A DNA stretch of 64,000 nucleotides from Fragilaria crotonensis. Its lineage: Eukaryota > Bacillariophyta > Fragilariophyceae > Fragilariales > Fragilariaceae. The stretch is from positions 46,001 to 110,000 of the forward strand of contig JAKSYS010000132.1 in NCBI GenBank assembly GCA_022925895.1. Direction: 5' to 3'. Below, in pieces: positions 1 to 64,000 of this stretch (the stretch's first letter is position 1; each line of letters begins with the position of its first letter). Below the pieces are notes generated by a model. That model was not told where the DNA came from, did no database searches, and saw only the letters and a program-made list of their open reading frames with translations. Both the position numbers and the translations under genes were made by a program.

Positions 1-606
1 GATATGCCTGTCCCACTTGGGAAACCTGTTCGGATTTCCACGTTTGAAGATGCGAATTTGTTGCATGACCACGTCACTGGACGTTCTGCAATGGGTATTT
101 TACACTTTGTGAATCAGACTCCGGTGGAATGGTTTTCTAAGCGACAGAATACTGTGGAAACTGCTACGTATGGTTCTGAATTTGTTGTTGCTCGGACGGC
201 AACTGAACAGATTATTGATATTCGTTACACGATTCGCATGCTTGGTGTGCCTTTGGATGGTCCTGCTTGGATGTTTGGTGACAATGAGAGTGTTGTTAAG
301 TCTGCTACGATCCCGCATTCTTCTCTCATGAAGCATCACAATGCTTTGGCATACCACCGTGTCCGCGAAGCGATTGCTGCAAAGATCTTGCATTTCTGCC
401 ATATCCCTGGTAATCAGAATCCTGCTGATGTTCTTACCAAGTTCTTGCCTTGGGCCACGTCCTGGCCATTGATTGAGCCCATTCTGTTTTGGAAAGGGGA
501 GACCGATAAGTCTGCATCTGATGATGATCCTCAGACATTCTCCTTGAGTATCGCGTCCATCACAGAGGGGAGTGACAAAACCCTACTTGACTACTGGTAT
601 GGTTGA
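1..606 (+). pseudogene. Ty1/copia pol, C-terminal RNase H part (cut by window start)
   Basis: The open frame enters from the left edge and ends at a TGA at 604-606. The protein is the end of a Ty1/copia polyprotein of the diatom type. It contains DANLLHDHVTGRS, TPVEWFSKRQ, TVETATYGSEFV, EQIIDIRYT, the MFGDNES acidic motif and HIPGNQNPADVLTKF, in the usual order for the RNase H domain. In the family this domain removes the RNA strand during reverse transcription. No stop interrupts the 200 visible residues, so the element may be recent; its 5' part is outside the window. A 3' LTR should follow the stop, but without a second copy I cannot place its ends. Confidence 0.9.
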
Positions 607-3600
607 GCTGGTATCGCGTACTGTATGCTTGAATACTGTACTACTGTCTGTTTCCTGACACGATACTACATTCTACACACATGGTATGTTTTCTACACAG
701 TTTCTACATGCTTCGAATTATGGAAATCCTACGATTAAATTATAATTATTGTTGTTGAAAAATTGATAAGTACCATCGGTAGATTGTTCGGATTGATCAC
801 CCGTTTCAATCTATCATACCACTGTTTGCCCCTGTTTTGCCCTTTCGTTTGCTCGCTGTTAGAGTACTATTGATCATGCTGTAATCATGTTTTTATCTGC
901 AACTTCGTTGTCACGGCAGCAGGACTTGCTAGAGGTTTCAGAGATACTGGGTTGTACAATGAAGTCAACGTGCCCTTGTCCCTTGACATTTGTCAGAACT
1001 ACAGCATGCACCAGTTAGTTGATGAAGAAAGTTAAGGGAGTGTTGCAAGCACTCAAAAGTGAAACAAGAAGGAATGAAAGGTGGAAAAATCTGTGATTCT
1101 TGTTGCAGCATTTGAAGTCTAGTGTTAGGCCTAACTCTTGGGATCACTTCATGACAATCCATGATGCTAGTGGAAGTGGTGAGGTTTTGTGCACCAATAA
1201 GCACAAGGGAAATAACCACCATGCAATAAGAAGGATGAAAATTGCTGAAGTTGTTGCCAGCTGGGTTCATTATTTGCAACCAAGAATGATGCTGCGATGG
1301 CAATGACTGAGTTAGATCAACTACTTCCTGCTGCTGGTGATGAAAAAGATGCTGATCTTGTTTGTGGAAAGTCCTCATATGCATCCGAATTTCAGAGAAG
1401 GTGATCTCAGCAAACCTGAAGTATGGAAGCACATTCACTCCCTTGTCATGTCGGTGCAACAAGGCAAGTTTTGCCTTTCTGCTGACAAGTTGCAAGTATC
1501 TTTAAATAGGACTGAAAAGGGTAGCATTGACATGTATTTTGGTTATCAGGCTTGAAGCATTGTTAACAATGCGAACAAGAAGGTTGTAAGGAACTCCTGC
1601 GCAGTCCCTACTCTCTACTAAACCATAACTGGCGGACAGAGACAAAGGGATGCTGACCACTTGACAAATATCTCATGTGCAGGCAGTACTAGCTTGTGTA
1701 CATAAATATGGTAAGCAAACTTCAAATTGCATGTGCCATCTAGGAGATAGTAGATGTTGCAACCAACCTTATGCTTGTGCAATGTAGAATGCTTCCCTGA
1801 TTGGATGCAGTTGGCACACACAGCATTAAATTCAGTAGTTCAAAAATGGATACGGGACCAGCATAAGAACCTTACAGACGTTATTGCGAAGGTCATTGCT
1901 ATCTCAAGAAGATCTTGTTGTCTACAATGAATGTGACATTGGTGAGGTAAACAAGCTACGCCACAAGTTTGAAGGCCACCAATGAGATGAGGGGGTCACT
2001 CACTCATGACATGGAGTGTCTGGCTGTATTTCCAAATCCAGCAGCATCAATAGAATGCCGTTGTAAAATGTGGGAACTCCTTCGAATGTCTGTCAAGGAA
2101 GTCACACAAATCTAACTTTGAATTATTGCATCACCAATCATTCATAAGGGGCCATGTAGAGTAATTCTCAATGCATCATAACGTTGTTGCAACCAGATAT
2201 ACAGCCTACAGTATTACCAGCAGCAGCATTGGAGGAAATGAGGATTCCACTCCAACACTCCCAACATCTCCATCCAGCATACTAGTAACAGAGAGACTTT
2301 GCCTAGAACAAGGCAAAATTGAACAAAATTGAAAATGGTGGTAGACCGGATTCACCGACAAATTTCTCAAAAATTGAGCAGGTCAATAAAATGTCCTGCT
2401 TGATGGCAGTTTTGGCGTGGTATCTTCTGACATGAAATTGGATTGAATATGCATCAAGATTTGTGCCGTTTTGGTCACAAGACAAGAAAAAAGCTAAAAG
2501 CCCAACTGGCTCCATTGTGATGATCATGCCATCTCTGTAGGCATTCTGGAAAGAGGTTTGCTTACTGTAATGGTTTCAAGAATTTGCATGTGGTGAGCAA
2601 ATACGGTGTCAGCGGTAGCATAAATATCTGTCTAGTCTATCCTCATAATTATCATGACAGTCCTTTGAGAAAAGGGCTTTGGAATATATTTGAATGGTGC
2701 TCGTTCGGGAGCGACAGTGCGCTCGCGTTAGCGCGATGTTCACTCTTTTGACTTATAAACTATGGTCGTTACTGACTTTCATCATTCTTGATTGCCCGTA
2801 CTCACTCTGTTTATCAGACCCAACTTGGCAAACTTCGTCGCAACTAAGAGTCAACTTGAAAGGCACCTGATGAAGGGGCTACAATTAAATCCAAGGATGG
2901 GCCTAAAACGAGAAGGGAAGCAATCCATGGGTAACTGTGTTCCTACCTAGGTGATTAAAAGATTCCACTGGCCTTTGTTCACGACAAAATGATTGCTTGT
3001 GCACCACACTTTTTCATAGTTGCAGATCCCGCCGCCATTGGTCAACAGAGAGGAGGTGTGGGAGGTCATCACGCGCAGCATTTCACGCAAACAGAAGTGC
3101 TGGCTTACGTCAAGCTGGCACAGCGAACGAGGGATGGCCGACTGGCATATGAGGAGGGTTTGTACACTCACTATCTTGGTCCTAAAACTGTGGACGACAT
3201 GGCCATGATTGCCAAACTAAAGTTGACATCCACTGTTACTACAATGCCGATCAGAGATGCTGGAATTTCGAAAAAGTATGTTAACATGCACAAATCTCAA
3301 CATTCTATTATGGAGGGTTTGGTAAAGCATTTACCTGAGCTGTGCTCAATAGTCAGGCAAATACGAGATGGAATTTTGTACTGATAAACATCACGACCCA
3401 TTTTATGTTGCATGCAACACTTTGTAACAACTCCGACGTGTGTGTGACCCTTTAGCAATATTTCAGCCTTACTAAACATACAACATCAATGACAAACAAG
3501 GGAACCCGAACGTTCATATCTCAGAAGTAACGGTCCGTGGTGGGAAATGCAAAGCTTGCTTCTGATGATACAGTGGAGGATAGAAACCACAGCATGCAGG

Positions 3601-4529
3601 CCGAATATGCTGCTCAATCTCTGAACCAATGCAAGAACAGTGGCTGCTGCCCCAGCCAAACATGGGCAAACAAAAGCAAGGGGCAAAGGGCAGCAAGGTT
3701 ATCAAAGGAACAATGGATAAGAGCAAAACAACTTCGCCATGCATTGACATCAGCATGACGACTGCTTAGAACTATTCAGTTGCTCAACTCAGTAAGACGA
3801 CGGCTGAACAACCGGCACCTGCTGATGATGACTCCTGTCGTGGTACCAAGTCCACTGATGACATGTCTAGCAAGGGTGGCAATCCTGTTGACACAGGGGT
3901 AACTGTACCAACCCTTCCGTTCTTACTCATCAGTCAAGTCATGCAAAGAAGTCCAAGCAAGTGACTCTGCCATCTACAATCTCTGTACTAAGATCTGTGG
4001 TGTGTTCCCTTGATGTATCCATCTCAGGAGGATCTAGTAGGACTCACCTCAATTTACACGCTGACCAGAGTGCAGTGGGAAGTAATGCTCAATTAGTACA
4101 CGCCTATGAAGATACTGGCTACCCCACCAGCCCTATAGCCTTGAGCCTTTGCACCGTCTGATGATGTGAGGCGAAATGATGTACCCAGTTCTTTCCTCAG
4201 CAACAGATCCGTCTGCTGATGTTGACAGGCATTACCTCATGTTTCCCACCAACACACAAGCTAATGCAAGATGAATATGAGACACTACTGCATTTGCACT
4301 TAACACGTGAGAAACCCAAATACAATCCACATGACCCGGCCTATGCCGAACACTAAAATCATTAACCAATTAAGTATTGACCACAGGGGACCAAATCGGC
4401 ATTCCTTCACCCTTGCATCACATCTGTACAGTGTACAGTCTCCATGACCCAAATGGTTGCTGATCATCAGATCAATTCAGGGGTATGACGTATGACGGGA
4501 TCAATTTGTCAGTATGTCAATGCATGTCG
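607..4529. other. Gene-poor stretch after the copia RNase H; probable LTR and decayed repeats
   Basis: No gene can be supported here. About the first 350 bases should contain the 3' LTR of the preceding copia element. Beyond that, coding-like fragments appear, such as 1100-1555 and a 131-codon ATG ORF at 2989-3384 (VTTMPIRDAGISKKYVNM region). None has a motif I recognise, and frames are short and broken. Part of 3500-4500 may be the gag/protease portion of the copia relic that becomes recognisable at about 4530. Confidence 0.4.
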
Positions 4530-7313
4530 CCCGTACTCGAGGACGATTCGCTTCTTCGGAACGAACTTGCTACCGCAATAGTATGAACATTGTCGGCTGG
4601 TACTATACATTTTGATGTCAAGCACCTTGCTCATAATTGGGGCATCTATGTTGCGACTGCGTGAAGAATGGTCAAGTCACAACACAATGTGGCATCAGGA
4701 CTCTCCTGCATCCCACTTATTCTTGCCGTTTCAGAACTAATGATAGACATCTTCGGTACAGACGACTGCCTCTTGATTTTTAACCGACTCTTTGATCGCC
4801 ATCACTTTACCGTCATGGAAAAATACCTACGGTATTTCGCAACTCCAGACAGCTGGTGCCATTTGTACCCAACAAAGGCGAAGAAGAAGAGTCAGGCACA
4901 CAAAAGTCTCTTGCTCCTGTTTTAGCGCAAAGGGGTCCCAAACACGCTCATTATAGACGGAGCGAAAGAACAGGTCATGGGCTAGTTCCACAAAAAGTGT
5001 AGAGAGTTTGGAACACGCGTCAAACAAATGGAGCCGCATACACCAGCCATGGTCCAACATGGCAGAAGCAGCAGTCCGCAAACTTAAACAACGTGTCGGG
5101 AGCAAGAGGCGTATGAACCCTTCTTACTGATGGCCCATGACATGAAAGGCTTTAAGGCCAACTTCCTGAAATGGTTGTCAAATAAAGACACTGCTGACAT
5201 CTCCCAATATGCCATGTTCGGCCGGTTGGTCTGGCAAATAAGCAGATGGAACTGGGCCGGGACTTAGGTCCAGCAATCAATAAAGGTCCTGTGATGACCA
5301 GGAAGGTTACTTAGGCTGCTGGCAAAATGCTGGTCTATCAATTGACTGTACGGCGTGGTCAAACAAAAGACCGGCTCTCCAATGACATTCACAAGCTGCA
5401 GGGCACAAGGTTCACCAAATCATTGGAGAAACAAGCCCTTGGTGATGCATTCAAATATGAGGACGTTGCCAATGATCCCAAATTGGAAGGTCTTGGGACC
5501 CGCCCGACCTCAAGAAGGCAACAACTGACAGGTTACTGGAGAAAAACCCAATCCGGATAGACGATACGACCAGTGCGTTGGTGCCGAAGTGGCGCCCCCA
5601 ATTGGGGACAAAATCATGAATGCAACCGCTTTTGTCAGAAAGTGACAACTGTATGGTTCTTTGCATAATAAGGCCAATTCAAATCCAATCCTGGAGACTC
5701 AAACTTACTACTATGATTATGAGCTCCCGGACAGCCAACGAGCCGAAGCCAGCGCAGCTATAACTGCACAAAACATGCATGTGCAATGCAACATTGAGGG
5801 TAACAAGTATTTGCTGCGTGCAGGAATCACAAGACAGAAGCTTTGGTGGCTCGCGCAGATGTGTGGGCAACATGCAGACCGAACAAACAAATGCAAAAGA
5901 CCACCAAGAAGGGATGGCAAATGTGCATCAAATGGCAAGATGGAAGCACTTCATAGGAACATTTGGCATACTTGACGGAGTCCAAACCCATGGAAATTGC
6001 AGAGTATACTACTTTCAATGGCATCAATAGGGAGCCAGTTTTTGCCTGTTGGTTCCCCTTGTTCATGTTGAAAAGGAGAACCCAGCCATATCATAGCAGC
6101 AAAGAATCATGATGGGAATACTCCATGGCAGGATGACATACAAAAGGAAATGTCTAAAGTCCACATCACATTTGAGATGTGTCTGCCATTAAAACGATGG
6201 AAGACTTCCAGAGGAAAGCTTGCCTTGTTGCCGGGGGCCACATGACAACTGCAACCTCTGGGGCTGCTACTTATGCAAGTGTAGTCTCCTGTGCATCGGT
6301 TCAAATTGCGCTAACGATTGCAGCAATTAAAAATCGAAAATGCCTATTCAACCGCACCAGTGGGCAAGAAGATATGGTGCAAACTTGGTTCAGAGTTCAG
6401 GTCCAATTGTGGCGAATGCTCCATTATCAATTAGGTGCTCAATGGGCTCAAATGTCCTCCAGCAAATACATCCAAGCTGCTGTGTTAAACATCAAGGCAT
6501 TTGCTTCTTGCAAACACTTCCCAATATGAGGGAGGAAGTGGGCTAAATGGGTTTCCATGTCATTCCCAGCATTGAACTACTAGCTCTACAACATAGCTTG
6601 ACTCCACACCCCAACTAAATCCCGATCAGGCCTCGTTCTATCAATCGTCAAACTGGGGTGCACTGACATAATCACAGAGGTTTCCGATGTTGCTTTGTTC
6701 CTGGAAATGCCTTGTGAAGGGCATCTTGTTGAGGTTGTGTTTCACATGTTCCTGCATTTGGAAAAGAAACATAATGCCAGTATGATCAGCCAACTTCAAC
6801 CGTTTGTACCCCAAGGTTGATCGATTGATGTTCAATAAGTGCAACTGGAAAGCCTTCTACGGGAATGTGACTGAAGCAATCCCGCCTAGTGTTCCACCAC
6901 TCCGCAGAAAAGACGTGAACCTGTGCTTATTTGTTGGTGTTGATTTGGATCACGACGGTGATCAGCAAACGAGGACGAGAAGATCTCGAACTGGCTGGTT
7001 TCCTCCTCGTCAGCTATCTCAATATGTCTCCCGTGATATGCTGGTACTCAAAAGAGCAGTGAAAAACGGGTAGGAAGTTCCTCTCCGGGTACTCTGCTAT
7101 AAGTTGCAAATGATTGGTGTCCCCCTGGATTGTCAGCAACCTGAATCAGTACTAGCGCAGTTCAAGAAGCCATGGCCTTGGGCAAGTGTTTGACTGGGCA
7201 CATCTTGACCCACAAGAACCCAGCCAATTTGTGTATGAAGCTCATACCGGATGGGCAAAAGCGAGATCATTTGGTAGGTCTCATCCTTTACGACATGAAT
7301 GAGGATCACACTT
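4530..7313 (+). pseudogene. Decayed Ty1/copia pol: integrase, RT and RNase H relics
   Basis: Fragments of one copia polyprotein lie in the correct order but in changing frames with many stops. They are: a pre-integrase stretch near 4610-4760 (FDVKHLAHNWGI); the integrase core near 4925-5075 (GVPNTLIIDGAKEQ, then KCREFGTRVKQ); the integrase C-terminal part near 5250-5300 (LGRDLGPAINKGPVMT); an RT lead-in near 5660-6050 (NPILETQTY, NKYLL); RT near 6180-6500 (MEDFQRKACLVAGGH, ATYASVVS, VQIALTIAA); and RNase H near 6700-7313 (LEKKHNASM, WKAFYGNV, NPANLCMKLIPDGQKRDHLVGL). The last frame ends at a TGA at about 7313. No frame is long enough to work, so this is a fossil. Confidence 0.85.
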
Positions 7314-7845
7314 GATCTCCTCCAAGGAGGTTTAAAGTTCCAAGGTTGCCAGGGTTCCCTTGTAGTACGCACGTTCGTGGCGTCTCAATATCAGTTTTTG
7401 TGTTACGAGTTACGACAACGATGACCAAAGTCGGCACAATAGCCTCGTATAGATCGAGGGGGACTCAGAAAATGGCAAGTAGTGTATAGTAGTAAGCTCG
7501 TACGTACTGTAGCAGGCACGACAGTATGCTCTTCTTGCCTTGCCACGCACGATGTTCGGCCACTTTTTAGCAACGCCCGTTCACGGTTGATTGCCCGTAT
7601 TTACTTTTATATATATTACAAGAGTTGTGGGTACGAGTACCTCACATTGATCGGAGTGTCTACTACAGGAAACTGGACGTACAGTACCTGGTATGATACA
7701 ATCCTTTATAGCTTATAGAAGCAGGATGACTTGAATGGACAGCTGACACTTTTGGACAAATGGCTGTGGTATGCGTTGCGTAGAAACTATTGTAGGATTT
7801 GATTATTTTTTTTACTCGTTCAGGTTTTAATCAAAAACAAAAATA
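7314..7845. other. Intergenic, with a dispersed repeat at 7636-7692
   Basis: No gene is seen. The segment around 7636-7692 (CTCACATTGATCGGAGTGTC, then TACTACAGGAAACTGG and ACGTACAGTACC) recurs almost unchanged at about 58,936-59,000, so it belongs to a dispersed repeat. It may be the LTR remnant of the relic just upstream. Confidence 0.5.
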
Positions 7846-8340
7846 TTGGCGGCTCTGGAATCCCCTTGCCATGATCTATTCATTTATGCAATAAAAATCG
7901 ACATTCAAGTGTGCTCCTGCATGCGCACCTACGCATTCAGTGTTGCTCCAATCGGTCAGTACCTGCACCCGGTAGAGGCTACGTGGCTACGTACTAGTAC
8001 CCCCACGTACCACGGTAGTTCTAGACTTACTGCGATCGAACACGCAACGAAACAAATAGACAATATCAACACATCAGATGGTATCAGAAAGCATTGAAGA
8101 AGGTAGAAAAGCAAAAAGCAACAGAATCAACAGAAGAAGTACAACAATGTGAGATGATGCCCAACCTTACGGAATTGATGGGGCGCTTTGAGATTGCGGC
8201 TGCTGGGGACAACTTTGACAGAGGACTATGCTCAAAGACATTCTCAAATTGCATGTTGGTGTCAGAATTAAAGGCATGTTGACAATGAAGAAGACAGACC
8301 TTGTCATTGATTTAACAAATCAATTGATTGCTTTAAGAGA
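7846..8340 (+). mobile_element. 5' end of a Ty1/copia element (LTR end, primer-binding site, gag start)
   Basis: At 8079-8092 the sequence TGGTATCAGAAAGC closely resembles the primer-binding site complementary to initiator tRNA-Met, used by many copia elements (TGGTATCAGAGC). It lies just downstream of a ...CAACACA end that fits an LTR terminus. A short gag-like frame follows around 8150-8280 (NLTELMGRFEIAAAGDNFDRG). The element then breaks down; no gag continuation, protease or pol follows. This is a truncated or solo 5' piece. The LTR start is not defined and is given only roughly. Confidence 0.5.
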
Positions 8341-9120
8341 TGATCCAGCAGCTCGTTAGCCTAGTATGTACTATTGGTATAGTACTAGACTACTTCATCA
8401 ATACTAGACGAGAATGCTGTGGTTAGTTTTTATTAAATTACACCATTTAGGGTAGCTTAATTCTTGTTTTGTTCACTGGCAATATTCAAGGCCATGATCT
8501 CTTGTCTCCAAATCAGTAATAATATCATGAACTTAGGAGATAGGGTGACCACGGGCTGGTGTCGATAATTTAACTAGGCGAATCACCACGTGTCCAACCA
8601 AGTCAGCTTAATGAATTCGGGCCGAGACTCCCGAAAAAATACGACTCAAAATTCTGAGACAACTATCGATTCAAATAATAAAACTCAAAACGTATTTCGA
8701 CAGAACTCAATAAGATCTTTCGAATGGCCTATTCAGATATTGAAATTTGTTCCTACGAAGACAGTACGATTTTTGGAAACTTTTCGTGTCCAATACGTCA
8801 TCCTGCTTCTAGCTCTCTAAGAATTATTAGACCGGTACTCCGAGTACTGTACAATGTACTAACCTGTGGTAATTTGAGCACTGTGCACTTGATACAGTAT
8901 GGAGTATGGTGAACTGGATCACGTTGTTCACATCAACGAGGAGTACAAGTATCTCGCTGATCACAAGTCGCATTCCACTTGACGTGTAAAAGTAGCTGCG
9001 CTTTGAAGTTTGAGAAGAAGTGAGCTCTTTCGCTATTGTCTATCAAACGAGGAATTGATTGCTCGTCCCAGTTTCGACTGCAGTAGAGAATCACCTGTCC
9101 AGACACCCTTGCTGTCAAAA
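8341..9120. other. Intergenic region upstream of the RBR-like gene
   Basis: Mostly AT-rich, with no supportable ORF. It should contain the promoter and 5' UTR of the gene at 9121, but I see no distinctive element. Confidence 0.4.
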
Positions 9121-11325
9121 ATGGAAGTTTCCACGGAGAATAACGACGATGATGCCAACAGCACCTCAACTTCTAGTGGCATGCAAATGAATCGGGTCTG
9201 CATCATCTGTCATGACGATTTTCCTCACTCAGAGATGCACAGTTGTATGGACGACATTGATCACACCAGCGACAAGAATCATTTCATGTGCTCCGATTGC
9301 TTCTTAGGGTACGCCAACGTCGAACTTGCAGGCGGAGCATTTGAAGGAATTCGATATTTTGGTGGCGATTCATCGTCCACGCTGGTAAGCAGCCCTGGAA
9401 ACTTGCCATGTCCAAAATTCGTGACCGGAGACTGCGAAAGTGCCGCGATACCCTTGACGACACTATTCGGAGCCTTTCATATGAGCAGCGACACTGCCAA
9501 ACTCTATTACTTGGCGTCAAGGCGCATTGCGTACCAAGAAGTGGAACAAGATCGTCAGTTAGACGCTCTCGAGACTCAAGTCGGTGAAATTCCTGCTGAC
9601 GGCAATGATGGAAATGATGCTCTCGAAGCGGCGATTGAAAGCATTAAACTCAGAGTTCAAGCAGCACTCAGCAGGGGAGCCGTTGTTAAATGTCCTCAAT
9701 GCCACCAGCCAGGGATCAAGAATTCCCATTGTGTTCATATCCGATGTCACCTATGTGCTACTTCATGGTGCTATTGCTGCGGTAGAACTCGGGAATCCTT
9801 GGCCAATCCCGCGATCCGGTGTAGGGGATGTGATGCTTACGATTCGCGCCTGGAAATGCAGCAACCTAACTGGAACTCATTTGCCATTGGATCCGAATCG
9901 GCTGCTTACGGAGCCTTGCATGAGTTTCATCGTCAACGGCAAGCCTATTTTGTACAAGACGTAAAGATGTCGTCCATCCCTTATCAATGGTTGGCTTTTC
10001 AGGCGACGTACCCAAACATTCTGAACGATGTCCCTACTCCTGGAAGGCGCATTAAGTGGGAAGAACTGGAGACAACGATTGTACCGCCTGCTTTTGGGAA
10101 CAGTCAGCCTCGCGACCTGTTGTGGGCTCTCCGCCCACGCTTCAACCCAGCTGACCCCGCACAAGGCGGCAATGAAGACACAAGAGCTCCCGCAAATGTA
10201 ACGGAAACGGTTCCTGAAACGGTTCTAGTCCCATGGAGTCGAGTCTTTCGTTCTCACCGAGGGTTGGGATGGATATTTCTATTTCTGGCAACCATTTGGG
10301 TGCTTGGCACTGGCATTTACTTCGATTTGCTTTCAAAAGAATACTGGGCCGCGCTCACCATTGTTTTGAGTTTCAGTCTATTCTACCATACGGCCTTGTT
10401 CCTTTTGCTCCGTATGGCGGACTATTTCGAGCTCCACCCTGATAGTTTCGTATCGAGACACCTACCTGAAGTTGCCTTTGTTGGTAGGCGACGTCATCCG
10501 GCCAATGGAGAGGGACCCTATTTCTCTGCTTCTGGGCGCTGGAGGCATGGAAGACGCAATCGACTGGCACGTCCTCTATTACTTCTGACAATTGGATTGA
10601 TTTTATTGTCATTATCCTCCGTGTCCACGAGTTCTTTACTGGGAGCATTGGCACTCTTGTTCATTGTACCCGTTTGTAATACGGCATTTCTTCAGACATC
10701 AATTCTCAATTTCGTGCCTCTTCCACCATTGGTAGAGAACCCACAACCAAATCCGATGCCGTTCTCCCAGATGATGCAAACCCTGTGGATTCTTCAGATA
10801 CTGACTGGACTCGGGGCCGCCTTTATTCTTAGTGAGATTGATTCGAGTCCCAGTGTTGCAGGCGTTTTTTTTGTCATGCTTGGTGTGGGTCTCACGATCG
10901 CCACACTTTTACCCCGTATCTGTTCGGAACATTTCTATACACCAAGGCCTCGTGCAATGGATCAGTCAAGGTCATTTTGGGTTGGACTGGTGATATCCGT
11001 GTACTGCCTCTGGTATTTCTTTTTCATTTCAAACAGAGAGGCCCTGGGCGCCATCATTGTTGGGCCCATTCTTTCAGTTCACTGCTGGCTGTCGGCGCTT
11101 TCTCCGCAGCCAGGAGCAGTCGACCCAGGTGTCCAACCAGATGTCCAGCCAGTTGACGAAGAAGACGTCGAAGGTGGTGCCGAAGCTGATGTCGAAGGCG
11201 GTGTCCAAGGGGATAACGCCGAAGCAGATGTCGAACCCGATATCGAACTTCAAGCCGAACCCGGCGCTGGAAACATCGTCGAAGACGACATCGAGTTGGC
11301 GCCTGTGACGTCTGTTCCAAGATAA
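9121..11325 (+). CDS. RBR-like (RING-IBR-RING) multi-pass membrane protein
   Basis: The first ATG of the frame is at 9121 and gives 734 residues without an intron. An N-terminal zinc module has C27, C30, H54, C57 and C60. A second module at 191-238 reads CPQC...HCVHIRCHLC...WCYCCG...CRGC, the spacing of the RING2/Rcat domain of RBR ubiquitin ligases; C204 would be the catalytic cysteine. After a hydrophilic linker come about seven hydrophobic segments (near 382-402, 408-430, 483-525, 552-572, 578-600, 617-636, 641-660). The C-terminal 70 residues are an acidic, degenerate repeat of D-V-E/D-I-E type. By family rule it would transfer ubiquitin at a membrane. The middle IBR is weak, so ligase activity is inferred. 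Organelle location is not evident. Confidence 0.65.
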   Translation: MEVSTENNDDDANSTSTSSGMQMNRVCIICHDDFPHSEMHSCMDDIDHTSDKNHFMCSDCFLGYANVELAGGAFEGIRYFGGDSSSTLVSSPGNLPCPKFVTGDCESAAIPLTTLFGAFHMSSDTAKLYYLASRRIAYQEVEQDRQLDALETQVGEIPADGNDGNDALEAAIESIKLRVQAALSRGAVVKCPQCHQPGIKNSHCVHIRCHLCATSWCYCCGRTRESLANPAIRCRGCDAYDSRLEMQQPNWNSFAIGSESAAYGALHEFHRQRQAYFVQDVKMSSIPYQWLAFQATYPNILNDVPTPGRRIKWEELETTIVPPAFGNSQPRDLLWALRPRFNPADPAQGGNEDTRAPANVTETVPETVLVPWSRVFRSHRGLGWIFLFLATIWVLGTGIYFDLLSKEYWAALTIVLSFSLFYHTALFLLLRMADYFELHPDSFVSRHLPEVAFVGRRRHPANGEGPYFSASGRWRHGRRNRLARPLLLLTIGLILLSLSSVSTSSLLGALALLFIVPVCNTAFLQTSILNFVPLPPLVENPQPNPMPFSQMMQTLWILQILTGLGAAFILSEIDSSPSVAGVFFVMLGVGLTIATLLPRICSEHFYTPRPRAMDQSRSFWVGLVISVYCLWYFFFISNREALGAIIVGPILSVHCWLSALSPQPGAVDPGVQPDVQPVDEEDVEGGAEADVEGGVQGDNAEADVEPDIELQAEPGAGNIVEDDIELAPVTSVPR

Positions 11326-11946
11326 CTCCGGTAGAATGAAGTAGTGGTTCATTCAGGACAAGGCGCATACCGCTGAATCTTCAAAGGAGATATGTACTAG
11401 TATAGGTTATAGTTTAATGATGTATCTCGTTTTTTTTTCTGGTCTCTTCCGTTACGTGTTCGCTGGTGTTTAATACTGCAAATGCTCTAACCACAACGAA
11501 CGCATCTTCCCATACATTTCTTGTCATGCAGAAAGCTCATTCGTTGCTTTCCGATGGTACAGCAAAGTTTGTCGTCTGCACTTGACACCGTGCATTGTAC
11601 CCACAAGTCGGGCGGAAGTATGAATCGGCCAATCTACAGCCAACAATCAATCGCGGCAAATGTAGGATGCTTCATCCCCTTCCAAACCACTAGTCACAAA
11701 GACCTTAAAACCACGCCTCGTCTGACTTTTTCAGGTGCAGTAACATATTAGAACTTGAGGTGATCGAAAGCTGCCACAGATTCGAGTTCAACGCTCAAAA
11801 GCTACAATTCAAGCAAAAAACAATGCAAGTGTAGAGGTGACCATTTTGCGCCAGCTAACGAGGCTTTCGACCAAGAGATATCACCTTCGCCATCGATTGC
11901 GACTTCTCCGATACATTCTCCCACACTCCTACAGCTCCATATCGAA
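11326..11946. other. Intergenic between convergent genes
   Basis: This lies between the 3' ends of the RBR-like (+) and thioredoxin (-) genes. Short open frames here have no coding features, and no repeat was noticed. Confidence 0.4.
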
Positions 11947-12840
11947 TCACTTAATATATGGCTGTACTAGATTCATGAGCTGATTCTTCATCAAAGCACC
12001 CTCCACTCGTTTGACTTCCTGGTCGCCTTGAAAGACTATAACGGTGGGAAAAGCCTGGACTTTGAGTTTGCGAGACCAATCAGGGTATTGATCCGAATCG
12101 ATCTTGGCAACACGGACCTTGTCACCAAATTCTGCGGCCACTTGGGCCAACTCGGGTGCCATTAGCTTGCATGGACCACACCACGTTGCGAAGACATCCA
12201 ACAAAAGGGGTGTGGGTGACTCAGTCTTCAATTCGTCAGCGAGCTGCAAGTCAGTGAGTTCTCCAACTTGACCGGGAGAAATGTACGCGGAGAAGATTGA
12301 CGCGGCTTCCCTAGCCTCGAGAAGGGCTTGGACCAAGTCTTCCTTCTCAAACATGCCAGCCCAACGAATATTTCTCCGCCCACATTCCGCTCGCAATTCC
12401 GATACTCGCATGGAACGAAGTTCCTGTGCGGTAGCTTTTACGTCAAATGTGGAGGGTAATCCTATTGTTTTCTTAACTGATGCCGATGTACCTGAATGCG
12501 GGGGAGTATCATTTTGGACTGGGCTGTCCTTGTTGACACTGTTTTTCTCGCCATGTTCTCGCGCACGTTGGAGACGCTCCGTCAAAGATTCGCGATCAAA
12601 GCAGTCTGCAAACGAAACCCCTCGTTCCTTCAATTCATCTCGAATCTCTCGCATTCGCATCGAGGCAATATCAGCATCTTGATTTTTAGAAAAAGCAAGC
12701 GTACACCTTCTTTTACCGAGGCGATGCAGGACATTTGGGTGGCAACTCGAGGGTCTCGCAATCACAAAGGACGACACCGTAGATGATGTCAAACATGTCC
12801 ACATCAAGGTCAACATAGCGAAGAGAGAAGTCAGAAACAT
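11947..12840 (-). CDS. Plastid-targeted thioredoxin with two SAP-like motifs
   Basis: The ATG at 12,840 gives 297 residues. The first 22 residues form a signal peptide, followed by SSFVIARPS, which resembles the ASAFAP cleavage motif of diatom bipartite plastid presequences. Two related helix-turn-helix-like blocks follow, at about 61-93 and 144-176 (RVSELRAECGRRNIRWAGMF, then KEDLVQAL), typical of SAP/ARMET-type motifs. The C-terminal 105 residues are a complete thioredoxin fold: active site W-C-G-P-C at 220-224, KIDSD, and the cis-proline motif FPT at 264-266. It should reduce disulfides in the plastid stroma. The SAP-like blocks could bind nucleic acid or protein, which would tether the redox domain; that is inference. 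Confidence 0.9.
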   Translation of the reverse strand: MFLTSLFAMLTLMWTCLTSSTVSSFVIARPSSCHPNVLHRLGKRRCTLAFSKNQDADIASMRMREIRDELKERGVSFADCFDRESLTERLQRAREHGEKNSVNKDSPVQNDTPPHSGTSASVKKTIGLPSTFDVKATAQELRSMRVSELRAECGRRNIRWAGMFEKEDLVQALLEAREAASIFSAYISPGQVGELTDLQLADELKTESPTPLLLDVFATWCGPCKLMAPELAQVAAEFGDKVRVAKIDSDQYPDWSRKLKVQAFPTVIVFQGDQEVKRVEGALMKNQLMNLVQPYIK

Positions 12841-13790
12841 GGCGTTAGACGACAAGCCAGTTCTCGTAAGCGCTAGTAGGACGATGTGCTGTTGGATGGG
12901 ATCAAGTAATGGGCGACGCAATAAATGAATAACGATTTACTACATCGTTACACAGCTGACATCAGTGCAGACTGCAGACTGCATTAATGTGCATACAGAA
13001 GGAGTTCAGACTTTCAAACATAAAATACAGTACAGTACAAGGTACAGCACTCTACTTGATGTGGCGGTCTGCTGGAGTTTGGTTCTACCAGTACTCCATA
13101 CCCGTACTTCCTACTTCGAGCACTCGAGTACTACGTAGTTCATCCATACCAGGTCCCGTACTCCAGTACTGTACTTTTCTCGAATTCCAGTAGAACATAT
13201 GCATACAAGGTGCTACCTCGTACGAGTACCGGGTACTCTACTAGTACATATGCACAATGCATACTGCATACACTCTGAGAACGTGGTAAAAGCAGCACAG
13301 AAGTACAAGTACTCCGGACTCCGGACCTACAAGTAGTACGACGATTCAGGTACGAAGTGTATGCTGTACGCCTGTAGTACTTCGAGTCTATTATCTACCG
13401 GTACAATACGACGTAATACCGTAATACGTAATACAAGACGCTGTATCAGTATCGTATTCCAGTACCAGAATGCTACTACTTGGTACTGTAGTAGGACCCG
13501 GTGTTTGAAACGGTCCTGGACTAGGAGACTGTATGGCTGCCATATGCATAGGAGTTTCGTAGGCTTCGGTTCTCGCCGTACGTCTACCGTCGGCCACTAT
13601 GGAGTCTGGAGTACAAATACTTCAGTACTATGACATATACCGGAGTACCTGTGTCGGAGTCGCTGCCTGAATACAGATGCGGTCCAAACGGTTACAGCAT
13701 TGATTTTCGCTGTCATCTCGTCGCTTTTGGACCGTTTCGTACGGGAACTCCGAGTGTATGTGAGAAGCGATACAGAATTTTCTGCGAGCA
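12841..13790. repeat. GTAC-rich intergenic region between divergent genes
   Basis: No gene is seen. From about 13,020 to 13,660 the sequence is full of short words centred on GTAC (AGTACT, TACTGTAC, GTACTACGTAG). It separates the divergent thioredoxin (-) and esterase-rhomboid (+) genes, so both promoters must lie here. The same composition recurs in other host intergenic regions of the window, for example at 16.9-17.5, 24.9-25.1, 30.6-31.0 and 58.9-59.6 kb. Confidence 0.55.
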
Positions 13791-16283
13791 ATGACAATGT
13801 TGGTGCGGCTCCTCCTGCTCCTCTCTTGGCTCCACGGCTTCGCCGTTCATGCCGAAGAGGAGCAAACCACTAACACAGTGGGAGGATGCGATGATGACAG
13901 CGTGAGCGACACGATCCCGCTCTCGAAACTTGCGCCAAACCAATTTTTCAAAATCTGTCCCTCACAGCTAGCAGGCAGCAACAGCGACCTGCTGGGACAG
14001 CCCATTTGCGGAGACGGTACAAACTTTGCATTCTTCGCGACGAAGCCGATCCAACGCAAGGCGAATACTGAGAAGATTCTGATTGAATTCATGGGTGGTG
14101 GAGCCTGTTGGGATGATGAAACATGCGGGTATAACGCTGCTGCAACTACTTTTCCTGAGAAGTTGAACAACTTCGTTGGCTACTCTTGCTCCGAAGTTGC
14201 CTACTCAACAAACAATTTAAACGGATATCCTATCAATATGCTGTGCTCTCATTCGATTGGAAATACAGACTTCACCGAGTACAACACCGTCATTGTCCCG
14301 TATTGTACGCAGGATATTCATCTCGGTGATAAGACGATCACGTACGACGATGGCCTTACTATGAATCATCGTGGGGGCCACAATACCATGGGAGTTCTAC
14401 GATGGATCTTTAAGAACTTTGAGAACCCGTCTCACATCGTCTTGACAGGGTGTTCCGCCGGCGGGGCTATACTTCCGATCGCTTATGATTTGATTCGCAA
14501 ACACTACAGTCGAGTTGGACGGAGGACTGTCCAGATCAGCACTATTGGCGATTCTCCTGTCTATCTTACACCCAGCTACTTCCTGAAGAACGTTTTTAGT
14601 AACTGGTATCCAGACACCGTCATGAATAAGATTGGTTTCAACTTTTACAAGTGGCGTTACTCTGATGACTATCCCACGCGAACCTGGAGCCATATTCTCA
14701 AAAGGGGTTCTAACAAGGATCAGTGGGGGTTTGTATCACACACCGATGATCCAATCTCCTTGATTTACTACCAATGGATGTCCGGAAATGGAGCAGATGA
14801 TGGAGGGCGGCGACGATTGGAGGACGGGGATGACCAAAGTCGGTGGTACAGCGAGCTCACGTCATCGCTGTCTACTATTCAGAAGCAGCACAAGAATGTT
14901 GCAACATTCTGGATAGAAAGCGAAGGTCACTGCAGTTTCGGACTCTACTACCCGTTGCAGGAAGATGGTTTTAAGGACTGGGCATTTCAAATTGTTCGGG
15001 AACATCGAATGGGGAGCACGGCGCATTCCACTGCTTTTTTCTTCCTGTCCGTCGCCATAGGAGCCCTTGTTTTTGCGGGAGCCTACTACGCACGGCGCCG
15101 CAGCAACCGTGAAATGAATGTCGTCAGCAGTGAAGGTTTTATGGAGGATTCTACCGTCGCTGATGACGAATCACTTGCCAAGGACTCGCGAAAGAGCACA
15201 ACCTGCTTCAAATCGTGTGCCAAGTCGGTCACTACATTTCCGTTCACTGCATCTTACACTGTGGCAGCGACCATTTACTTCATGACGATGCTCGTTACAC
15301 AAGGCTTTGTTCACCCGCTTAATAATCCTTCTCTTGGCCCTTCAGCCATATCGTTGAGTCATTTTGGGATCAACAATCCATCTCTGGTTGTATATCAAGG
15401 CCAAGTATTTCGGCTCCTAGTCTCTTCCTTCCTATGCAGCGGCGTGCTTACATACTTAATTCTACTTCTGTGCCTCTGGTTCTACGCCAGACCGTTGGAG
15501 AAAATGCTGCACAACCATCTCCAGTTTGGCAGCGTCTTTATCCTCCTCATCCTTGGTACCAACATTACCTTCGCCCTGGTCGGCAACGGTGCAAGTTGTT
15601 CAAGTGTCGCCTTGGCGATTGGCCTTAATACGGTCTACATAATTCTTTGCCGTCGTCTCGAAGACTCCTCGATCGTTGGCATTACATTTGGCACTATCTT
15701 CATGACTTTGTTGGTCGTCTTTGTCTTCCCCTTCAACAGCTGGATCATGCTCCTGGCCGGTATCATTGTCGGCGCTTTGGTGTCCATGTTGGTGATAACT
15801 ATCGCCAGTAAGGAGCCAAGCATGATTCAAGATGATGGCTTGGAGAACTCTAATCTTGACGTAAATCCCGTCAAGCTCTCGCGACGAGGGCTATCAGGAT
15901 TTTGCGGCATTCTATTTGTCATGTTTCTCGTGCTACTGTTCCGCATTCGACGCCCGAATAAACTCTACCTGGAACCTTTTTATACAGGTTGCAACGTGAT
16001 GTATGCCGCGGGCGACGACGTGGCTAATGTCATGAGCAAATACGGATCAAGCTTTCGTCGCCGCCTTGAGGACGAGAACATTTGCGCTCAATTTTGCATT
16101 CCTCACCTAGCGTCGAAAGCGACTGTCTTTGGTGCGCAGCGCCTTTTGAGCCTGCCGCTGGTTCTCGGGGAATGTGAAGACATTGGCTATGATGTGCACA
16201 TGGCAGACAAAACTGTTCAAGTTTCAGGGTATTCTCTCGATTTTGAGATTTTCACGATGTCCGATGATGAAGAGGAACGATAG
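13791..16283 (+). CDS. Pectinacetylesterase/Notum-like hydrolase fused to a degenerate rhomboid
   Basis: This is 830 residues from the ATG at 13,791, with no intron. Residues 1-21 are a signal peptide. Residues about 45-405 match the pectinacetylesterase/NOTUM carboxylesterase family: FMGGGACWDD (100-109), GCSAGG with nucleophile S222, DDP at 319-321 as candidate acid, and EGHCSFG with H380. A transmembrane segment (about 413-433) leads to a cytosolic-looking linker. A polytopic module at 485-670 resembles rhomboid: GQVFRLLVSSFL, LWFYARPLE, GNGASCSS and NSWIMLLAGIIVGAL. The serine of the G-x-S motif is kept (S602), but the histidine expected before L-x-G is a methionine (M653), so proteolysis is doubtful. 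A further hydrophobic segment and a hydrophilic tail follow. It probably deacylates a glycan or lipid outside the cytosol. Cysteines are numerous in the secreted part. Confidence 0.8.
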   Translation: MTMLVRLLLLLSWLHGFAVHAEEEQTTNTVGGCDDDSVSDTIPLSKLAPNQFFKICPSQLAGSNSDLLGQPICGDGTNFAFFATKPIQRKANTEKILIEFMGGGACWDDETCGYNAAATTFPEKLNNFVGYSCSEVAYSTNNLNGYPINMLCSHSIGNTDFTEYNTVIVPYCTQDIHLGDKTITYDDGLTMNHRGGHNTMGVLRWIFKNFENPSHIVLTGCSAGGAILPIAYDLIRKHYSRVGRRTVQISTIGDSPVYLTPSYFLKNVFSNWYPDTVMNKIGFNFYKWRYSDDYPTRTWSHILKRGSNKDQWGFVSHTDDPISLIYYQWMSGNGADDGGRRRLEDGDDQSRWYSELTSSLSTIQKQHKNVATFWIESEGHCSFGLYYPLQEDGFKDWAFQIVREHRMGSTAHSTAFFFLSVAIGALVFAGAYYARRRSNREMNVVSSEGFMEDSTVADDESLAKDSRKSTTCFKSCAKSVTTFPFTASYTVAATIYFMTMLVTQGFVHPLNNPSLGPSAISLSHFGINNPSLVVYQGQVFRLLVSSFLCSGVLTYLILLLCLWFYARPLEKMLHNHLQFGSVFILLILGTNITFALVGNGASCSSVALAIGLNTVYIILCRRLEDSSIVGITFGTIFMTLLVVFVFPFNSWIMLLAGIIVGALVSMLVITIASKEPSMIQDDGLENSNLDVNPVKLSRRGLSGFCGILFVMFLVLLFRIRRPNKLYLEPFYTGCNVMYAAGDDVANVMSKYGSSFRRRLEDENICAQFCIPHLASKATVFGAQRLLSLPLVLGECEDIGYDVHMADKTVQVSGYSLDFEIFTMSDDEEER

Positions 16284-16467
16284 TGTGAACTTTAATTCAT
16301 GTTTCTTGTTGTAATTTCACTTTCAAAATCTCACGTTTAGATAGGACCTACTTCAGCCTCAATCGCCAACAATAACAACTTCTATACGTCTCATCGAAAG
16401 CTCACTAATTCCTAATTCCCAACAATTTCAGAGATCACGAGCACCTTCCCGAACCTTTGTGCCACAC

Positions 16468-16880
16468 CTAATGCCAGTCACCGCCCGTCTGTTCAAGCAT
16501 ACAATCAATCTGATCTTGATCATCGAGTTCCAACATCTTGGGGGTCGAGTTTTCGTCGATGCGCTCGCCATCGAGCATGAAACGGAGCGATGTTGCCTGC
16601 ACGCCTTTGCGTTGAGCGTACGTGTCGAAGACCTTGGACATCTTGGTCGTTTTCTTGATCTTGAAAAACGTCTCTTCCCCAGTCTTACGGTCGACGACGA
16701 GAAGAGACAAGGATGAGTCAAAAAGTAATACAGTCGATTAGTACGACAATGAAAGCAAATTAAACCCTAGCAAACAATTCAATAACTAGTGTCTCCAATT
16801 CTCGTCCTAGCACTCACCTGATCACGGACTCGAATGGTGATTGGTTCGGCAACCTCCGCCTTGTTATCTTCGCTCGACAT
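16468..16880 (-). CDS. SUMO: SUMO (small ubiquitin-like modifier), two exons
   Basis: Exon 1 is 16,880-16,818 (21 codons, from MSSEDNK to RVRDQ). The intron is 16,817-16,684 (134 bp, GTGAGT...AAG). Exon 2 is 16,683-16,468 (71 codons plus TAG). The phase-0 junction joins ITIRVRDQ to TGEETFFKIK, giving a 92-residue protein. It has the ubiquitin fold and SUMO hallmarks: FFKIKKTTKM, FMLDGERI, TPKMLELDDQDQID, and the QTGG processing site followed by DWH. Ulp/SENP proteases would remove those last three residues to expose GG for conjugation. The gene converges on the esterase-rhomboid gene, with 184 bp between stops. A MULE encoding a Ulp1-type protease lies about 660 bp upstream of the start. Confidence 0.95.
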
Positions 16881-17534
16881 GATTTGTTGATGATTATCTC
16901 TGGTGGAGTAGACCTTCACTTGATTATTGTTAATGACAATGATGATTGATCGGGGAGCTGGCACCGCAATTCGAAGTCTTTCGTACTCGAAGCAAGTAGA
17001 ATTTACAGTGTATATTTAGGTACTCCGACACTTTCGTTGGCGCGCGCGGCAGATTGTGCGTGAGCAGGTAAAGAACAGAGATATCCGGAGTGAAGAGAGC
17101 TAAACTTCTCGTTTCCAGGCTTCCCATCGCCTTCGCAGTTTTCAGAGTGCGAGGCGTGGAGGGATTGTTTTCGTGAGGGAGCCGTACAAGCAGTACAAGT
17201 ACTCGTATTTCGTACCAGTACACAAAGTCCCATTGCATGTACTGTACGTATGCCGGTGAATATGTACTGAGTACATGTACTGTACGTATGCCGGTAAATA
17301 TGTATGAATACTGATTATTGAGTTGTACCTGGTACCTGGTACTACCAGGTACTAGTAGAACCTCCTGTATTTCTGTGCTCTCCGTTTCTGGGTCATTGTA
17401 CTGGTACAAGCATGTACTACAATGAATACTGGAGTACGGTGATACTGTGCTTCGATCTTCGATAACAGAGTACACTACCAGTACCTGGTACAAAAATTGC
17501 CAGTACGACAGTATTTCGATTTACTTGTGACCGT
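16881..17534. repeat. GTAC-saturated region upstream of SUMO
   Basis: No ORF with coding character is present. By eye I count about 22 GTAC tetramers between 17,161 and 17,520, where random sequence would give one or two. The region must hold the SUMO promoter. Confidence 0.6.
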
Positions 17535-17543
17535 TTATTTTTT

Positions 17544-18115
17544 GGGGAAATTACAATATCGCGTGTTTTTCAGCCACTTTTCAATATAGTACAATGACCC
17601 TCTATATACAACTTTACATCTTACTATATCACCGATTTGCTTTTGACGTTTACAATATCACGCATACATTTGTTCATATATTACTATATCACGCAAACGT
17701 GATATAGTAACACATTTTGTCGCCAGCCACATCTTCTCTCCACAGATAACATGGTACACCGTATTGTAGCCAATGTCATAAATGAAGAATGGCCAACCTT
17801 GCACCACAACCTCTTTCTCTGTCATTTTGTTTCAATCTCTTGTACCTCTCAGTTTGATTGCGCTAATGTGGTAGTTGTTATCACTCTTGTAGTGTGGTCA
17901 TTATTTGCGTTGTGCTTCGTCTGTGTTGAACGTTCAAATTCAAATTGACCATTGTGGGCGATGCATTTGAATCAACTGAACCTGATACAGTAGTCTACGC
18001 ACCTTTTGGTATACAGTACCATAATGTTCATCTGAGAAGTACATGAACCTAAATCCAGCCGCTTGTCGTCACCCTCATCGAATGCAACATGACGCATATA
18101 GTTGTTATGCACACT
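17544..18115 (+). repeat. MULE-1 left terminal inverted repeat
   Basis: This 572-bp repeat pairs with 22,375-22,945. It contains spaced copies of an ATATCAC/ATATCGCG word and one strong hairpin (17,681-17,710). A 65-codon open frame inside it (17,751-17,948) appears in all four TIRs of the window simply because the TIR is repeated. Confidence 0.9.
17681..17710. repeat. Hairpin inside the MULE TIR
   Basis: TTACTATATCACG, loop CAAA, CGTGATATAGTAA: 13-bp perfect arms around a 4-nt loop. It is repeated in every TIR, for example at about 22,780-22,810 on the other strand and 51,201-51,230. It is a candidate transposase-binding or structural signal. Confidence 0.75.
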
Positions 18116-20212
18116 TGAACTACCTGCCTATTAGAGACTACTAGCTGGGGCAACCGTTTGTCGTGGCCGGCCGCAGCCACTTCTAGGCACGGACTTTCAG
18201 ATGCATGAGCACGGCCAGCGGCTACAATCTTCTCCTTTGCCGCAGTGAAAGTGCCAAATAAGTGATTTGCACCTTTCCAACCAGTTCCTACGGGCGCAGC
18301 ACCTTCACCGTCTGGCCTAGACACAGATGTGCAGTGCCTCAGTGCACGCCATCCCAGCTGATGGCAGTTGCATGAGAAAGCTTTATGGCGATGCCGTTGT
18401 AATCCGTACCACATTTCCTCTTGCCGTACAAATTTGGAATCAGAAAGTACCAGTTTGATCCACAACCCGGCTTCTCCTCTGTCCATAGACTAAAACCCTG
18501 TGAAGCGTCATTCACATCGAAGTGTGACGCGTTTCCCAGGTCAACGCTTACATCAATTGTGTACCCAACCCGGAGGCCCTTACCATTTCCATCCATCGGA
18601 GCTATTGGCACAAGGGACGAATCGGCTTCCACGTTCTGAACAACAGAAAGGACATCCGGAAAACAGTAGAGGCCAACAGTGGCAAAGGCCTCGACAAAGC
18701 TCCTCAGTAACGGTTGAGGCACCTTATCGTTTGCAGCGAACCCGACAGTTGTCATTCCATCCAACAGGACACGGGTCCCAATTGCGTGCATTGTACCAAC
18801 ATCCCCGGTATTCTGCCTCGCCGTGCCCACCGCTGCTTCTCTCCGAAGGCGAGAATTGTGTTCACCGATCACATCGATGGAAGCAAGTAGGTCATGCCTG
18901 CCCATATGGCAATACGTTGACTCGTGGGAACCATCAAGAATACTCCTCACCATGATAATCGACTTCCTCCCAACTGCACCAGAACCACTGGGGGCGATGT
19001 CGACAATGATATCAACGAATGGGTGTTCCAACGGGTCAATCGTCCAACAAGTGTCGGGGATTTTCAGGTGCAAGCACCCCGGGGCGTAATGTCGACCACC
19101 CACCCTTGCTGAATTCGAGTTGACAAGGCGGCGATTGTATTCTTGCGCACGGTCAGCAACTGGCCACGCACCCACATCGTGTCCAGCAATAATGTCTGGT
19201 GGCATCCGAGGGCCATCATGATCCGCACATTGCGTTGACACGAACACTTCGCGCAGTAACCTTGGTGCTGCTGGATAGTACAAACTCTCCAGGCAGAGAC
19301 CCCAGCACTCGTAACGGAAGCAAACCTCTTCACGTATCCATCCTCTCCAAATTGTAAACGGAAGTCCGACCCCGGTGGAACCTGCACCGACATGTTCGTC
19401 CTTAGTCGAAACCAACTCATGTCGAGAGCAATGCGTGAACCTTCAACACCCTCAGTCTTCCTGCGCCAGTCCCTTGCGCAGTAGAACACTCCCGGCCCCG
19501 GCAGGAAAGCAAGGAGAGTCCTGTACTTGTAGTCGTTGGCATCGTCAAGATCCTCAGGTCCGCTTGCAGGCGCCATAATTACATCATCAGGTCCCAATGC
19601 AACAACGTCCGCGTCACCAGCTTTAAAAGCACTACTTATATTTAAGGTCGCAGCGGCCGTCGGAGTAATCTTTCGGTTACATATCACATCCATGAGAATG
19701 AACTCCGAAAGGTACTTCGAAGTTGTGGCATGTTTCATGAAGACCTCATCCAGTGAGCGCAATTGCGTGATGGCACTGCAATTATCACTAACTTTATAAC
19801 CGGCGGCTTTCACCTGCTCCTCGTCAGCAAGCCGAAGGTCCTTGCAGATCGAACAATTAAGCGCATACGATATCCATCTTAAGGGCGTGCCGCATACCTC
19901 GACCTCGCCACCAATAGTTCCAGTCAAAGCTGCAGAACGAAACGCAATCGTAAAATCGGAAGGGGAAAAAATATCCCTCCCATCCAGGGGGAAGCACTTC
20001 AGTAGCAGTGCCAACACTTTCGGACCTGAAGGGAAGTAATTCCTTCTCGCCCGCTTTCGTGGCATCCTGTTACTGAGCCGCTTCCTCGAGGCGGGCACCG
20101 CCACCACCCTTGGATTATCCTTCCCGAGGTTTAGTACAGTAGTGCGACAAATCGACGTCCGACCTCGCATCTTCAACGCATCATTGTCTTCATTCCGAAC
20201 CAATCCTGACAT
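18049..20212 (-). pseudogene. TE accessory gene, putative Fe(II)/2OG dioxygenase-like (MULE-1 copy)
   Basis: The leftward gene starts at an ATG at 20,212 and covers about 720 codons, with frame breaks near 19,283 and 18,345. Each break is a one-base homopolymer difference from MULE-2 (AAA versus AAAA; GC versus GGC). The basic N-terminus (RKRLSN..PRKRARRN) could bind DNA or direct nuclear entry. The middle part is conserved with the Plavaka-element copy (DYKYRTLLAFLP, GVFYC, LDMSWFRL, CADHDGPRMPPDII). The C-terminal part has VSVDLGNASHFDVNDASQGF, NWYFLIPN and AISWDG..LRHCTSV. This HxD...H pattern on beta-strand-like sequence suggests a double-stranded beta-helix dioxygenase. The 3' end runs into the left TIR. 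Function is inferred; no homologue was searched. Confidence 0.6.
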
Positions 20213-20887
20213 ACTACCGTGAACTCCCAGCTAGATGGCAGGCAGAGACAGCGTATCGTCAGTCAGCAGCACAACAAACACGCCCAGCTAGATGGCAGGG
20301 AACTGATGATGTGCTTCCAAGCGGATCGAATAAATGATGAGCAACGAGCGTCCATGCGCGTCGTCCGTAAGCAGCGCAACAAACACCCCGGCTAGATGGC
20401 AGGAAATGATGATGCGCTCCTCAACAACAGACGCAATGCTGATCAGCAAGAAGTCAATGTGTGTGAGAGGCAGCAAAGTGTGATCAAGGAAATGCATTTT
20501 CGCGCAATTTTGCATTTGGTTGACACCCTGATGTACTGGCGTACACGTATGTATGCATACGTGGTGTAGTATGACGTTGTCATTGCGCGCGTGCAAGACG
20601 TCAAAAAATTCATACATGCCACAGTTCATTAAGTGTCTATTCTTGCGCGCAAGAATAGACACTTAGGGAGTATCTGAACAGATTTGTACCATACCGGTAG
20701 TAATACAACAGCAATGCGGTTTCCAATATACAGTAAAGTATTTCATAAGGATGCAGTGCCGTTTATAACAGTTTTTAAGGAGTGATGCCAATGTAGTACA
20801 AATACAGCATAGCTACTACTTCTTCATCGTCTTCTCAAAGCATTGTTTCCTTTTTGTCGTCAAATACTGATCAGAACACGATAAACC
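20213..20887. promoter_or_regulatory. Divergent promoter region of MULE-1 with direct repeats
   Basis: This is the spacer between the two divergent element genes. GCTAGATGGCAGG occurs three times (near 20,230, 20,287 and 20,391), twice preceded by an AGC.(A/G)CAACAAACAC block. A short hairpin CACGTATG-TATG-CATACGTG lies near 20,546-20,565, and a 36-bp perfect palindrome at 20,630-20,665. MULE-2 carries the same arrangement. Confidence 0.6.
20630..20665. repeat. 36-bp perfect palindrome in the MULE-1 divergent promoter
   Basis: The half-site is TAAGTGTCTATTCTTGCG, followed immediately by its exact reverse complement, with no loop. It is kept without change in MULE-2 at 54,153-54,188. It could be a dimer-binding operator or a cruciform. 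Confidence 0.85.
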
Positions 20888-22350
20888 ATGGCAAAGAAGG
20901 CAAAGAAATGCTTTCCAGGCGATCCCCGCTTTTCGGGATGGATATCTCCAAGTAGCGAGGATATTTCTGCACTACCGCGTAATGCTTGGTTGAGCACGTT
21001 GCTGTTGGACTGCATACTGCAGCGATCTGCGCCGCCGGTGGATGTGACATCCACTGACACTTTTCATATTGGGAGTCTTGGCACCGAACTTACATCCAGT
21101 CATGTAACGATCTGATCACGTATGTACCCAATGGACCCGACGCGGTTCAAGTGGGAGGGCAAACCGACGAAAAGTTTCACGCATTCGTGCATCTTTGCAA
21201 TCTTGTTTCCGATCCCGTCCCGTCAGCAGGCTCCTTATACCGATTGTCTTGGTACACCACTTTTTGTGCTTTGCTTGGATTGTTCGTTCTCTAGTCGAGA
21301 ATTTATTACCAATTTGACAATTTACGATTCCTGCAACGCCGCACTCGTCAAATTAATCCCGACGTCGCAACCATCGTAAAGGAAGTCAACTACTTCGTGC
21401 GGTTCTACATTCTTCAAGAGGAGGAACATGAGCACCTTCGACTGACGGATGAGGCCTTGCTTAAACGAGTGGAGTATGGAGAATGTCCACGTCAGTTGAA
21501 CGGATTTGATTGCGGTTTATTTGCAGTTGGCATCGTTTTGCACCTTGTCGAGGGTAAGGTGATCAAGATGGAAACGTTTACTCAACAAGACATCACCGGT
21601 TTGCGGGCTAAACTGACGGCCGTGTTTGGGGGAGAGGGCACCGGATTAGGGACGACAAGTCAGGTTGTCCGCGCCTGCTTCCCAAAACTGAATGGAAGTA
21701 GCATCCTTGATACTTTTGGTGTGGAGGTACTGGACGTGCCTGCCGCGGAAGTACACCAAGTCAGGTCGGCGGGCGGCAGTTCGATTACGGAGGAGGTGGA
21801 AACTGCTGTGAACAAGGAAAACACGATGGATACTGCTGGCCATTTGGGAAGTGACGAAGACATGGAAACCGCTGTGGAAAAGTGCGCATCACTACTTGAT
21901 GCTACTGACGATGATTCGGCGAATGGCAACGAGGATGCGCTTAGTTATCACACTTGCGAGGACAGCGAGAGCAGTAGTGAGCTTAAGGATGATAATGTTA
22001 CAGATTTTCGAACAGGAAATGAAGGGAGCACCTATGTCATCGGCAATTTGGTGCATCCCTACTACAGTTTCGAGTTTGTACAAAACACGTTCAGGAGCAA
22101 CGTCTTCCCCGTCTGCTTGGAAACACTCGAATATGATGGCGTGACGAAGGAACCAGCATTGCCAAAGCGACAGGCGGGACGCCCGAAGACAAAACGAATT
22201 CGCAGACGAAGTAAATTTGTCGAATTGAAGCAGTCGCCTGTAACATGTTCCATCTGTGGGAAAAGGGGTCACAACCGACGAAGTTGTGTTCCGTCTGTGC
22301 AGAAAGGTGCCAAGTCCAACGAAATTGCCCCAGTCTCTAATAGTGTCTAA
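20888..22350 (+). pseudogene. Ulp1-like protease joined to zinc knuckle, transposase deleted (MULE-1)
   Basis: The ATG at 20,888 (MAKKAKKCFPGD) begins the same protein as MULE-2. The frame breaks several times between 21,075 and 21,390, at one-base homopolymer differences. From about 21,397 it reads on through the Ulp1 C48 active-site region (CPRQLNGFDCGLFAVG, with the Q and C of the protease) and an acidic stretch (..SSSELKDDNVTDF). At about 22,033 it joins directly to the sequence that follows the transposase in MULE-2 (YVIGNLVHPYYSFEF). It ends with the CCHC knuckle CSICGKRGHNRRSC. The transposase and SWIM finger are missing, so this copy cannot move itself; whether its protease is made is doubtful. 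Confidence 0.8.
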
Positions 22351-22374
22351 AAGATAATAGGTAATGACAATTTT

Positions 22375-22945
22375 AGTGTGCGTAACGACTATATGCGTCA
22401 TGTTGCATTCGATGAGGGTGACGACAAGCGGCTGGATTTAGGTTCATGTACTTCTCAGATGAACATTATGGTACTGTATACCAAAGGTGCGTAGACTACT
22501 GTATCAGGTTCAGTTGATTCAAATGCATCGCCCACAATGGTCAATTTGAATTTGAACGTTCAACACAGACGAAGCACAACGCAAATAATGACCACACTAC
22601 AAGAGTGATAACAACTACCACATTAGCGCAATCAAACTGAGAGGTACAAGAGATTGAAACAAAATGACAGAGAAAGAGGTTGTGGTGCAAGGTTGGCCAT
22701 TCTTCATTTATGACATTGGCTACAATACGGTGTACCATGTTATCTGTGGAGAGAAGATGTGGCTGGCGACAAAATGTGTTACTATATCACGTTTGCGTGA
22801 TATAGTAATATATGAACAAATGTATGCGTGATATTGTAAACGTCAAAAGCAAATCGGTGATATAGTAAGATGTAAAGTTGTATATAGAGGGTCATTGTAC
22901 TATATTGAAAAGTGGCTGAAAAACACGCGATATTGTAATTTCCCC
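22375..22945 (-). repeat. MULE-1 right terminal inverted repeat
   Basis: Inverted copy of 17,544-18,115, with a few substitutions only. Its outer end TAATTTCCCC abuts the TSD TTATTTTTT. Confidence 0.9.
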
Positions 22946-22954
22946 TTATTTTTT

Positions 22955-23584
22955 ATAGGTCGTTGGTCCTATGCATACACTACGGTACACCACCTGTAGC
23001 TAGCGGTATTACGGGTTCGTGGGTTTTCGGTACCAGTAGCTCTATCACAGTAGTTATCGATACGAGTACTATCGGTAGGGTGGTACCAGGGTCAGGCGTC
23101 AGGCCTCCAACCTCCAACCTACCGGTAGGAGGAACGCAGCCTGATTTAATGATTTAAGATGCTCATTCGATGGTCGAGAGCGCAGACAAGCAGTCTCACA
23201 GATACCACTTACCTCTTGAAAACACTCAATACTAGAATCCACGGCTCCTGTACGGAGCTTACTACTAAGTCTGTAATTACAAGCCGACAACGAAAAAATT
23301 CAGGTGTGTGCGACGATGGTGATGATAAGGAGCGTTTGTGGATGAAGTGCCTGCAGAAGATGGGCTAGGCAACAATTAAAATGGAAAAGAGGCAGTGCAG
23401 TCGAATCTCTACTTGCTGCTGAAAAATCATCGCAGGAATTGATTGCCCGAGGTGTTGCCTGTCGGTTTTATTGAGAGGATTGCTATTGGTCTCGCGTGTA
23501 CTGCTGATGGACCGGTTCACCTCTTCATGATTCTGCTACATCATGCACTCACGCATATTTTTCCTTAACTTTTCCTACAGAACC
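22955..23584. other. Upstream region of eL20, with a probable 5' UTR intron end
   Basis: No other gene is seen. TTTTCCTACAG ends at 23,580, four bases before the eL20 ATG, and is a good 3' splice site. An intron in the 5' UTR, or just after a short upstream exon, is therefore likely. Its donor could not be fixed. Confidence 0.5.
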
Positions 23585-24136
23585 ATGACTGTTGCAGGAA
23601 TCATGCGTCAATATCAGGTGGTGGGCCGCAAGGCTGCCACCCCTGACCACCCTAACCCTGAGGCTTACCGCATGATCATCTTTGCCCCAAATACAGTCAT
23701 CGCCAAGTCCAAGTTCTGGTATTATTTGCATCAGTTCCACAAGATGAAGAAGACCACTGGAGAAATCATTGACTGCGTCGAGATCCGTGAGAAGGACACT
23801 GACTTTGTCAAGAATTACGGAATTTGGTTGCGTTATTCCTCCCGCTCGGGAACTCACAACATGTACCGTGAATTCCGAGACGTGAAGCTCACCGGAGCAG
23901 TCTCCCAACTTTACGATGAAATGGCCGGCAGACACCGCACCCGTCCTAGATCCATTCAAATTATCCGTACCGCAGTTGTTGCGAATGAGGACCTTAAGCG
24001 TCCTAACGGTATGCAATTCGTCAAGGAAGACATCAAGTTCCCACTTCCTCACCGCGTTATCAGTGGAAAGAGAGGTCAAAAGGCTCTGTCGTCCACTACC
24101 TATTCCACTGTTCGCCCTACTACTTTCTTTGGATAA
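23585..24136 (+). CDS. RPL18A: 60S ribosomal protein eL20 (L18a)
   Basis: The ATG at 23,585 (context AACCATGA) gives 183 residues, the normal size of eL20. The sequence is unmistakable: RQYQVVGRKA, YRMIIFAPN, AKSKFWYYLHQFHKMKKTTG, GIWLRYSSRSGTHNMYREFRD, RHRTRPRSIQII, and the C-terminal IKFPLPHRV and RPTTFFG. It is a structural protein of the cytosolic large ribosomal subunit. The frame is open 14 codons further upstream, but that part overlaps the splice acceptor and does not resemble the family. MULE-1 ends about 640 bp upstream, so the insertion sits in or near the promoter of a highly expressed gene. Confidence 0.97.
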   Translation: MTVAGIMRQYQVVGRKAATPDHPNPEAYRMIIFAPNTVIAKSKFWYYLHQFHKMKKTTGEIIDCVEIREKDTDFVKNYGIWLRYSSRSGTHNMYREFRDVKLTGAVSQLYDEMAGRHRTRPRSIQIIRTAVVANEDLKRPNGMQFVKEDIKFPLPHRVISGKRGQKALSSTTYSTVRPTTFFG

Positions 24137-25402
24137 AGCTTGTAGTAAGCTAGTAACAAAAGTTCGATCCCAGGAGCAGCTTGTATTTCGAAGTCGTCGA
24201 CTTGTCTAGGTGGTCAACCAAACTAGATCGTGAGAGTGCCTTCGCCATTTTGGGCAGCGCTGCGCATTCGATGTGGGCGTCTCGGCGTTCTGGAGTCATT
24301 GAGCATAGAACACGCATTGTAGTGAGTACGGTTACGATGCAACGTGTACTGAATTTCTGGTATCAACATAGATGCGCCACCCGCAAGCCGCAAGATCCAG
24401 GCCCAACCAATTTATTGATTGGCATCTTTGATGATGCTGTGCTGCGAGGTTTCCAGTTACCATCGCAACTAAGAATTCGCAGGGAAGGTTGCGTGACCGG
24501 ACCTTCCCAGAGGAGACTGGTATAGAGTAGAGTGTGGTCCCAGGTACCAGGTCTGTAGAGCTACTATGTGGTAGGGCGCGAGCAGGCAAATTTGGAATAG
24601 AGAACGAAGCGTATGCAGTTGGGGAGACCCGTGAGCTGGAAGCTGCGAGTCTCCTCTGTTAGGGTGAGGGTTTGTTCGGCAATAGTAAATCCTAAACTTA
24701 TAATCTAATGTAGTAGATCAATCTCATGCAATGATTCCAGACAGGGGTCACTCTCCATTTAGATGCACTTGGGAAGTAGCAATTCAAAGGATGCAGAGTA
24801 TCTTGATTGCTAAACCGTAATCCGCAAAGAGCCGACACTATCACTGCAATGGCCGTTGCAGATTCAGTTAGATGGTAGATTGTGTGAAGGAGCAGGGAGC
24901 AGGATGGTACCCAGCAAGTGTACAAGTAGTCGTGGAACGACTCAACTGTAGGACAGTGCCAGTCCCATAGTACAGTGGACCGGTTCCATTAGACCGTCTG
25001 CCGGGGGGCAACGCCGCAACTCGTATGAATTCATAGATTGCACTACAGTACTGGTACCAGAATTTGATACTTGTATGTACTATGTACTATATATCCATGT
25101 ACTCTACCGTAGTATGAATATTTCCGGATCATATGTACGTGAAACAAATGCCACGTGACAGTGTTCTCCACGCTTCGCACGGCTCCCCTTCTTCCAGTAA
25201 AGGACACAGGATACTGGTATGTACACAGGATTCAGAAATATGCATTTGCGCAACACTGGCGTCACTTGTAGTCACTACTCGGAGTACAAATCATCATCAC
25301 AAAGAACAACTCACCACATAGACTATCATAATCAACGAGATCCAAGATACACTGCACCGCCTTTTTCAGGTAGTCATTATCATTATATCAAGCAAAGACG
25401 CC
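24137..25402. other. Intergenic, partly GTAC-rich
   Basis: No supportable gene. GTAC-centred words increase after about 24,900. The open frame at 24,181-24,525 has no ATG at its start and no recognisable motif. Confidence 0.4.
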
Positions 25403-26326
25403 ATGTCATCCGACCTGACTCTCCTCAATTACCTCAACGTTCTAGCCTACATTTGCAATGCCGGTGTCACCTACACGATTGGGGCCAATGTAGATGCTTC
25501 AATCAAGTTTCAGACTCTGGTGACTCCAGTTGGTTACGCATTTTCCATATGGGCTGCGATTTTCACAGCTGAGCTCGTTTTTGTGATCGGGCAGCTCCTT
25601 CCTGCGTATCGATCTTCGCGACTCGTGACAAACGGGGTTGGATACAACTTTATTGGAGCTTGCTTGGCGCAAGCTGCGTGGTGTCCAACTTTCTCTATTT
25701 ATGAGAACACGCTGTTGGCTCTCCTGTTTATGGTCGCAATTCTGATATTCCTCGTGACTATTGTCAGGAATCAGCACAGGCTTCAAGAGCAAGAAAGTGA
25801 TACGAGTACAGCACTTGAACTTTTGATCTTGAAATTCCCATTCGCCATTCACTGTGGCTGGATTGCAGCGGCATCCCTTGTCAGCATTAATGTGACACTC
25901 GTGGCGTTCCATGTTGGTGCAACGGCGCAGTACATTGTTGCAATTCTATCCTTGATATTAATCGTTGCAGTGTCAGGCTTTTGTATTGGTATTCTCTTTC
26001 CTCCACTGTACGTCATTCCGTCGGTATTGGCATGGGCATCGGTAAGTAATTGTCGAGTGTTTACAGGATCCAATCGCGTGCCACCTCTCACTTGCATCTT
26101 TGCTTTTGTACAGCTTGGTATCTTTGCAGAGCTAGGCAACCCAAAGGACCTTGTCGTCAGAACCTTTGACGTAAGCCGTATTCAATCCGTGAGACTGGGT
26201 GCCCTAGTTACGTGCATTTTAATTGTGGCGGCAATCACGGTCAAGACGGTTTTCGATTACCTTGCGAGCATTCGCCGCGCTCGGCGGGGAGCAGCTGTGG
26301 AAGAGCCACTTCTGACGTCTGAATGA
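25403..26326 (+). CDS. TspO/MBR-related integral membrane protein, one small intron
   Basis: The ATG is at 25,403. The frame can be read straight through, but 26,042-26,113 (GTAAGT...TTTTGTACAG, 72 bp, a multiple of three, no stop) looks like an intron. Removing it joins VLAWAS to LGIFAELGN, which fits the last helices better and gives 283 residues. About nine hydrophobic segments are seen, including TPVGYAFSIWAAIFTAELVF, the hallmark of the TspO/MBR-related family (TPxGYAFxIW). The tail RRARRGAAVEEPLLTSE is cytosolic-looking and has an acidic di-leucine sorting signal (EEPLL), which suggests an endomembrane or vacuolar location. Relatives bind tetrapyrroles or lipids; the substrate here is unknown. 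Confidence 0.55.
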   Translation: MSSDLTLLNYLNVLAYICNAGVTYTIGANVDASIKFQTLVTPVGYAFSIWAAIFTAELVFVIGQLLPAYRSSRLVTNGVGYNFIGACLAQAAWCPTFSIYENTLLALLFMVAILIFLVTIVRNQHRLQEQESDTSTALELLILKFPFAIHCGWIAAASLVSINVTLVAFHVGATAQYIVAILSLILIVAVSGFCIGILFPPLYVIPSVLAWASVSNCRVFTGSNRVPPLTCIFAFVQLGIFAELGNPKDLVVRTFDVSRIQSVRLGALVTCILIVAAITVKTVFDYLASIRRARRGAAVEEPLLTSE

Positions 26327-28493
26327 ATCTCCTACTAGAGTCGGGGCGGGTGCGTAAAGAATGGAACCGTTGACTTTATACGAAAGCACGAGAGGATGAT
26401 ACAAATTGTACTCCGTGTGTAATTCAATATAATTACTGAGTACTAGTACTGTTTTCTGTTGGAGGACTCCGGAGTATTGTATACATATGTGCTGTAAAGA
26501 CTACTACAGTATACGACCTCCAAACGGGTTGCAAGTGTACCTCCGGTAAAAAAGACAGCGCTGAAATCCGAAACATGATCATCTCGTAGAAAATTAGTAT
26601 ATCTCTACAGGAGACATATCCAACATTGAATCAGGTATCAGATCCGGTGCTACTCGGAGTCATATAGTGCAGAGGCAGAAGATGTGAGACAGAAGCGTGT
26701 TCCTGCCAACAATTGTTGTTATCATTACTGTTGCTATTCGATCTGCGTTTGGCTTCAACTGGTGTATGTCTGTGTTTGTTGCGCTCCCGTTGTGGTGGTC
26801 CATATTCCCCTCGAGTTGCATGTTTCCTGCGCGTTCGTCGTTTCAGTCATCTTCGTCATCATCAATCATCACGTCGAGAATCCGAGGACTACCACGAGCA
26901 CCAGCAAGCCATCAGGGTCTTTTCTTTCCATCTCTGATGCCGCTCTGTTGTTTTTATCCTTCTGTCATGTCAACCAGCAAGCGTTCAAGGTCTACCTTTC
27001 CATCTGCCCAAATGTGAGCCATCAAAGCCGCACCTTGCAGAACACCGTCAAGTTCTACATTGCCATCCGCAGAACCAATTGATGATATCCCAAGTATGGC
27101 TAGTTCTCCAGGGAAGTCTCTGTCATTCCTGTCACTTCGTCTAATGTCGGGCTTTACTGGATGTAGTATTGAAGAACAGACACTTTACAACCAATACTTG
27201 ATTTCCATGCAATTGTTGCAAGTCGAACTCGGAGAGTCGCCCCATGTACCCGCACAAGTCCCCATACAGTGTCTGGAGTTGGAGCTTTGCAACGTGCGAC
27301 AGGTTCATTATTCCAGATGTAACAATGGAAACAAAGTCACAACAGCAGTGTCTTCGCCAAGAGCTGCCGCGTGAACACCTGCACCAATCGGGCATCACTT
27401 ATTTCTGGGCGGAGAATACTACAAGGGCGTTTACCCACAAAACCCCATGATGATCTTGCCTTAGCCTGCACCGTGGGCAACCTGGTAGCCATCAATTGAT
27501 CTGGTGTTGACAGGGTCAAGCTCAAAGAAACACCCAGGCACGCTTTGCCTCATCTGTGTCGTAAGTGCTGTGGAATGTAAAAGCATCACGCCCTTTGGGG
27601 TACATGCTTTCTACAATGCTGAGCATCTTAAAGCTTCTGGGCTGCTCTCTGCTGCATATGTTTCTGCTTTGGGTTGGGGATGCGCTGTCGCGCTGTAGAT
27701 TTCTCGTTTCCACGTCTCGAGGGTAAGCCAATTGTCCCAACTGTGAACTGCTGGATAGCACTTCGTCTGGAGACAACCAGCCTGGATGCAAATCTTAATG
27801 ATTACGGGGGCTGCGGTGTGCCACTCGTACCAAAAGTATTGGAGCGCAGAACGCGGCCTGCATTCTAGCTTTTCTTTAAACCATGTTAGACCCCAGCGTC
27901 CTCACTGGCATCATCACATCATTCTCGTTTAATGTCCCGTAGCGGAATTTTGTCGTATCAGTACCAATCTCAAAGGAATCAAACACCTGCTGAGGATTGC
28001 CTGAATGATGACAAGACCTAGTATCCGAAGTACCGATAGGTCGAGTTCAATGATTGTTGATTGTTGCGTCATTGTGGTCACGATGAGTATTCCGCCGCGC
28101 AGTTTTTTTGTGGATCCGATTAGGTTTCACCAATTTGACGTCAGCACCCACGTCACAGTAATAATCTACAGTGAGACCTCCTGTAGAAGAATTTTGAAGA
28201 CATCGGAAATTTGAATGGCTGACAAAACACGGAATCTTTGTTGTTGACTTCTATCGGTGCTTTTCCTAATGCGCATGCCAAGCCTTTGTCATGTCAGATA
28301 GATAACTGCTACTCTTCTCCTTCTATCAGTAATTCATGTGTTTCCCTTTTGAATCTTCATGTGTTTCCCTTTTGAATCACTCGAGTACTACACTGTACTG
28401 CAACAGTACTACCGTACTCAAAGGACTCTTTGGTGTACGAATTTTGATCTTCAAATAGCCTCAAATGAACAAGTAACAGTTCGACAGTACGAT
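26327..28493. other. Intergenic, no clear gene
   Basis: A 107-codon frame at 26,697-27,017 begins with a signal-peptide-like stretch and the string RSAFGF, which resembles an ASAFAP plastid motif, but nothing recognisable follows. Fragmentary frames at 27,060-27,870 on both strands look like decayed coding sequence of unknown type. Near 28,340-28,375 the 18-mer CATGTGTTTCCCTTTTGA occurs twice in tandem. A divergent inverted copy of the satellite palindrome lies at about 28,420-28,465. Confidence 0.35.
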
Positions 28494-29410
28494 GGGGACT
28501 ATTTGAAGATCGAATTTCGATCACCAAATAGTCGCCATTGTACTGTACTAGTGTTACTCGTACTGTGACGACTATTTGAAGATCGAATTTTGATCACCAA
28601 ATAGTCGCCATTGTACTGTACTGGTGATACTCGTACTGTGACGACTATTTGAAGATCGAATTTCGATCACCAAATAGTTGCCATTGTACTGTACTAGTGT
28701 TACTCGTACTGTGACGACTATTTGAAGATCGAATTTCGATCACCAAATAGTCGCCATTGTACTGTACTGGTGATACTCGTACTGTGACGACTATTTGAAG
28801 ATCGAATTTCGATCACCAAATAGTCGCCATTGTACTGTACTGCTGTTACTGGTACTGTGACGACTATTTGAAGATCGAATTTCGATCACCAAATAGTCGC
28901 CATTGTACTGTACTGGTGATACTCGTACTGTGACGACTATTTGAAGATCAAATTTCGATCACCAAATAGTCGCCATTGTACTGTACTGGTGATACTCGTA
29001 CTGTGACGACTATTTGAAGATCGAATTTCGATCACCAAATAGTCGCCATTGTACTGTACTGGTGATACTCGTACTGTGACGACTATTTGAAGATCGAATT
29101 TCGATCACCAAATAGTCGCCATTGTACTGTACTGGTGATACTCGTACTGTGACGACTATTTGAAGATCGAATTTCGATCACCAAATAGTCGCCATTGTAC
29201 TGTACTGGTGTTACTCGTACTGTGACGACTATTTGAAGATCAAATTTTGATCACCAAATAGTCGCCATTGTACGGTACTGGTGGTACTCGTACTGTGATG
29301 ACTATTTGAAGATCGAATTTCGATCACCAAATAGTCGCCATTGTACTGTACTAGTGTTACTCGTACTGTGACGACTATTTGAAGATCGAATTTTGATCAC
29401 CAGGCAAATA
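28494..29410. repeat. 73-bp tandem satellite, 13 units, each a near-perfect palindrome
   Basis: Thirteen head-to-tail units begin at 28,494 and repeat every 73 bases (28,567, 28,640, ... 29,370). Each contains GACTATTTGAAGATCGAA followed by TTTCGATCACCAAATAGTC, a 37-bp near-palindrome with two small mismatch sites, plus a spacer of the type GCCATTGTACTGTACTGGTG. Units differ by a few substitutions (TTT/TTC in the centre; GGTGATA/AGTGTTA in the spacer). The array edges mirror each other: GGGGACTATTTG at the left and CAAATAGTCCCC at the right. Confidence 0.95.
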
Positions 29411-29487
29411 GTCCCCGTCCTACTCATGATGTCGAACAAGAACGAAAGTCTAAGTCAACATTGTTATTAATTCTAAATGTACTACTT

Positions 29488-29937
29488 TTAAAAACTCCAT
29501 GATGAGACATATGTTTTGCACACCTTGCCAACAGGACACCCCGAAACTAGGGACCCTTTGGGTGGTGGTTTCTCAGAAGCCATGTTGGCTTTCTCGGTGA
29601 AGATAATCTTGTCGAGTGCCTCGTCCTCAACAAGAAGACCTCTCTCTTGTGGGCTTTTTGAGGCATCAACAAGACTAACTAGTTCCTTTGCTCTTGGCAT
29701 AATGCTGTCATATGCATTGTAACGTTCCAATTTGGGTATGTCTTCATGGTGAAGAGCACGCGATCCAAAATCAATGCAGACAGTTTCTAAACTTTTAGAT
29801 TCCATGAGGATGTTGTCATTGTCGTCATTATGAGTATTCGTGTGCTGTACATCAACAAAATTATCAGAAACATCAGTTTCATGTCCAGAACAGAGGTCGT
29901 TGAGTGGTGCCTCAGGCAAGTGGATCTCTTGCGACAT
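29488..29937 (-). CDS. Unassigned acidic ORF, 149 residues
   Basis: ATG at 29,937, stop at 29,488. The protein is hydrophilic and acidic (VDVQHTNTHNDDNDNILM, EDIPKLERYNAYDSIMPR) and has no motif I know. Its start lies eight bases after the stop of the next ORF upstream on the same strand, so both may be parts of one gene with a missed intron or frame error. It could also be a transposon fragment, since it borders a satellite array. Confidence 0.3.
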   Translation of the reverse strand: MSQEIHLPEAPLNDLCSGHETDVSDNFVDVQHTNTHNDDNDNILMESKSLETVCIDFGSRALHHEDIPKLERYNAYDSIMPRAKELVSLVDASKSPQERGLLVEDEALDKIIFTEKANMASEKPPPKGSLVSGCPVGKVCKTYVSSWSF

Positions 29938-29944
29938 TGATTAG

Positions 29945-30358
29945 CTAGGACCGAATAATGTGCTTGGAACCTTTGTACATAGAAGTAGTGTACTGAAAGA
30001 GGTCATACTTGGTTTCCAATGATGCATTGAAATCATCGGTTGCATGACAAAAATGACCTTTGAAAGGCAAAGAAGCAGTCCATGACATAGCCTTGAGAGC
30101 AGATAGAGTCTGATCCACTGGATGTGGATCCTGCATCAATGGTCCTTCTTGCTTGTTGTGGATGATCCTAAAGAGAACAAAACAGGGGTTGGTTACAGAA
30201 TAATCGGTAGGTGGGTGCTGTAGTAACGCAAAATGGCAACAGACAGAGAGCAAACAAGAGCAAAAACAGAACAACAGCAACAAGAGAAACAAAAGCAGCA
30301 AGGAGAGCAAGAACAACAAGAGAAACAAGAATGACAGGGAGACAAAGTGCCGTACCAT
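29945..30358 (-). CDS. Unassigned ORF with poly-leucine N-terminus
   Basis: ATG at 30,358. The first 35 residues are leucine-rich (the CAA/GAG-rich strand read in reverse), so they may be a low-complexity accident or a signal anchor. The later part (PLMQDPHPVDQTLSALKAM, FKGHFCHATDDFNASLETKY) looks coding but is not recognised. CTCTTTAG at about 30,168-30,175 could be a 3' splice site, making only the downstream part real exon. Confidence 0.25.
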   Translation of the reverse strand: MVRHFVSLSFLFLLLFLLSLLLLFLLLLLFCFCSCLLSVCCHFALLQHPPTDYSVTNPCFVLFRIIHNKQEGPLMQDPHPVDQTLSALKAMSWTASLPFKGHFCHATDDFNASLETKYDLFQYTTSMYKGSKHIIRS

Positions 30359-31396
30359 CGTGGTTGTGAAATATCAAAATTATGAGTTTTGTGTGAGTAA
30401 ACTTGAATCCACTACTGGTACCCTGTTATATACACATCTAGACACGATCATTTTTATTTCTATTCAAACAAATGTGGCGCTGATTTATGTTCCTTATCTA
30501 GAACGTAGTTTTGCACAAGAGGTGGTTTGAAAAGTGGGCGCTGAGAAAATCAAAGATAAAGATTCCGTACAAGTTAAATTCCGCAACAAAAGTGCTGAAA
30601 AGTGCTGACGTCAAATTGGTGAAACCTAATCGGACCCAGGACCGATGTACTCGAGTATACATGCTCTACTATGGTCATAGTGTAGAGTTGTACTGGCTTC
30701 TACGATGTGACCCAATTTTCTATTGGAGCTGTTCTATTTTTATCGGAGGTACACTTGCAACCCGTTTGGAGCTAGTAGGTCCAATGTACAGTAGTTAGTT
30801 TTGACAAATGAATGATCTCAAACCAAAAAATTAAACTCGAACTTGAGTTCGCTTAGACCTACTACCGGTAGAGTACTTGTACTAGTACCAGGTACAGCTG
30901 TATGCATTATGCATACACAGGTGTACTCTGATCATACATACAGTACGAACGCATAGTCCTACAGTACTGTAGTACTCCGTAGTTCAAAAAATACCGGTAG
31001 TAGAAGTTTTTATTGCCGCGTGTTTTTAGTACAGTCGTATACAGGACGCTGCTGCAAGAGGCCCCGAAATTGAGACGAACAAATGAGAGTACTTGTAGTC
31101 CGGGGTCCAAGTTGGTCTACTGTCCGTCTCGTTTCACCTTCGTGCGATTGGATGAGTCCGTATGCCCTGTGCCCTGTATCGACGCCGCATTGCTGAGGCT
31201 TGGTTCCGCACTTAACTTCGTGCATTGCGGCGTTTTCCGTGCTGCAATTGAGCAGCCTTTGTTGTTTGACTTTCATCTAGCGTGTTCTACGAAGAGCGCA
31301 AATCGGGCAAATTCTTGAACACACCGTTCAGAGCAGCGTGCCACACGGTTTTTTTTCTCGTGATTGGTTGATACCACACCCGTTCACGCATTAACC
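30359..31396. other. Intergenic, GTAC-rich in part
   Basis: No gene is seen. GTAC-type words are dense at 30,640-31,000. The last 350 bases hold the promoter of the antiporter gene. Confidence 0.4.
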
Positions 31397-33815
31397 ATGA
31401 CGCTCGGATATGGCAATTGGATAGTCATTCTGATGGCGTCTCGTGTTGGCCTCACCGGAGCAAACAACGACACGTTAATCGTCGCAATTGACCACAGCAA
31501 TGACACACTCGCATCGTCATCGTTATCGTTGTTGACTGCGATTCACCCAGACTGGGATTCCCACATTATGGACTTGGAACGCTTGCTGGAAGTCGATCTT
31601 GCGCAGATGGAACGTGATGCGAGAGCAGCTGTTGACTCTCAACGGCAACCAAACGGAACTCTTGCAGAAGATTTGATGCAAATACGAATCGACATTGATC
31701 GTCTCGTCACCTCAATAAAAGATGTTGAAGAAGAACTTGGGAAAACAAAACACAAGATCGAGGAGGAGGAGCAAAATGTTCAGCAAATGAATGCACAGAT
31801 GGAGACTGAACGATTTTTGGACGGACTGCATCGAGGAAAGTTGGCGGTCAAGGTAGATTATGTGACGGGGCAGCTTGTTTCCAAGCCAACGCGGTCGAAC
31901 CTGAGGAGAACAAAGCCTGCACTTTTGAACGCGACAACGACTTCCGAATCGGTCAAAACTAACCCCGCATCCTTGATTATGCCGTTAGGTAACGTTGTTG
32001 GTTCAGTGTTGTCGACCACGGATGAAGTTGACGAAGAACGAACGCAGACAAACAACAACGACGACGATCAGTTTATACTACAAAGTAAACTAACTTCGGA
32101 GACGGTTCGGCAACACATCGCTAGCCACCCCCATATCAAGTCCAGAATCAAGGAAGAGATGGAGTTCCTCAAGTCGGGACACGATCCAGCCGTTCTCAAC
32201 TTCGACGCACACTTGATGTTGAACATCGTCAAATTAGCCATGACCGCATCACTGTTTGGATTGGCGGCAGTGTTCTTGAAGCTTCCCCCTACGGCTGGAT
32301 TTCTGTTAGGTGGTATGTTGATTGGACCAAGTTGTCTCGACCTCTTAGGCGAAATTCACCAGGTGCAGACTCTAGCTCAGTTTGGGGCCATTTTTCTGCT
32401 GTTTGAGCAAGGATTGTTGTATGCTCAAACCTATTCCGATGAGCCCATACCTTTAGAAACGACGCTGGACGACGTGGACGCTTCCTTACTGGTTTCACCG
32501 GTTATCCCTGCGCATAGAAACGATCTCAAAATTCATTCTCGTTTCTCACCGAATCAAGCGAAGGGAAGTTTTGCGCGAACGCATGCCTTGCAGGACAGTC
32601 CCAGCTTTCTTGACGCTGATGATGGTCACGATCCAACTGCAGTCGGCTTCATTATTCTGACGCTACTTGTGTTCGTCGGTCTCTCTGTTGTTTTCTTCAC
32701 CAACGTTGCTGAGTCTGTAATAGAAGCAATAATGGTTTCATGTACCATTGCTGTTTGCTCTACGACTATTGTCTCCGAAACCCTCCAAGCAGCGCATATT
32801 GCTGATACTTTGTGGGGTGTTGGTGTATTGAAAATGATTGTAAGTAGAACGCGACCATTCCCTTACTTTGCATACTTGCATTGCTCACACTCCTGTCTAT
32901 GCAGTCGACTCATGATCTATTCATGGTCCCACTACTGGCGTTGCCAGAGCTCCTATCATCTTTGAACGAGTCAGTGAATTCCACCGACGACGGTGCCTTT
33001 GACTCGCTTGCAGTATGGGGTGTTGGCAGTATTATCGGGAAGCTGGTGCTTGTTGCAGTCTTCTTGAAGGGATCTACTTTTGTTGCAACCCACATTATCC
33101 GCGCTGCCATTATTGCAGATGGGCATTTAACAAGTGTCAGGGAGAACTCTTCACTTTAAGCGTCGTTGCGTACGCCTTGATGATTGCAACCATGTCAGAG
33201 GAATTAAGCATGTCAATCGAAGCCGGAGCTGTCTTGGCTGGAATTGCCTTATTCAAGTCACCTCACGTTCCAAAAGTGATCTTGTCGATTCAGCCCATTA
33301 CCAGTGTCTTTGGTGGCATGTACTTGACGTCGTTGGGAATGATAATCTCACCGGCGTTTGTCCTTGACGAAGCTGGCTCTATCATTCAGTTGGTTTTCTT
33401 GATTGGGTTCTTCAAGTTTGCGCTGGTATCGACATGCCTTAATCGTGTTTTCGGCTATGCGATGACGCCGTCCATCGCTGTCGGCAGTGCCATGGCACAG
33501 ATTTCTGAAGTTAGCCTCCTTGCGCTTGCAAAAAGTCAGCGTATGGGACTGATTCGCCGCAAGACGTACCTCTTGCTAATTCCAACCACTTGTATCATGC
33601 TCACCTTGGCACCGCTGTCGGCGTCAATGTTACGACGATTGCCCAAGGTACACGATCACGAATTAGTGGAAGAGATCCCACTCTATCACTGCATCGTCAA
33701 GTATGTGCGAGTCTTTCGTCGGAGCGCCAGCAAAAACGTCGGACACCTACTTCCTCTTCATCCGTCAACAAGTCGGATGGGGCTGAAGAAGGAGCTGCGA
33801 GACGCTCGACTGTAA
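31397..33815 (+). CDS. TMCO3/KEA-like cation/proton antiporter (CPA2) with coiled coil
   Basis: First ATG at 31,397, followed by a signal-peptide-like segment. Exon 1 ends at 32,839; the intron is 32,840-32,904 (GTAAGT...CTATGCAG, 65 bp, phase 0); exon 2 starts at 32,905. Residues about 55-145 form a charged coiled coil (DVEEELGKTKHKIEEEEQN). From about residue 270 the monovalent cation:proton antiporter-2 fold appears: LPPTAGFLLGGMLIGPS, QFGAIFLLFEQGL, STTIVSETLQ, DLFMVPLLALPELL, then SEELSMSIEAGAVLAGIAL and AQISEVSLLALA. This matches TMCO3 and plant KEA4-6, which exchange K+ for H+ at endomembranes. The frame shifts near 33,140 (..HLTSVR / ELFTLSVVAYAL), where two extra bases or an unrecognised small intron would explain it. 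The C-terminus is cytosolic. Confidence 0.8.
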
Positions 33816-35070
33816 ATACACCTCGAAATTCAACAGCGCACTCCTGAGGGCGCCTCGCTGACCTTTCCCACGTGGCTTGACAGGCGTGATGAAGAGTCCC
33901 AACTATCATGCGCAGTTGGGGTAGATCCATATTACGAGGGGATGGGCAGAGTACATTTACTGCAACTTTCAGGCGAGGGCAATCGTGTTCAGCTTGCAAT
34001 GGACACTGTCAATAATGGCAGTTCATGCTCAGATTCCTTTTAGTTCAGACAGTGAATTGATCATTTCCAAAAGAAGGCTCACCACTTGGAGAAGAGTTTA
34101 GTTAAAATTGTCCTATTATATGATGTTCATCGAAATGATGGAACCTACTAATAGGAGTATTTCCTTGGATTGCTCATGAGTAAGGAGTAGCTACTACTAT
34201 AGCCAGTTCTGATAGTACAATCCTTTGGCTCCTCGTATGGAATACAAGACCAGCAGTTAAGTGCCCTCAATGAAGCTAAATGCATAAGGCGGCGAGTATT
34301 GTAAGCAAGGAGATGATCATCGGTTTCCTCGTTAAAACACTAGGATAGGAATCAGTACATTTGGATATTTTGCACTCAACTATGAGCAAACGAGAGTGAA
34401 ACACTTTGATTCAGTTGTCGCTATGGCACCAAAACCAATACACAAGAGTACAAAATAGTTTGCTTCCTCCACATGGATGGCCATTGTCATGTTGCAAATC
34501 TCACACTCTCAAAAACCAGAACAACAACCAGACCGCTCGGCGTATGAGGTCTATACATACATGGATTTCAATGCCGCACATTTTGATCATCATTTCAGGA
34601 AGTTGTCAATATATTGAGCAACACCATGCATCTAAAAACCATTTATCACTCTGTAATAGAGACTGGTTTACGTATGCCAATGAATGCTGATATTGCAATG
34701 GCCAAAAATCAATCTGTGTTCAATTGTCTGCTGCTCCAGAGTTCAACTGGTCTCTAGTAGTGGTGTGAACTTAGGATAATCTGGAAGGCCTGACTGGAGT
34801 GCATGCCATCCATTAAGCTTTGGAATCAGATGACCACAAGTTCCAAGTGATGAGGATACTAACTCTTCATTGTGACCCAACCACTGCTTGGGACTGGTGT
34901 GATACCTGAAACAACCAGCTGCAGCAAAGGAGCATTTGCATTCAGGATTGGTGCAGCATTCTATTGACCACTCTCCTGTAGCACATTTATGTCATGTCAG
35001 CAAACACCAAATGTGGTGACGTGTTCATCGCAGAAGAAGTGCAATTACTTCCAACTGCCGGGAACCACAT
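33816..35070. other. Intergenic; probable decayed coding sequence on the minus strand
   Basis: No intact gene. Around 34,750-34,990 the minus strand reads a cysteine-rich, coding-like stretch (CCTNPECKCSFAAAGC, GHLIPKLNGWHALQSG) broken by stops, of unknown family. The transposon that starts at about 35,071 may have inserted into this relic. Confidence 0.35.
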
Positions 35071-35581
35071 CACAAGGTGGGTTTTTGTGAGTTGATATAC
35101 ATGTAGTCATTAATGACGGTTTATGTTTCCTGAAGTGGTTACTTTTAGACTTAAATAGTCAATAGTTGTATATAGTTGGTTTTTTTCTACGTGTTATAAT
35201 GATATAATACTAAAATATATTAATTATCAAATTTTATCAGTGAATTCTCGAATTATAATCAATCTATATGGTTTGATATCAACAAAAAAATATAAACTAT
35301 AACTATATTTCTGATTGAATCAACAAAGTGATGGATATAACGAATTGATTTTCACTGCTGCAACCATTTTTCCAAAATTTGACTTGGTGTTTTCTAAATT
35401 CACTGATATTGAGGCATACTTGCCAGTTAGGTTTCCGAGGCACAGTGAATGGCGTTGTCTAAAACTTTTACCGTATTTCTGGCATTTAATGGCTGTTGTT
35501 CAACAGGTCCAGTGATCTTTTGAGTTCATTGTTGAATCTTCGACAATTCTGTGCATTGCTTCTCTCTTTACAAGGATTCAC

Positions 35582-36994
35582 ATGCCGAAACGCACATCCT
35601 CTACTACGTTGTGCGACGGATGTCACAAACCCTTCAAGCGAATCCAGGTACACTTGAATCACAATCTTGTTTGCAACAGCATTTATGCTTCTCGGAAGAG
35701 CACAATTGATCCGTCTGCTGGTATTGGTGGTACTTTGATTAACAGGAGTGCTGCCAAGGCCGCGCAAAACCACGCTTCGTTGTCCTCACATATCCTCACA
35801 GGACAAGTAACTACTGGACACCAGGAGGGTCACAGTCGTCAACGATTTTCTGCACCATTCGAATTCAGTTCTGTTCAGGATGCTGGTCGTGCTGCTTCTG
35901 TTGAAGCACTAGATGGTGACGATGACCCCGATGAGCATGAATTGGACGACGACGATGACGTCAATCCTTTTGGTGAGGAAGAGTCGTTGACGACGCCACC
36001 TGATTTGGTTGAGAACGGAGCGACAGACCCTGACGAAGGAGTCCTTGAATTGTACGAGGAACTCCTCCGCCTTCAGTCAAATCCATTATCCTCGCTGGCC
36101 AAATTCTCTTGTGAAGAGAAGGTTCATATTGAGTTGCTTCAACTCCTAAAAGACTTGAAGGCGCCACTTTCTGCGTTTAAGCACATACTGAACTGGGCCG
36201 CAAAAGCAAATGAAAATGGCCACCAATTTCAGACCAGTTGCCAGCCATCACGTGAGACGGTTACAAAGATGTTGTTCAGTCGTTATAACATGCATGGTTT
36301 GGTTCCCAAAGAGAAGAAGTTGTATCTGCCCTATTCAAAGCGTATTGTTACGATGGTATATTTCGATGCACGCCAAGTGTTTGCGTCATTGCTGTCATGC
36401 CGTTCCCTCAATAAGGACGAGTGTTTTATGTTTCATGAACAGGGGGATCCATTTGCTGTGCCTGATGCGAGGACATCAGTAATTGGTGACATCAACAGTG
36501 GTCGGTGTTATCGAGAAACCTATAAGAAATTGGTAAAGAATCCGCAGTCTGACATGATACTACCTTGTGTGCTTGCAATGGACAAGACGCACATTGACCT
36601 TCCGGGGAGACTCCAGATGGAGCCAATCACAATTTCTCACGGGTTATTGAAGCATGAGTTTCGCCGTTTACCCATTGCAATGCGAATTTTGGGTTACATC
36701 TATCACGGGAGTGCATCACGTAAGGCTCAGAAGGTTGACCTCAACGTTGATTACAATGAGGCACCCAATGACCTTCCTCCTGGTGTTGCGACTGTGAGCA
36801 ACGTTCTAAAACCTAAAAAAGGCGTCACCTGGCCTACATACATGTTGAATGAGTATCACATGCAGATTGCATTTATTCTTTCGGCATCAGGTTTTTTAAG
36901 CTTGCAGGACAAAGGCTTCAAGTGGAAGCTTCAATACAAGAAGACTGTCCACGACGTCATATTTCACCCCTTTGTCCCTTTCATAATTGGTGAC
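35582..36994 (+). pseudogene. Plavaka/CACTA-like transposase, 5' part (split by DIRS insertion)
   Basis: From the ATG at 35,582 the transposase runs 471 codons to the insertion point. A zinc finger at residues 11-31 (C11, C14, H24/H27, C31) is followed by an acidic linker (DGDDDPDEHELDDDDD). The DDE-domain segment CVLAMDKTHIDLPGRLQM carries the probable first catalytic Asp, then PITISHGLLKHEFRRLP and RILGYIYHGS. The transposase sequence stops at IIGD, exactly before the second conserved motif, which resumes at 43,968. The reading frame happens to stay open into the DIRS gag until 37,768, but that fusion is an artefact of the insertion. Family name is by motif recall (Plavaka type of the CACTA superfamily); KDZ is the main alternative. 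Confidence 0.72.
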
Positions 36995-37144
36995 TGGCAT
37001 GTCCGAAGTTCGGGAAAGGAGAGCAGTCGCCGTCAGACAGACGAACACGAGACACAGACAGACGAACACCCGGACACAACACAAGATGCGAATTGCTCAC
37101 AATCCGGACGAACTCGAATCAACAAAGACACTACTCTAGTTAAT
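36995..37144 (+). repeat. Split direct repeat A1 of the DIRS-like element
   Basis: It starts TGGCATGTCCGAAGTTCGGG and ends CTCTAGTTAAT. It matches A2 (43,429-43,579) at all positions except one G in a homopolymer (AAAGGAG versus AAAGGGAG). Confidence 0.93.
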
Positions 37145-37207
37145 TTAATCTGGCCTCTTCCTCAAACCACCAACCGACCGACGACTCGAACGACGAACGC
37201 AGATAGG

Positions 37208-39859
37208 ATGGCCGACATGTCGTCCCCTATGACGATGACGTCTACGTGGGAAGACGTCTTCCGTGCCCTTGACCAGTGGGAAGTGGTCCCGAAGCTCAAC
37301 AGATTACACACGAAATCGAATTCGATTAATACGGAGTCTACAGGGTTTGTACACCTGTGTTCGCCGGACATCGCACACCTGATGGTAAACACGCACGGGA
37401 CGATCCGTCTGTTCCACCACTTTCACCACGACGCCGACGACGGACTAAACGACGGAACGAACGCCCTATGGGCACTTCTCGGCGGCGGTGGATTCGCAGC
37501 CGCCATGGCGGTCGACACGAAACAGATCGTCAGAAGCCACGTTGGAACGCCTTACGATTGGTCCAAAATGCTCACGTGGAATTCTACGTCCGACGTACGA
37601 AGAGCGATTGAAGAATTGGTGACGACGAGATCTTCGGTGTCAGGCGTCAGCGAGCGCCGGACAGGCATCGGCGCCGGCGCGGGAGCCACCTCCTGTGGCA
37701 GCGACGAGAGGACGCCCCAAGAAAGGCAGTGCCCCAAGAGGCAGATCCAAGTCGAGCAAACATACTAACGAGACTAACGACCAAGACAAGACGAACGACG
37801 CGGACGCGGACGACACAGAAGACGTCACGGTCGTCGGTTTCACCATGAAACCGACAGTACCAGTTCCGGCGTTCATCGCAGCAGCCATCATGGAATCATA
37901 CGTCACCGACCCTGAGGAATTGGCCCTGATGATAGTCAGGACCATCAAACAGAGGGCGAGTGAGGACCCGGACCCCGACCGGGCGTCGAGGTTGGCCGAA
38001 GCAGCGTCCTACGTACCTCGATGGGTTCTCTGCGTTGCAGCGAGCACCAGAACCACTCACGGTCCAACAAAGTGGGGAGTGGCGGCTTCGTCAGCTTACT
38101 CTAGGCGAGCGGACGACTGGGCGAAAGTCCTACACATGAAGTACCTGGCCGTGAAGGCTAAAAGCCTCATCCAATCGGACGATCAGTCAGAAACGCCAGG
38201 ACGAGAGAACGACGCCATCAGAAACTTGTCGAGCCTCCTCGAAAGACAGGTCGCTAGCGCAGTCGCGTCATCTCCTCAAATCCCGAAGACAGGATTCGAC
38301 TCGTTCCCCGTCGACAAAGCGGATGATCCTGTTCGTTTCGGAGAAGGACGCCTTGGGAGGACCCCAACTCGCCCCGTCCAGACCTTCGCAGACATCCTAG
38401 CGCTCAGCAACGTGGCGTACGTCCAAAACCACATACACCATTTCTTGCGCAACACGAAAGGGAGGGATGCATTCATCCCAATGGGTTTCTGCGCAGCCAT
38501 TCGGACCGCATCCTTCCTAGCCGACGCTTCGGACAGACCAGGAGCCTTCAGCCTTTTTTGCTGCGGGCCCCAGACGCTCGCACGATCGAACGCGACGGGC
38601 AGGGATGCTCTCGACCACGCAAGCACCCTTGTTCAAATGCAACTTAAGACGACAGACACGACAACTGGATTCTCGGACAAAGACATCAAGAGCATGACGA
38701 AGCTCAATTTCACTATCCCGCGTGATTTTCACGAGCTCGCGCGACTACTCGAGAACATGGCGGGGGTGGCCGAGCTCCTCTTCGGCCCGCGGTCCCCGTT
38801 GACGCATATGTTGGACGAGTGGTGTCGTTTCCTGACGCGAGCAGTCGGATCGACCTTAGCGACGTTACGACAGCTAGCTCACGAAGACAACTCGGCCGCC
38901 TGTCGCCTCGGTTGGTTCATCGAGAAACGCACGCAACAATACTTGGTGTTGTGCGCAGGAGTGGAACACGAGGACGATATCAACCTGAATCTGCTAGACT
39001 TCCGTTCGACGCGTCAGCAACTGGAGGACGGAGCCTTCGTCTTCCCCGCCTGCGACTTCTTGAAAGACAGGATGGGGTCCGGGGGGCAGCGCTGCCGCGA
39101 AGGCGGAAGCCCCCAGCGCATCAGGAGGAGGCGGCGCACGATCTGGACGAAAGGGACAACCAGCAGACGCTGTCACGAACCCGCAGCAGGACCTGTTCAC
39201 GAAGGACGCCAACGACGTCTGGCAGGTCTTCCTCGATCACGTGCGGAGCGGGCCGCTCCCGAACATGTGCTGCCGCTGGCACTTGAACGGCAAGTGTGTC
39301 CGGAGCTGCTTCCTGAGCGCTTCGCACGTCGCCCTTACGACCGAACAAACCGCGAGCGTTAGGGCATGGATCGAACAATGCAGGGCGCGCATGCGCCGAC
39401 CCTCGTCCGACTCGACGCCGCCCAGCAAGAAAACGAAATTAGGACCCTCTGCATCTGCTTACACTACAACTTTTTTCGTCGCTCAGCCTTCCCGGTGGTC
39501 CTTTGATCACGAGGCAGCCCATCGCGAATTTCACAATCGACGAACGACAGGGGACGCACCGCCTTTCCGCGACTCGCGCCAGCCGACCGATGGACCCATA
39601 GCGGGTCCGTCCATAGCAATCCCGGCTGCACAACCACGCCCGACGGCAACGATCGCCACGCATGAGACATCGCTCGCGGCCGCGACACCGCCTCGCCCCG
39701 CCCGACCGCCCACGACCGTCCGCCGCGGAGCTGACCGCCCCGGCACTGCGAACGAGGACGTTCGTCTCACGTCACGACTCCTGGACACCCCCTCTGGGGG
39801 TCCTAGGACCAACGGTAAGTCACTCGCCCTGGTTCCACTTCCGACGATACCGCTTCCGA
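37208..39859 (+). pseudogene. Gag-like ORF of the DIRS-like element
   Basis: ATG at 37,208 (MADMSSPMTMTSTWEDVF). The first part runs in one frame to about 37,640, then continues in another (VAATRGRPKK, ASYVPRWVLCVAASTRTTHG) to about 39,075, and in a third after a G-rich run (GGGGTCCGGGGGG) with DLFTKDANDVWQVFLDH and MCCRWHLNGKCVRSC. That last string has C-x(8)-C-x(3)-C-type spacing with a following H and may be a nucleic-acid-binding knuckle. This is probably the element's nucleocapsid-like protein. Its C-terminus overlaps pol and was not fixed. Both frame changes lie in G/C-rich runs. Confidence 0.65.
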
Positions 39860-42000
39860 ATGTCGACTCGCCTTTCCCGCGCCTTCCCGAACCTCGACTC
39901 GCCGATGCTCTGGCCAGCATCCTCGACGCCCCCCCAGCCGACGACGCACCCGACCGAATTCCGCTTCGAATGGACTCACGAGGCGGCCGCTCACAACCTG
40001 GCAGTCCTCCGGCGCTACGCGCTGGACCTCGGGGCAGCCGTGGACGCCCAACCGTTCAGCGCGGTGACACCCGGATCCGAATTTCGATCCGCCGCGCTCC
40101 TGGCGCCGCTCCTCTCCGCACACCCGCTCTGGTCGCGCTTCCAAGAGCGCATTTCAGACGGCGCGGATTTTCCCCTCCGCGAGATTTCCGACGCCGACCG
40201 CCTCGCCGACGTCCGCGACAACCTCGCCCGTGGCAATCACAAATCGGCCCGAGGCCACGAAGCGAAGTTGATATCAATGCTAAAAGAAGAAGTGGAAAGG
40301 GGCTGGCAACTGCCCCTACCGAGGGAGGCCGCTCTGGAATTAGAAGGCTGCGAGGTGGCGCCTTTGGGCATGGTGGCACAGACATCGATCGACGAGAAGG
40401 GACAGACCATCGAGAAGCTAAGGCTCACACACGACCAGTCATTCAACCCCAGCGGGATCCCAGGACGAAGCGTAAACGACAGAGTGGACACGTCACAACT
40501 GACGACCGCACGATTTGGCAGGGCTTTCAGTCGACTGATGTACCACATCTCGTACCTCAGACAATTGTGGCCGAAAGAACCCATCCTCCTCACAAAGGTG
40601 GACTGCAAATCCGCCTACAGACGAATACACTTAAAGGCACGAACCGCCCTGAAGTCTTGCACTAGCATTGACGACCTGCTCCTCGTGGCACTCAGGATGA
40701 CTTTCGGAGGAGCACCAAACCCGTCCCAGTGGAGCGACGTGTCCGAAGTAATCACGGACCTTGCGAATGACCTCGTCAGGAGATCAGACTGGGACCCGAA
40801 GGTATTCCACTCGCCGCATCAACACTTGCTTGATTCTGACGAAGCCGTAGATAACGACGATGGAATGATCGACGGGTCGAGCGAATTCGGAGAAGCCGAT
40901 TTCTTCGCTGTGAACTACCCGATCGCAAACGACGACGATCTACCCAGATTCGACTGTTACCTGGACGACATTTTTGGGGCTTTCAACCCAAGAGACGCAG
41001 AAAAGAGCTCGGCAGCGATTCCCTTGCATTGCACATAGTGGGAAGACCCCACAACGCAGAGGGAAACGAATCCTTTCCCAGAGACGACATCCTTGCCATC
41101 CCGAAGTTCCTGGCCGAGGCGAAACCATCTGAGCGGAAGATGATCTTGGGATGGCTGGTAGACACACGCCGCTTCACGGTCGCTCTGCCTGAGGACAAAT
41201 ACCACGCATGGACGAAAGTGATCGACAAGATCCTAGCGAACAGGCATGCGCACGTAACGACGAACGATCTGGAGAAGACCCTCGGACGACTCAGCCACGC
41301 CGCATACGTCGTCCCGTACTCCAGGCATTTCATGGGGCGACTCTACAAGGCATGCGAGAGATCGAAACGAAGTGGAAAGACGAGACTGACGAATCCCCAA
41401 CGCGATGACCTGAGCCTTTGGAGGAGCTTCCTGCGAAGAGCGGCGCAAGGGATCTCCATCAACAGATTGGTCTGCAGGTGGCCGACGCGAATCGTTCGGG
41501 TGGACGCTTGCCCGCAAGGGATAGGAGGATATGGTCTCCAAAGCGGGATTGCTTGGCGATACCAACTGCCCGAAGATCTAGCGGGACGAGCGACACTTAA
41601 TACGTTGGAGTTTCTAGCAGCCTTCGTGGGAATGGTAGTCGAATTCCGCGAAGGAAAAAAGTGGTCGCCAGTCTCGGACGTCCTGCTAAGCCAAGGGGAT
41701 AGCACCTCGGCCGCAGGGTGGCTGGCAAAGTCCAGCTTCGACGACAACTGTCCGCTTCACCTCACCATCGCGAGGAGTTTCGCTGATTTCTGTCTGACGC
41801 ACGAGATCGACCACTACACTCAATGGTTCCCGGGGCGAGAACAAGGTGGCGGACATTTTATCGCGAGACTTCGCGCTCGACGACGACGAGGTCACCTCGC
41901 TCATCAGGAAACATGGCTCACCCTTTGTCCCACAGAACTTCAGGATCATCCCCTTGCAGCCAGCCCTCATTTCGCAGATTGGAGACTGGCTGCGTCTGCT
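39860..42000 (+). pseudogene. Reverse transcriptase/RNase H of the DIRS-like element
   Basis: A likely start is the ATG at 39,860 (MSTRLSRAFPN). RT motifs: LLTKVDCKSAYRRIHL (first Asp), MTFGGAPNPSQWS, and FDCYLDDIFGAF with the catalytic D-D. The frame changes at about 41,020. It continues with KMILGWLVDTRR and TLGRLSHAAYV, then the RNase H-like part VDACPQGIGGYG, NTLEFLAAF and LLSQGDSTSAAGWL. It shifts back near 41,838 to read VADILSRDFALDD, the usual end of this domain. In the family this protein copies the element RNA into DNA. I see no adenine methyltransferase domain, which fits Ngaro/PAT and not classic DIRS. Breaks are one- or two-base and may be sequencing errors. Confidence 0.85.
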
Positions 42001-43234
42001 GCCCAAAACGCAGCTCTTGCCGACTCAACCCGCGCCAAGCGCAGCAGCAGCTGGAACTGCTACGCACGATTCCTCGAGCGAGTCGGAGTCGACCTCGACC
42101 CTTTTCTCCGCCGGTTCGGACGAAACGAAAGGACGGAAATCTTCGCGTGTTTCGCTGCCGCCCTTCGGGACGGACGGCTTCGCTCCAGACAGCCTGCGAC
42201 AGATGGCAATGGAGCCATGTCCGGTACCATTCGTGCCACCCTCGACGGTGTGGCTCAGACCTTCAGGCTTAACAAACTTGAGAGCCCAATCCACGACTCC
42301 GCCGGACGCCTCGACCCCCCTTCTGGCTTTACAATTGAAGAAGTACGCGGACGACGACCCGGGAGTCGCACAACAACAAGCCATTCCTCTTGAAGTGATC
42401 AGGAAGGTGAGATCCTGGTCCAGGAACGAGTTGGACGTGGCAGTCGGACAACTGGTGGTCACGGCCTTTTTCTTCGCCATGAGGTCTTGCGAATACTCCG
42501 ACGTGGGAGGCGGCAGACGAACATCGGTAGTCAGAGTAGACGACGTTCGATTCAGGAAACAGGACGAAACGCTGACGACTTTCTCCTACGAACAAACCCG
42601 AAATGCAGACGCCGTAACGATCACCTATCGACAACAAAAGAACGGAGACAAAGGAGCGAAGGTGACGCAGCACAGGAACAACAACCCCGGTCAGGCAGAC
42701 ATATGTCCGGTACGGACACTTGCGGAATTGATTCACAGAATTAGAGGCTACGAACGACTTGGTCGGACGAACCCGAAGATAAACGCTTTCGTATCGACAA
42801 CATCGAACGAGCTCGAACACGTCTCTTCGAAAACGATCCTCGAACAGCTGAGGGCCGCGACAATACTATCGGGAGAGGAGAGGCTGGGACTCCAGGCCGA
42901 TCGAATCGGTACGCACTCGATTAGGTCGGGCGCGGCCATGGCAATGCACTTGGCAGGTGTGCCAAGCGAAACGATACAGATGGTGGGCCGTTGGCGGAGC
43001 AGGACGTTCATGAGATACCTACGCATCCAAGTGCCAGACACCACGATCGGGGTCGCCACGCGCATGACGAATCGACAAACTTTCTTCACAGTCGCCCATG
43101 ATCCTGCGGACGAACGACAACCGGAAAATGGCGGAAACCAGGTCGACTCACAACGACGCGACGGACCCCCGCTAGATGAATATCACGGGACCGACCCCGC
43201 GAGACGAACCAGGAGAGAGAGACAAAACTATTAG
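42001..43234 (+). pseudogene. Tyrosine recombinase of the DIRS-like element
   Basis: The N-terminal core-binding part (STRAKRSSSWNCYARFLERV) overlaps the end of pol in another frame. A frame change in the run GACCCCCCTTC (about 42,310) leads to LLALQLKKYADDDPG and the catalytic domain. Active-site residues visible: Arg in FFAMRSCEY; H-x-x-R in GTHSIRSGAAMAMH; Trp in GRWRSRTF; and the nucleophile Tyr in MRYLR. A Lys in QQKNGDKG fits the beta-hairpin lysine. The stop at 43,234 lies inside repeat B1. This enzyme would integrate a circular DNA intermediate, which explains the lack of a target duplication. Confidence 0.88.
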
Positions 43235-43428
43235 GACCAGATTCCGATGCCATCTATTTAGTTCCACTAGCCTCGTGAACATGAAGGAGAATCCAGAAAA
43301 CCACACACAGCAACACACGAATCGACGCGACAGTACGCGAGACAGCGGTACGACGAAACCACTAGGCGGCCGACTCATCCGACTAAACGGACTTAGAGAA
43401 ATGCGGACAAGACTCGGAATTTATTTCG
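43131..43428 (+). repeat. Split direct repeat B1
   Basis: 298 bp, from GCGGAAACCAGGTCGACTC to GGAATTTATTTCG; identical in length to B2 and nearly identical in sequence. It includes the end of the recombinase ORF. Confidence 0.93.
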
Positions 43429-43579
43429 TGGCATGTCCGAAGTTCGGGAAAGGGAGAGCAGTCGCCGTCAGACAGACGAACACGAGACACAGACAGACGA
43501 ACACCCGGACACAACACAAGATGCGAATTGCTCACAATCCGGACGAACTCGAATCAACAAAGACACTACTCTAGTTAAT
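43429..43579 (+). repeat. Split direct repeat A2
   Basis: 151 bp, directly after B1 with no gap. It matches A1 except for one extra G. The B-A junction is the form expected for the circular recombination joint. Confidence 0.93.
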
Positions 43580-43669
43580 CCCACCCACCCACACCTCCTC
43601 TCCTGGCCCGATGCCTAGGTTCATCGGCGCCTCCGGCGCCGGTTACCTCCTGGCCATGCACTGCATGGG
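43580..43669. other. 90-bp spacer between A2 and B2
   Basis: Unique sequence containing GGCGCCTCCGGCGCC, an inverted repeat (about 43,626-43,640), and a CCCACCCACCC run. In related elements this interval is often a palindromic or regulatory spacer. Confidence 0.6.
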
Positions 43670-43967
43670 GCGGAAACCAGGTCGACTCACAACGACGCGA
43701 CGGACCCCCGCTAGATGAATATCACGGGACCGACCCCGCGAGACGAACCAGGAGAGAGAGACAAAACTATTAGGACCAGATTCCGATGCCATCTATTTAG
43801 TTCCACTAGCCTCGTGAACATGAAGGAGAATCCAGAAAACCACACACAGCAACACACGAATCGACGCGACAGTACGCGAGACAGCGGTACGACGAAACCA
43901 CTAGGCGGCCGACTCATCCGACTAAACGGACTTAGAGAAATGCGGACAAGACTCGGAATTTATTTCG
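43670..43967 (+). repeat. Split direct repeat B2
   Basis: 298 bp. It ends TTATTTCG, immediately before the resumed transposase sequence ACGGAGGGTCACG. Confidence 0.93.
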
Positions 43968-45961
43968 ACGGAGGGTCACGATCGTCTTTGCGGGCACTAC
44001 ACCGCACGATTTGCAAAAATCAAACAACTATGCCGTGCATGCGAATGTCCCACAGAGATGACTGGTTACTCAAAATCTGTGTACCGCCACAGGAAGCCAA
44101 GTCATGTTGGAGGTTTGGTGAGAGAGGGAGATGTTGAATCCTTACGCGCACTATCACAAAATTATGTCGTTAACGGCTTTAACAAAGTTCGGTTTGGCCA
44201 GCACAACGCGAGAGGAATTTTTGGAGCTTGTCCTGGTGAAATCCTCCACTTGATCACACTTGGGTGGTTCAAGTACTGCCTTGAATCCTTTGCACACCAA
44301 GCTGGCGCAAAGAAAGGGAAGAAATCGGCTGCGCTTGAACATTATGACGCTCTTTGCGCAGACATTGGAAGTGCCATGGTACGGAAAAGTGACCGCGACC
44401 TACCACGTACAAATTTTCCGAAGGGTTTTTCCACGGGATCTAATCTGATGGGTCATGAGATACCAGGATGTCTCCTAGTCAAACTCTTCGCATTGCACAC
44501 TAGTAGTTTCCGACAAATCTTTCCCCCTCCTAAAGAGTCAAAGAACAAGGCTGCGAATGGAAAGGGATGGAAGAAGAACGAGAACGGAAAGCCTGCAGAA
44601 AGAAAGGGACAACAGAAACGGCCGTCGGCAACTGTGGAAGCAGGGAATGATGCTGCGATGCACGATGCGAAGCAGGAGGAAGTGAAGTATGTACCACCCC
44701 CACTGCCTAAACTAGCTAGGGTGTCCCAAGCACACCGCAGATTGGATTCACATCATTTCTTGTCTGCTGCAATGGCATCAATGGATGAAGCAACCGACAA
44801 TAAGGCGTAGTCATGTGATAAGGTTGGCCACTGGTGTTCGATGGCTAATCCGCAATGTTGCCAATATTTGCCCACGGATGTCGGGAATGAGGAACAATAC
44901 AATCAAGATGCACCTTGCGCTTCACATCAGTGAGGATATACTTGATCATGGTGTCCCCGACGTGGTAAACTCATCATATGCAGAATCTGCACACATTCCA
45001 CTTGCAAAGAATACATCTCGCAATACTCAGAAGCGTGTTGCATCCTTTACAAGACAAGCAGCACACCGGTACCATGAGGATTTGGCAATCTTGGTTGCCA
45101 ATAATGATGTGGACGAGTTTGAGGCCAAGAAGCCTCCAATCCCTTTAACTTCCTCGGGTGCTGCTGGTCGTCGGTTTGTTCTATCGCAGAAACCCTCCTC
45201 AGCTGGTGATGACATCATGTTTGCGTGGAACTCTCCCCGCGCGACAGATGATTCGCCTAAAAACAGGCTTCCATCTCGTATCTCCAAATTTATTATGAAA
45301 TATTGTTGCCCAGATGTCCCCAGGGGTTTGGCAAAGTCTGTGCAATGCTTCACGGAGTTTATCTCTGAGGAAGGAGATCGGTACAGAGGCCATCCAAACT
45401 ATCATGGGAAACGTTGGTGCGATCATGCAATGATTAATTGGAATCTTGATTTCCCCTTGCCAGGACTCATTCACACCTTTGTGGACCTTCGTCATCTCCC
45501 AGATAATACTCGTATTCGCACGAAACTACAAAAGAATCTCAAACCTGGAATGTATGCGGTTTTGGAATCCTACGATGCAGAAGATGCAGATCCGGCTGTT
45601 CCGAATAATATGATCGGCCTGTACACACTTCATAGGGAACCAGAAGAGGGTCGTGGCAATATGCTGGTATCTATTTACCTCATCGAGGTTGGGAGCATCT
45701 TTGCTCCCACAGTTGGGATTCCGGACTTCGGGAACAGAGACTCAGACAAGTATTTGTTCCTATTCCGAAGAAGAGAGGAATGGCCATCAGCATGGGATCA
45801 TTTTGTACAGTACTGTTGCAAGAATAACGAGGAGGAAAGCTTAGAGTCTGAATACGAGGAGGAGGATGACAAAGACAACGAAGAAGTCAACGAGGACGAC
45901 GAGCAGGATGATGACGACGACGATGAGCAGGAGGATGACAATGATGACGATGACGACAAGA

Positions 45962-46010
<49 letters not shown>

Positions 46011-46164
46011 CAATGACAATGACAATGACAAAGAGGATGACAATGATGACAAGGACGACGACGATGATGATGATGAGGACAATGACGACGATGACAACAA
46101 CTCGGATGATAACGATGATGACAACGAGAACGAGGATGATAACGACGATGACGACGACGAGTGA
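43968..46164 (+). pseudogene. Plavaka/CACTA-like transposase, 3' part
   Basis: It resumes in frame with 35,582-36,994 at TEGHDRLCGHYTARF, so the motif GDTEGHD (probable second catalytic Asp) straddles the DIRS insertion. A zinc-like LCRACECP and QHNARGIFGACPGEILHL follow. One frame change near 44,800 separates this from MRNNTIKMHLALHISEDIL and NSSYAESAHIPLAKNTSRN, then QAAHRYHEDL, the conserved C-terminal part with the probable catalytic Glu. Residues near the end are a long Asp/Glu tail from GAC/GAT codons (45,841-46,164). The antisense of that tail is open only because the codons are repetitive. The gene ends 39 bases from the convergent accessory gene. Confidence 0.75.
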
Positions 46165-46202
46165 ATACTCAACAAGTACAATGGTAGGTTACATACGGCA
46201 AG

Positions 46203-48088
46203 CTAAATTCTAAACTTTAGTACTCCTTTCTTCTCCTTTTCTTTTTCTTCCATTGTTGTGAAAGGTGCACCAACGCCTACTAATTCCATCCCCAGATTGA
46301 GCTCATCATCAAAAGGTGTGGTCACTCCTCCAATCGTACTATCATCCTTGCACGTCGTGGACGATGATACGATGGCAGCACATGCATTGACCCTGCCCGC
46401 CCGAACAACCTTCTCTTTGCATGCCGTGAACGTTCCGTAAAGGTGATTGTCAAACCTTTGACCGCCACCCGAAAAAACTTCGGCGTTGTCCTCGCCGTCG
46501 GGTTTGGAAACCGAAGTGCAGTGCCGAAGCACTCGCCCATCCCAGCTGATGGCAACTCCGTGATAGAGGCGCACAGCCAACCCAGAGAAAGGTTTGCCAT
46601 CTGCTCGTGTGCCAAACACATTTGGCATTATGAAGTACCAATTAGAGGCTTTGCCGGGCATCTCTTCCGTCCACACAGCAAAGCCCTGCGAACAATCATT
46701 GACATCAAAGTGTGAAGAGTTGCCGAGGTTGACACTCATGTCAATAGTGCGCCCAACCCAATCCCCATCCTTTCCGTCCATAGGAGACATCATCGGAACA
46801 CCAGAGTCGCTTTCCAAAGTCTTGATCAAGTGCATCAAGTCAGGGTAACACAGACGGCCAAGGCAACAAAGAGCAGCAACCATGTCTCGCAGGACAAGTT
46901 CGTCAACCTTTTCGTTTGCAGCGTAAGGAATCATGGTAGCCCCATCTCCCTCCACACGCATGCCAATGGCGTACATGTTACCAACATCACCCCCCCGTAT
47001 TCCTGACCCCACTAGTTGTTCGCATGCCCCGGCGAATCGCAGTGTTACACCGCGTAGTGCCGACCGCCGAGTCGGGCAGACTTAGATCCCGCAAGAATAG
47101 AGTTGAATTCCAGTGCCAGTACCTCCCTTGGCCATGCCATGGAGAAATTCTGTCCTGAGATAACATCTGGGGGCAACATGGGGCCGTCTTGATCAGCGCA
47201 CTGATTGGCACGAATGATCACACGTTTGTCGCAAAGAATATTGTACGTCATGCGCCACACCGAAACTGGAAGGCCATCAGAACCGCCACCACAATGAAGT
47301 CGCTTAACATAACCGCCATCACCAATGGTGTACATAGGAACACGACGTTGTTGAGAGTCCAAAACTTCACTGCGATGTAGGCGAAGCCAACTCATGTCGT
47401 GAGGAACAAGCGTCTTTTCAACACCTGCGTCAGCACGTCGTCGATCACATGAGCAGTAGAAGACACCAGCATTGGGGATGAAAGCTATCAACGCACGGAA
47501 CTGATAGTCCACAGAGTCATCAAGATCATCCGGTTTGAAGCATCTCATCACCCGAACATCATTGCCATTGTTAATCTCGCTTGTAGTGGGAACAATTGCA
47601 CGATTCAGCACAACATCCATGAAAAACACTTCACAGACAGATTCCCAGGAGATGCTTCACATGCGACTCGTGGAACATATCTGATAGCTTATTGATGCGA
47701 TAGAAGTCGCAGATGCGATATCCCACAGAATCCAAGGCCGCTCGAAAGAATGAGACAGGAGTGCCGCAGATATCGTCATCAACGCCGCCAATTGGAGGAA
47801 GAGGAGGATTCAGCACGGCATCTCTGAAGGCTGTCGCAACCCGCTCGCGATAATCCTCCTGATCAAAAACAGTACCTGCATCAACAGTGAAAGTACACGC
47901 TCCTTTGACGGAAGGAATCCTTCAGCAGTCCGATTTAAAGGCAGAGAACTGCCAGCAATGTCATGGCCTGCAGCACCAACCCCAACCGCACGCGGATTGC
48001 GTCCCATGGCTGAAACAGAGCTCTGCGCCGGAAGCGTACGCCGCGCGCTAGCTATCCTGGCGCGATCTCGTGAAGGATCTGCAAACAT
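46203..48088 (-). pseudogene. TE accessory gene, putative Fe(II)/2OG dioxygenase-like (Plavaka-element copy)
   Basis: The leftward gene is in several frames (48,088-47,810; 47,816-47,631; 47,629-47,045; 47,012-46,203). It is homologous over its length to the leftward gene of both MULEs. Shared blocks: CGTP, DYQFRALIAFIP, GVFYCSCDRRR, PHDMSWLRL, GDGGYVKRL, CADQDGPMLPPDVI, ARLGGRHYA. A stretch of about 80 residues present in the MULE copies is missing near 47,045. The C-terminal core is well kept: VNLGNSSHFDVNDCSQGF, NWYFIMPN, YHGVAISWDGRVLRHCTSV. H-F-D plus a distal H would be the iron ligands of a dioxygenase. The protein is clearly diverged from the MULE copies, so the sharing is old or the gene came from different donors. 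Confidence 0.6.
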
Positions 48089-49191
48089 GATGATACCGAC
48101 GATAAGGCGGCAACGCGATCACTAACGACAAGTTGTTCACCCCTGTCTGGGGGGAAACAACCAATCCTGAGTTCGCACGCGCCAGAAAAACAAGCAATTC
48201 CCCCTCTTCACGTTGAGTGATAAGGCAGCACGTCGTCACAAAGGACAGATTTGCAAATCCCTGTCTGGGGAGAAGGCAATTGTACCAGAGTTCCAACACG
48301 CCAGAAAAGCAAGCAGTTCCCCCTCTTCAGACGACAACAAGCATGAATGTGGTATACCTCACGTATGTGCTGGGCACAAAGAGTGCAACAGCAGTGTGGA
48401 TGTCCATAAATTGTTGTGAAAGCAACTCGTGCAAAATAGTGCATTTCACGTCGATTCCAGTATAACCAATACTACGTGCAAGGCACGCGTTGCCCATGTG
48501 GGACTTCAGGCCAAAAATTTCCTTCCCCCCTCAAAACTGTCTAAGTACAAAAACAAATAAACATGTGTTAGTCATTTATTTTTTCATCTTCTTCATTTTG
48601 CCATGGCAACAAGACCCTAACTAACGTAGCCATAGATGTGCTAAATCCTTATGTATTCAGGCACACATTCTTGTCACATACAGAAATTCCAAGTCGAATG
48701 CATCACCAGCCAGCCAGTACTTAAGATGATAACGGTAATTTACCTTAGTACTGAGAACTGACGCATCGCAGCACCTAAAAAAAACTCGCAGCACTTAGTA
48801 ACAAATCATATATACCAAGCACATGCGCATCTTCATCGTACCGAGTGAGTGTACATGATACGCAAACATCGGAGTATTCCCACGAAGTAATCGTGGCGGT
48901 TACAAAAACGAATAGCGGCAAAATATTGCCATATAAACGTATACACATCATGATATATTGCAGGAATATAACTAGTAAGCCTTCAATCCCCGACACAGCA
49001 ATATTTATTTACAACGGTAGCTTGCCACAAACAATTGTACAGTGCCTTTAGTAATAATTTCTGTCGACACACCCATTCAAATTGACTCTGTGTCAAGCAT
49101 ACAAACAACATGTGTGCCCAACTCTTCAAATTTAAATGGGAGTTGTGAACAAAAGTGCTTCGCGCTCAAAACTTTTCTTGTGCCGCAAGCG
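48089..49191. promoter_or_regulatory. Divergent intergenic region of the Plavaka-like element with a 110-bp direct repeat
   Basis: Two direct copies of about 110 bp, at 48,101-48,210 and 48,219-48,329, run from GATAAGGC.GCA through CCCTGTCTGGGG and CACGCCAGAAAA to TTCCCCCTCTTCA. CCCCTGTCTGGGG is itself near-palindromic. They lie upstream of the leftward accessory gene, like the GCTAGATGGCAGG repeats in the MULEs. The rest shows no gene. Confidence 0.6.
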
Positions 49192-50547
49192 ATGAAACTT
49201 GTTCCCACAATTGTATACTTCTACAACAGAGTAACTGAAGCCATGAACAACGGAACTGTATCTGACAAATCAGACTCCGAATCTTTATATGAGGATGAAG
49301 ACAGCGGCAGTGGCGAAGACGAAATTGCCGAACCGTCAAAAGGAGGAAAGCGGCAAAGAGAACATATCGAAGAAGAGGACCATGACAACGAGGAGGCTAC
49401 GGCACGGTCTAGTAGCCCGGACCACACATATAACACAAGTGACGGAGAAGAAAATAGTGACCAAGAACGAGTGGGATAGGAGTTGGACAAAATGCTTCCC
49501 TGCCGGGGTGCCGAGGAATTACATTCGTCCGATGATGACGATGATGATGACGACTATGTTGTTCCTGCAAAACGTGGAAGAACATCGTCAGCAGGAGCTG
49601 CGCAGAATTTGGAGGGTTGATACGAGTAAGAGGTATGTCAGCAAAAGAATCGTCCATGTCGGAAAAACACCAGGAGAACATTGCAGATAGGGTCACAACT
49701 TACGTCAGAAAACATATGTTTCGAGTCGTCAAGTTTATCAGCAATGAACACATGTTTGGTAAGGCTTTCAAGGAGGTGATGGACCACGAGTGTGTGCAAA
49801 CCGAGATCGTGTGAAATTCCAGATGTTATATGAAAGTGTTTTTAACCATGCGTTGAACAGCAAGAGGAGCACATGCGAGCAGGCGGGGAAGAACATCATG
49901 ATGAGAGAACTAAAACAATTCAAGGAAGATAGAATGGATGTGTTCTCAATTGATGAATTACAAAAATGAGGAGAGCAAGTACGGAAAGGGAGAAAAAGCA
50001 TTCCTCTGGTTCTATGGAACATTTCTTGAGTGCGTTTGTGGCCTGAAGCACTGGGGTGTACAAAGAGTAAGCAATTGGTGTCGCAGGCGACGAGCTCGGC
50101 CACAAAACACGGCAAGTTGGTGACCATCAGCGACGAGGCTTTCGCTCTCCTTCTCTACAACTATATATTGAGAAGTGGCTCAAGGCATTTCAGCGAGAGG
50201 AACAACTGCGGCACGAGACCCCACCAGCAGAACCACAACCAAGAGCGGCGCCGGCAGCAGGAAAAGTCCAAGAGGGAAAGGGAGAAAGGCAAGTATACTG
50301 CGCAAAAACAGGCCACTGCAAGTATGGTGGATGGAGCCGCGAAGGAATGGCAAGGTACAACGAATTCTATCACTTGGTGAAGGCTGATCGCACGTGTGAA
50401 CAAGCCATGGATATGGAGCGTGAACTGCTCAATCACTGCATTGCACTGAAAAGGAGAGGAACAAATGGTGAAGGAAGTCGAGACACCTCCGATGGAGAGC
50501 AGGCAGAAGCATTAGAACCAGTGGAAGCATGTTGGGATTTGGAATAA
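49192..50547 (+). pseudogene. Third gene of the Plavaka-like element, unknown function
   Basis: It starts at the ATG at 49,192 or 49,243. The N-terminal part is acidic and disordered (SDSESLYEDEDSGSGEDEI, a second Asp run DDDDDDDY). After frame changes near 49,480 and 49,620 comes a helical region (VTTYVRKHMFRVVKFIS, FGKAFKEVMDH), then QFKEDRMDVFSIDELQK and FLWFYGTFLECVCG. Near the end, KYGGWSREGMARYNEFYHLV and MERELLNHC are the best conserved-looking parts; I recall similar GxCKYGGWSxxGMxRYNEL proteins in diatom genomes but cannot name a family. The stop is at 50,547. It is possibly a DNA-binding or assembly partner of the transposase. Confidence 0.45.
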
Positions 50548-51054
50548 CAACGCAATTTATTGAGGTGCACAATTATTATGATCATCACCATAACATTCTG
50601 AAACGAAACCGCAACGAGTGATTACTCCACTTTTGAATGTGGAGATGTCGACATGCAGCGTCATTGTTAAACATAGAAACTTAAACTATACACATATTGT
50701 TGTCAAGCAATCAATATTTCAAGCTAGTAAGCAACGTTTAACAACGACTCTGCACAATTTAAAGAATTTCATTTCACCAGATAAAGTTATAGCATTTATC
50801 TTTTATTGTTATAAATGACTATAATATGGTGACAGATACCCATTAAAATTGATTTATTCAATTTACATTGTGATTCAAATTTACTGCATAACGTTGCTTA
50901 AAACCAAAAAAAGCCATGTAAACCAATTTAAAAGTTTAAAACACAAAGAAAATTGTAATTGCAATCGACAAATCTTGTTTTATTTTGTTTTTGTTTTGAT
51001 GTTTGTTGAGTATTTGCTTAAAGGTGTAGTATGATACTAAACTGTGAAATATAA
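50548..51054. other. AT-rich 3' margin of the Plavaka-like element
   Basis: Strongly AT-rich, with no gene. It resembles the AT-rich left margin at 35,100-35,330 in composition. MULE-2 is inserted at its end. Confidence 0.45.
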
Positions 51055-51063
51055 CTTTAAAAT

Positions 51064-51635
51064 GGGGAAATTACAAAATCACGTATTTTTCAGCCACTTT
51101 TCAATATAGTACAATGACCCTCTATATACAACTTTACATCTTACTATATCACCGATTTGCTTTTGACGTTTACAATATCACGCATACATTTGTTCATATA
51201 TTACTATATCACGCAAACGTGATATAGTAACACATTTTGTCGCCAGCCACATCTTCTCTCCACAGATAACATGGTACACCGTATTGTAGCCAATGTCATA
51301 AATGAAGAATGGCCAACCTTGCACCACAACCTCTTTCTCCGTCGTTTTGTTTCAATCACTTGTAGCTCCCAGTTTGATTGCGCTAATGTGGTAGTTGTTA
51401 TCACTCTTGTAGTGTGGTCATTATTTGCGTTGTGCTTCTTCTGTGTTGAACGTTCAAATTCAAATTGACCATTGTGGGCGATGCATTTGAATCAACTGAA
51501 CCTGATACAGTAGTCTACGCACCTTTTGGTATACAGTACCATAATGTTCATCTGAGAAGTACATGAACCTAAATCCAGCCCCTTGTTGTCACCCTCATCG
51601 AATGCAACATGACGCATATAGTTGTTATGCACACT
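51064..51635 (+). repeat. MULE-2 left terminal inverted repeat
   Basis: 572 bp, matching 17,544-18,115 and the inverse of 57,554-58,124, with scattered substitutions (for example ACAAAATCACG for ACAATATCGCG near the tip). It includes the hairpin at 51,201-51,230. Confidence 0.92.
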
Positions 51636-51667
51636 TGAACTACCTGCCTATTAGAGACTATTAGAGA

Positions 51668-53736
51668 CTAGCTGGGGCAACTTCGTTTGTCGTGGCCGGC
51701 CGGAGCCACTTCTAGGCACGGACTTTCAGATGCATGAGCACGGCCAGCGGCTACAATCTTCTCCTTTGCCGCAGTGAAAGTGCCAAATAAGTGATTTGCA
51801 CCTTTCCAACCAGTTCCTACGGGCGCAGCACCTTCACCGTCTGGCCTAGACACAGATGTGCAGTGCCTCAGTGCACGGCCATCCCAGCTGATGGCAGTTG
51901 CATGAGAAAGCTTTATGGCGATGCCGTTGTAATCCGTACCACATTTCCTCTTGCCGTACAAATTTGGAATCAGAAAGTACCAGTTTGATCCACAACCCGG
52001 CTTCTCCTCTGTCCATAGACTAAAACCCTGTGAAGCGTCATTCACATCGAAGTGTGACGCGTTTCCCAGGTCAACGCTTACATCAATTGTGTACCCAACC
52101 CGGAGGCCCTTACCATTTCCATCCATCGGAGCTATTGGCACAAGGGACGAATCGGCTTCCACGTTCTGAACAACAGAAAGGACATCCGGAAAACAGTAGA
52201 GGCCAACAGTGGCAAAGGCCTCGACAAAGCTCCTCAGTAACGGTTGAGGCACCTTATCGTTTGCAGCGAACCCGACAGTTGTCATTCCATCCAACAGGAC
52301 ACGGGTCCCAATAGCGTGCATTGTACCAACATCCCCGGTATTCTGCCTCGCCGTGCCCACCGCTGCTTCTCTCCGAAGGCGAGAATTGTGTTCACTGATC
52401 ACCTCGATGGAAGCAAGTAGGTCATGCCTGCCCATATGGCAATACCTTGACTCGTGGGAACCATCAAGAATACTCCTCACCATGATAATTGACTTCCTCC
52501 CAACTGCACCAGAACCACTGGGGGCGATGTCGACAATGATATCAACGAATGGGTGTTCCAACGGGTCAATCGTCCAACAAGTGTCGGGGATTTTCAGGTG
52601 CAAGCACCCCGGGGCGTAATGTCGACCACCCACCCTTGCTGAATTCGAGTTGACAAGGCGGCGATTGTATTCTTGCGCACGGTCAGCAACTGGCCACGCA
52701 CCCACATCGTGTCCAGCAATAATGTCTGGTGGCATCCGAGGGCCATCATGATCCGCACATTGCGTTGACACGAACACTTCGCGCAGTAACCTTGGTGCTG
52801 CTGGATAGTACAAAACTCTCCAGGCAGAGACCCCAGCACTTGTAACGGAAGCAAACCTCTTCACGTATCCATCCTCTCCAAATTGTAAACGGAAGTCCGA
52901 CCCGGTGGAACCTGCACCGACATGTTCGTCCTTAGTCGAAACCAACTCATGTCGAGAGCAATGCGTGAACCTTCAACACCTCAGTCTTCCTGCGCCAGTC
53001 CCTTGCGCAGTAGAACACTCCGCCCCGGCAGGAAAGCAAGGAGAGTCCTGTACTTGTAGTCGTTGGCATCGTCAAGATCCTCAGGTCCGCTTGCAGGCGC
53101 CATAATTACATCATCAGGTCCCAATGCAACAATGTCCGCGTCACCAGTTTTAAAAGCACTACTTATATTTAAGGTCGCAGCGGCCGTCGGAGTAATCTTT
53201 CGGTTACATATCACATCCATGAGAATGAACTCCGAAAGGTACTTCGAAGTGGTGGCATGTTTCATGAAGACCTCATCCAGTGAGCGCAATTGCGTGATGG
53301 CACTGCAATTATCACTAACTTTATAACCGGCTTTCACCTGCTCCGCGTCAGCAAGCCGAAGGTCCTTGCAGATCGAACAATTAAGCGCATACGATATCCA
53401 TCTTAAGGGCGTGCCGCATACCTCGACCTCGCCACCAATAGTTCCAGTCAAAGCTGCAGAACGAAACGCAATCGTAAAATCGGAAGGGGAAAAAATATCC
53501 CTCCCATCCAGGGGGAAGCACTTCAGTAGCAGTGCCAACACTTTCGGACCTGAAGGGAAGTAATTCCTTCTCGCCCGCTTTCGTGGCATCTTGTTACTGA
53601 GCCGCTTCCTCGAGGCGGGCACCGCCACCACCCTTGGATTATCCTTCCCGAGGTTTAGTACAGTAGTGCGACAAATCGACGTCCGACCTCGCATCTTCAA
53701 CGCATCATTGTCTTCATTCCGAACCAATCCTGACAT
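51668..53736 (-). pseudogene. TE accessory gene, putative Fe(II)/2OG dioxygenase-like (MULE-2 copy)
   Basis: ATG at 53,736 (MSGLVRNEDND). The N-terminal 245 codons are intact to about 53,020. Two or three short indels relative to MULE-1 (TCCGCCCC for TCCCGGCCCC; ACACCTCAG for ACACCCTCAG; GACCCGG for GACCCCGG) disturb the next 130 bases. From about 52,900 it is open to the stop at 51,668, including the whole C-terminal domain. Key positions: H-F-D of SHFDVND at 52,046-52,054, and the distal His in LRHCTSV near 51,865. An Arg (SRPDGEG) follows that His by six residues and might bind 2-oxoglutarate. Basic N-terminus RKRARRN. This is the best template for modelling the C-terminal domain. Confidence 0.62.
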
Positions 53737-54152
53737 ACTACCGTGAACTCCCAGCTAGATGGCAGGCAGAGACAGCGTATCGTCAGTCAGCAGCACAACA
53801 AACACGCCCGGCTAGATGGCAGGAACTGATGATGTGCTTCCAAGCGGATCGAATAAATGATGAGCAACGAGCGTCCATGCGCGTCGTCCGTAAGCAGCGC
53901 AACAAACACCCCGGCTAGATGGCAGGAAATGATGATGCGCTCCTCAACAACAGACGCAATGCTGATCAGCAAGAAGTCAATGTGTGTGAGAGGCAGCGAA
54001 GTGTGATCAAGGAAATGCATTTTCGCGCAATTTTGCATTTGGTTGACACCCTGATGTACTGGCGTACACGTATGTATGCATACGTGGTGTAGTATGACGT
54101 TGTCATTGCGCGCGTGCAAGACGTCAAAAAATTCATACATGCCACAGTTCAT

Positions 54153-54188
54153 TAAGTGTCTATTCTTGCGCGCAAGAATAGACACTTA
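54153..54188. repeat. 36-bp perfect palindrome in the MULE-2 divergent promoter
   Basis: Identical to 20,630-20,665. It sits in the spacer between the leftward accessory gene and the rightward protease-transposase gene, again with three GCTAGATGGCAGG repeats (near 53,753, 53,809 and 53,912). Confidence 0.85.
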
Positions 54189-54410
54189 GGGAGTATCTGA
54201 ACAGATTTGTACCATACCGGTAGTAATACAACAGCAATGCGGTTTCCAATATACAGTAAAGTATTTCATAAGGATGCAGTGCCGTTTATAACAGTTTTTA
54301 AGGAGTGATGCCAATGTAGTACAAATACAGCATAGCTACTACTTCTTCATCGTCTTCTCAAAGCATTGTTTCCTTTTTGTCGTCAAATACTGATCAGAAC
54401 ACGATAAACC

Positions 54411-57400
54411 ATGGCAAAGAAGGCAAAGAAATGCTTTCCAGGCGATCCCCGCTTTTCGGGATGGATATCTCCAAGTAGCGAGGATATTTCTGCACTACCG
54501 CGTAATGCTTGGTTGAGCACGTTGCTGTTGGACTGCATACTGCAGCGATCTGCGCCGCCGGTGGATGTGACATCCACTGACACTTTTCATATTGGGAGTC
54601 TTGGCACCCGAACTTACATCCAGTCATGTAACGATCTGATCACGTATGTACCCAATGGACCCGACGCGGTTCAAGTGGGGAGGGCAAACCGACGAAAAGT
54701 TTCACGCATTCGTGCATCTTTGCAATCTTGTTTCCGATCCCGTCCCGTCAGCAGGCTCCTTATACCGATTGTCTTGGTACACCACTTTTTTGTGCTTTGC
54801 TTGGATTGTTCGTTCTCTAGTCGAGAATTTATTACCAATTTGACAATTTACGATTCCCTGCAACGCCGCACTCGTCAAATTAATCCCGACGTCGCAACCA
54901 TCGTAAAGGAAGTCAACTACTTCGTGCGATTCTACATTCTTCAAGAGGAGGAACATGAGCACCTTCGACTGACGGATGAGGCCTTGCTTAAGCGAGTGGA
55001 GTATGGAGAATGTCCACGTCAGTTCAACGGATTTGATTGCGGTTTATTTGCAGTTGGCATCGTTTTGCACCTTGTCGAGGGTAAGGTGATCACGATGGAA
55101 ACGTTTACTCAACAAGACATCACCGGTTTGCGGGCTAAACTGACGGCCGTGTTTGGGGGAGAGGGCACCGGATTAGGGACGACAAGTCAGGTTGTCCGCG
55201 CCTGCTTCCCAAAACTGAATGGAAGTAGCATCCTTGATACTTTTGGTGTGGAGGTACTGGACGTGCCTGCCGCGGAAGTACACCAAGTCAGGTCGGCGGG
55301 CGGCAGTTCGATTACGGAGGAGGTGGAAACTGCTGTGAACAAGGAAAACACGATGGATACTGCTGGCCATTCGGGAAGTGACGAAGACATGGAAACCGCT
55401 GTGGAAAAGTGCGCATCGGTACTTGCTGCTACTGACGATGATTCGGCGAATGGCAACGAGGATGCGCTTAGTTATCACACTTGCGAGGACAGCGAGAGCA
55501 GTAGTGAGCTTAAGGATGATAATGTTACAGATTTTTGAACAGGAAATGAAGGGAGCAATCTGGCAAAGCCAGTGCCCGTCAACAAGTCTCCTGACGTATT
55601 GTTCTATGACATAATGAGGGACGCGAAGGTGGATTGCTTTGCGACGTTGGAAGAGGTGATGCCATTAATTGAAACGTATGAGATTCGGTCAGGAAATCAC
55701 TTGCGGGTGCAACGCTCACTCCGAAATCAATTTAAGCAGTTCCAATGTCGGGAGCACGTCAAATGTCCATTCCAAATTTTAATATCGAGGCGGCGATCTG
55801 ACGGCAGGTTTGGCGTGTCGAAGATTAAGGGTTTGCATGGCGACGTGCGACGAGCTCCGCTCGCGGCTGATGGGCGGCATTGGAAGAAGCGACATCCGAA
55901 CCTGCATGGAATTATTGGTCAGGTGGTTCAAACAAAGGAAGGAACACCGACACCGGCAGACGTTCAGAAGACGGCTGCGACACGTTCTGGTCTGATTGTG
56001 CCGTACATGACTGCGTACCGAGCACTGACCCATGAAACAAGCGCTCAAAGGCTGCAACGTTGAAAAACTTCGAGATGATTATCCCTTTTTGGAAGCGTTG
56101 AAGAGCTGTAACCCTGATTCCATTATTGGATGCGAGAGGGATAAGGACATGAGGGTCGTTGAGCTGCATGTTTTCCCCGGGATCATGAACCGAGCGCTGA
56201 AGTTTGTGCGCCCGGTACTGTCTTTGGATGCCGCCCACCTGAAGAGTGTGTTCAAAGGCACTCTGTACGTTGCATCAGTTCTGACGGGTAGCAATGATAT
56301 CTTCCCAATTGGATTCATGATCTCGGCAGGCAATGAGGATGGTGCTTCGTGGCGAAAGATGCTTCGTTATCTGAAGAAAGCGTGCCCAATCATTGGAGAG
56401 CAGGTGTACGGGAATGTTGACGTGGATGGGGTCGCGAGGCCCCCATTTCTGTTCATTTCTGACCGAGACAAGGGTCTGAAACCGGCGTTGAAAGCAGTGT
56501 TCCCTGATAATTTTGAGATGAGCTGCGCAAAACACATCGAGGGCAACGTGGCGCAGAAGTTTGGCAAGCAGTGTTCCAAATATGTATTGGCAATTGCAAA
56601 AACATTTTCGACAAGAAATTCTAGTCGCTTATTTGAGGAGGTACGCAGGATTAAGCCGGAAGCTGCAACGTATCTGGATGAAATCACGGACAAGGATCGT
56701 GTTCTGTGGCGGACCACTCAGTGGTACTCATCTTCTACCGCCGTTGTCATTCCACCAAGGTATGGAATTGTGACGTCAAACACAAGTGAGGCAGTGAACA
56801 ATATGTTCTCTGAAGCTAGAGACCTGGGGTGGTTAGAGTGTGTGAACAAACTCATCGACATCATGTCGACAAGGATATACGTGTGCAGAAAGAAGTACAG
56901 TGAACGTGGGGGTCCGAAGTGGTGCCTAGAGTTGCGCAGATAATGAAGGTTAGGTGGGATGCAGCTGCTAGCATGACGGTTGTCGAGTTGGAAAGTGGAT
57001 GCGGTGACTTTAAGGTCGTAGAACCATCATCACTTGCGGAGGATGACCTTGCTGAGAATACAGTACGATCGTCAGCAGGATACCTGGACCAAAACCGCAT
57101 CAACATAGTAAAGCCAGACCTTCAATGGTGCAGCTGCGGTGTCTGGCAAGACTTCTTGTACCCCTGTCGACATGCGTGTGCAGTCTTCAGGAAATGGAAA
57201 GAAAAGACTTCACCTATGTCATCGGCAATTTGGTGCATCCCTACTACAGTTTCGAGTTTGTACAAAACACGTTCAGGAGCAACGTCTTCCCGTCTGCTTG
57301 GAAACACTCGAATATGATGGCGTGACGAAGGAACCAGCATTGCCAAAGCGACAGGCGGGACGCCCGAAGACAAAACGAATTCGCAGACGAAGTAAATTTG

Positions 57401-57540
57401 TCGAATTGAAGCAGTCGCCTGTAACATGTTCCATCTGTGGGAAAAGGGGTCACAACCGACGAAGTTGTGTTCCGTCTGTGCAGAAAGGTGCCAAGTCCAC
57501 GAAATTGCCCCAGTCTCTAATAGTGTCTAAAGATAATAGG
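54411..57540 (+). pseudogene. Ulp1 protease - MULE transposase - SWIM - CCHC polyprotein
   Basis: From the ATG at 54,411, 375 codons are open to a TGA at 55,536-55,538, where MULE-1 has CGA. The same frame then continues (DVLFYDIMRDAKVDCF), so one long protein is likely. The N-terminal Ulp1/C48 protease has VHHFFVLCLD (His), TIYDSL (Asp) and CPRQFNGFDCGLFAVG (Gln, Cys). A zinc/FAR1-like DNA-binding part includes CREHVKCPFQI. After a frame change near 56,040 comes the MuDR-type DDE domain: LSLDAAHLKSVFKGTLY (D), FLFISDRDKGLKPAL (D), TSNTSEAVNNMF (E). After another break at about 56,920 come the SWIM finger WCSCGVWQDFLYPCRHA and, past 57,210, the CCHC knuckle CSICGKRGHNRRSC. It would catalyse transposition. 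The protease probably acts on SUMO-like or element proteins. Confidence 0.85.
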
Positions 57541-57553
57541 TAATGACAATTTT

Positions 57554-58124
57554 AGTGTGCGTAACAACTATATGCGTCATGTTGCATTCGATGAGGGTGA
57601 CGACAAGCGGCTGGATTTAGGTTCATGTACTTCTCAGATGAACATTATGGTACTGTATACCAAAGGTGCGTAGACTACTGTATCAGGTTCAGTTGATTCA
57701 AATGCATCGCCCACAATGGTCAATTTGAATTTGAACGTTCAACACAGAAGAAGCACAACGCAAATAATGACCACACTACAAGAGTGATAACAACTACCAC
57801 ATTAGCGCAATCAAACTGAGAGGTACAAGAGATTGAAACAAAATGACAGAGAAAGAGGTTGTGGTGCAAGGTTGGCCATTCTTCATTTATGACATTGGCT
57901 ACAATACGGTGTACCATGTTATCTGTGGAGAGAAGATGTGGCTGGCGACAAAATGTGTTACTATATCACGTTTGCGTGATATAGTAATATATGAACAAAT
58001 GTATGCGTGATATTGTAAACGTCAAAAGCAAATCGGTGATATAGTAAGATGTAAAGTTGTATATAGAGGGTCATTGTACTATATTGAAAAGTGGCTGAAA
58101 AATACGCGATATTGTAATTTCCCC
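57554..58124 (-). repeat. MULE-2 right terminal inverted repeat
   Basis: 571 bp, inverse of 51,064-51,635. The outer end TAATTTCCCC is followed by the TSD CTTTAAAAT. Confidence 0.92.
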
Positions 58125-58230
58125 CTTTAAAATGTGAGTGCTAAATATTTTACAATCATTAATCCCCGTCCACTAACCATATGTATTGAATCCATTTTAT
58201 TTTTTAAAAGTCACCATATACCACCTTGTG

Positions 58231-59662
58231 ATGCATTCTTGAAGCCTCGTCCATTCTGTCACTCAGTGGTATACCAAGTTCCAGAGCCTAGTGGCCTTGA
58301 TGATGTGCATACAGCAATGGACTGGGTCAGTCAATCTATCAAGTGTGGACCTGATGTTCTATGAATTGACCCACCATCAATGCAACAGGACAAAGCAGAT
58401 GACGTTGATTTGAATCCAGATCCATTTGTCAGAAGTTGCTTGGTATTCATTTTTATGAGCTTGTCAGGAAATATTGCCCCAACTTCCTGATAACTTGATC
58501 ATCCCTGAGGAGTATGCTGGTTGTGACCAAAGCTTGTAGTGCTTGTTATCCCTGGGAGATACACAAGTGGTGATGCACAGTTTTTGATTTGCCGAACCTC
58601 AAGATCATGGCACTACGCTCCGGGTCTTTTTCATGTATATGAATTGCAATGATGACGATAGCACTCTTGTCCCTAGATTCTCAAACTTTTTGTCTCGTGG
58701 AAAGATGATACGATGGCATCAGCATGAAAGATTGTGATAGAACCAGGTGGTACAGTGTTCTTCAATTCATCAACTTACGAATCCCGTCGCGGTACTTTCA
58801 GTAACTGTAGATTTCGTGCCAACAGCTCATTGAGGAAAAAATACTTGGAAAACCGACCGACGGATGGGCAATTGAGCGTATGCAGGAACTCATTTCATAC
58901 GCACCTATGACATATATATATATATGACTAGTGGGTGCCTCACATTTGATCGGAGTGTCTACTACAGGAAACTGGAAACTGGACGTACAGTACCCCCAAC
59001 CTGGTCGTACTCCGTACCACTACTTTTTTCCCCTACAGTATGCAGTACCATGGTACCAACGTAGGAAACTTCATGAAGTACAGTACCAGGTACAGCTGTA
59101 CATGGTACTTATCATGCCCCAGTATTGCAGTTCATCGCACGGTATATTTTACAGTAGCATTTGTCAAGCAACCTGTTCACAGCAAATTCAATGAGTATTC
59201 CATCCAGTAACTTTGAATTCGTACAGTATTGTAGTTCAGTAACGTAACACACTGTCGTTTCAACATAAATTACCGTCCGTTTATGTACTGTAGACCTGTA
59301 GTACATGTAATCCACGTAACAGTGCAACATTTGATCCAGTACCCCAGAGTGGTCATACTCCGTAACAGACGCACGCACACACACACACACACATTAATTT
59401 ATAATATAGTAGGATAGGATATACTCGTACATACACAAATTATGTGAAAATAGGTAGGTGCGAATGAATACCCGCAGTTTTCGTTCAACCGCTGCGCTCG
59501 CGAACAGTACACGCATATATTACTGGTAGTACTCGGACCTCGGACTACTTGCGTACTCATAGTACGGTAATCTATGATAGTTATCCATGTAAAAATGTAC
59601 ACTACCTGTAGCTGTTCTGTAAGAAAACTACTGTACCCGTAAAACACACTCCATTCTCATAT
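58231..59662. other. Intergenic with decayed sequence, GTAC-rich stretch and an AC microsatellite
   Basis: No intact gene. The first 350 bases look like broken coding sequence of unknown type. 58,936-59,000 is the repeat shared with 7,636-7,692; here GAAACTGG is partly duplicated (GAAACTGGAAACTGG). GTAC words are dense from 58,980 to 59,640. (AC)n lies at 59,368-59,393 and a TATA run near 58,913-58,925. Confidence 0.5.
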
Positions 59663-62596
59663 ATGTGTTCACTTTGTGCGAATGCCTGCGATTTACATAG
59701 TATGTACTTGTTTGGAAAGAGAGTCCGGCATTGCGTGCAAGCACACCTTAACAAACGAACATGGCAGCAACGCATCGCCGTGGCCTTCAAGGTCGCAATA
59801 ACAATCCATTTACAAAAGACGAAGGCCGCAGACTTCATTACAAGGAGATTCCGCCATGGACCACAAACGACCAAGTTCCCAACCAATCATCGCCCAATGC
59901 ATATGGCAGCGTTGGCTTGCTGCGGACTTTTCCTGTTGATCATCTTCGTCCCGTGGAGTACCACTCCATCGTCTGACAATAGCATATCTCCTCGACTACA
60001 AGATTTCATGTCAAAGCAATCTAGTATTCTTCCAACGTCGCAACCGACACCTGACCCTGGTTACAAACCTAAATTGAAAGACGACGAACCCAAACGAAAC
60101 CCCTACGATCGACCAGCAGAGCATACGGAGGAGGTTGAGGAGGTGCGCGAGAAGGACAAGAAAGATGACTCCGAGGACAATGCTCATGCCAACTACGACC
60201 AACCCGATCCCGTCGACGCAGGAGTGCGCGTCCAGGACGTAGGAGAAGGTAAGGCCGAAGATGAGGCTCACGAGGATACAGGCGATGAGGCTGACAAGGA
60301 GACAGGAGATGAGGCTGACAAGGAGACAGGAGATGAGGCTGACAAGGAGACAGGAGAAGAGACTGACAAGGAGACAGGAGATGAGACTGACGAGGAGACA
60401 GGAGATAATATTGGAGATGAGGAAGGAGATAAGGCAGGAGATGAGGCAGTTGTGAAGACAGGAGATAAGGTAGGAGATGAGGCAGCAGAGGAGGCAGGAG
60501 CTGATGCAGAAGAAGAGGCAGAAGATAAGGAAGAAGCCGAGACAGGAGGAGAGACAGGAGATAAGGAAGGAGAAAACGCAGGAGATAAAATGGGAGATGA
60601 GGCAGAAGGGGAGACAGGTGATAAGGTAGAAGATGCAGAAGAAGAGACCGGAGAGAAGGTAGGAGGTGCGACAGACGAGGAGACAGGAGAAAAGGTGGGA
60701 GATGAGGCCGAAGAGGAGACTGGTGACAAGGTAGGAGATGAGGCCGACGAGGAGACTGGTGACAAGGTAGGAGATGAGGCCGACGAGGAGACTGGTGACA
60801 AGGTAGGAGATGAGGCCGACGAGGAGACTGGTGACAAGGTAGGAGATGAGGCCGACGAAGAGACTGGTGACAAGGTAGGAGATGAGGCCGACGAAGAGAC
60901 TGGTGACAAGGTAGGAGATGAGGCCGACGAGGAGACTGGTGACAAGGTAGGAGATGAGGCCGACGAGGAGACTGGTGACAAGGTAGGAGATGAGGCCGAC
61001 GAGGAGACAGGTGACAAGGTAGGAGATGAGGCCGACGAGGCGACTGGTGACACGCTAGGAGATGAGGCCGACGAGGAGACTGGTGACAAGGTAGGAGATG
61101 AGGCCGACGAAGAGACTGGTGACAAGGTAGGAGATGAGGCCGACGAGGAGACTGGTGACAAGGTAGGAGATGAGGCCGAAGAGGAGACTGGTGACAAGGT
61201 AGGTGATGAGGCAGCTTCAGTAGATGAGGCTGGAGGTGAGATTGAAGAAGGGGGAGAAGGCACAAGCGCGGAAAGGAATTACGCATTGACCGTAGCTGCA
61301 GAAGAGGATGCCGACGAAGGAGACGAATCGGCCATGTCGACGGACGGTGGGAATGGCGTTCTTAAAAACTCAACAAATTCGACCTGGGTCGATTCCAATA
61401 GCACCATGGGTGGTGATTCGGAGGATGAACGAGTAGACGAAGTTAACTATCTCGGTTCTTCCGCCGATGACGCTGATGCTGGCGAAGTTGAAGATGAGGA
61501 CGCCAGCGCAACTGGCAAGAAGCCAGACAAGGTTGGTATCGCCCCTGCGAAGAAGCCATCTACAAGGTCCTTCGCCAATGAGACGCAGCATGCTGACGAG
61601 GAAGGGCCAGACGTGTCAGATGGTGAGAATACGGCTGAACCAGACGTTGAGGAAACAAGCGGCAACGAGATTGCCGATGAGGGAGAGACTGGTGGCGAAG
61701 TTGGCGGTATCCCCGGTAGTGACTCAGATCCAGTCACATTCGAGTCAGGAGCTATTGAGAATCAAAATGCAAGTGTGTCATGGTCTTATGTTACGACAAA
61801 GATGGCTGATGAGAGGGATGAAAACTCCCCTGACCGTGACGAAAGTGTTATATCCCTGCACGAGCGGAATTACATCGAATCCGAACTTCCAGAAGCGGAC
61901 TCAGAATTCTCAGGAAACGTATCGGAAGCGCTAGCTTCGAGTGGAAATAGGACAGGGATTGTCGACGCAGCGGATGTGCAATCCGGCGAGGTTGGTAGCC
62001 TCATGGAAGACGATAATATAACCCGATCGTCTAGTATCGATTTTGAGACAATGATAAGCGGGCAAGCCAGCGAAACGACCCCAACAGATGGTGATATCGA
62101 TGACGTGTCTGATGTTGATGCGGAGCCAATCCTCGATCGCCTCGCCAACAACACTGTCGATGAGGGACTGAACACGACGAAAACTGGATTGAAGGGGACG
62201 AAGACTGGTGGCGGAGAGATAAAAGAGTATGGACACAGCACCATCAACAAGAAGGGGTTCGCAGAGCCGTCCAGGTCCCCCGACCAAGACTGGTATTCAT
62301 TAAACGTGACGTCAGGCGAAAATGAGCTGGGAAACAGTAGCTCTTTTGATGGTAGCTTGGTGGAGGCGAAGATGGTGCCGAAATCGCCAGATGATGAGTC
62401 TGGCGTACTTGAGGAGGATTCAGCGCCGGGAGATGCAACAGTCAATAAAACCTTCAAAGTTAGTGGATCAGAGATGAACGAAGATGAAGCAGGGGTACTA
62501 AGCAATAATTTAATGCTTTCGGACGCAACAGGCCTGACTGTGGACTCCATCGAGCACACACCTCCAGGGAATGAAGACGTCGACACCACCAATTGA
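59663..62596 (+). CDS. Acidic repeat type II membrane protein
   Basis: 977 residues from the ATG at 59,663. The N-terminus is basic; one membrane segment at about 81-97 (MAALACCGLFLLIIFVPW) makes a type II signal anchor, so the bulk faces the lumen or cell exterior. A later start at M79 or M81 would turn it into a signal peptide. Residues about 200-250 hold 8-residue repeats (GDEADKET type). Residues 343-510 are 14 tandem copies of DKVGDEADEETG. The rest is Ser/Thr/Asp/Glu-rich with many N-x-S/T sequons (NSTNST.., NNTVDEG). No enzyme domain is seen. Such proteins in diatoms are often cell-wall or vesicle scaffolds, which is only a guess. The frame ends at 62,596, but a coding-like frame follows to 62,837, perhaps after a frame error. 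Confidence 0.65.
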   Translation: MCSLCANACDLHSMYLFGKRVRHCVQAHLNKRTWQQRIAVAFKVAITIHLQKTKAADFITRRFRHGPQTTKFPTNHRPMHMAALACCGLFLLIIFVPWSTTPSSDNSISPRLQDFMSKQSSILPTSQPTPDPGYKPKLKDDEPKRNPYDRPAEHTEEVEEVREKDKKDDSEDNAHANYDQPDPVDAGVRVQDVGEGKAEDEAHEDTGDEADKETGDEADKETGDEADKETGEETDKETGDETDEETGDNIGDEEGDKAGDEAVVKTGDKVGDEAAEEAGADAEEEAEDKEEAETGGETGDKEGENAGDKMGDEAEGETGDKVEDAEEETGEKVGGATDEETGEKVGDEAEEETGDKVGDEADEETGDKVGDEADEETGDKVGDEADEETGDKVGDEADEETGDKVGDEADEETGDKVGDEADEETGDKVGDEADEETGDKVGDEADEETGDKVGDEADEATGDTLGDEADEETGDKVGDEADEETGDKVGDEADEETGDKVGDEAEEETGDKVGDEAASVDEAGGEIEEGGEGTSAERNYALTVAAEEDADEGDESAMSTDGGNGVLKNSTNSTWVDSNSTMGGDSEDERVDEVNYLGSSADDADAGEVEDEDASATGKKPDKVGIAPAKKPSTRSFANETQHADEEGPDVSDGENTAEPDVEETSGNEIADEGETGGEVGGIPGSDSDPVTFESGAIENQNASVSWSYVTTKMADERDENSPDRDESVISLHERNYIESELPEADSEFSGNVSEALASSGNRTGIVDAADVQSGEVGSLMEDDNITRSSSIDFETMISGQASETTPTDGDIDDVSDVDAEPILDRLANNTVDEGLNTTKTGLKGTKTGGGEIKEYGHSTINKKGFAEPSRSPDQDWYSLNVTSGENELGNSSSFDGSLVEAKMVPKSPDDESGVLEEDSAPGDATVNKTFKVSGSEMNEDEAGVLSNNLMLSDATGLTVDSIEHTPPGNEDVDTTN
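60689..61192 (+). repeat. 36-bp coding minisatellite, 14 units
   Basis: Unit GACAAGGTAGGAGATGAGGC plus CGACGAGGAGACTGGT. The period is a multiple of three, so expansion keeps the frame. Third-base and GAC/GAA variants show that the units are not all identical. Long antisense frames here are by-products of the period. Confidence 0.95.
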
Positions 62597-62917
62597 TGCA
62601 CACTCCTGGTTTATTAACCATGGATTCGAAAGGGTCTACGAGGTGGATGCCAATGTGGCTGTGCCCGATGACGTTGATAGTGACAAGTCAATGGTAGGGG
62701 TTGAAGGAACTGCGGAGGAATCTCAGCGAGAAGAATTGTCGGAGGAAAGGAACCAAAAGGGAACACAGTCGCCGCGAGTCGCCCGCCCAAATTTGCGTGG
62801 TGCGTCTAAGGACGACGTCGATGCAAGGGCGAACTGAGGTATCCGAGATTTTCAAACACCCTGGTGGCGAGTCGCTTTGCTGTTGCAAGCATGGCCTCTC
62901 ATTATACTTACATAACT
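62597..62917 (+). other. Possible frame-shifted extension of the acidic protein; convergent spacer
   Basis: The frame 62,571-62,837 reads FERVYEVDANVAVPDDVDSD and SQREELSEERNQKG, similar in style to the acidic protein upstream, and could be its real C-terminus if one base is wrong near 62,580. The remainder is the short gap to the convergent HA-domain gene. Confidence 0.35.
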
Positions 62918-64000
62918 TCACAATGGTTGCCTATAGTCTACTTGTTCAGCTGCCTTCCCTCGACGTTGCATCGCGTCAAAGCAAAAGCCAATCTCCACAA
63001 GTTGCAGCGCCCTCTCTGCGGTAAGGACGGACTTCTTGCCCTTCTGCATCAATTTGTATTCCACTCTTTGCGTGTGTACCCTCTCCTAACCCAGGCGTCG
63101 CCTGAGGAACAACGCTGTGCCCGTGCTGTCGAATGAAATCCTTCAAATCTTCGAACCTCTCGTTCCAAGTCTTCCTCGGGGCTTGTGTTGTACCAGAAGC
63201 GAAGCCTGTCACCCAAACCATACCCAATTCGTTGAGCTGGTCAATCTTTTCCTGTGTCAGTAGGGACTGTTGACCTTCCTGATATGCTTGGTACTCTTTC
63301 CGGATGCGTATAATCCAAGATCGCATGGCTTGTTCAGATTTCGGATAGCGTAGGTGTCCATCTAGATCAAACTTTTCCCTGAGCATGGCTAGTCGTTCTT
63401 CCCACGATGGGCACTTCCCCTTGGGACAAAAGACAAAGCCAATTTCGGTCAAGCGAGCCATACGCTGGGCCGTCAATTGTGACGACTTTCCGTCTTTCAG
63501 TTTTCTATACTGTACACGCTGCTTGTTGACCCAGCTGGCCAAGCGGGCGTTGGCTTTGTCTAGAGTTGATACATTGCAGTGGCCGTGCGCTTTCTTGTGA
63601 AGAATGAGTTCTTGAAACATTTCTTCGAATTCGTCATCCATCTTTGGAGTAATTTCCGAAAATCCCAATCGTTGGAGTTGGTGAACCTGCGATGATGTGA
63701 GCTTTGAGGGTCTGCCCGAACAGTGAGTTTTATAATGACTCTGTTGCTGTTTCCACCAACGGTGCAGGTCTCGATCGAATTCCAATAAAAGCTCCTCAAC
63801 ATTTGACGATCTAACGTCAGGCGCTGATTGAAAGGCCTCTAGCTGCCGGAAACGACATTCCCAGGAGACGTACATAAAATCGAATCCGAGATCCAAGAGT
63901 CGTCTGATTTTCTCATCAGCAAAATCATCGACACTTGTGCCACAGGACTTGAGTGCCCGGTAGGCCTACGCTGATTTGCAATCCATCGATGAAGATCCTT
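62918..64000 (-). CDS. Helicase-associated (HA) domain protein, partial at window edge
   Basis: It reads leftward from the right edge. At least four consecutive HA domains (pattern W..r...L..F...hGh..v.......L..W...QR..Y.......L...r...L..iGF) are seen: ..WKQQQSHYKT..LQRLGF; HKKAHGHCNV..LASWVNKQRVQYRKLKDG..LTEIGFVF; LDGHLRYP..WIIRIRKEYQAYQEG..LNELGMVW; and RQHGHSVVPQ..VHTQRVEYKLMQKG..VEIGFCF. A fifth is cut at the edge. Eleven extra bases (about 63,079-63,089) shift the frame inside the last domain. Past them the natural stop is at 62,918; unshifted, the frame ends at 62,976. One more shift is likely near 63,962. The family is expanded in diatoms and may bind nucleic acid; no helicase core is visible here. 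Confidence 0.75.

Follow-up and report, generated by a model that had tools for sequence, protein, structure and literature searches.

We begin with a gene that is almost certainly a mobile accessory gene of transposons in the diatom Fragilaria crotonensis, where it is found in four element lineages of two unrelated superfamilies, Plavaka and MULE. The C-terminal domain of its product is probably an Fe-dependent oxygenase with a double-stranded beta-helix, a reading to which conserved motifs, as the one line of support, point. The stretch of DNA analysed here (the window, 64,000 nucleotides) holds three copies of the gene, all of them broken, while intact ORFs are found elsewhere in the genome.

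The first carrier, MULE-2 (51064..58124), has TIRs of about 572-580 bp and a 9-bp TSD, CTTTAAAAT (51055-51063 / 58125-58133). Its accessory gene (51668..53736, minus strand; ORFs 51668-52945 and 52981-53736), the candidate TET-like dioxygenase, is broken by frameshifts, and the copy on contig C22 (L002) is an intact ORF of 696 aa. On the plus strand follow a gene for a Ulp1-type cysteine protease (Peptidase_C48; 54411..55538; PF02902, E 4.3e-7) and the transposase (55572..57317), which is divergent from the accessory gene and matches, at 56032-56943, the Pfam MULE profile PF10551 (1.9e-8) as well as Transposase_mut PF00872. MULE-1 (17544..22945) has 572-bp TIRs and the 9-bp TSD TTATTTTTT (17535-17543 / 22946-22954), has lost about 1.65 kb including its transposase, and carries a frameshifted accessory gene (18049..20212, minus strand); its DNA identity to MULE-2 is 98.7%. 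The PF10551 match, the TIRs of 572-580 bp, the 9-bp TSDs on both window copies (8-11 bp being the range for MULEs) and the position of the gene inside the ends identify these elements as MULEs; a third one with both TIRs that carries the gene lies at C873:66157-73220. Kaonashi-type MULEs of plants carry a Ulp1-type protease gene, and the present elements resemble them in the MULE transposase, the long TIRs, the 9-bp TSD and the C48 protease gene, but differ in having the extra dioxygenase-like gene.

The Plavaka element (35068..58233) is bounded by the 13-bp TIRs CATCACAAGGTGG..CCACCTTGTGATG (35068-35080 / 58221-58233) and a 2-bp TSD, CA. It is interrupted by a DIRS-like element at about 36995-43967, and MULE-2 is nested within it. 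The transposase is encoded on the plus strand in an N-terminal part (35582..37768; homology continues until about 36994, at the start of the DIRS-like element) and a C-terminal part (44058..46164), the latter convergent with the accessory gene (46203..48088, minus strand). Its match to PF18759 (6.3e-6) lies 0.2 bits below the family cut-off, with relatives above it; the three marks of PlavakaB (a Plavaka transposase, CATCA..TGATG termini and a TSD of 2-3 bp) are all found here. The PlavakaB group that carries TET genes in fungi has the same ends, CATCA..TGATG (Kojima 2025, PMC12730594). The transposases of the MULE and Plavaka carriers, PF10551/PF00872 on the one hand and PF18759 (just under cut-off) on the other, are unrelated, as the initial annotation had stated.

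That annotation had also described the three leftward genes as homologous, which the comparison bears out. Besides the near identity of the two MULE copies, the Plavaka copy shares 51-55% protein identity with them in the C-terminal domain; its N-terminal half is recognisable, but in broken frames, and the gene has suffered frameshifts and a deletion of about 224 bp near 47053, defined relative to six other copies. The conserved motifs that had been quoted are likewise present in the window genes.

Could the sharing of the gene be a mere artefact of the insertion of MULE-2 into Plavaka? The nesting is real in this window. The Plavaka version, however, is diverged and sits at a different place and orientation, other MULEs (MULE-1 and that on C873) hold the gene within their own TIRs, and linkage is seen at 68 loci; it is this genome-wide linkage that excludes the artefact, to which we give practically no credence. 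The gene family comprises at least 92 loci (111 matches), and 68 of the 92 are accompanied by a transposase whose side, orientation and distance are fixed. In Plavaka-1 (31 loci), Plavaka-2 (13 loci) and MULE-b (6 loci) the transposase lies 3' of the accessory gene and is convergent with it, whereas in MULE-a (18 loci) it lies 5' and is divergent. The orientation of the nearest pair agrees in 31/32 (Plavaka-1), 13/13 (Plavaka-2) and 18/18 (MULE-a) cases. Chance linkage is rejected, with about 0.1-0.4 loci expected per class against 6-31 observed. The earlier proposal of linkage to transposases is thus upheld across the organism's own genome, as is the unrelatedness of the carriers; their number has to be revised from two transposons to four lineages of two superfamilies. 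The 24 unlinked loci are not necessarily free of elements: MULE-1 counts as one of them owing to the loss of its transposase, and a Ulp1 gene adjoins another, C873:62763.

We consider next whether the gene is a passenger, that is, fragments of a host gene captured in the manner of Pack-MULEs and without function for the element. The pickup of host genes is known for MULEs, and many family copies are degraded. Some copies, on the other hand, are complete single ORFs of 696-808 aa in several lineages, the same gene is retained in four element lineages, and dN/dS between diverged copies is 0.11-0.55, mostly below 0.4 (L002/L004 0.16; L024/L028 0.26; L027/L029 0.16), indicating purifying selection. 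A passenger is accordingly very improbable. The family was read from a sample of 30 loci of about 4 kb each, out of the at least 92, and because of this sampling the accessory-gene tree has few Plavaka and MULE-b rows.

We turn our attention to the predicted active site, with residues numbered as in the intact copy L002. In the MULE-2 copy, the H-F-D-V-N-D motif (52037..52054, minus strand) contains the predicted Fe ligands H569 (52054-52052) and D571 (52048-52046) and an invariant Asp, D574 (52039-52037), three residues past the Asp of the HxD (D+3). A strand-turn-strand of the form G/A-x6-G-x4-H (51863..51901, minus strand) ends in the predicted distal ligand H632 (51865-51863). Variation of the HxD or of the distal His had been named as evidence against the reading; the HxD..D is kept in 30/30 copies and the distal His (RH) in 29/29, and of all His residues just H569 and H632 occur in each of the ten aligned copies. 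The D+3 residue is Asp in 31/31 family copies, while 98/98 phage TETs have Asn there and two P4H-like phage oxygenases have Pro. This position corresponds to Asp234 of NgTET1, Asp350 of CMD1 and Asn1387 of TET2, is Gly in CcTET, and contacts N4 of 5mC in NgTET1 and CMD1 (PMC11040006). The G-x6-G-x4-H spacing equals that of NgTET1, GDVLFFKGNEYKH, and the signature H.D..G.{6}G.{4}H.T, chosen post hoc, arises in 1/200,000 column shuffles. The Asp-to-distal-His spacing is 60-61 in the family against 48 in NgTET1 and the phage TETs. In TET2 and NgTET1 the 2OG carboxylate is bound by an Arg that lies 10-15 residues past the distal His; this Arg is not conserved here, and no R/K is conserved at H+9 to H+17; the invariant R628, R631 and K665 are located outside this range.

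In sequence searches, single proteins, the consensus and the profile of the family have no match in Pfam, NCBIfam, PHROG or PDB, no TET structure being matched in the latter, and Tet_JBP PF12851 matches neither single proteins nor the consensus at E <= 10. A PF12851 profile search of the diatom's own genome yields none at E <= 1, and no relatives are found in IMG/VR, GTDB genomes or phages, collections without eukaryote nuclear genomes. With hhalign there is no signal against single TET2 or NgTET1. The profile of 98 phage TETs gives a weak one, with a score of 18.2 and p 0.022 (3/150 column shuffles score as high), and the local alignment does not place HxD on HxD. The AlphaFold models of the accessory protein are unusable (mean pLDDT 27.7 with 3 sequences and 35.2 with 2), and Foldseek and VIA-align on the pLDDT-35.2 model return low-Z unrelated chains and no 2OG oxygenase, the model being too poor to be informative. 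The TET/JBP-like reading of the initial annotation is partly supported: its HxD and distal His are invariant, the D+3 Asp adds an independent point in its favour, and neither a PF12851 match nor a conserved 2OG Arg is found.

These results leave some room for a conserved accessory protein with a role other than that of an oxygenase, such as a transposition cofactor or a DNA-binding or zinc-stabilised protein, in which the His and Asp would be structural or bind zinc. Along with the missing Arg and the want of any detectably related oxygenase profile, such a protein would fit the fixed arrangement relative to the transposase and a conservation that spans the whole protein and not the C-terminal domain alone. 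The N-terminal part, of about 450 aa, contains no known domain. The H569/H632 pattern, the D+3 Asp and the G-x6-G-x4-H spacing, however, agree with TETs, and the invariant columns show no conspicuous zinc motif, CxxC or other; we regard this alternative as rather unlikely. A beta-helix Fe-dependent oxygenase acting on a substrate other than DNA bases (residues of histones or other proteins, or RNA), which would remove silencing marks or modify the transposase, draws on the same triad evidence; sequence cannot reveal the substrate, and the D+3 residue is by itself a weak indication of a base. That residue is nevertheless the base-contacting position of TETs, absent from the two P4H-like phage controls, and in fungi the oxygenases that set the precedent for carriage by transposons are TET/JBP (PMC12730594), which makes a non-DNA substrate still less probable.

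For a DNA base as the substrate, as in TETs, we see about even chances. Since the invariant residues coincide with those that contact iron and methylcytosine in TETs, the transposons may use the gene to erase silencing methylation, a role that we propose tentatively. In the mechanism we envisage, a protein of about 700-800 aa, borne within the element ends by two Plavaka and two MULE lineages, would hold Fe(II) by H569, D571 and H632 and a flipped-out methylated base by D574. It would oxidise 5-methylcytosine, or some base like it, within the element or close by, and thereby weaken methylation-based silencing so that the element could be expressed or transposed. The gene would have passed between element lineages, perhaps aided by nesting of the kind seen for MULE-2 in Plavaka. 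The host has C5-methyltransferase genes, as nine of its contigs match PF00145. Taken whole, the explanation of a long-lived accessory gene of four lineages with a TET/JBP-type C-terminal domain, acting against silencing by base oxidation, could well be right or wrong in equal measure.

TET/JBP genes reportedly occur on KDZ transposons of fungi (Iyer et al. in 2014). Fungal DNA transposons, Plavaka among them, carry TET/JBP genes (Kojima 2025, PMC12730594), and the present family is like these in several respects: an accessory gene within diverse DNA transposons, with its orientation fixed in some lineages, apparently passed between superfamilies, with HxD...H, and, for the window Plavaka, the CATCA..TGATG ends of TET-carrying PlavakaB. 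Kojima 2025 deals with fungi only and mentions no MULE carrier and no diatoms or stramenopiles, and a profile or the fold identifies the fungal proteins as TET/JBP, unlike the present family with its unconserved 2OG Arg (PMC12730594). The family therefore looks like a divergent counterpart of the fungal transposon-borne TET/JBP, with MULEs among its carriers, which are not reported there. Chlamydomonas reinhardtii CMD1, an algal TET homologue, shares the HxD...H triad and the Asp at D+3, but keeps the Arg positions despite the replacement of 2OG by vitamin C, and is a host enzyme making 5gmC (PMC7854593); it has no sequence match to the family in the PDB searches. The Sola1-1 element of Ectocarpus offers another parallel, an accessory gene that may alter the element's own epigenetic state, although it is a methyltransferase with a ParB-like domain in another superfamily and the present gene is an oxygenase candidate (PMC12477816). 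If the canonical 2OG anchor is absent, another co-substrate may be used, as with vitamin C in CMD1, or a new base may be made. It is conceivable, if doubtful, that we see an undescribed enzyme family, structurally TET-like beyond sequence recognition and lacking this anchor, that serves as an anti-silencing gene exchanged among diatom MULE and Plavaka elements.

Even without the enzyme assignment, four lineages of two unrelated superfamilies keep the gene under selection, so it must serve a need of both, a common function to which Pfam gives no pointer. If the proposed reading is true, transposons in an alga only distantly related to fungi recruited a DNA-oxidising enzyme, independently or by ancient descent, and its gene is common to different transposon superfamilies. 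Many intact natural variants would then be at hand for new DNA-modifying chemistry, possibly with another co-substrate, and escape from methylation by a base-oxidising gene would be a recurrent strategy of transposons rather than a fungal oddity.

The three leftward genes described by the initial annotation, in MULE-1 (18049-20212), MULE-2 (51668-53736) and the Plavaka element (46203-48088), are present as stated, and all three copies are damaged. MULE-2 (51064-58124) has TIRs of about 572-580 bp and a 9-bp target duplication (CTTTAAAAT), while MULE-1 (17544-22945, target duplication TTATTTTTT) has lost its transposase region and matches MULE-2 with 98.7% DNA identity over 4.5 kb. The Plavaka-linked copy shares about 51-55% protein identity across the conserved C-terminal domain; its N-terminal part is recognisable and frame-broken. 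A third MULE, on contig C873 of the same assembly (66157-73220), holds the accessory gene inside both TIRs. In accessory-gene locus L028, also on C873, a gene related to the Ulp1 protease gene of MULE-2 (48-965) is found on the 3' side of the accessory gene and shares its strand, a placement that differs from MULE-2. The family numbers at least 92 loci (111 matches) in its own genome, where copies outside the window include intact single ORFs of 696, 808, 808, 754, 747, 751 and 724 aa.

The limits of the Plavaka element are set where matching to other Plavaka copies ends. The left end is 35068 in nearly all other copies, and homology extends up to the left edge of MULE-2. With the MULE-2 flanks joined, the left end reappears in inverted form (CATCACAAGGTGG) 100 bp past MULE-2, and a 2-bp CA duplication lies outside both ends. 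Because of the left end, the inverted end and this duplication, we place the element at 35068-58233, with a DIRS-like element and MULE-2 inserted in it. Its CATCA..TGATG termini are those reported for PlavakaB, a TET/JBP-carrying group in fungi (PMC12730594). The DIRS-like retroelement (36995-43967; tyrosine recombinase PF00589 at 41846-43234, direct repeats of 150 bp and 299 bp) sits within the Plavaka transposase gene. Plavaka segment 49042-50550, 98-99% conserved among Plavaka copies and 72% on contig C175, may contain a further, degraded gene, without a Pfam match. Contig C22 has the Plavaka and MULE-2 arrangement of 46200-59660 at 99% identity and is either another haplotype of this region or a segmental duplication. 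Adjoining the Plavaka right end is a 977-aa ORF (59663-62596) with long near-perfect ETGDKVGDEAD repeats. Elsewhere in the window are a tandem array (28497-29402; 73-bp unit, copies about 96% identical) and a single ORF (13791-16283) with a pectinacetylesterase (Notum-like) domain and, at its C terminus, a multi-membrane region resembling a rhomboid. The Helicase-associated (HA, PF03457) family is expanded in diatoms, and a gene with four such domains (62976-63896) agrees with the diatom host proposed in the initial annotation.

Across the assembly of 62 Mb in 881 contigs, the accessory gene is linked to four transposase lineages, their identities supported by Pfam searches (PF18759, PF10551). 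At 31 loci a Plavaka-1 transposase follows on the 3' side in convergent orientation, 1.5-2.1 or 3.0-4.0 kb away, and 13 loci have Plavaka-2 in that arrangement at 0.27-0.98 kb. A divergent MULE-a transposase lies on the 5' side at 18 loci, 17 of them at 3.1-3.8 kb, and 6 loci have a convergent MULE-b on the 3' side. Uniform placement would give 0.1-0.4 loci per class, and no linked transposase was found at 24 of the 92 loci. Plavaka-2, a second Plavaka-type lineage (loci L016, L017, L018, L022, L023, L030), has a transposase whose C-terminal part finds no Pfam match and whose tail is homologous to the Plavaka-1 tail at 27% identity (E 4e-12). In a tree of readable copies only, with few rows and some long branches, the MULE-b accessory gene clusters with Plavaka genes (99/100), and the MULE-a genes form one separate clade. 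This topology fits an exchange of the gene between element types. The nesting of MULE-2 in Plavaka brings different carriers together on one piece of DNA, and such nesting could provide one route for the gene to pass between them. Between diverged copies, dN/dS is 0.16 (L002/L004), 0.16 (L027/L029), 0.26 (L024/L028) and 0.11 (L002/L008), and 0.11-0.55 over all comparable pairs; judged by these ratios, the accessory gene is maintained as a working gene in several lineages.

What kind of protein is maintained? The initial annotation saw an HxD and distal His resembling those of TET/JBP dioxygenases, and these hold across the family: HxD..D in 30/30 copies and the distal RH in 29/29. Among ten aligned proteins diverging up to dN ~0.6, the only invariant His columns are the predicted Fe ligands H569 and H632 (numbering of L002, an intact 696-aa copy); H387 is His in 9/9 copies covering that position. 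The family motif reads SHFDVNDASQGFSVW ... NWYFVMPN ... GVAVKLxHGTAISWDGRxxRHCTS; the counterpart includes AHRDLHNMQNGSTLV in TET2 and reads PHKDNLD ... PGDVLFFKGNEYKHV in NgTET1 (letters checked against PDB chains), and the strand Gly to distal His distance, 12, is identical in all three. At D+3, a position (Asn1387, Asp234, Asp350) described as the hydrogen-bond partner of 5mC N4 (PMC11040006), the family shares Asp with NgTET1; TET2 and 98/98 phage TETs carry Asn, and two P4H-like cyanophage oxygenases carry Pro. The composite signature, a pattern picked after the sequences were seen, recurs in 1 of 200,000 column shuffles. A mycobacteriophage 'oxidoreductase' gp2 (L031) and many IMG/VR relatives (L034-L131) belong to the Tet_JBP type: they have HxD, Asn at D+3 and a spacing of 48 residues. 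They are inconsistently annotated as oxidoreductase, queuine tRNA-ribosyltransferase or hypothetical.

Membership in TET/JBP was not borne out by profile: searches of Pfam, NCBIfam, PHROGs and PDB with single proteins, a consensus and a profile gave no match. In TET2 and NgTET1 the 2OG carboxylate is held by an Arg (PMC7854593); the family has no conserved counterpart 9-17 residues past the distal His, and its invariant R628, R631 and K665 lie outside that position. Asp-to-distal-His spacing is 60-61, whereas phage TETs and NgTET1 have 48. In hhalign, the accessory profile against the 98-phage-TET profile gives p 0.022, with 3/150 shuffles equally good and HxD not placed on HxD. From the conserved residues we infer a TET-like Fe-dependent oxygenase, in which both fold and chemistry are predicted.

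C5-methyltransferase matches occur on nine host contigs, and a Tet_JBP profile search of its genome gave no host match. 5mC is reported in diatoms (PMC12344493, PMC9998398), in Phaeodactylum as restricted to transposable elements. If carried by a transposon, a base oxidase would counter methylation silencing of elements, the same role that has been put forward, as a proposal only, for the TET/JBP genes of fungal transposons. The accessory gene may encode a base oxidase of this kind, opposing 5mC silencing.
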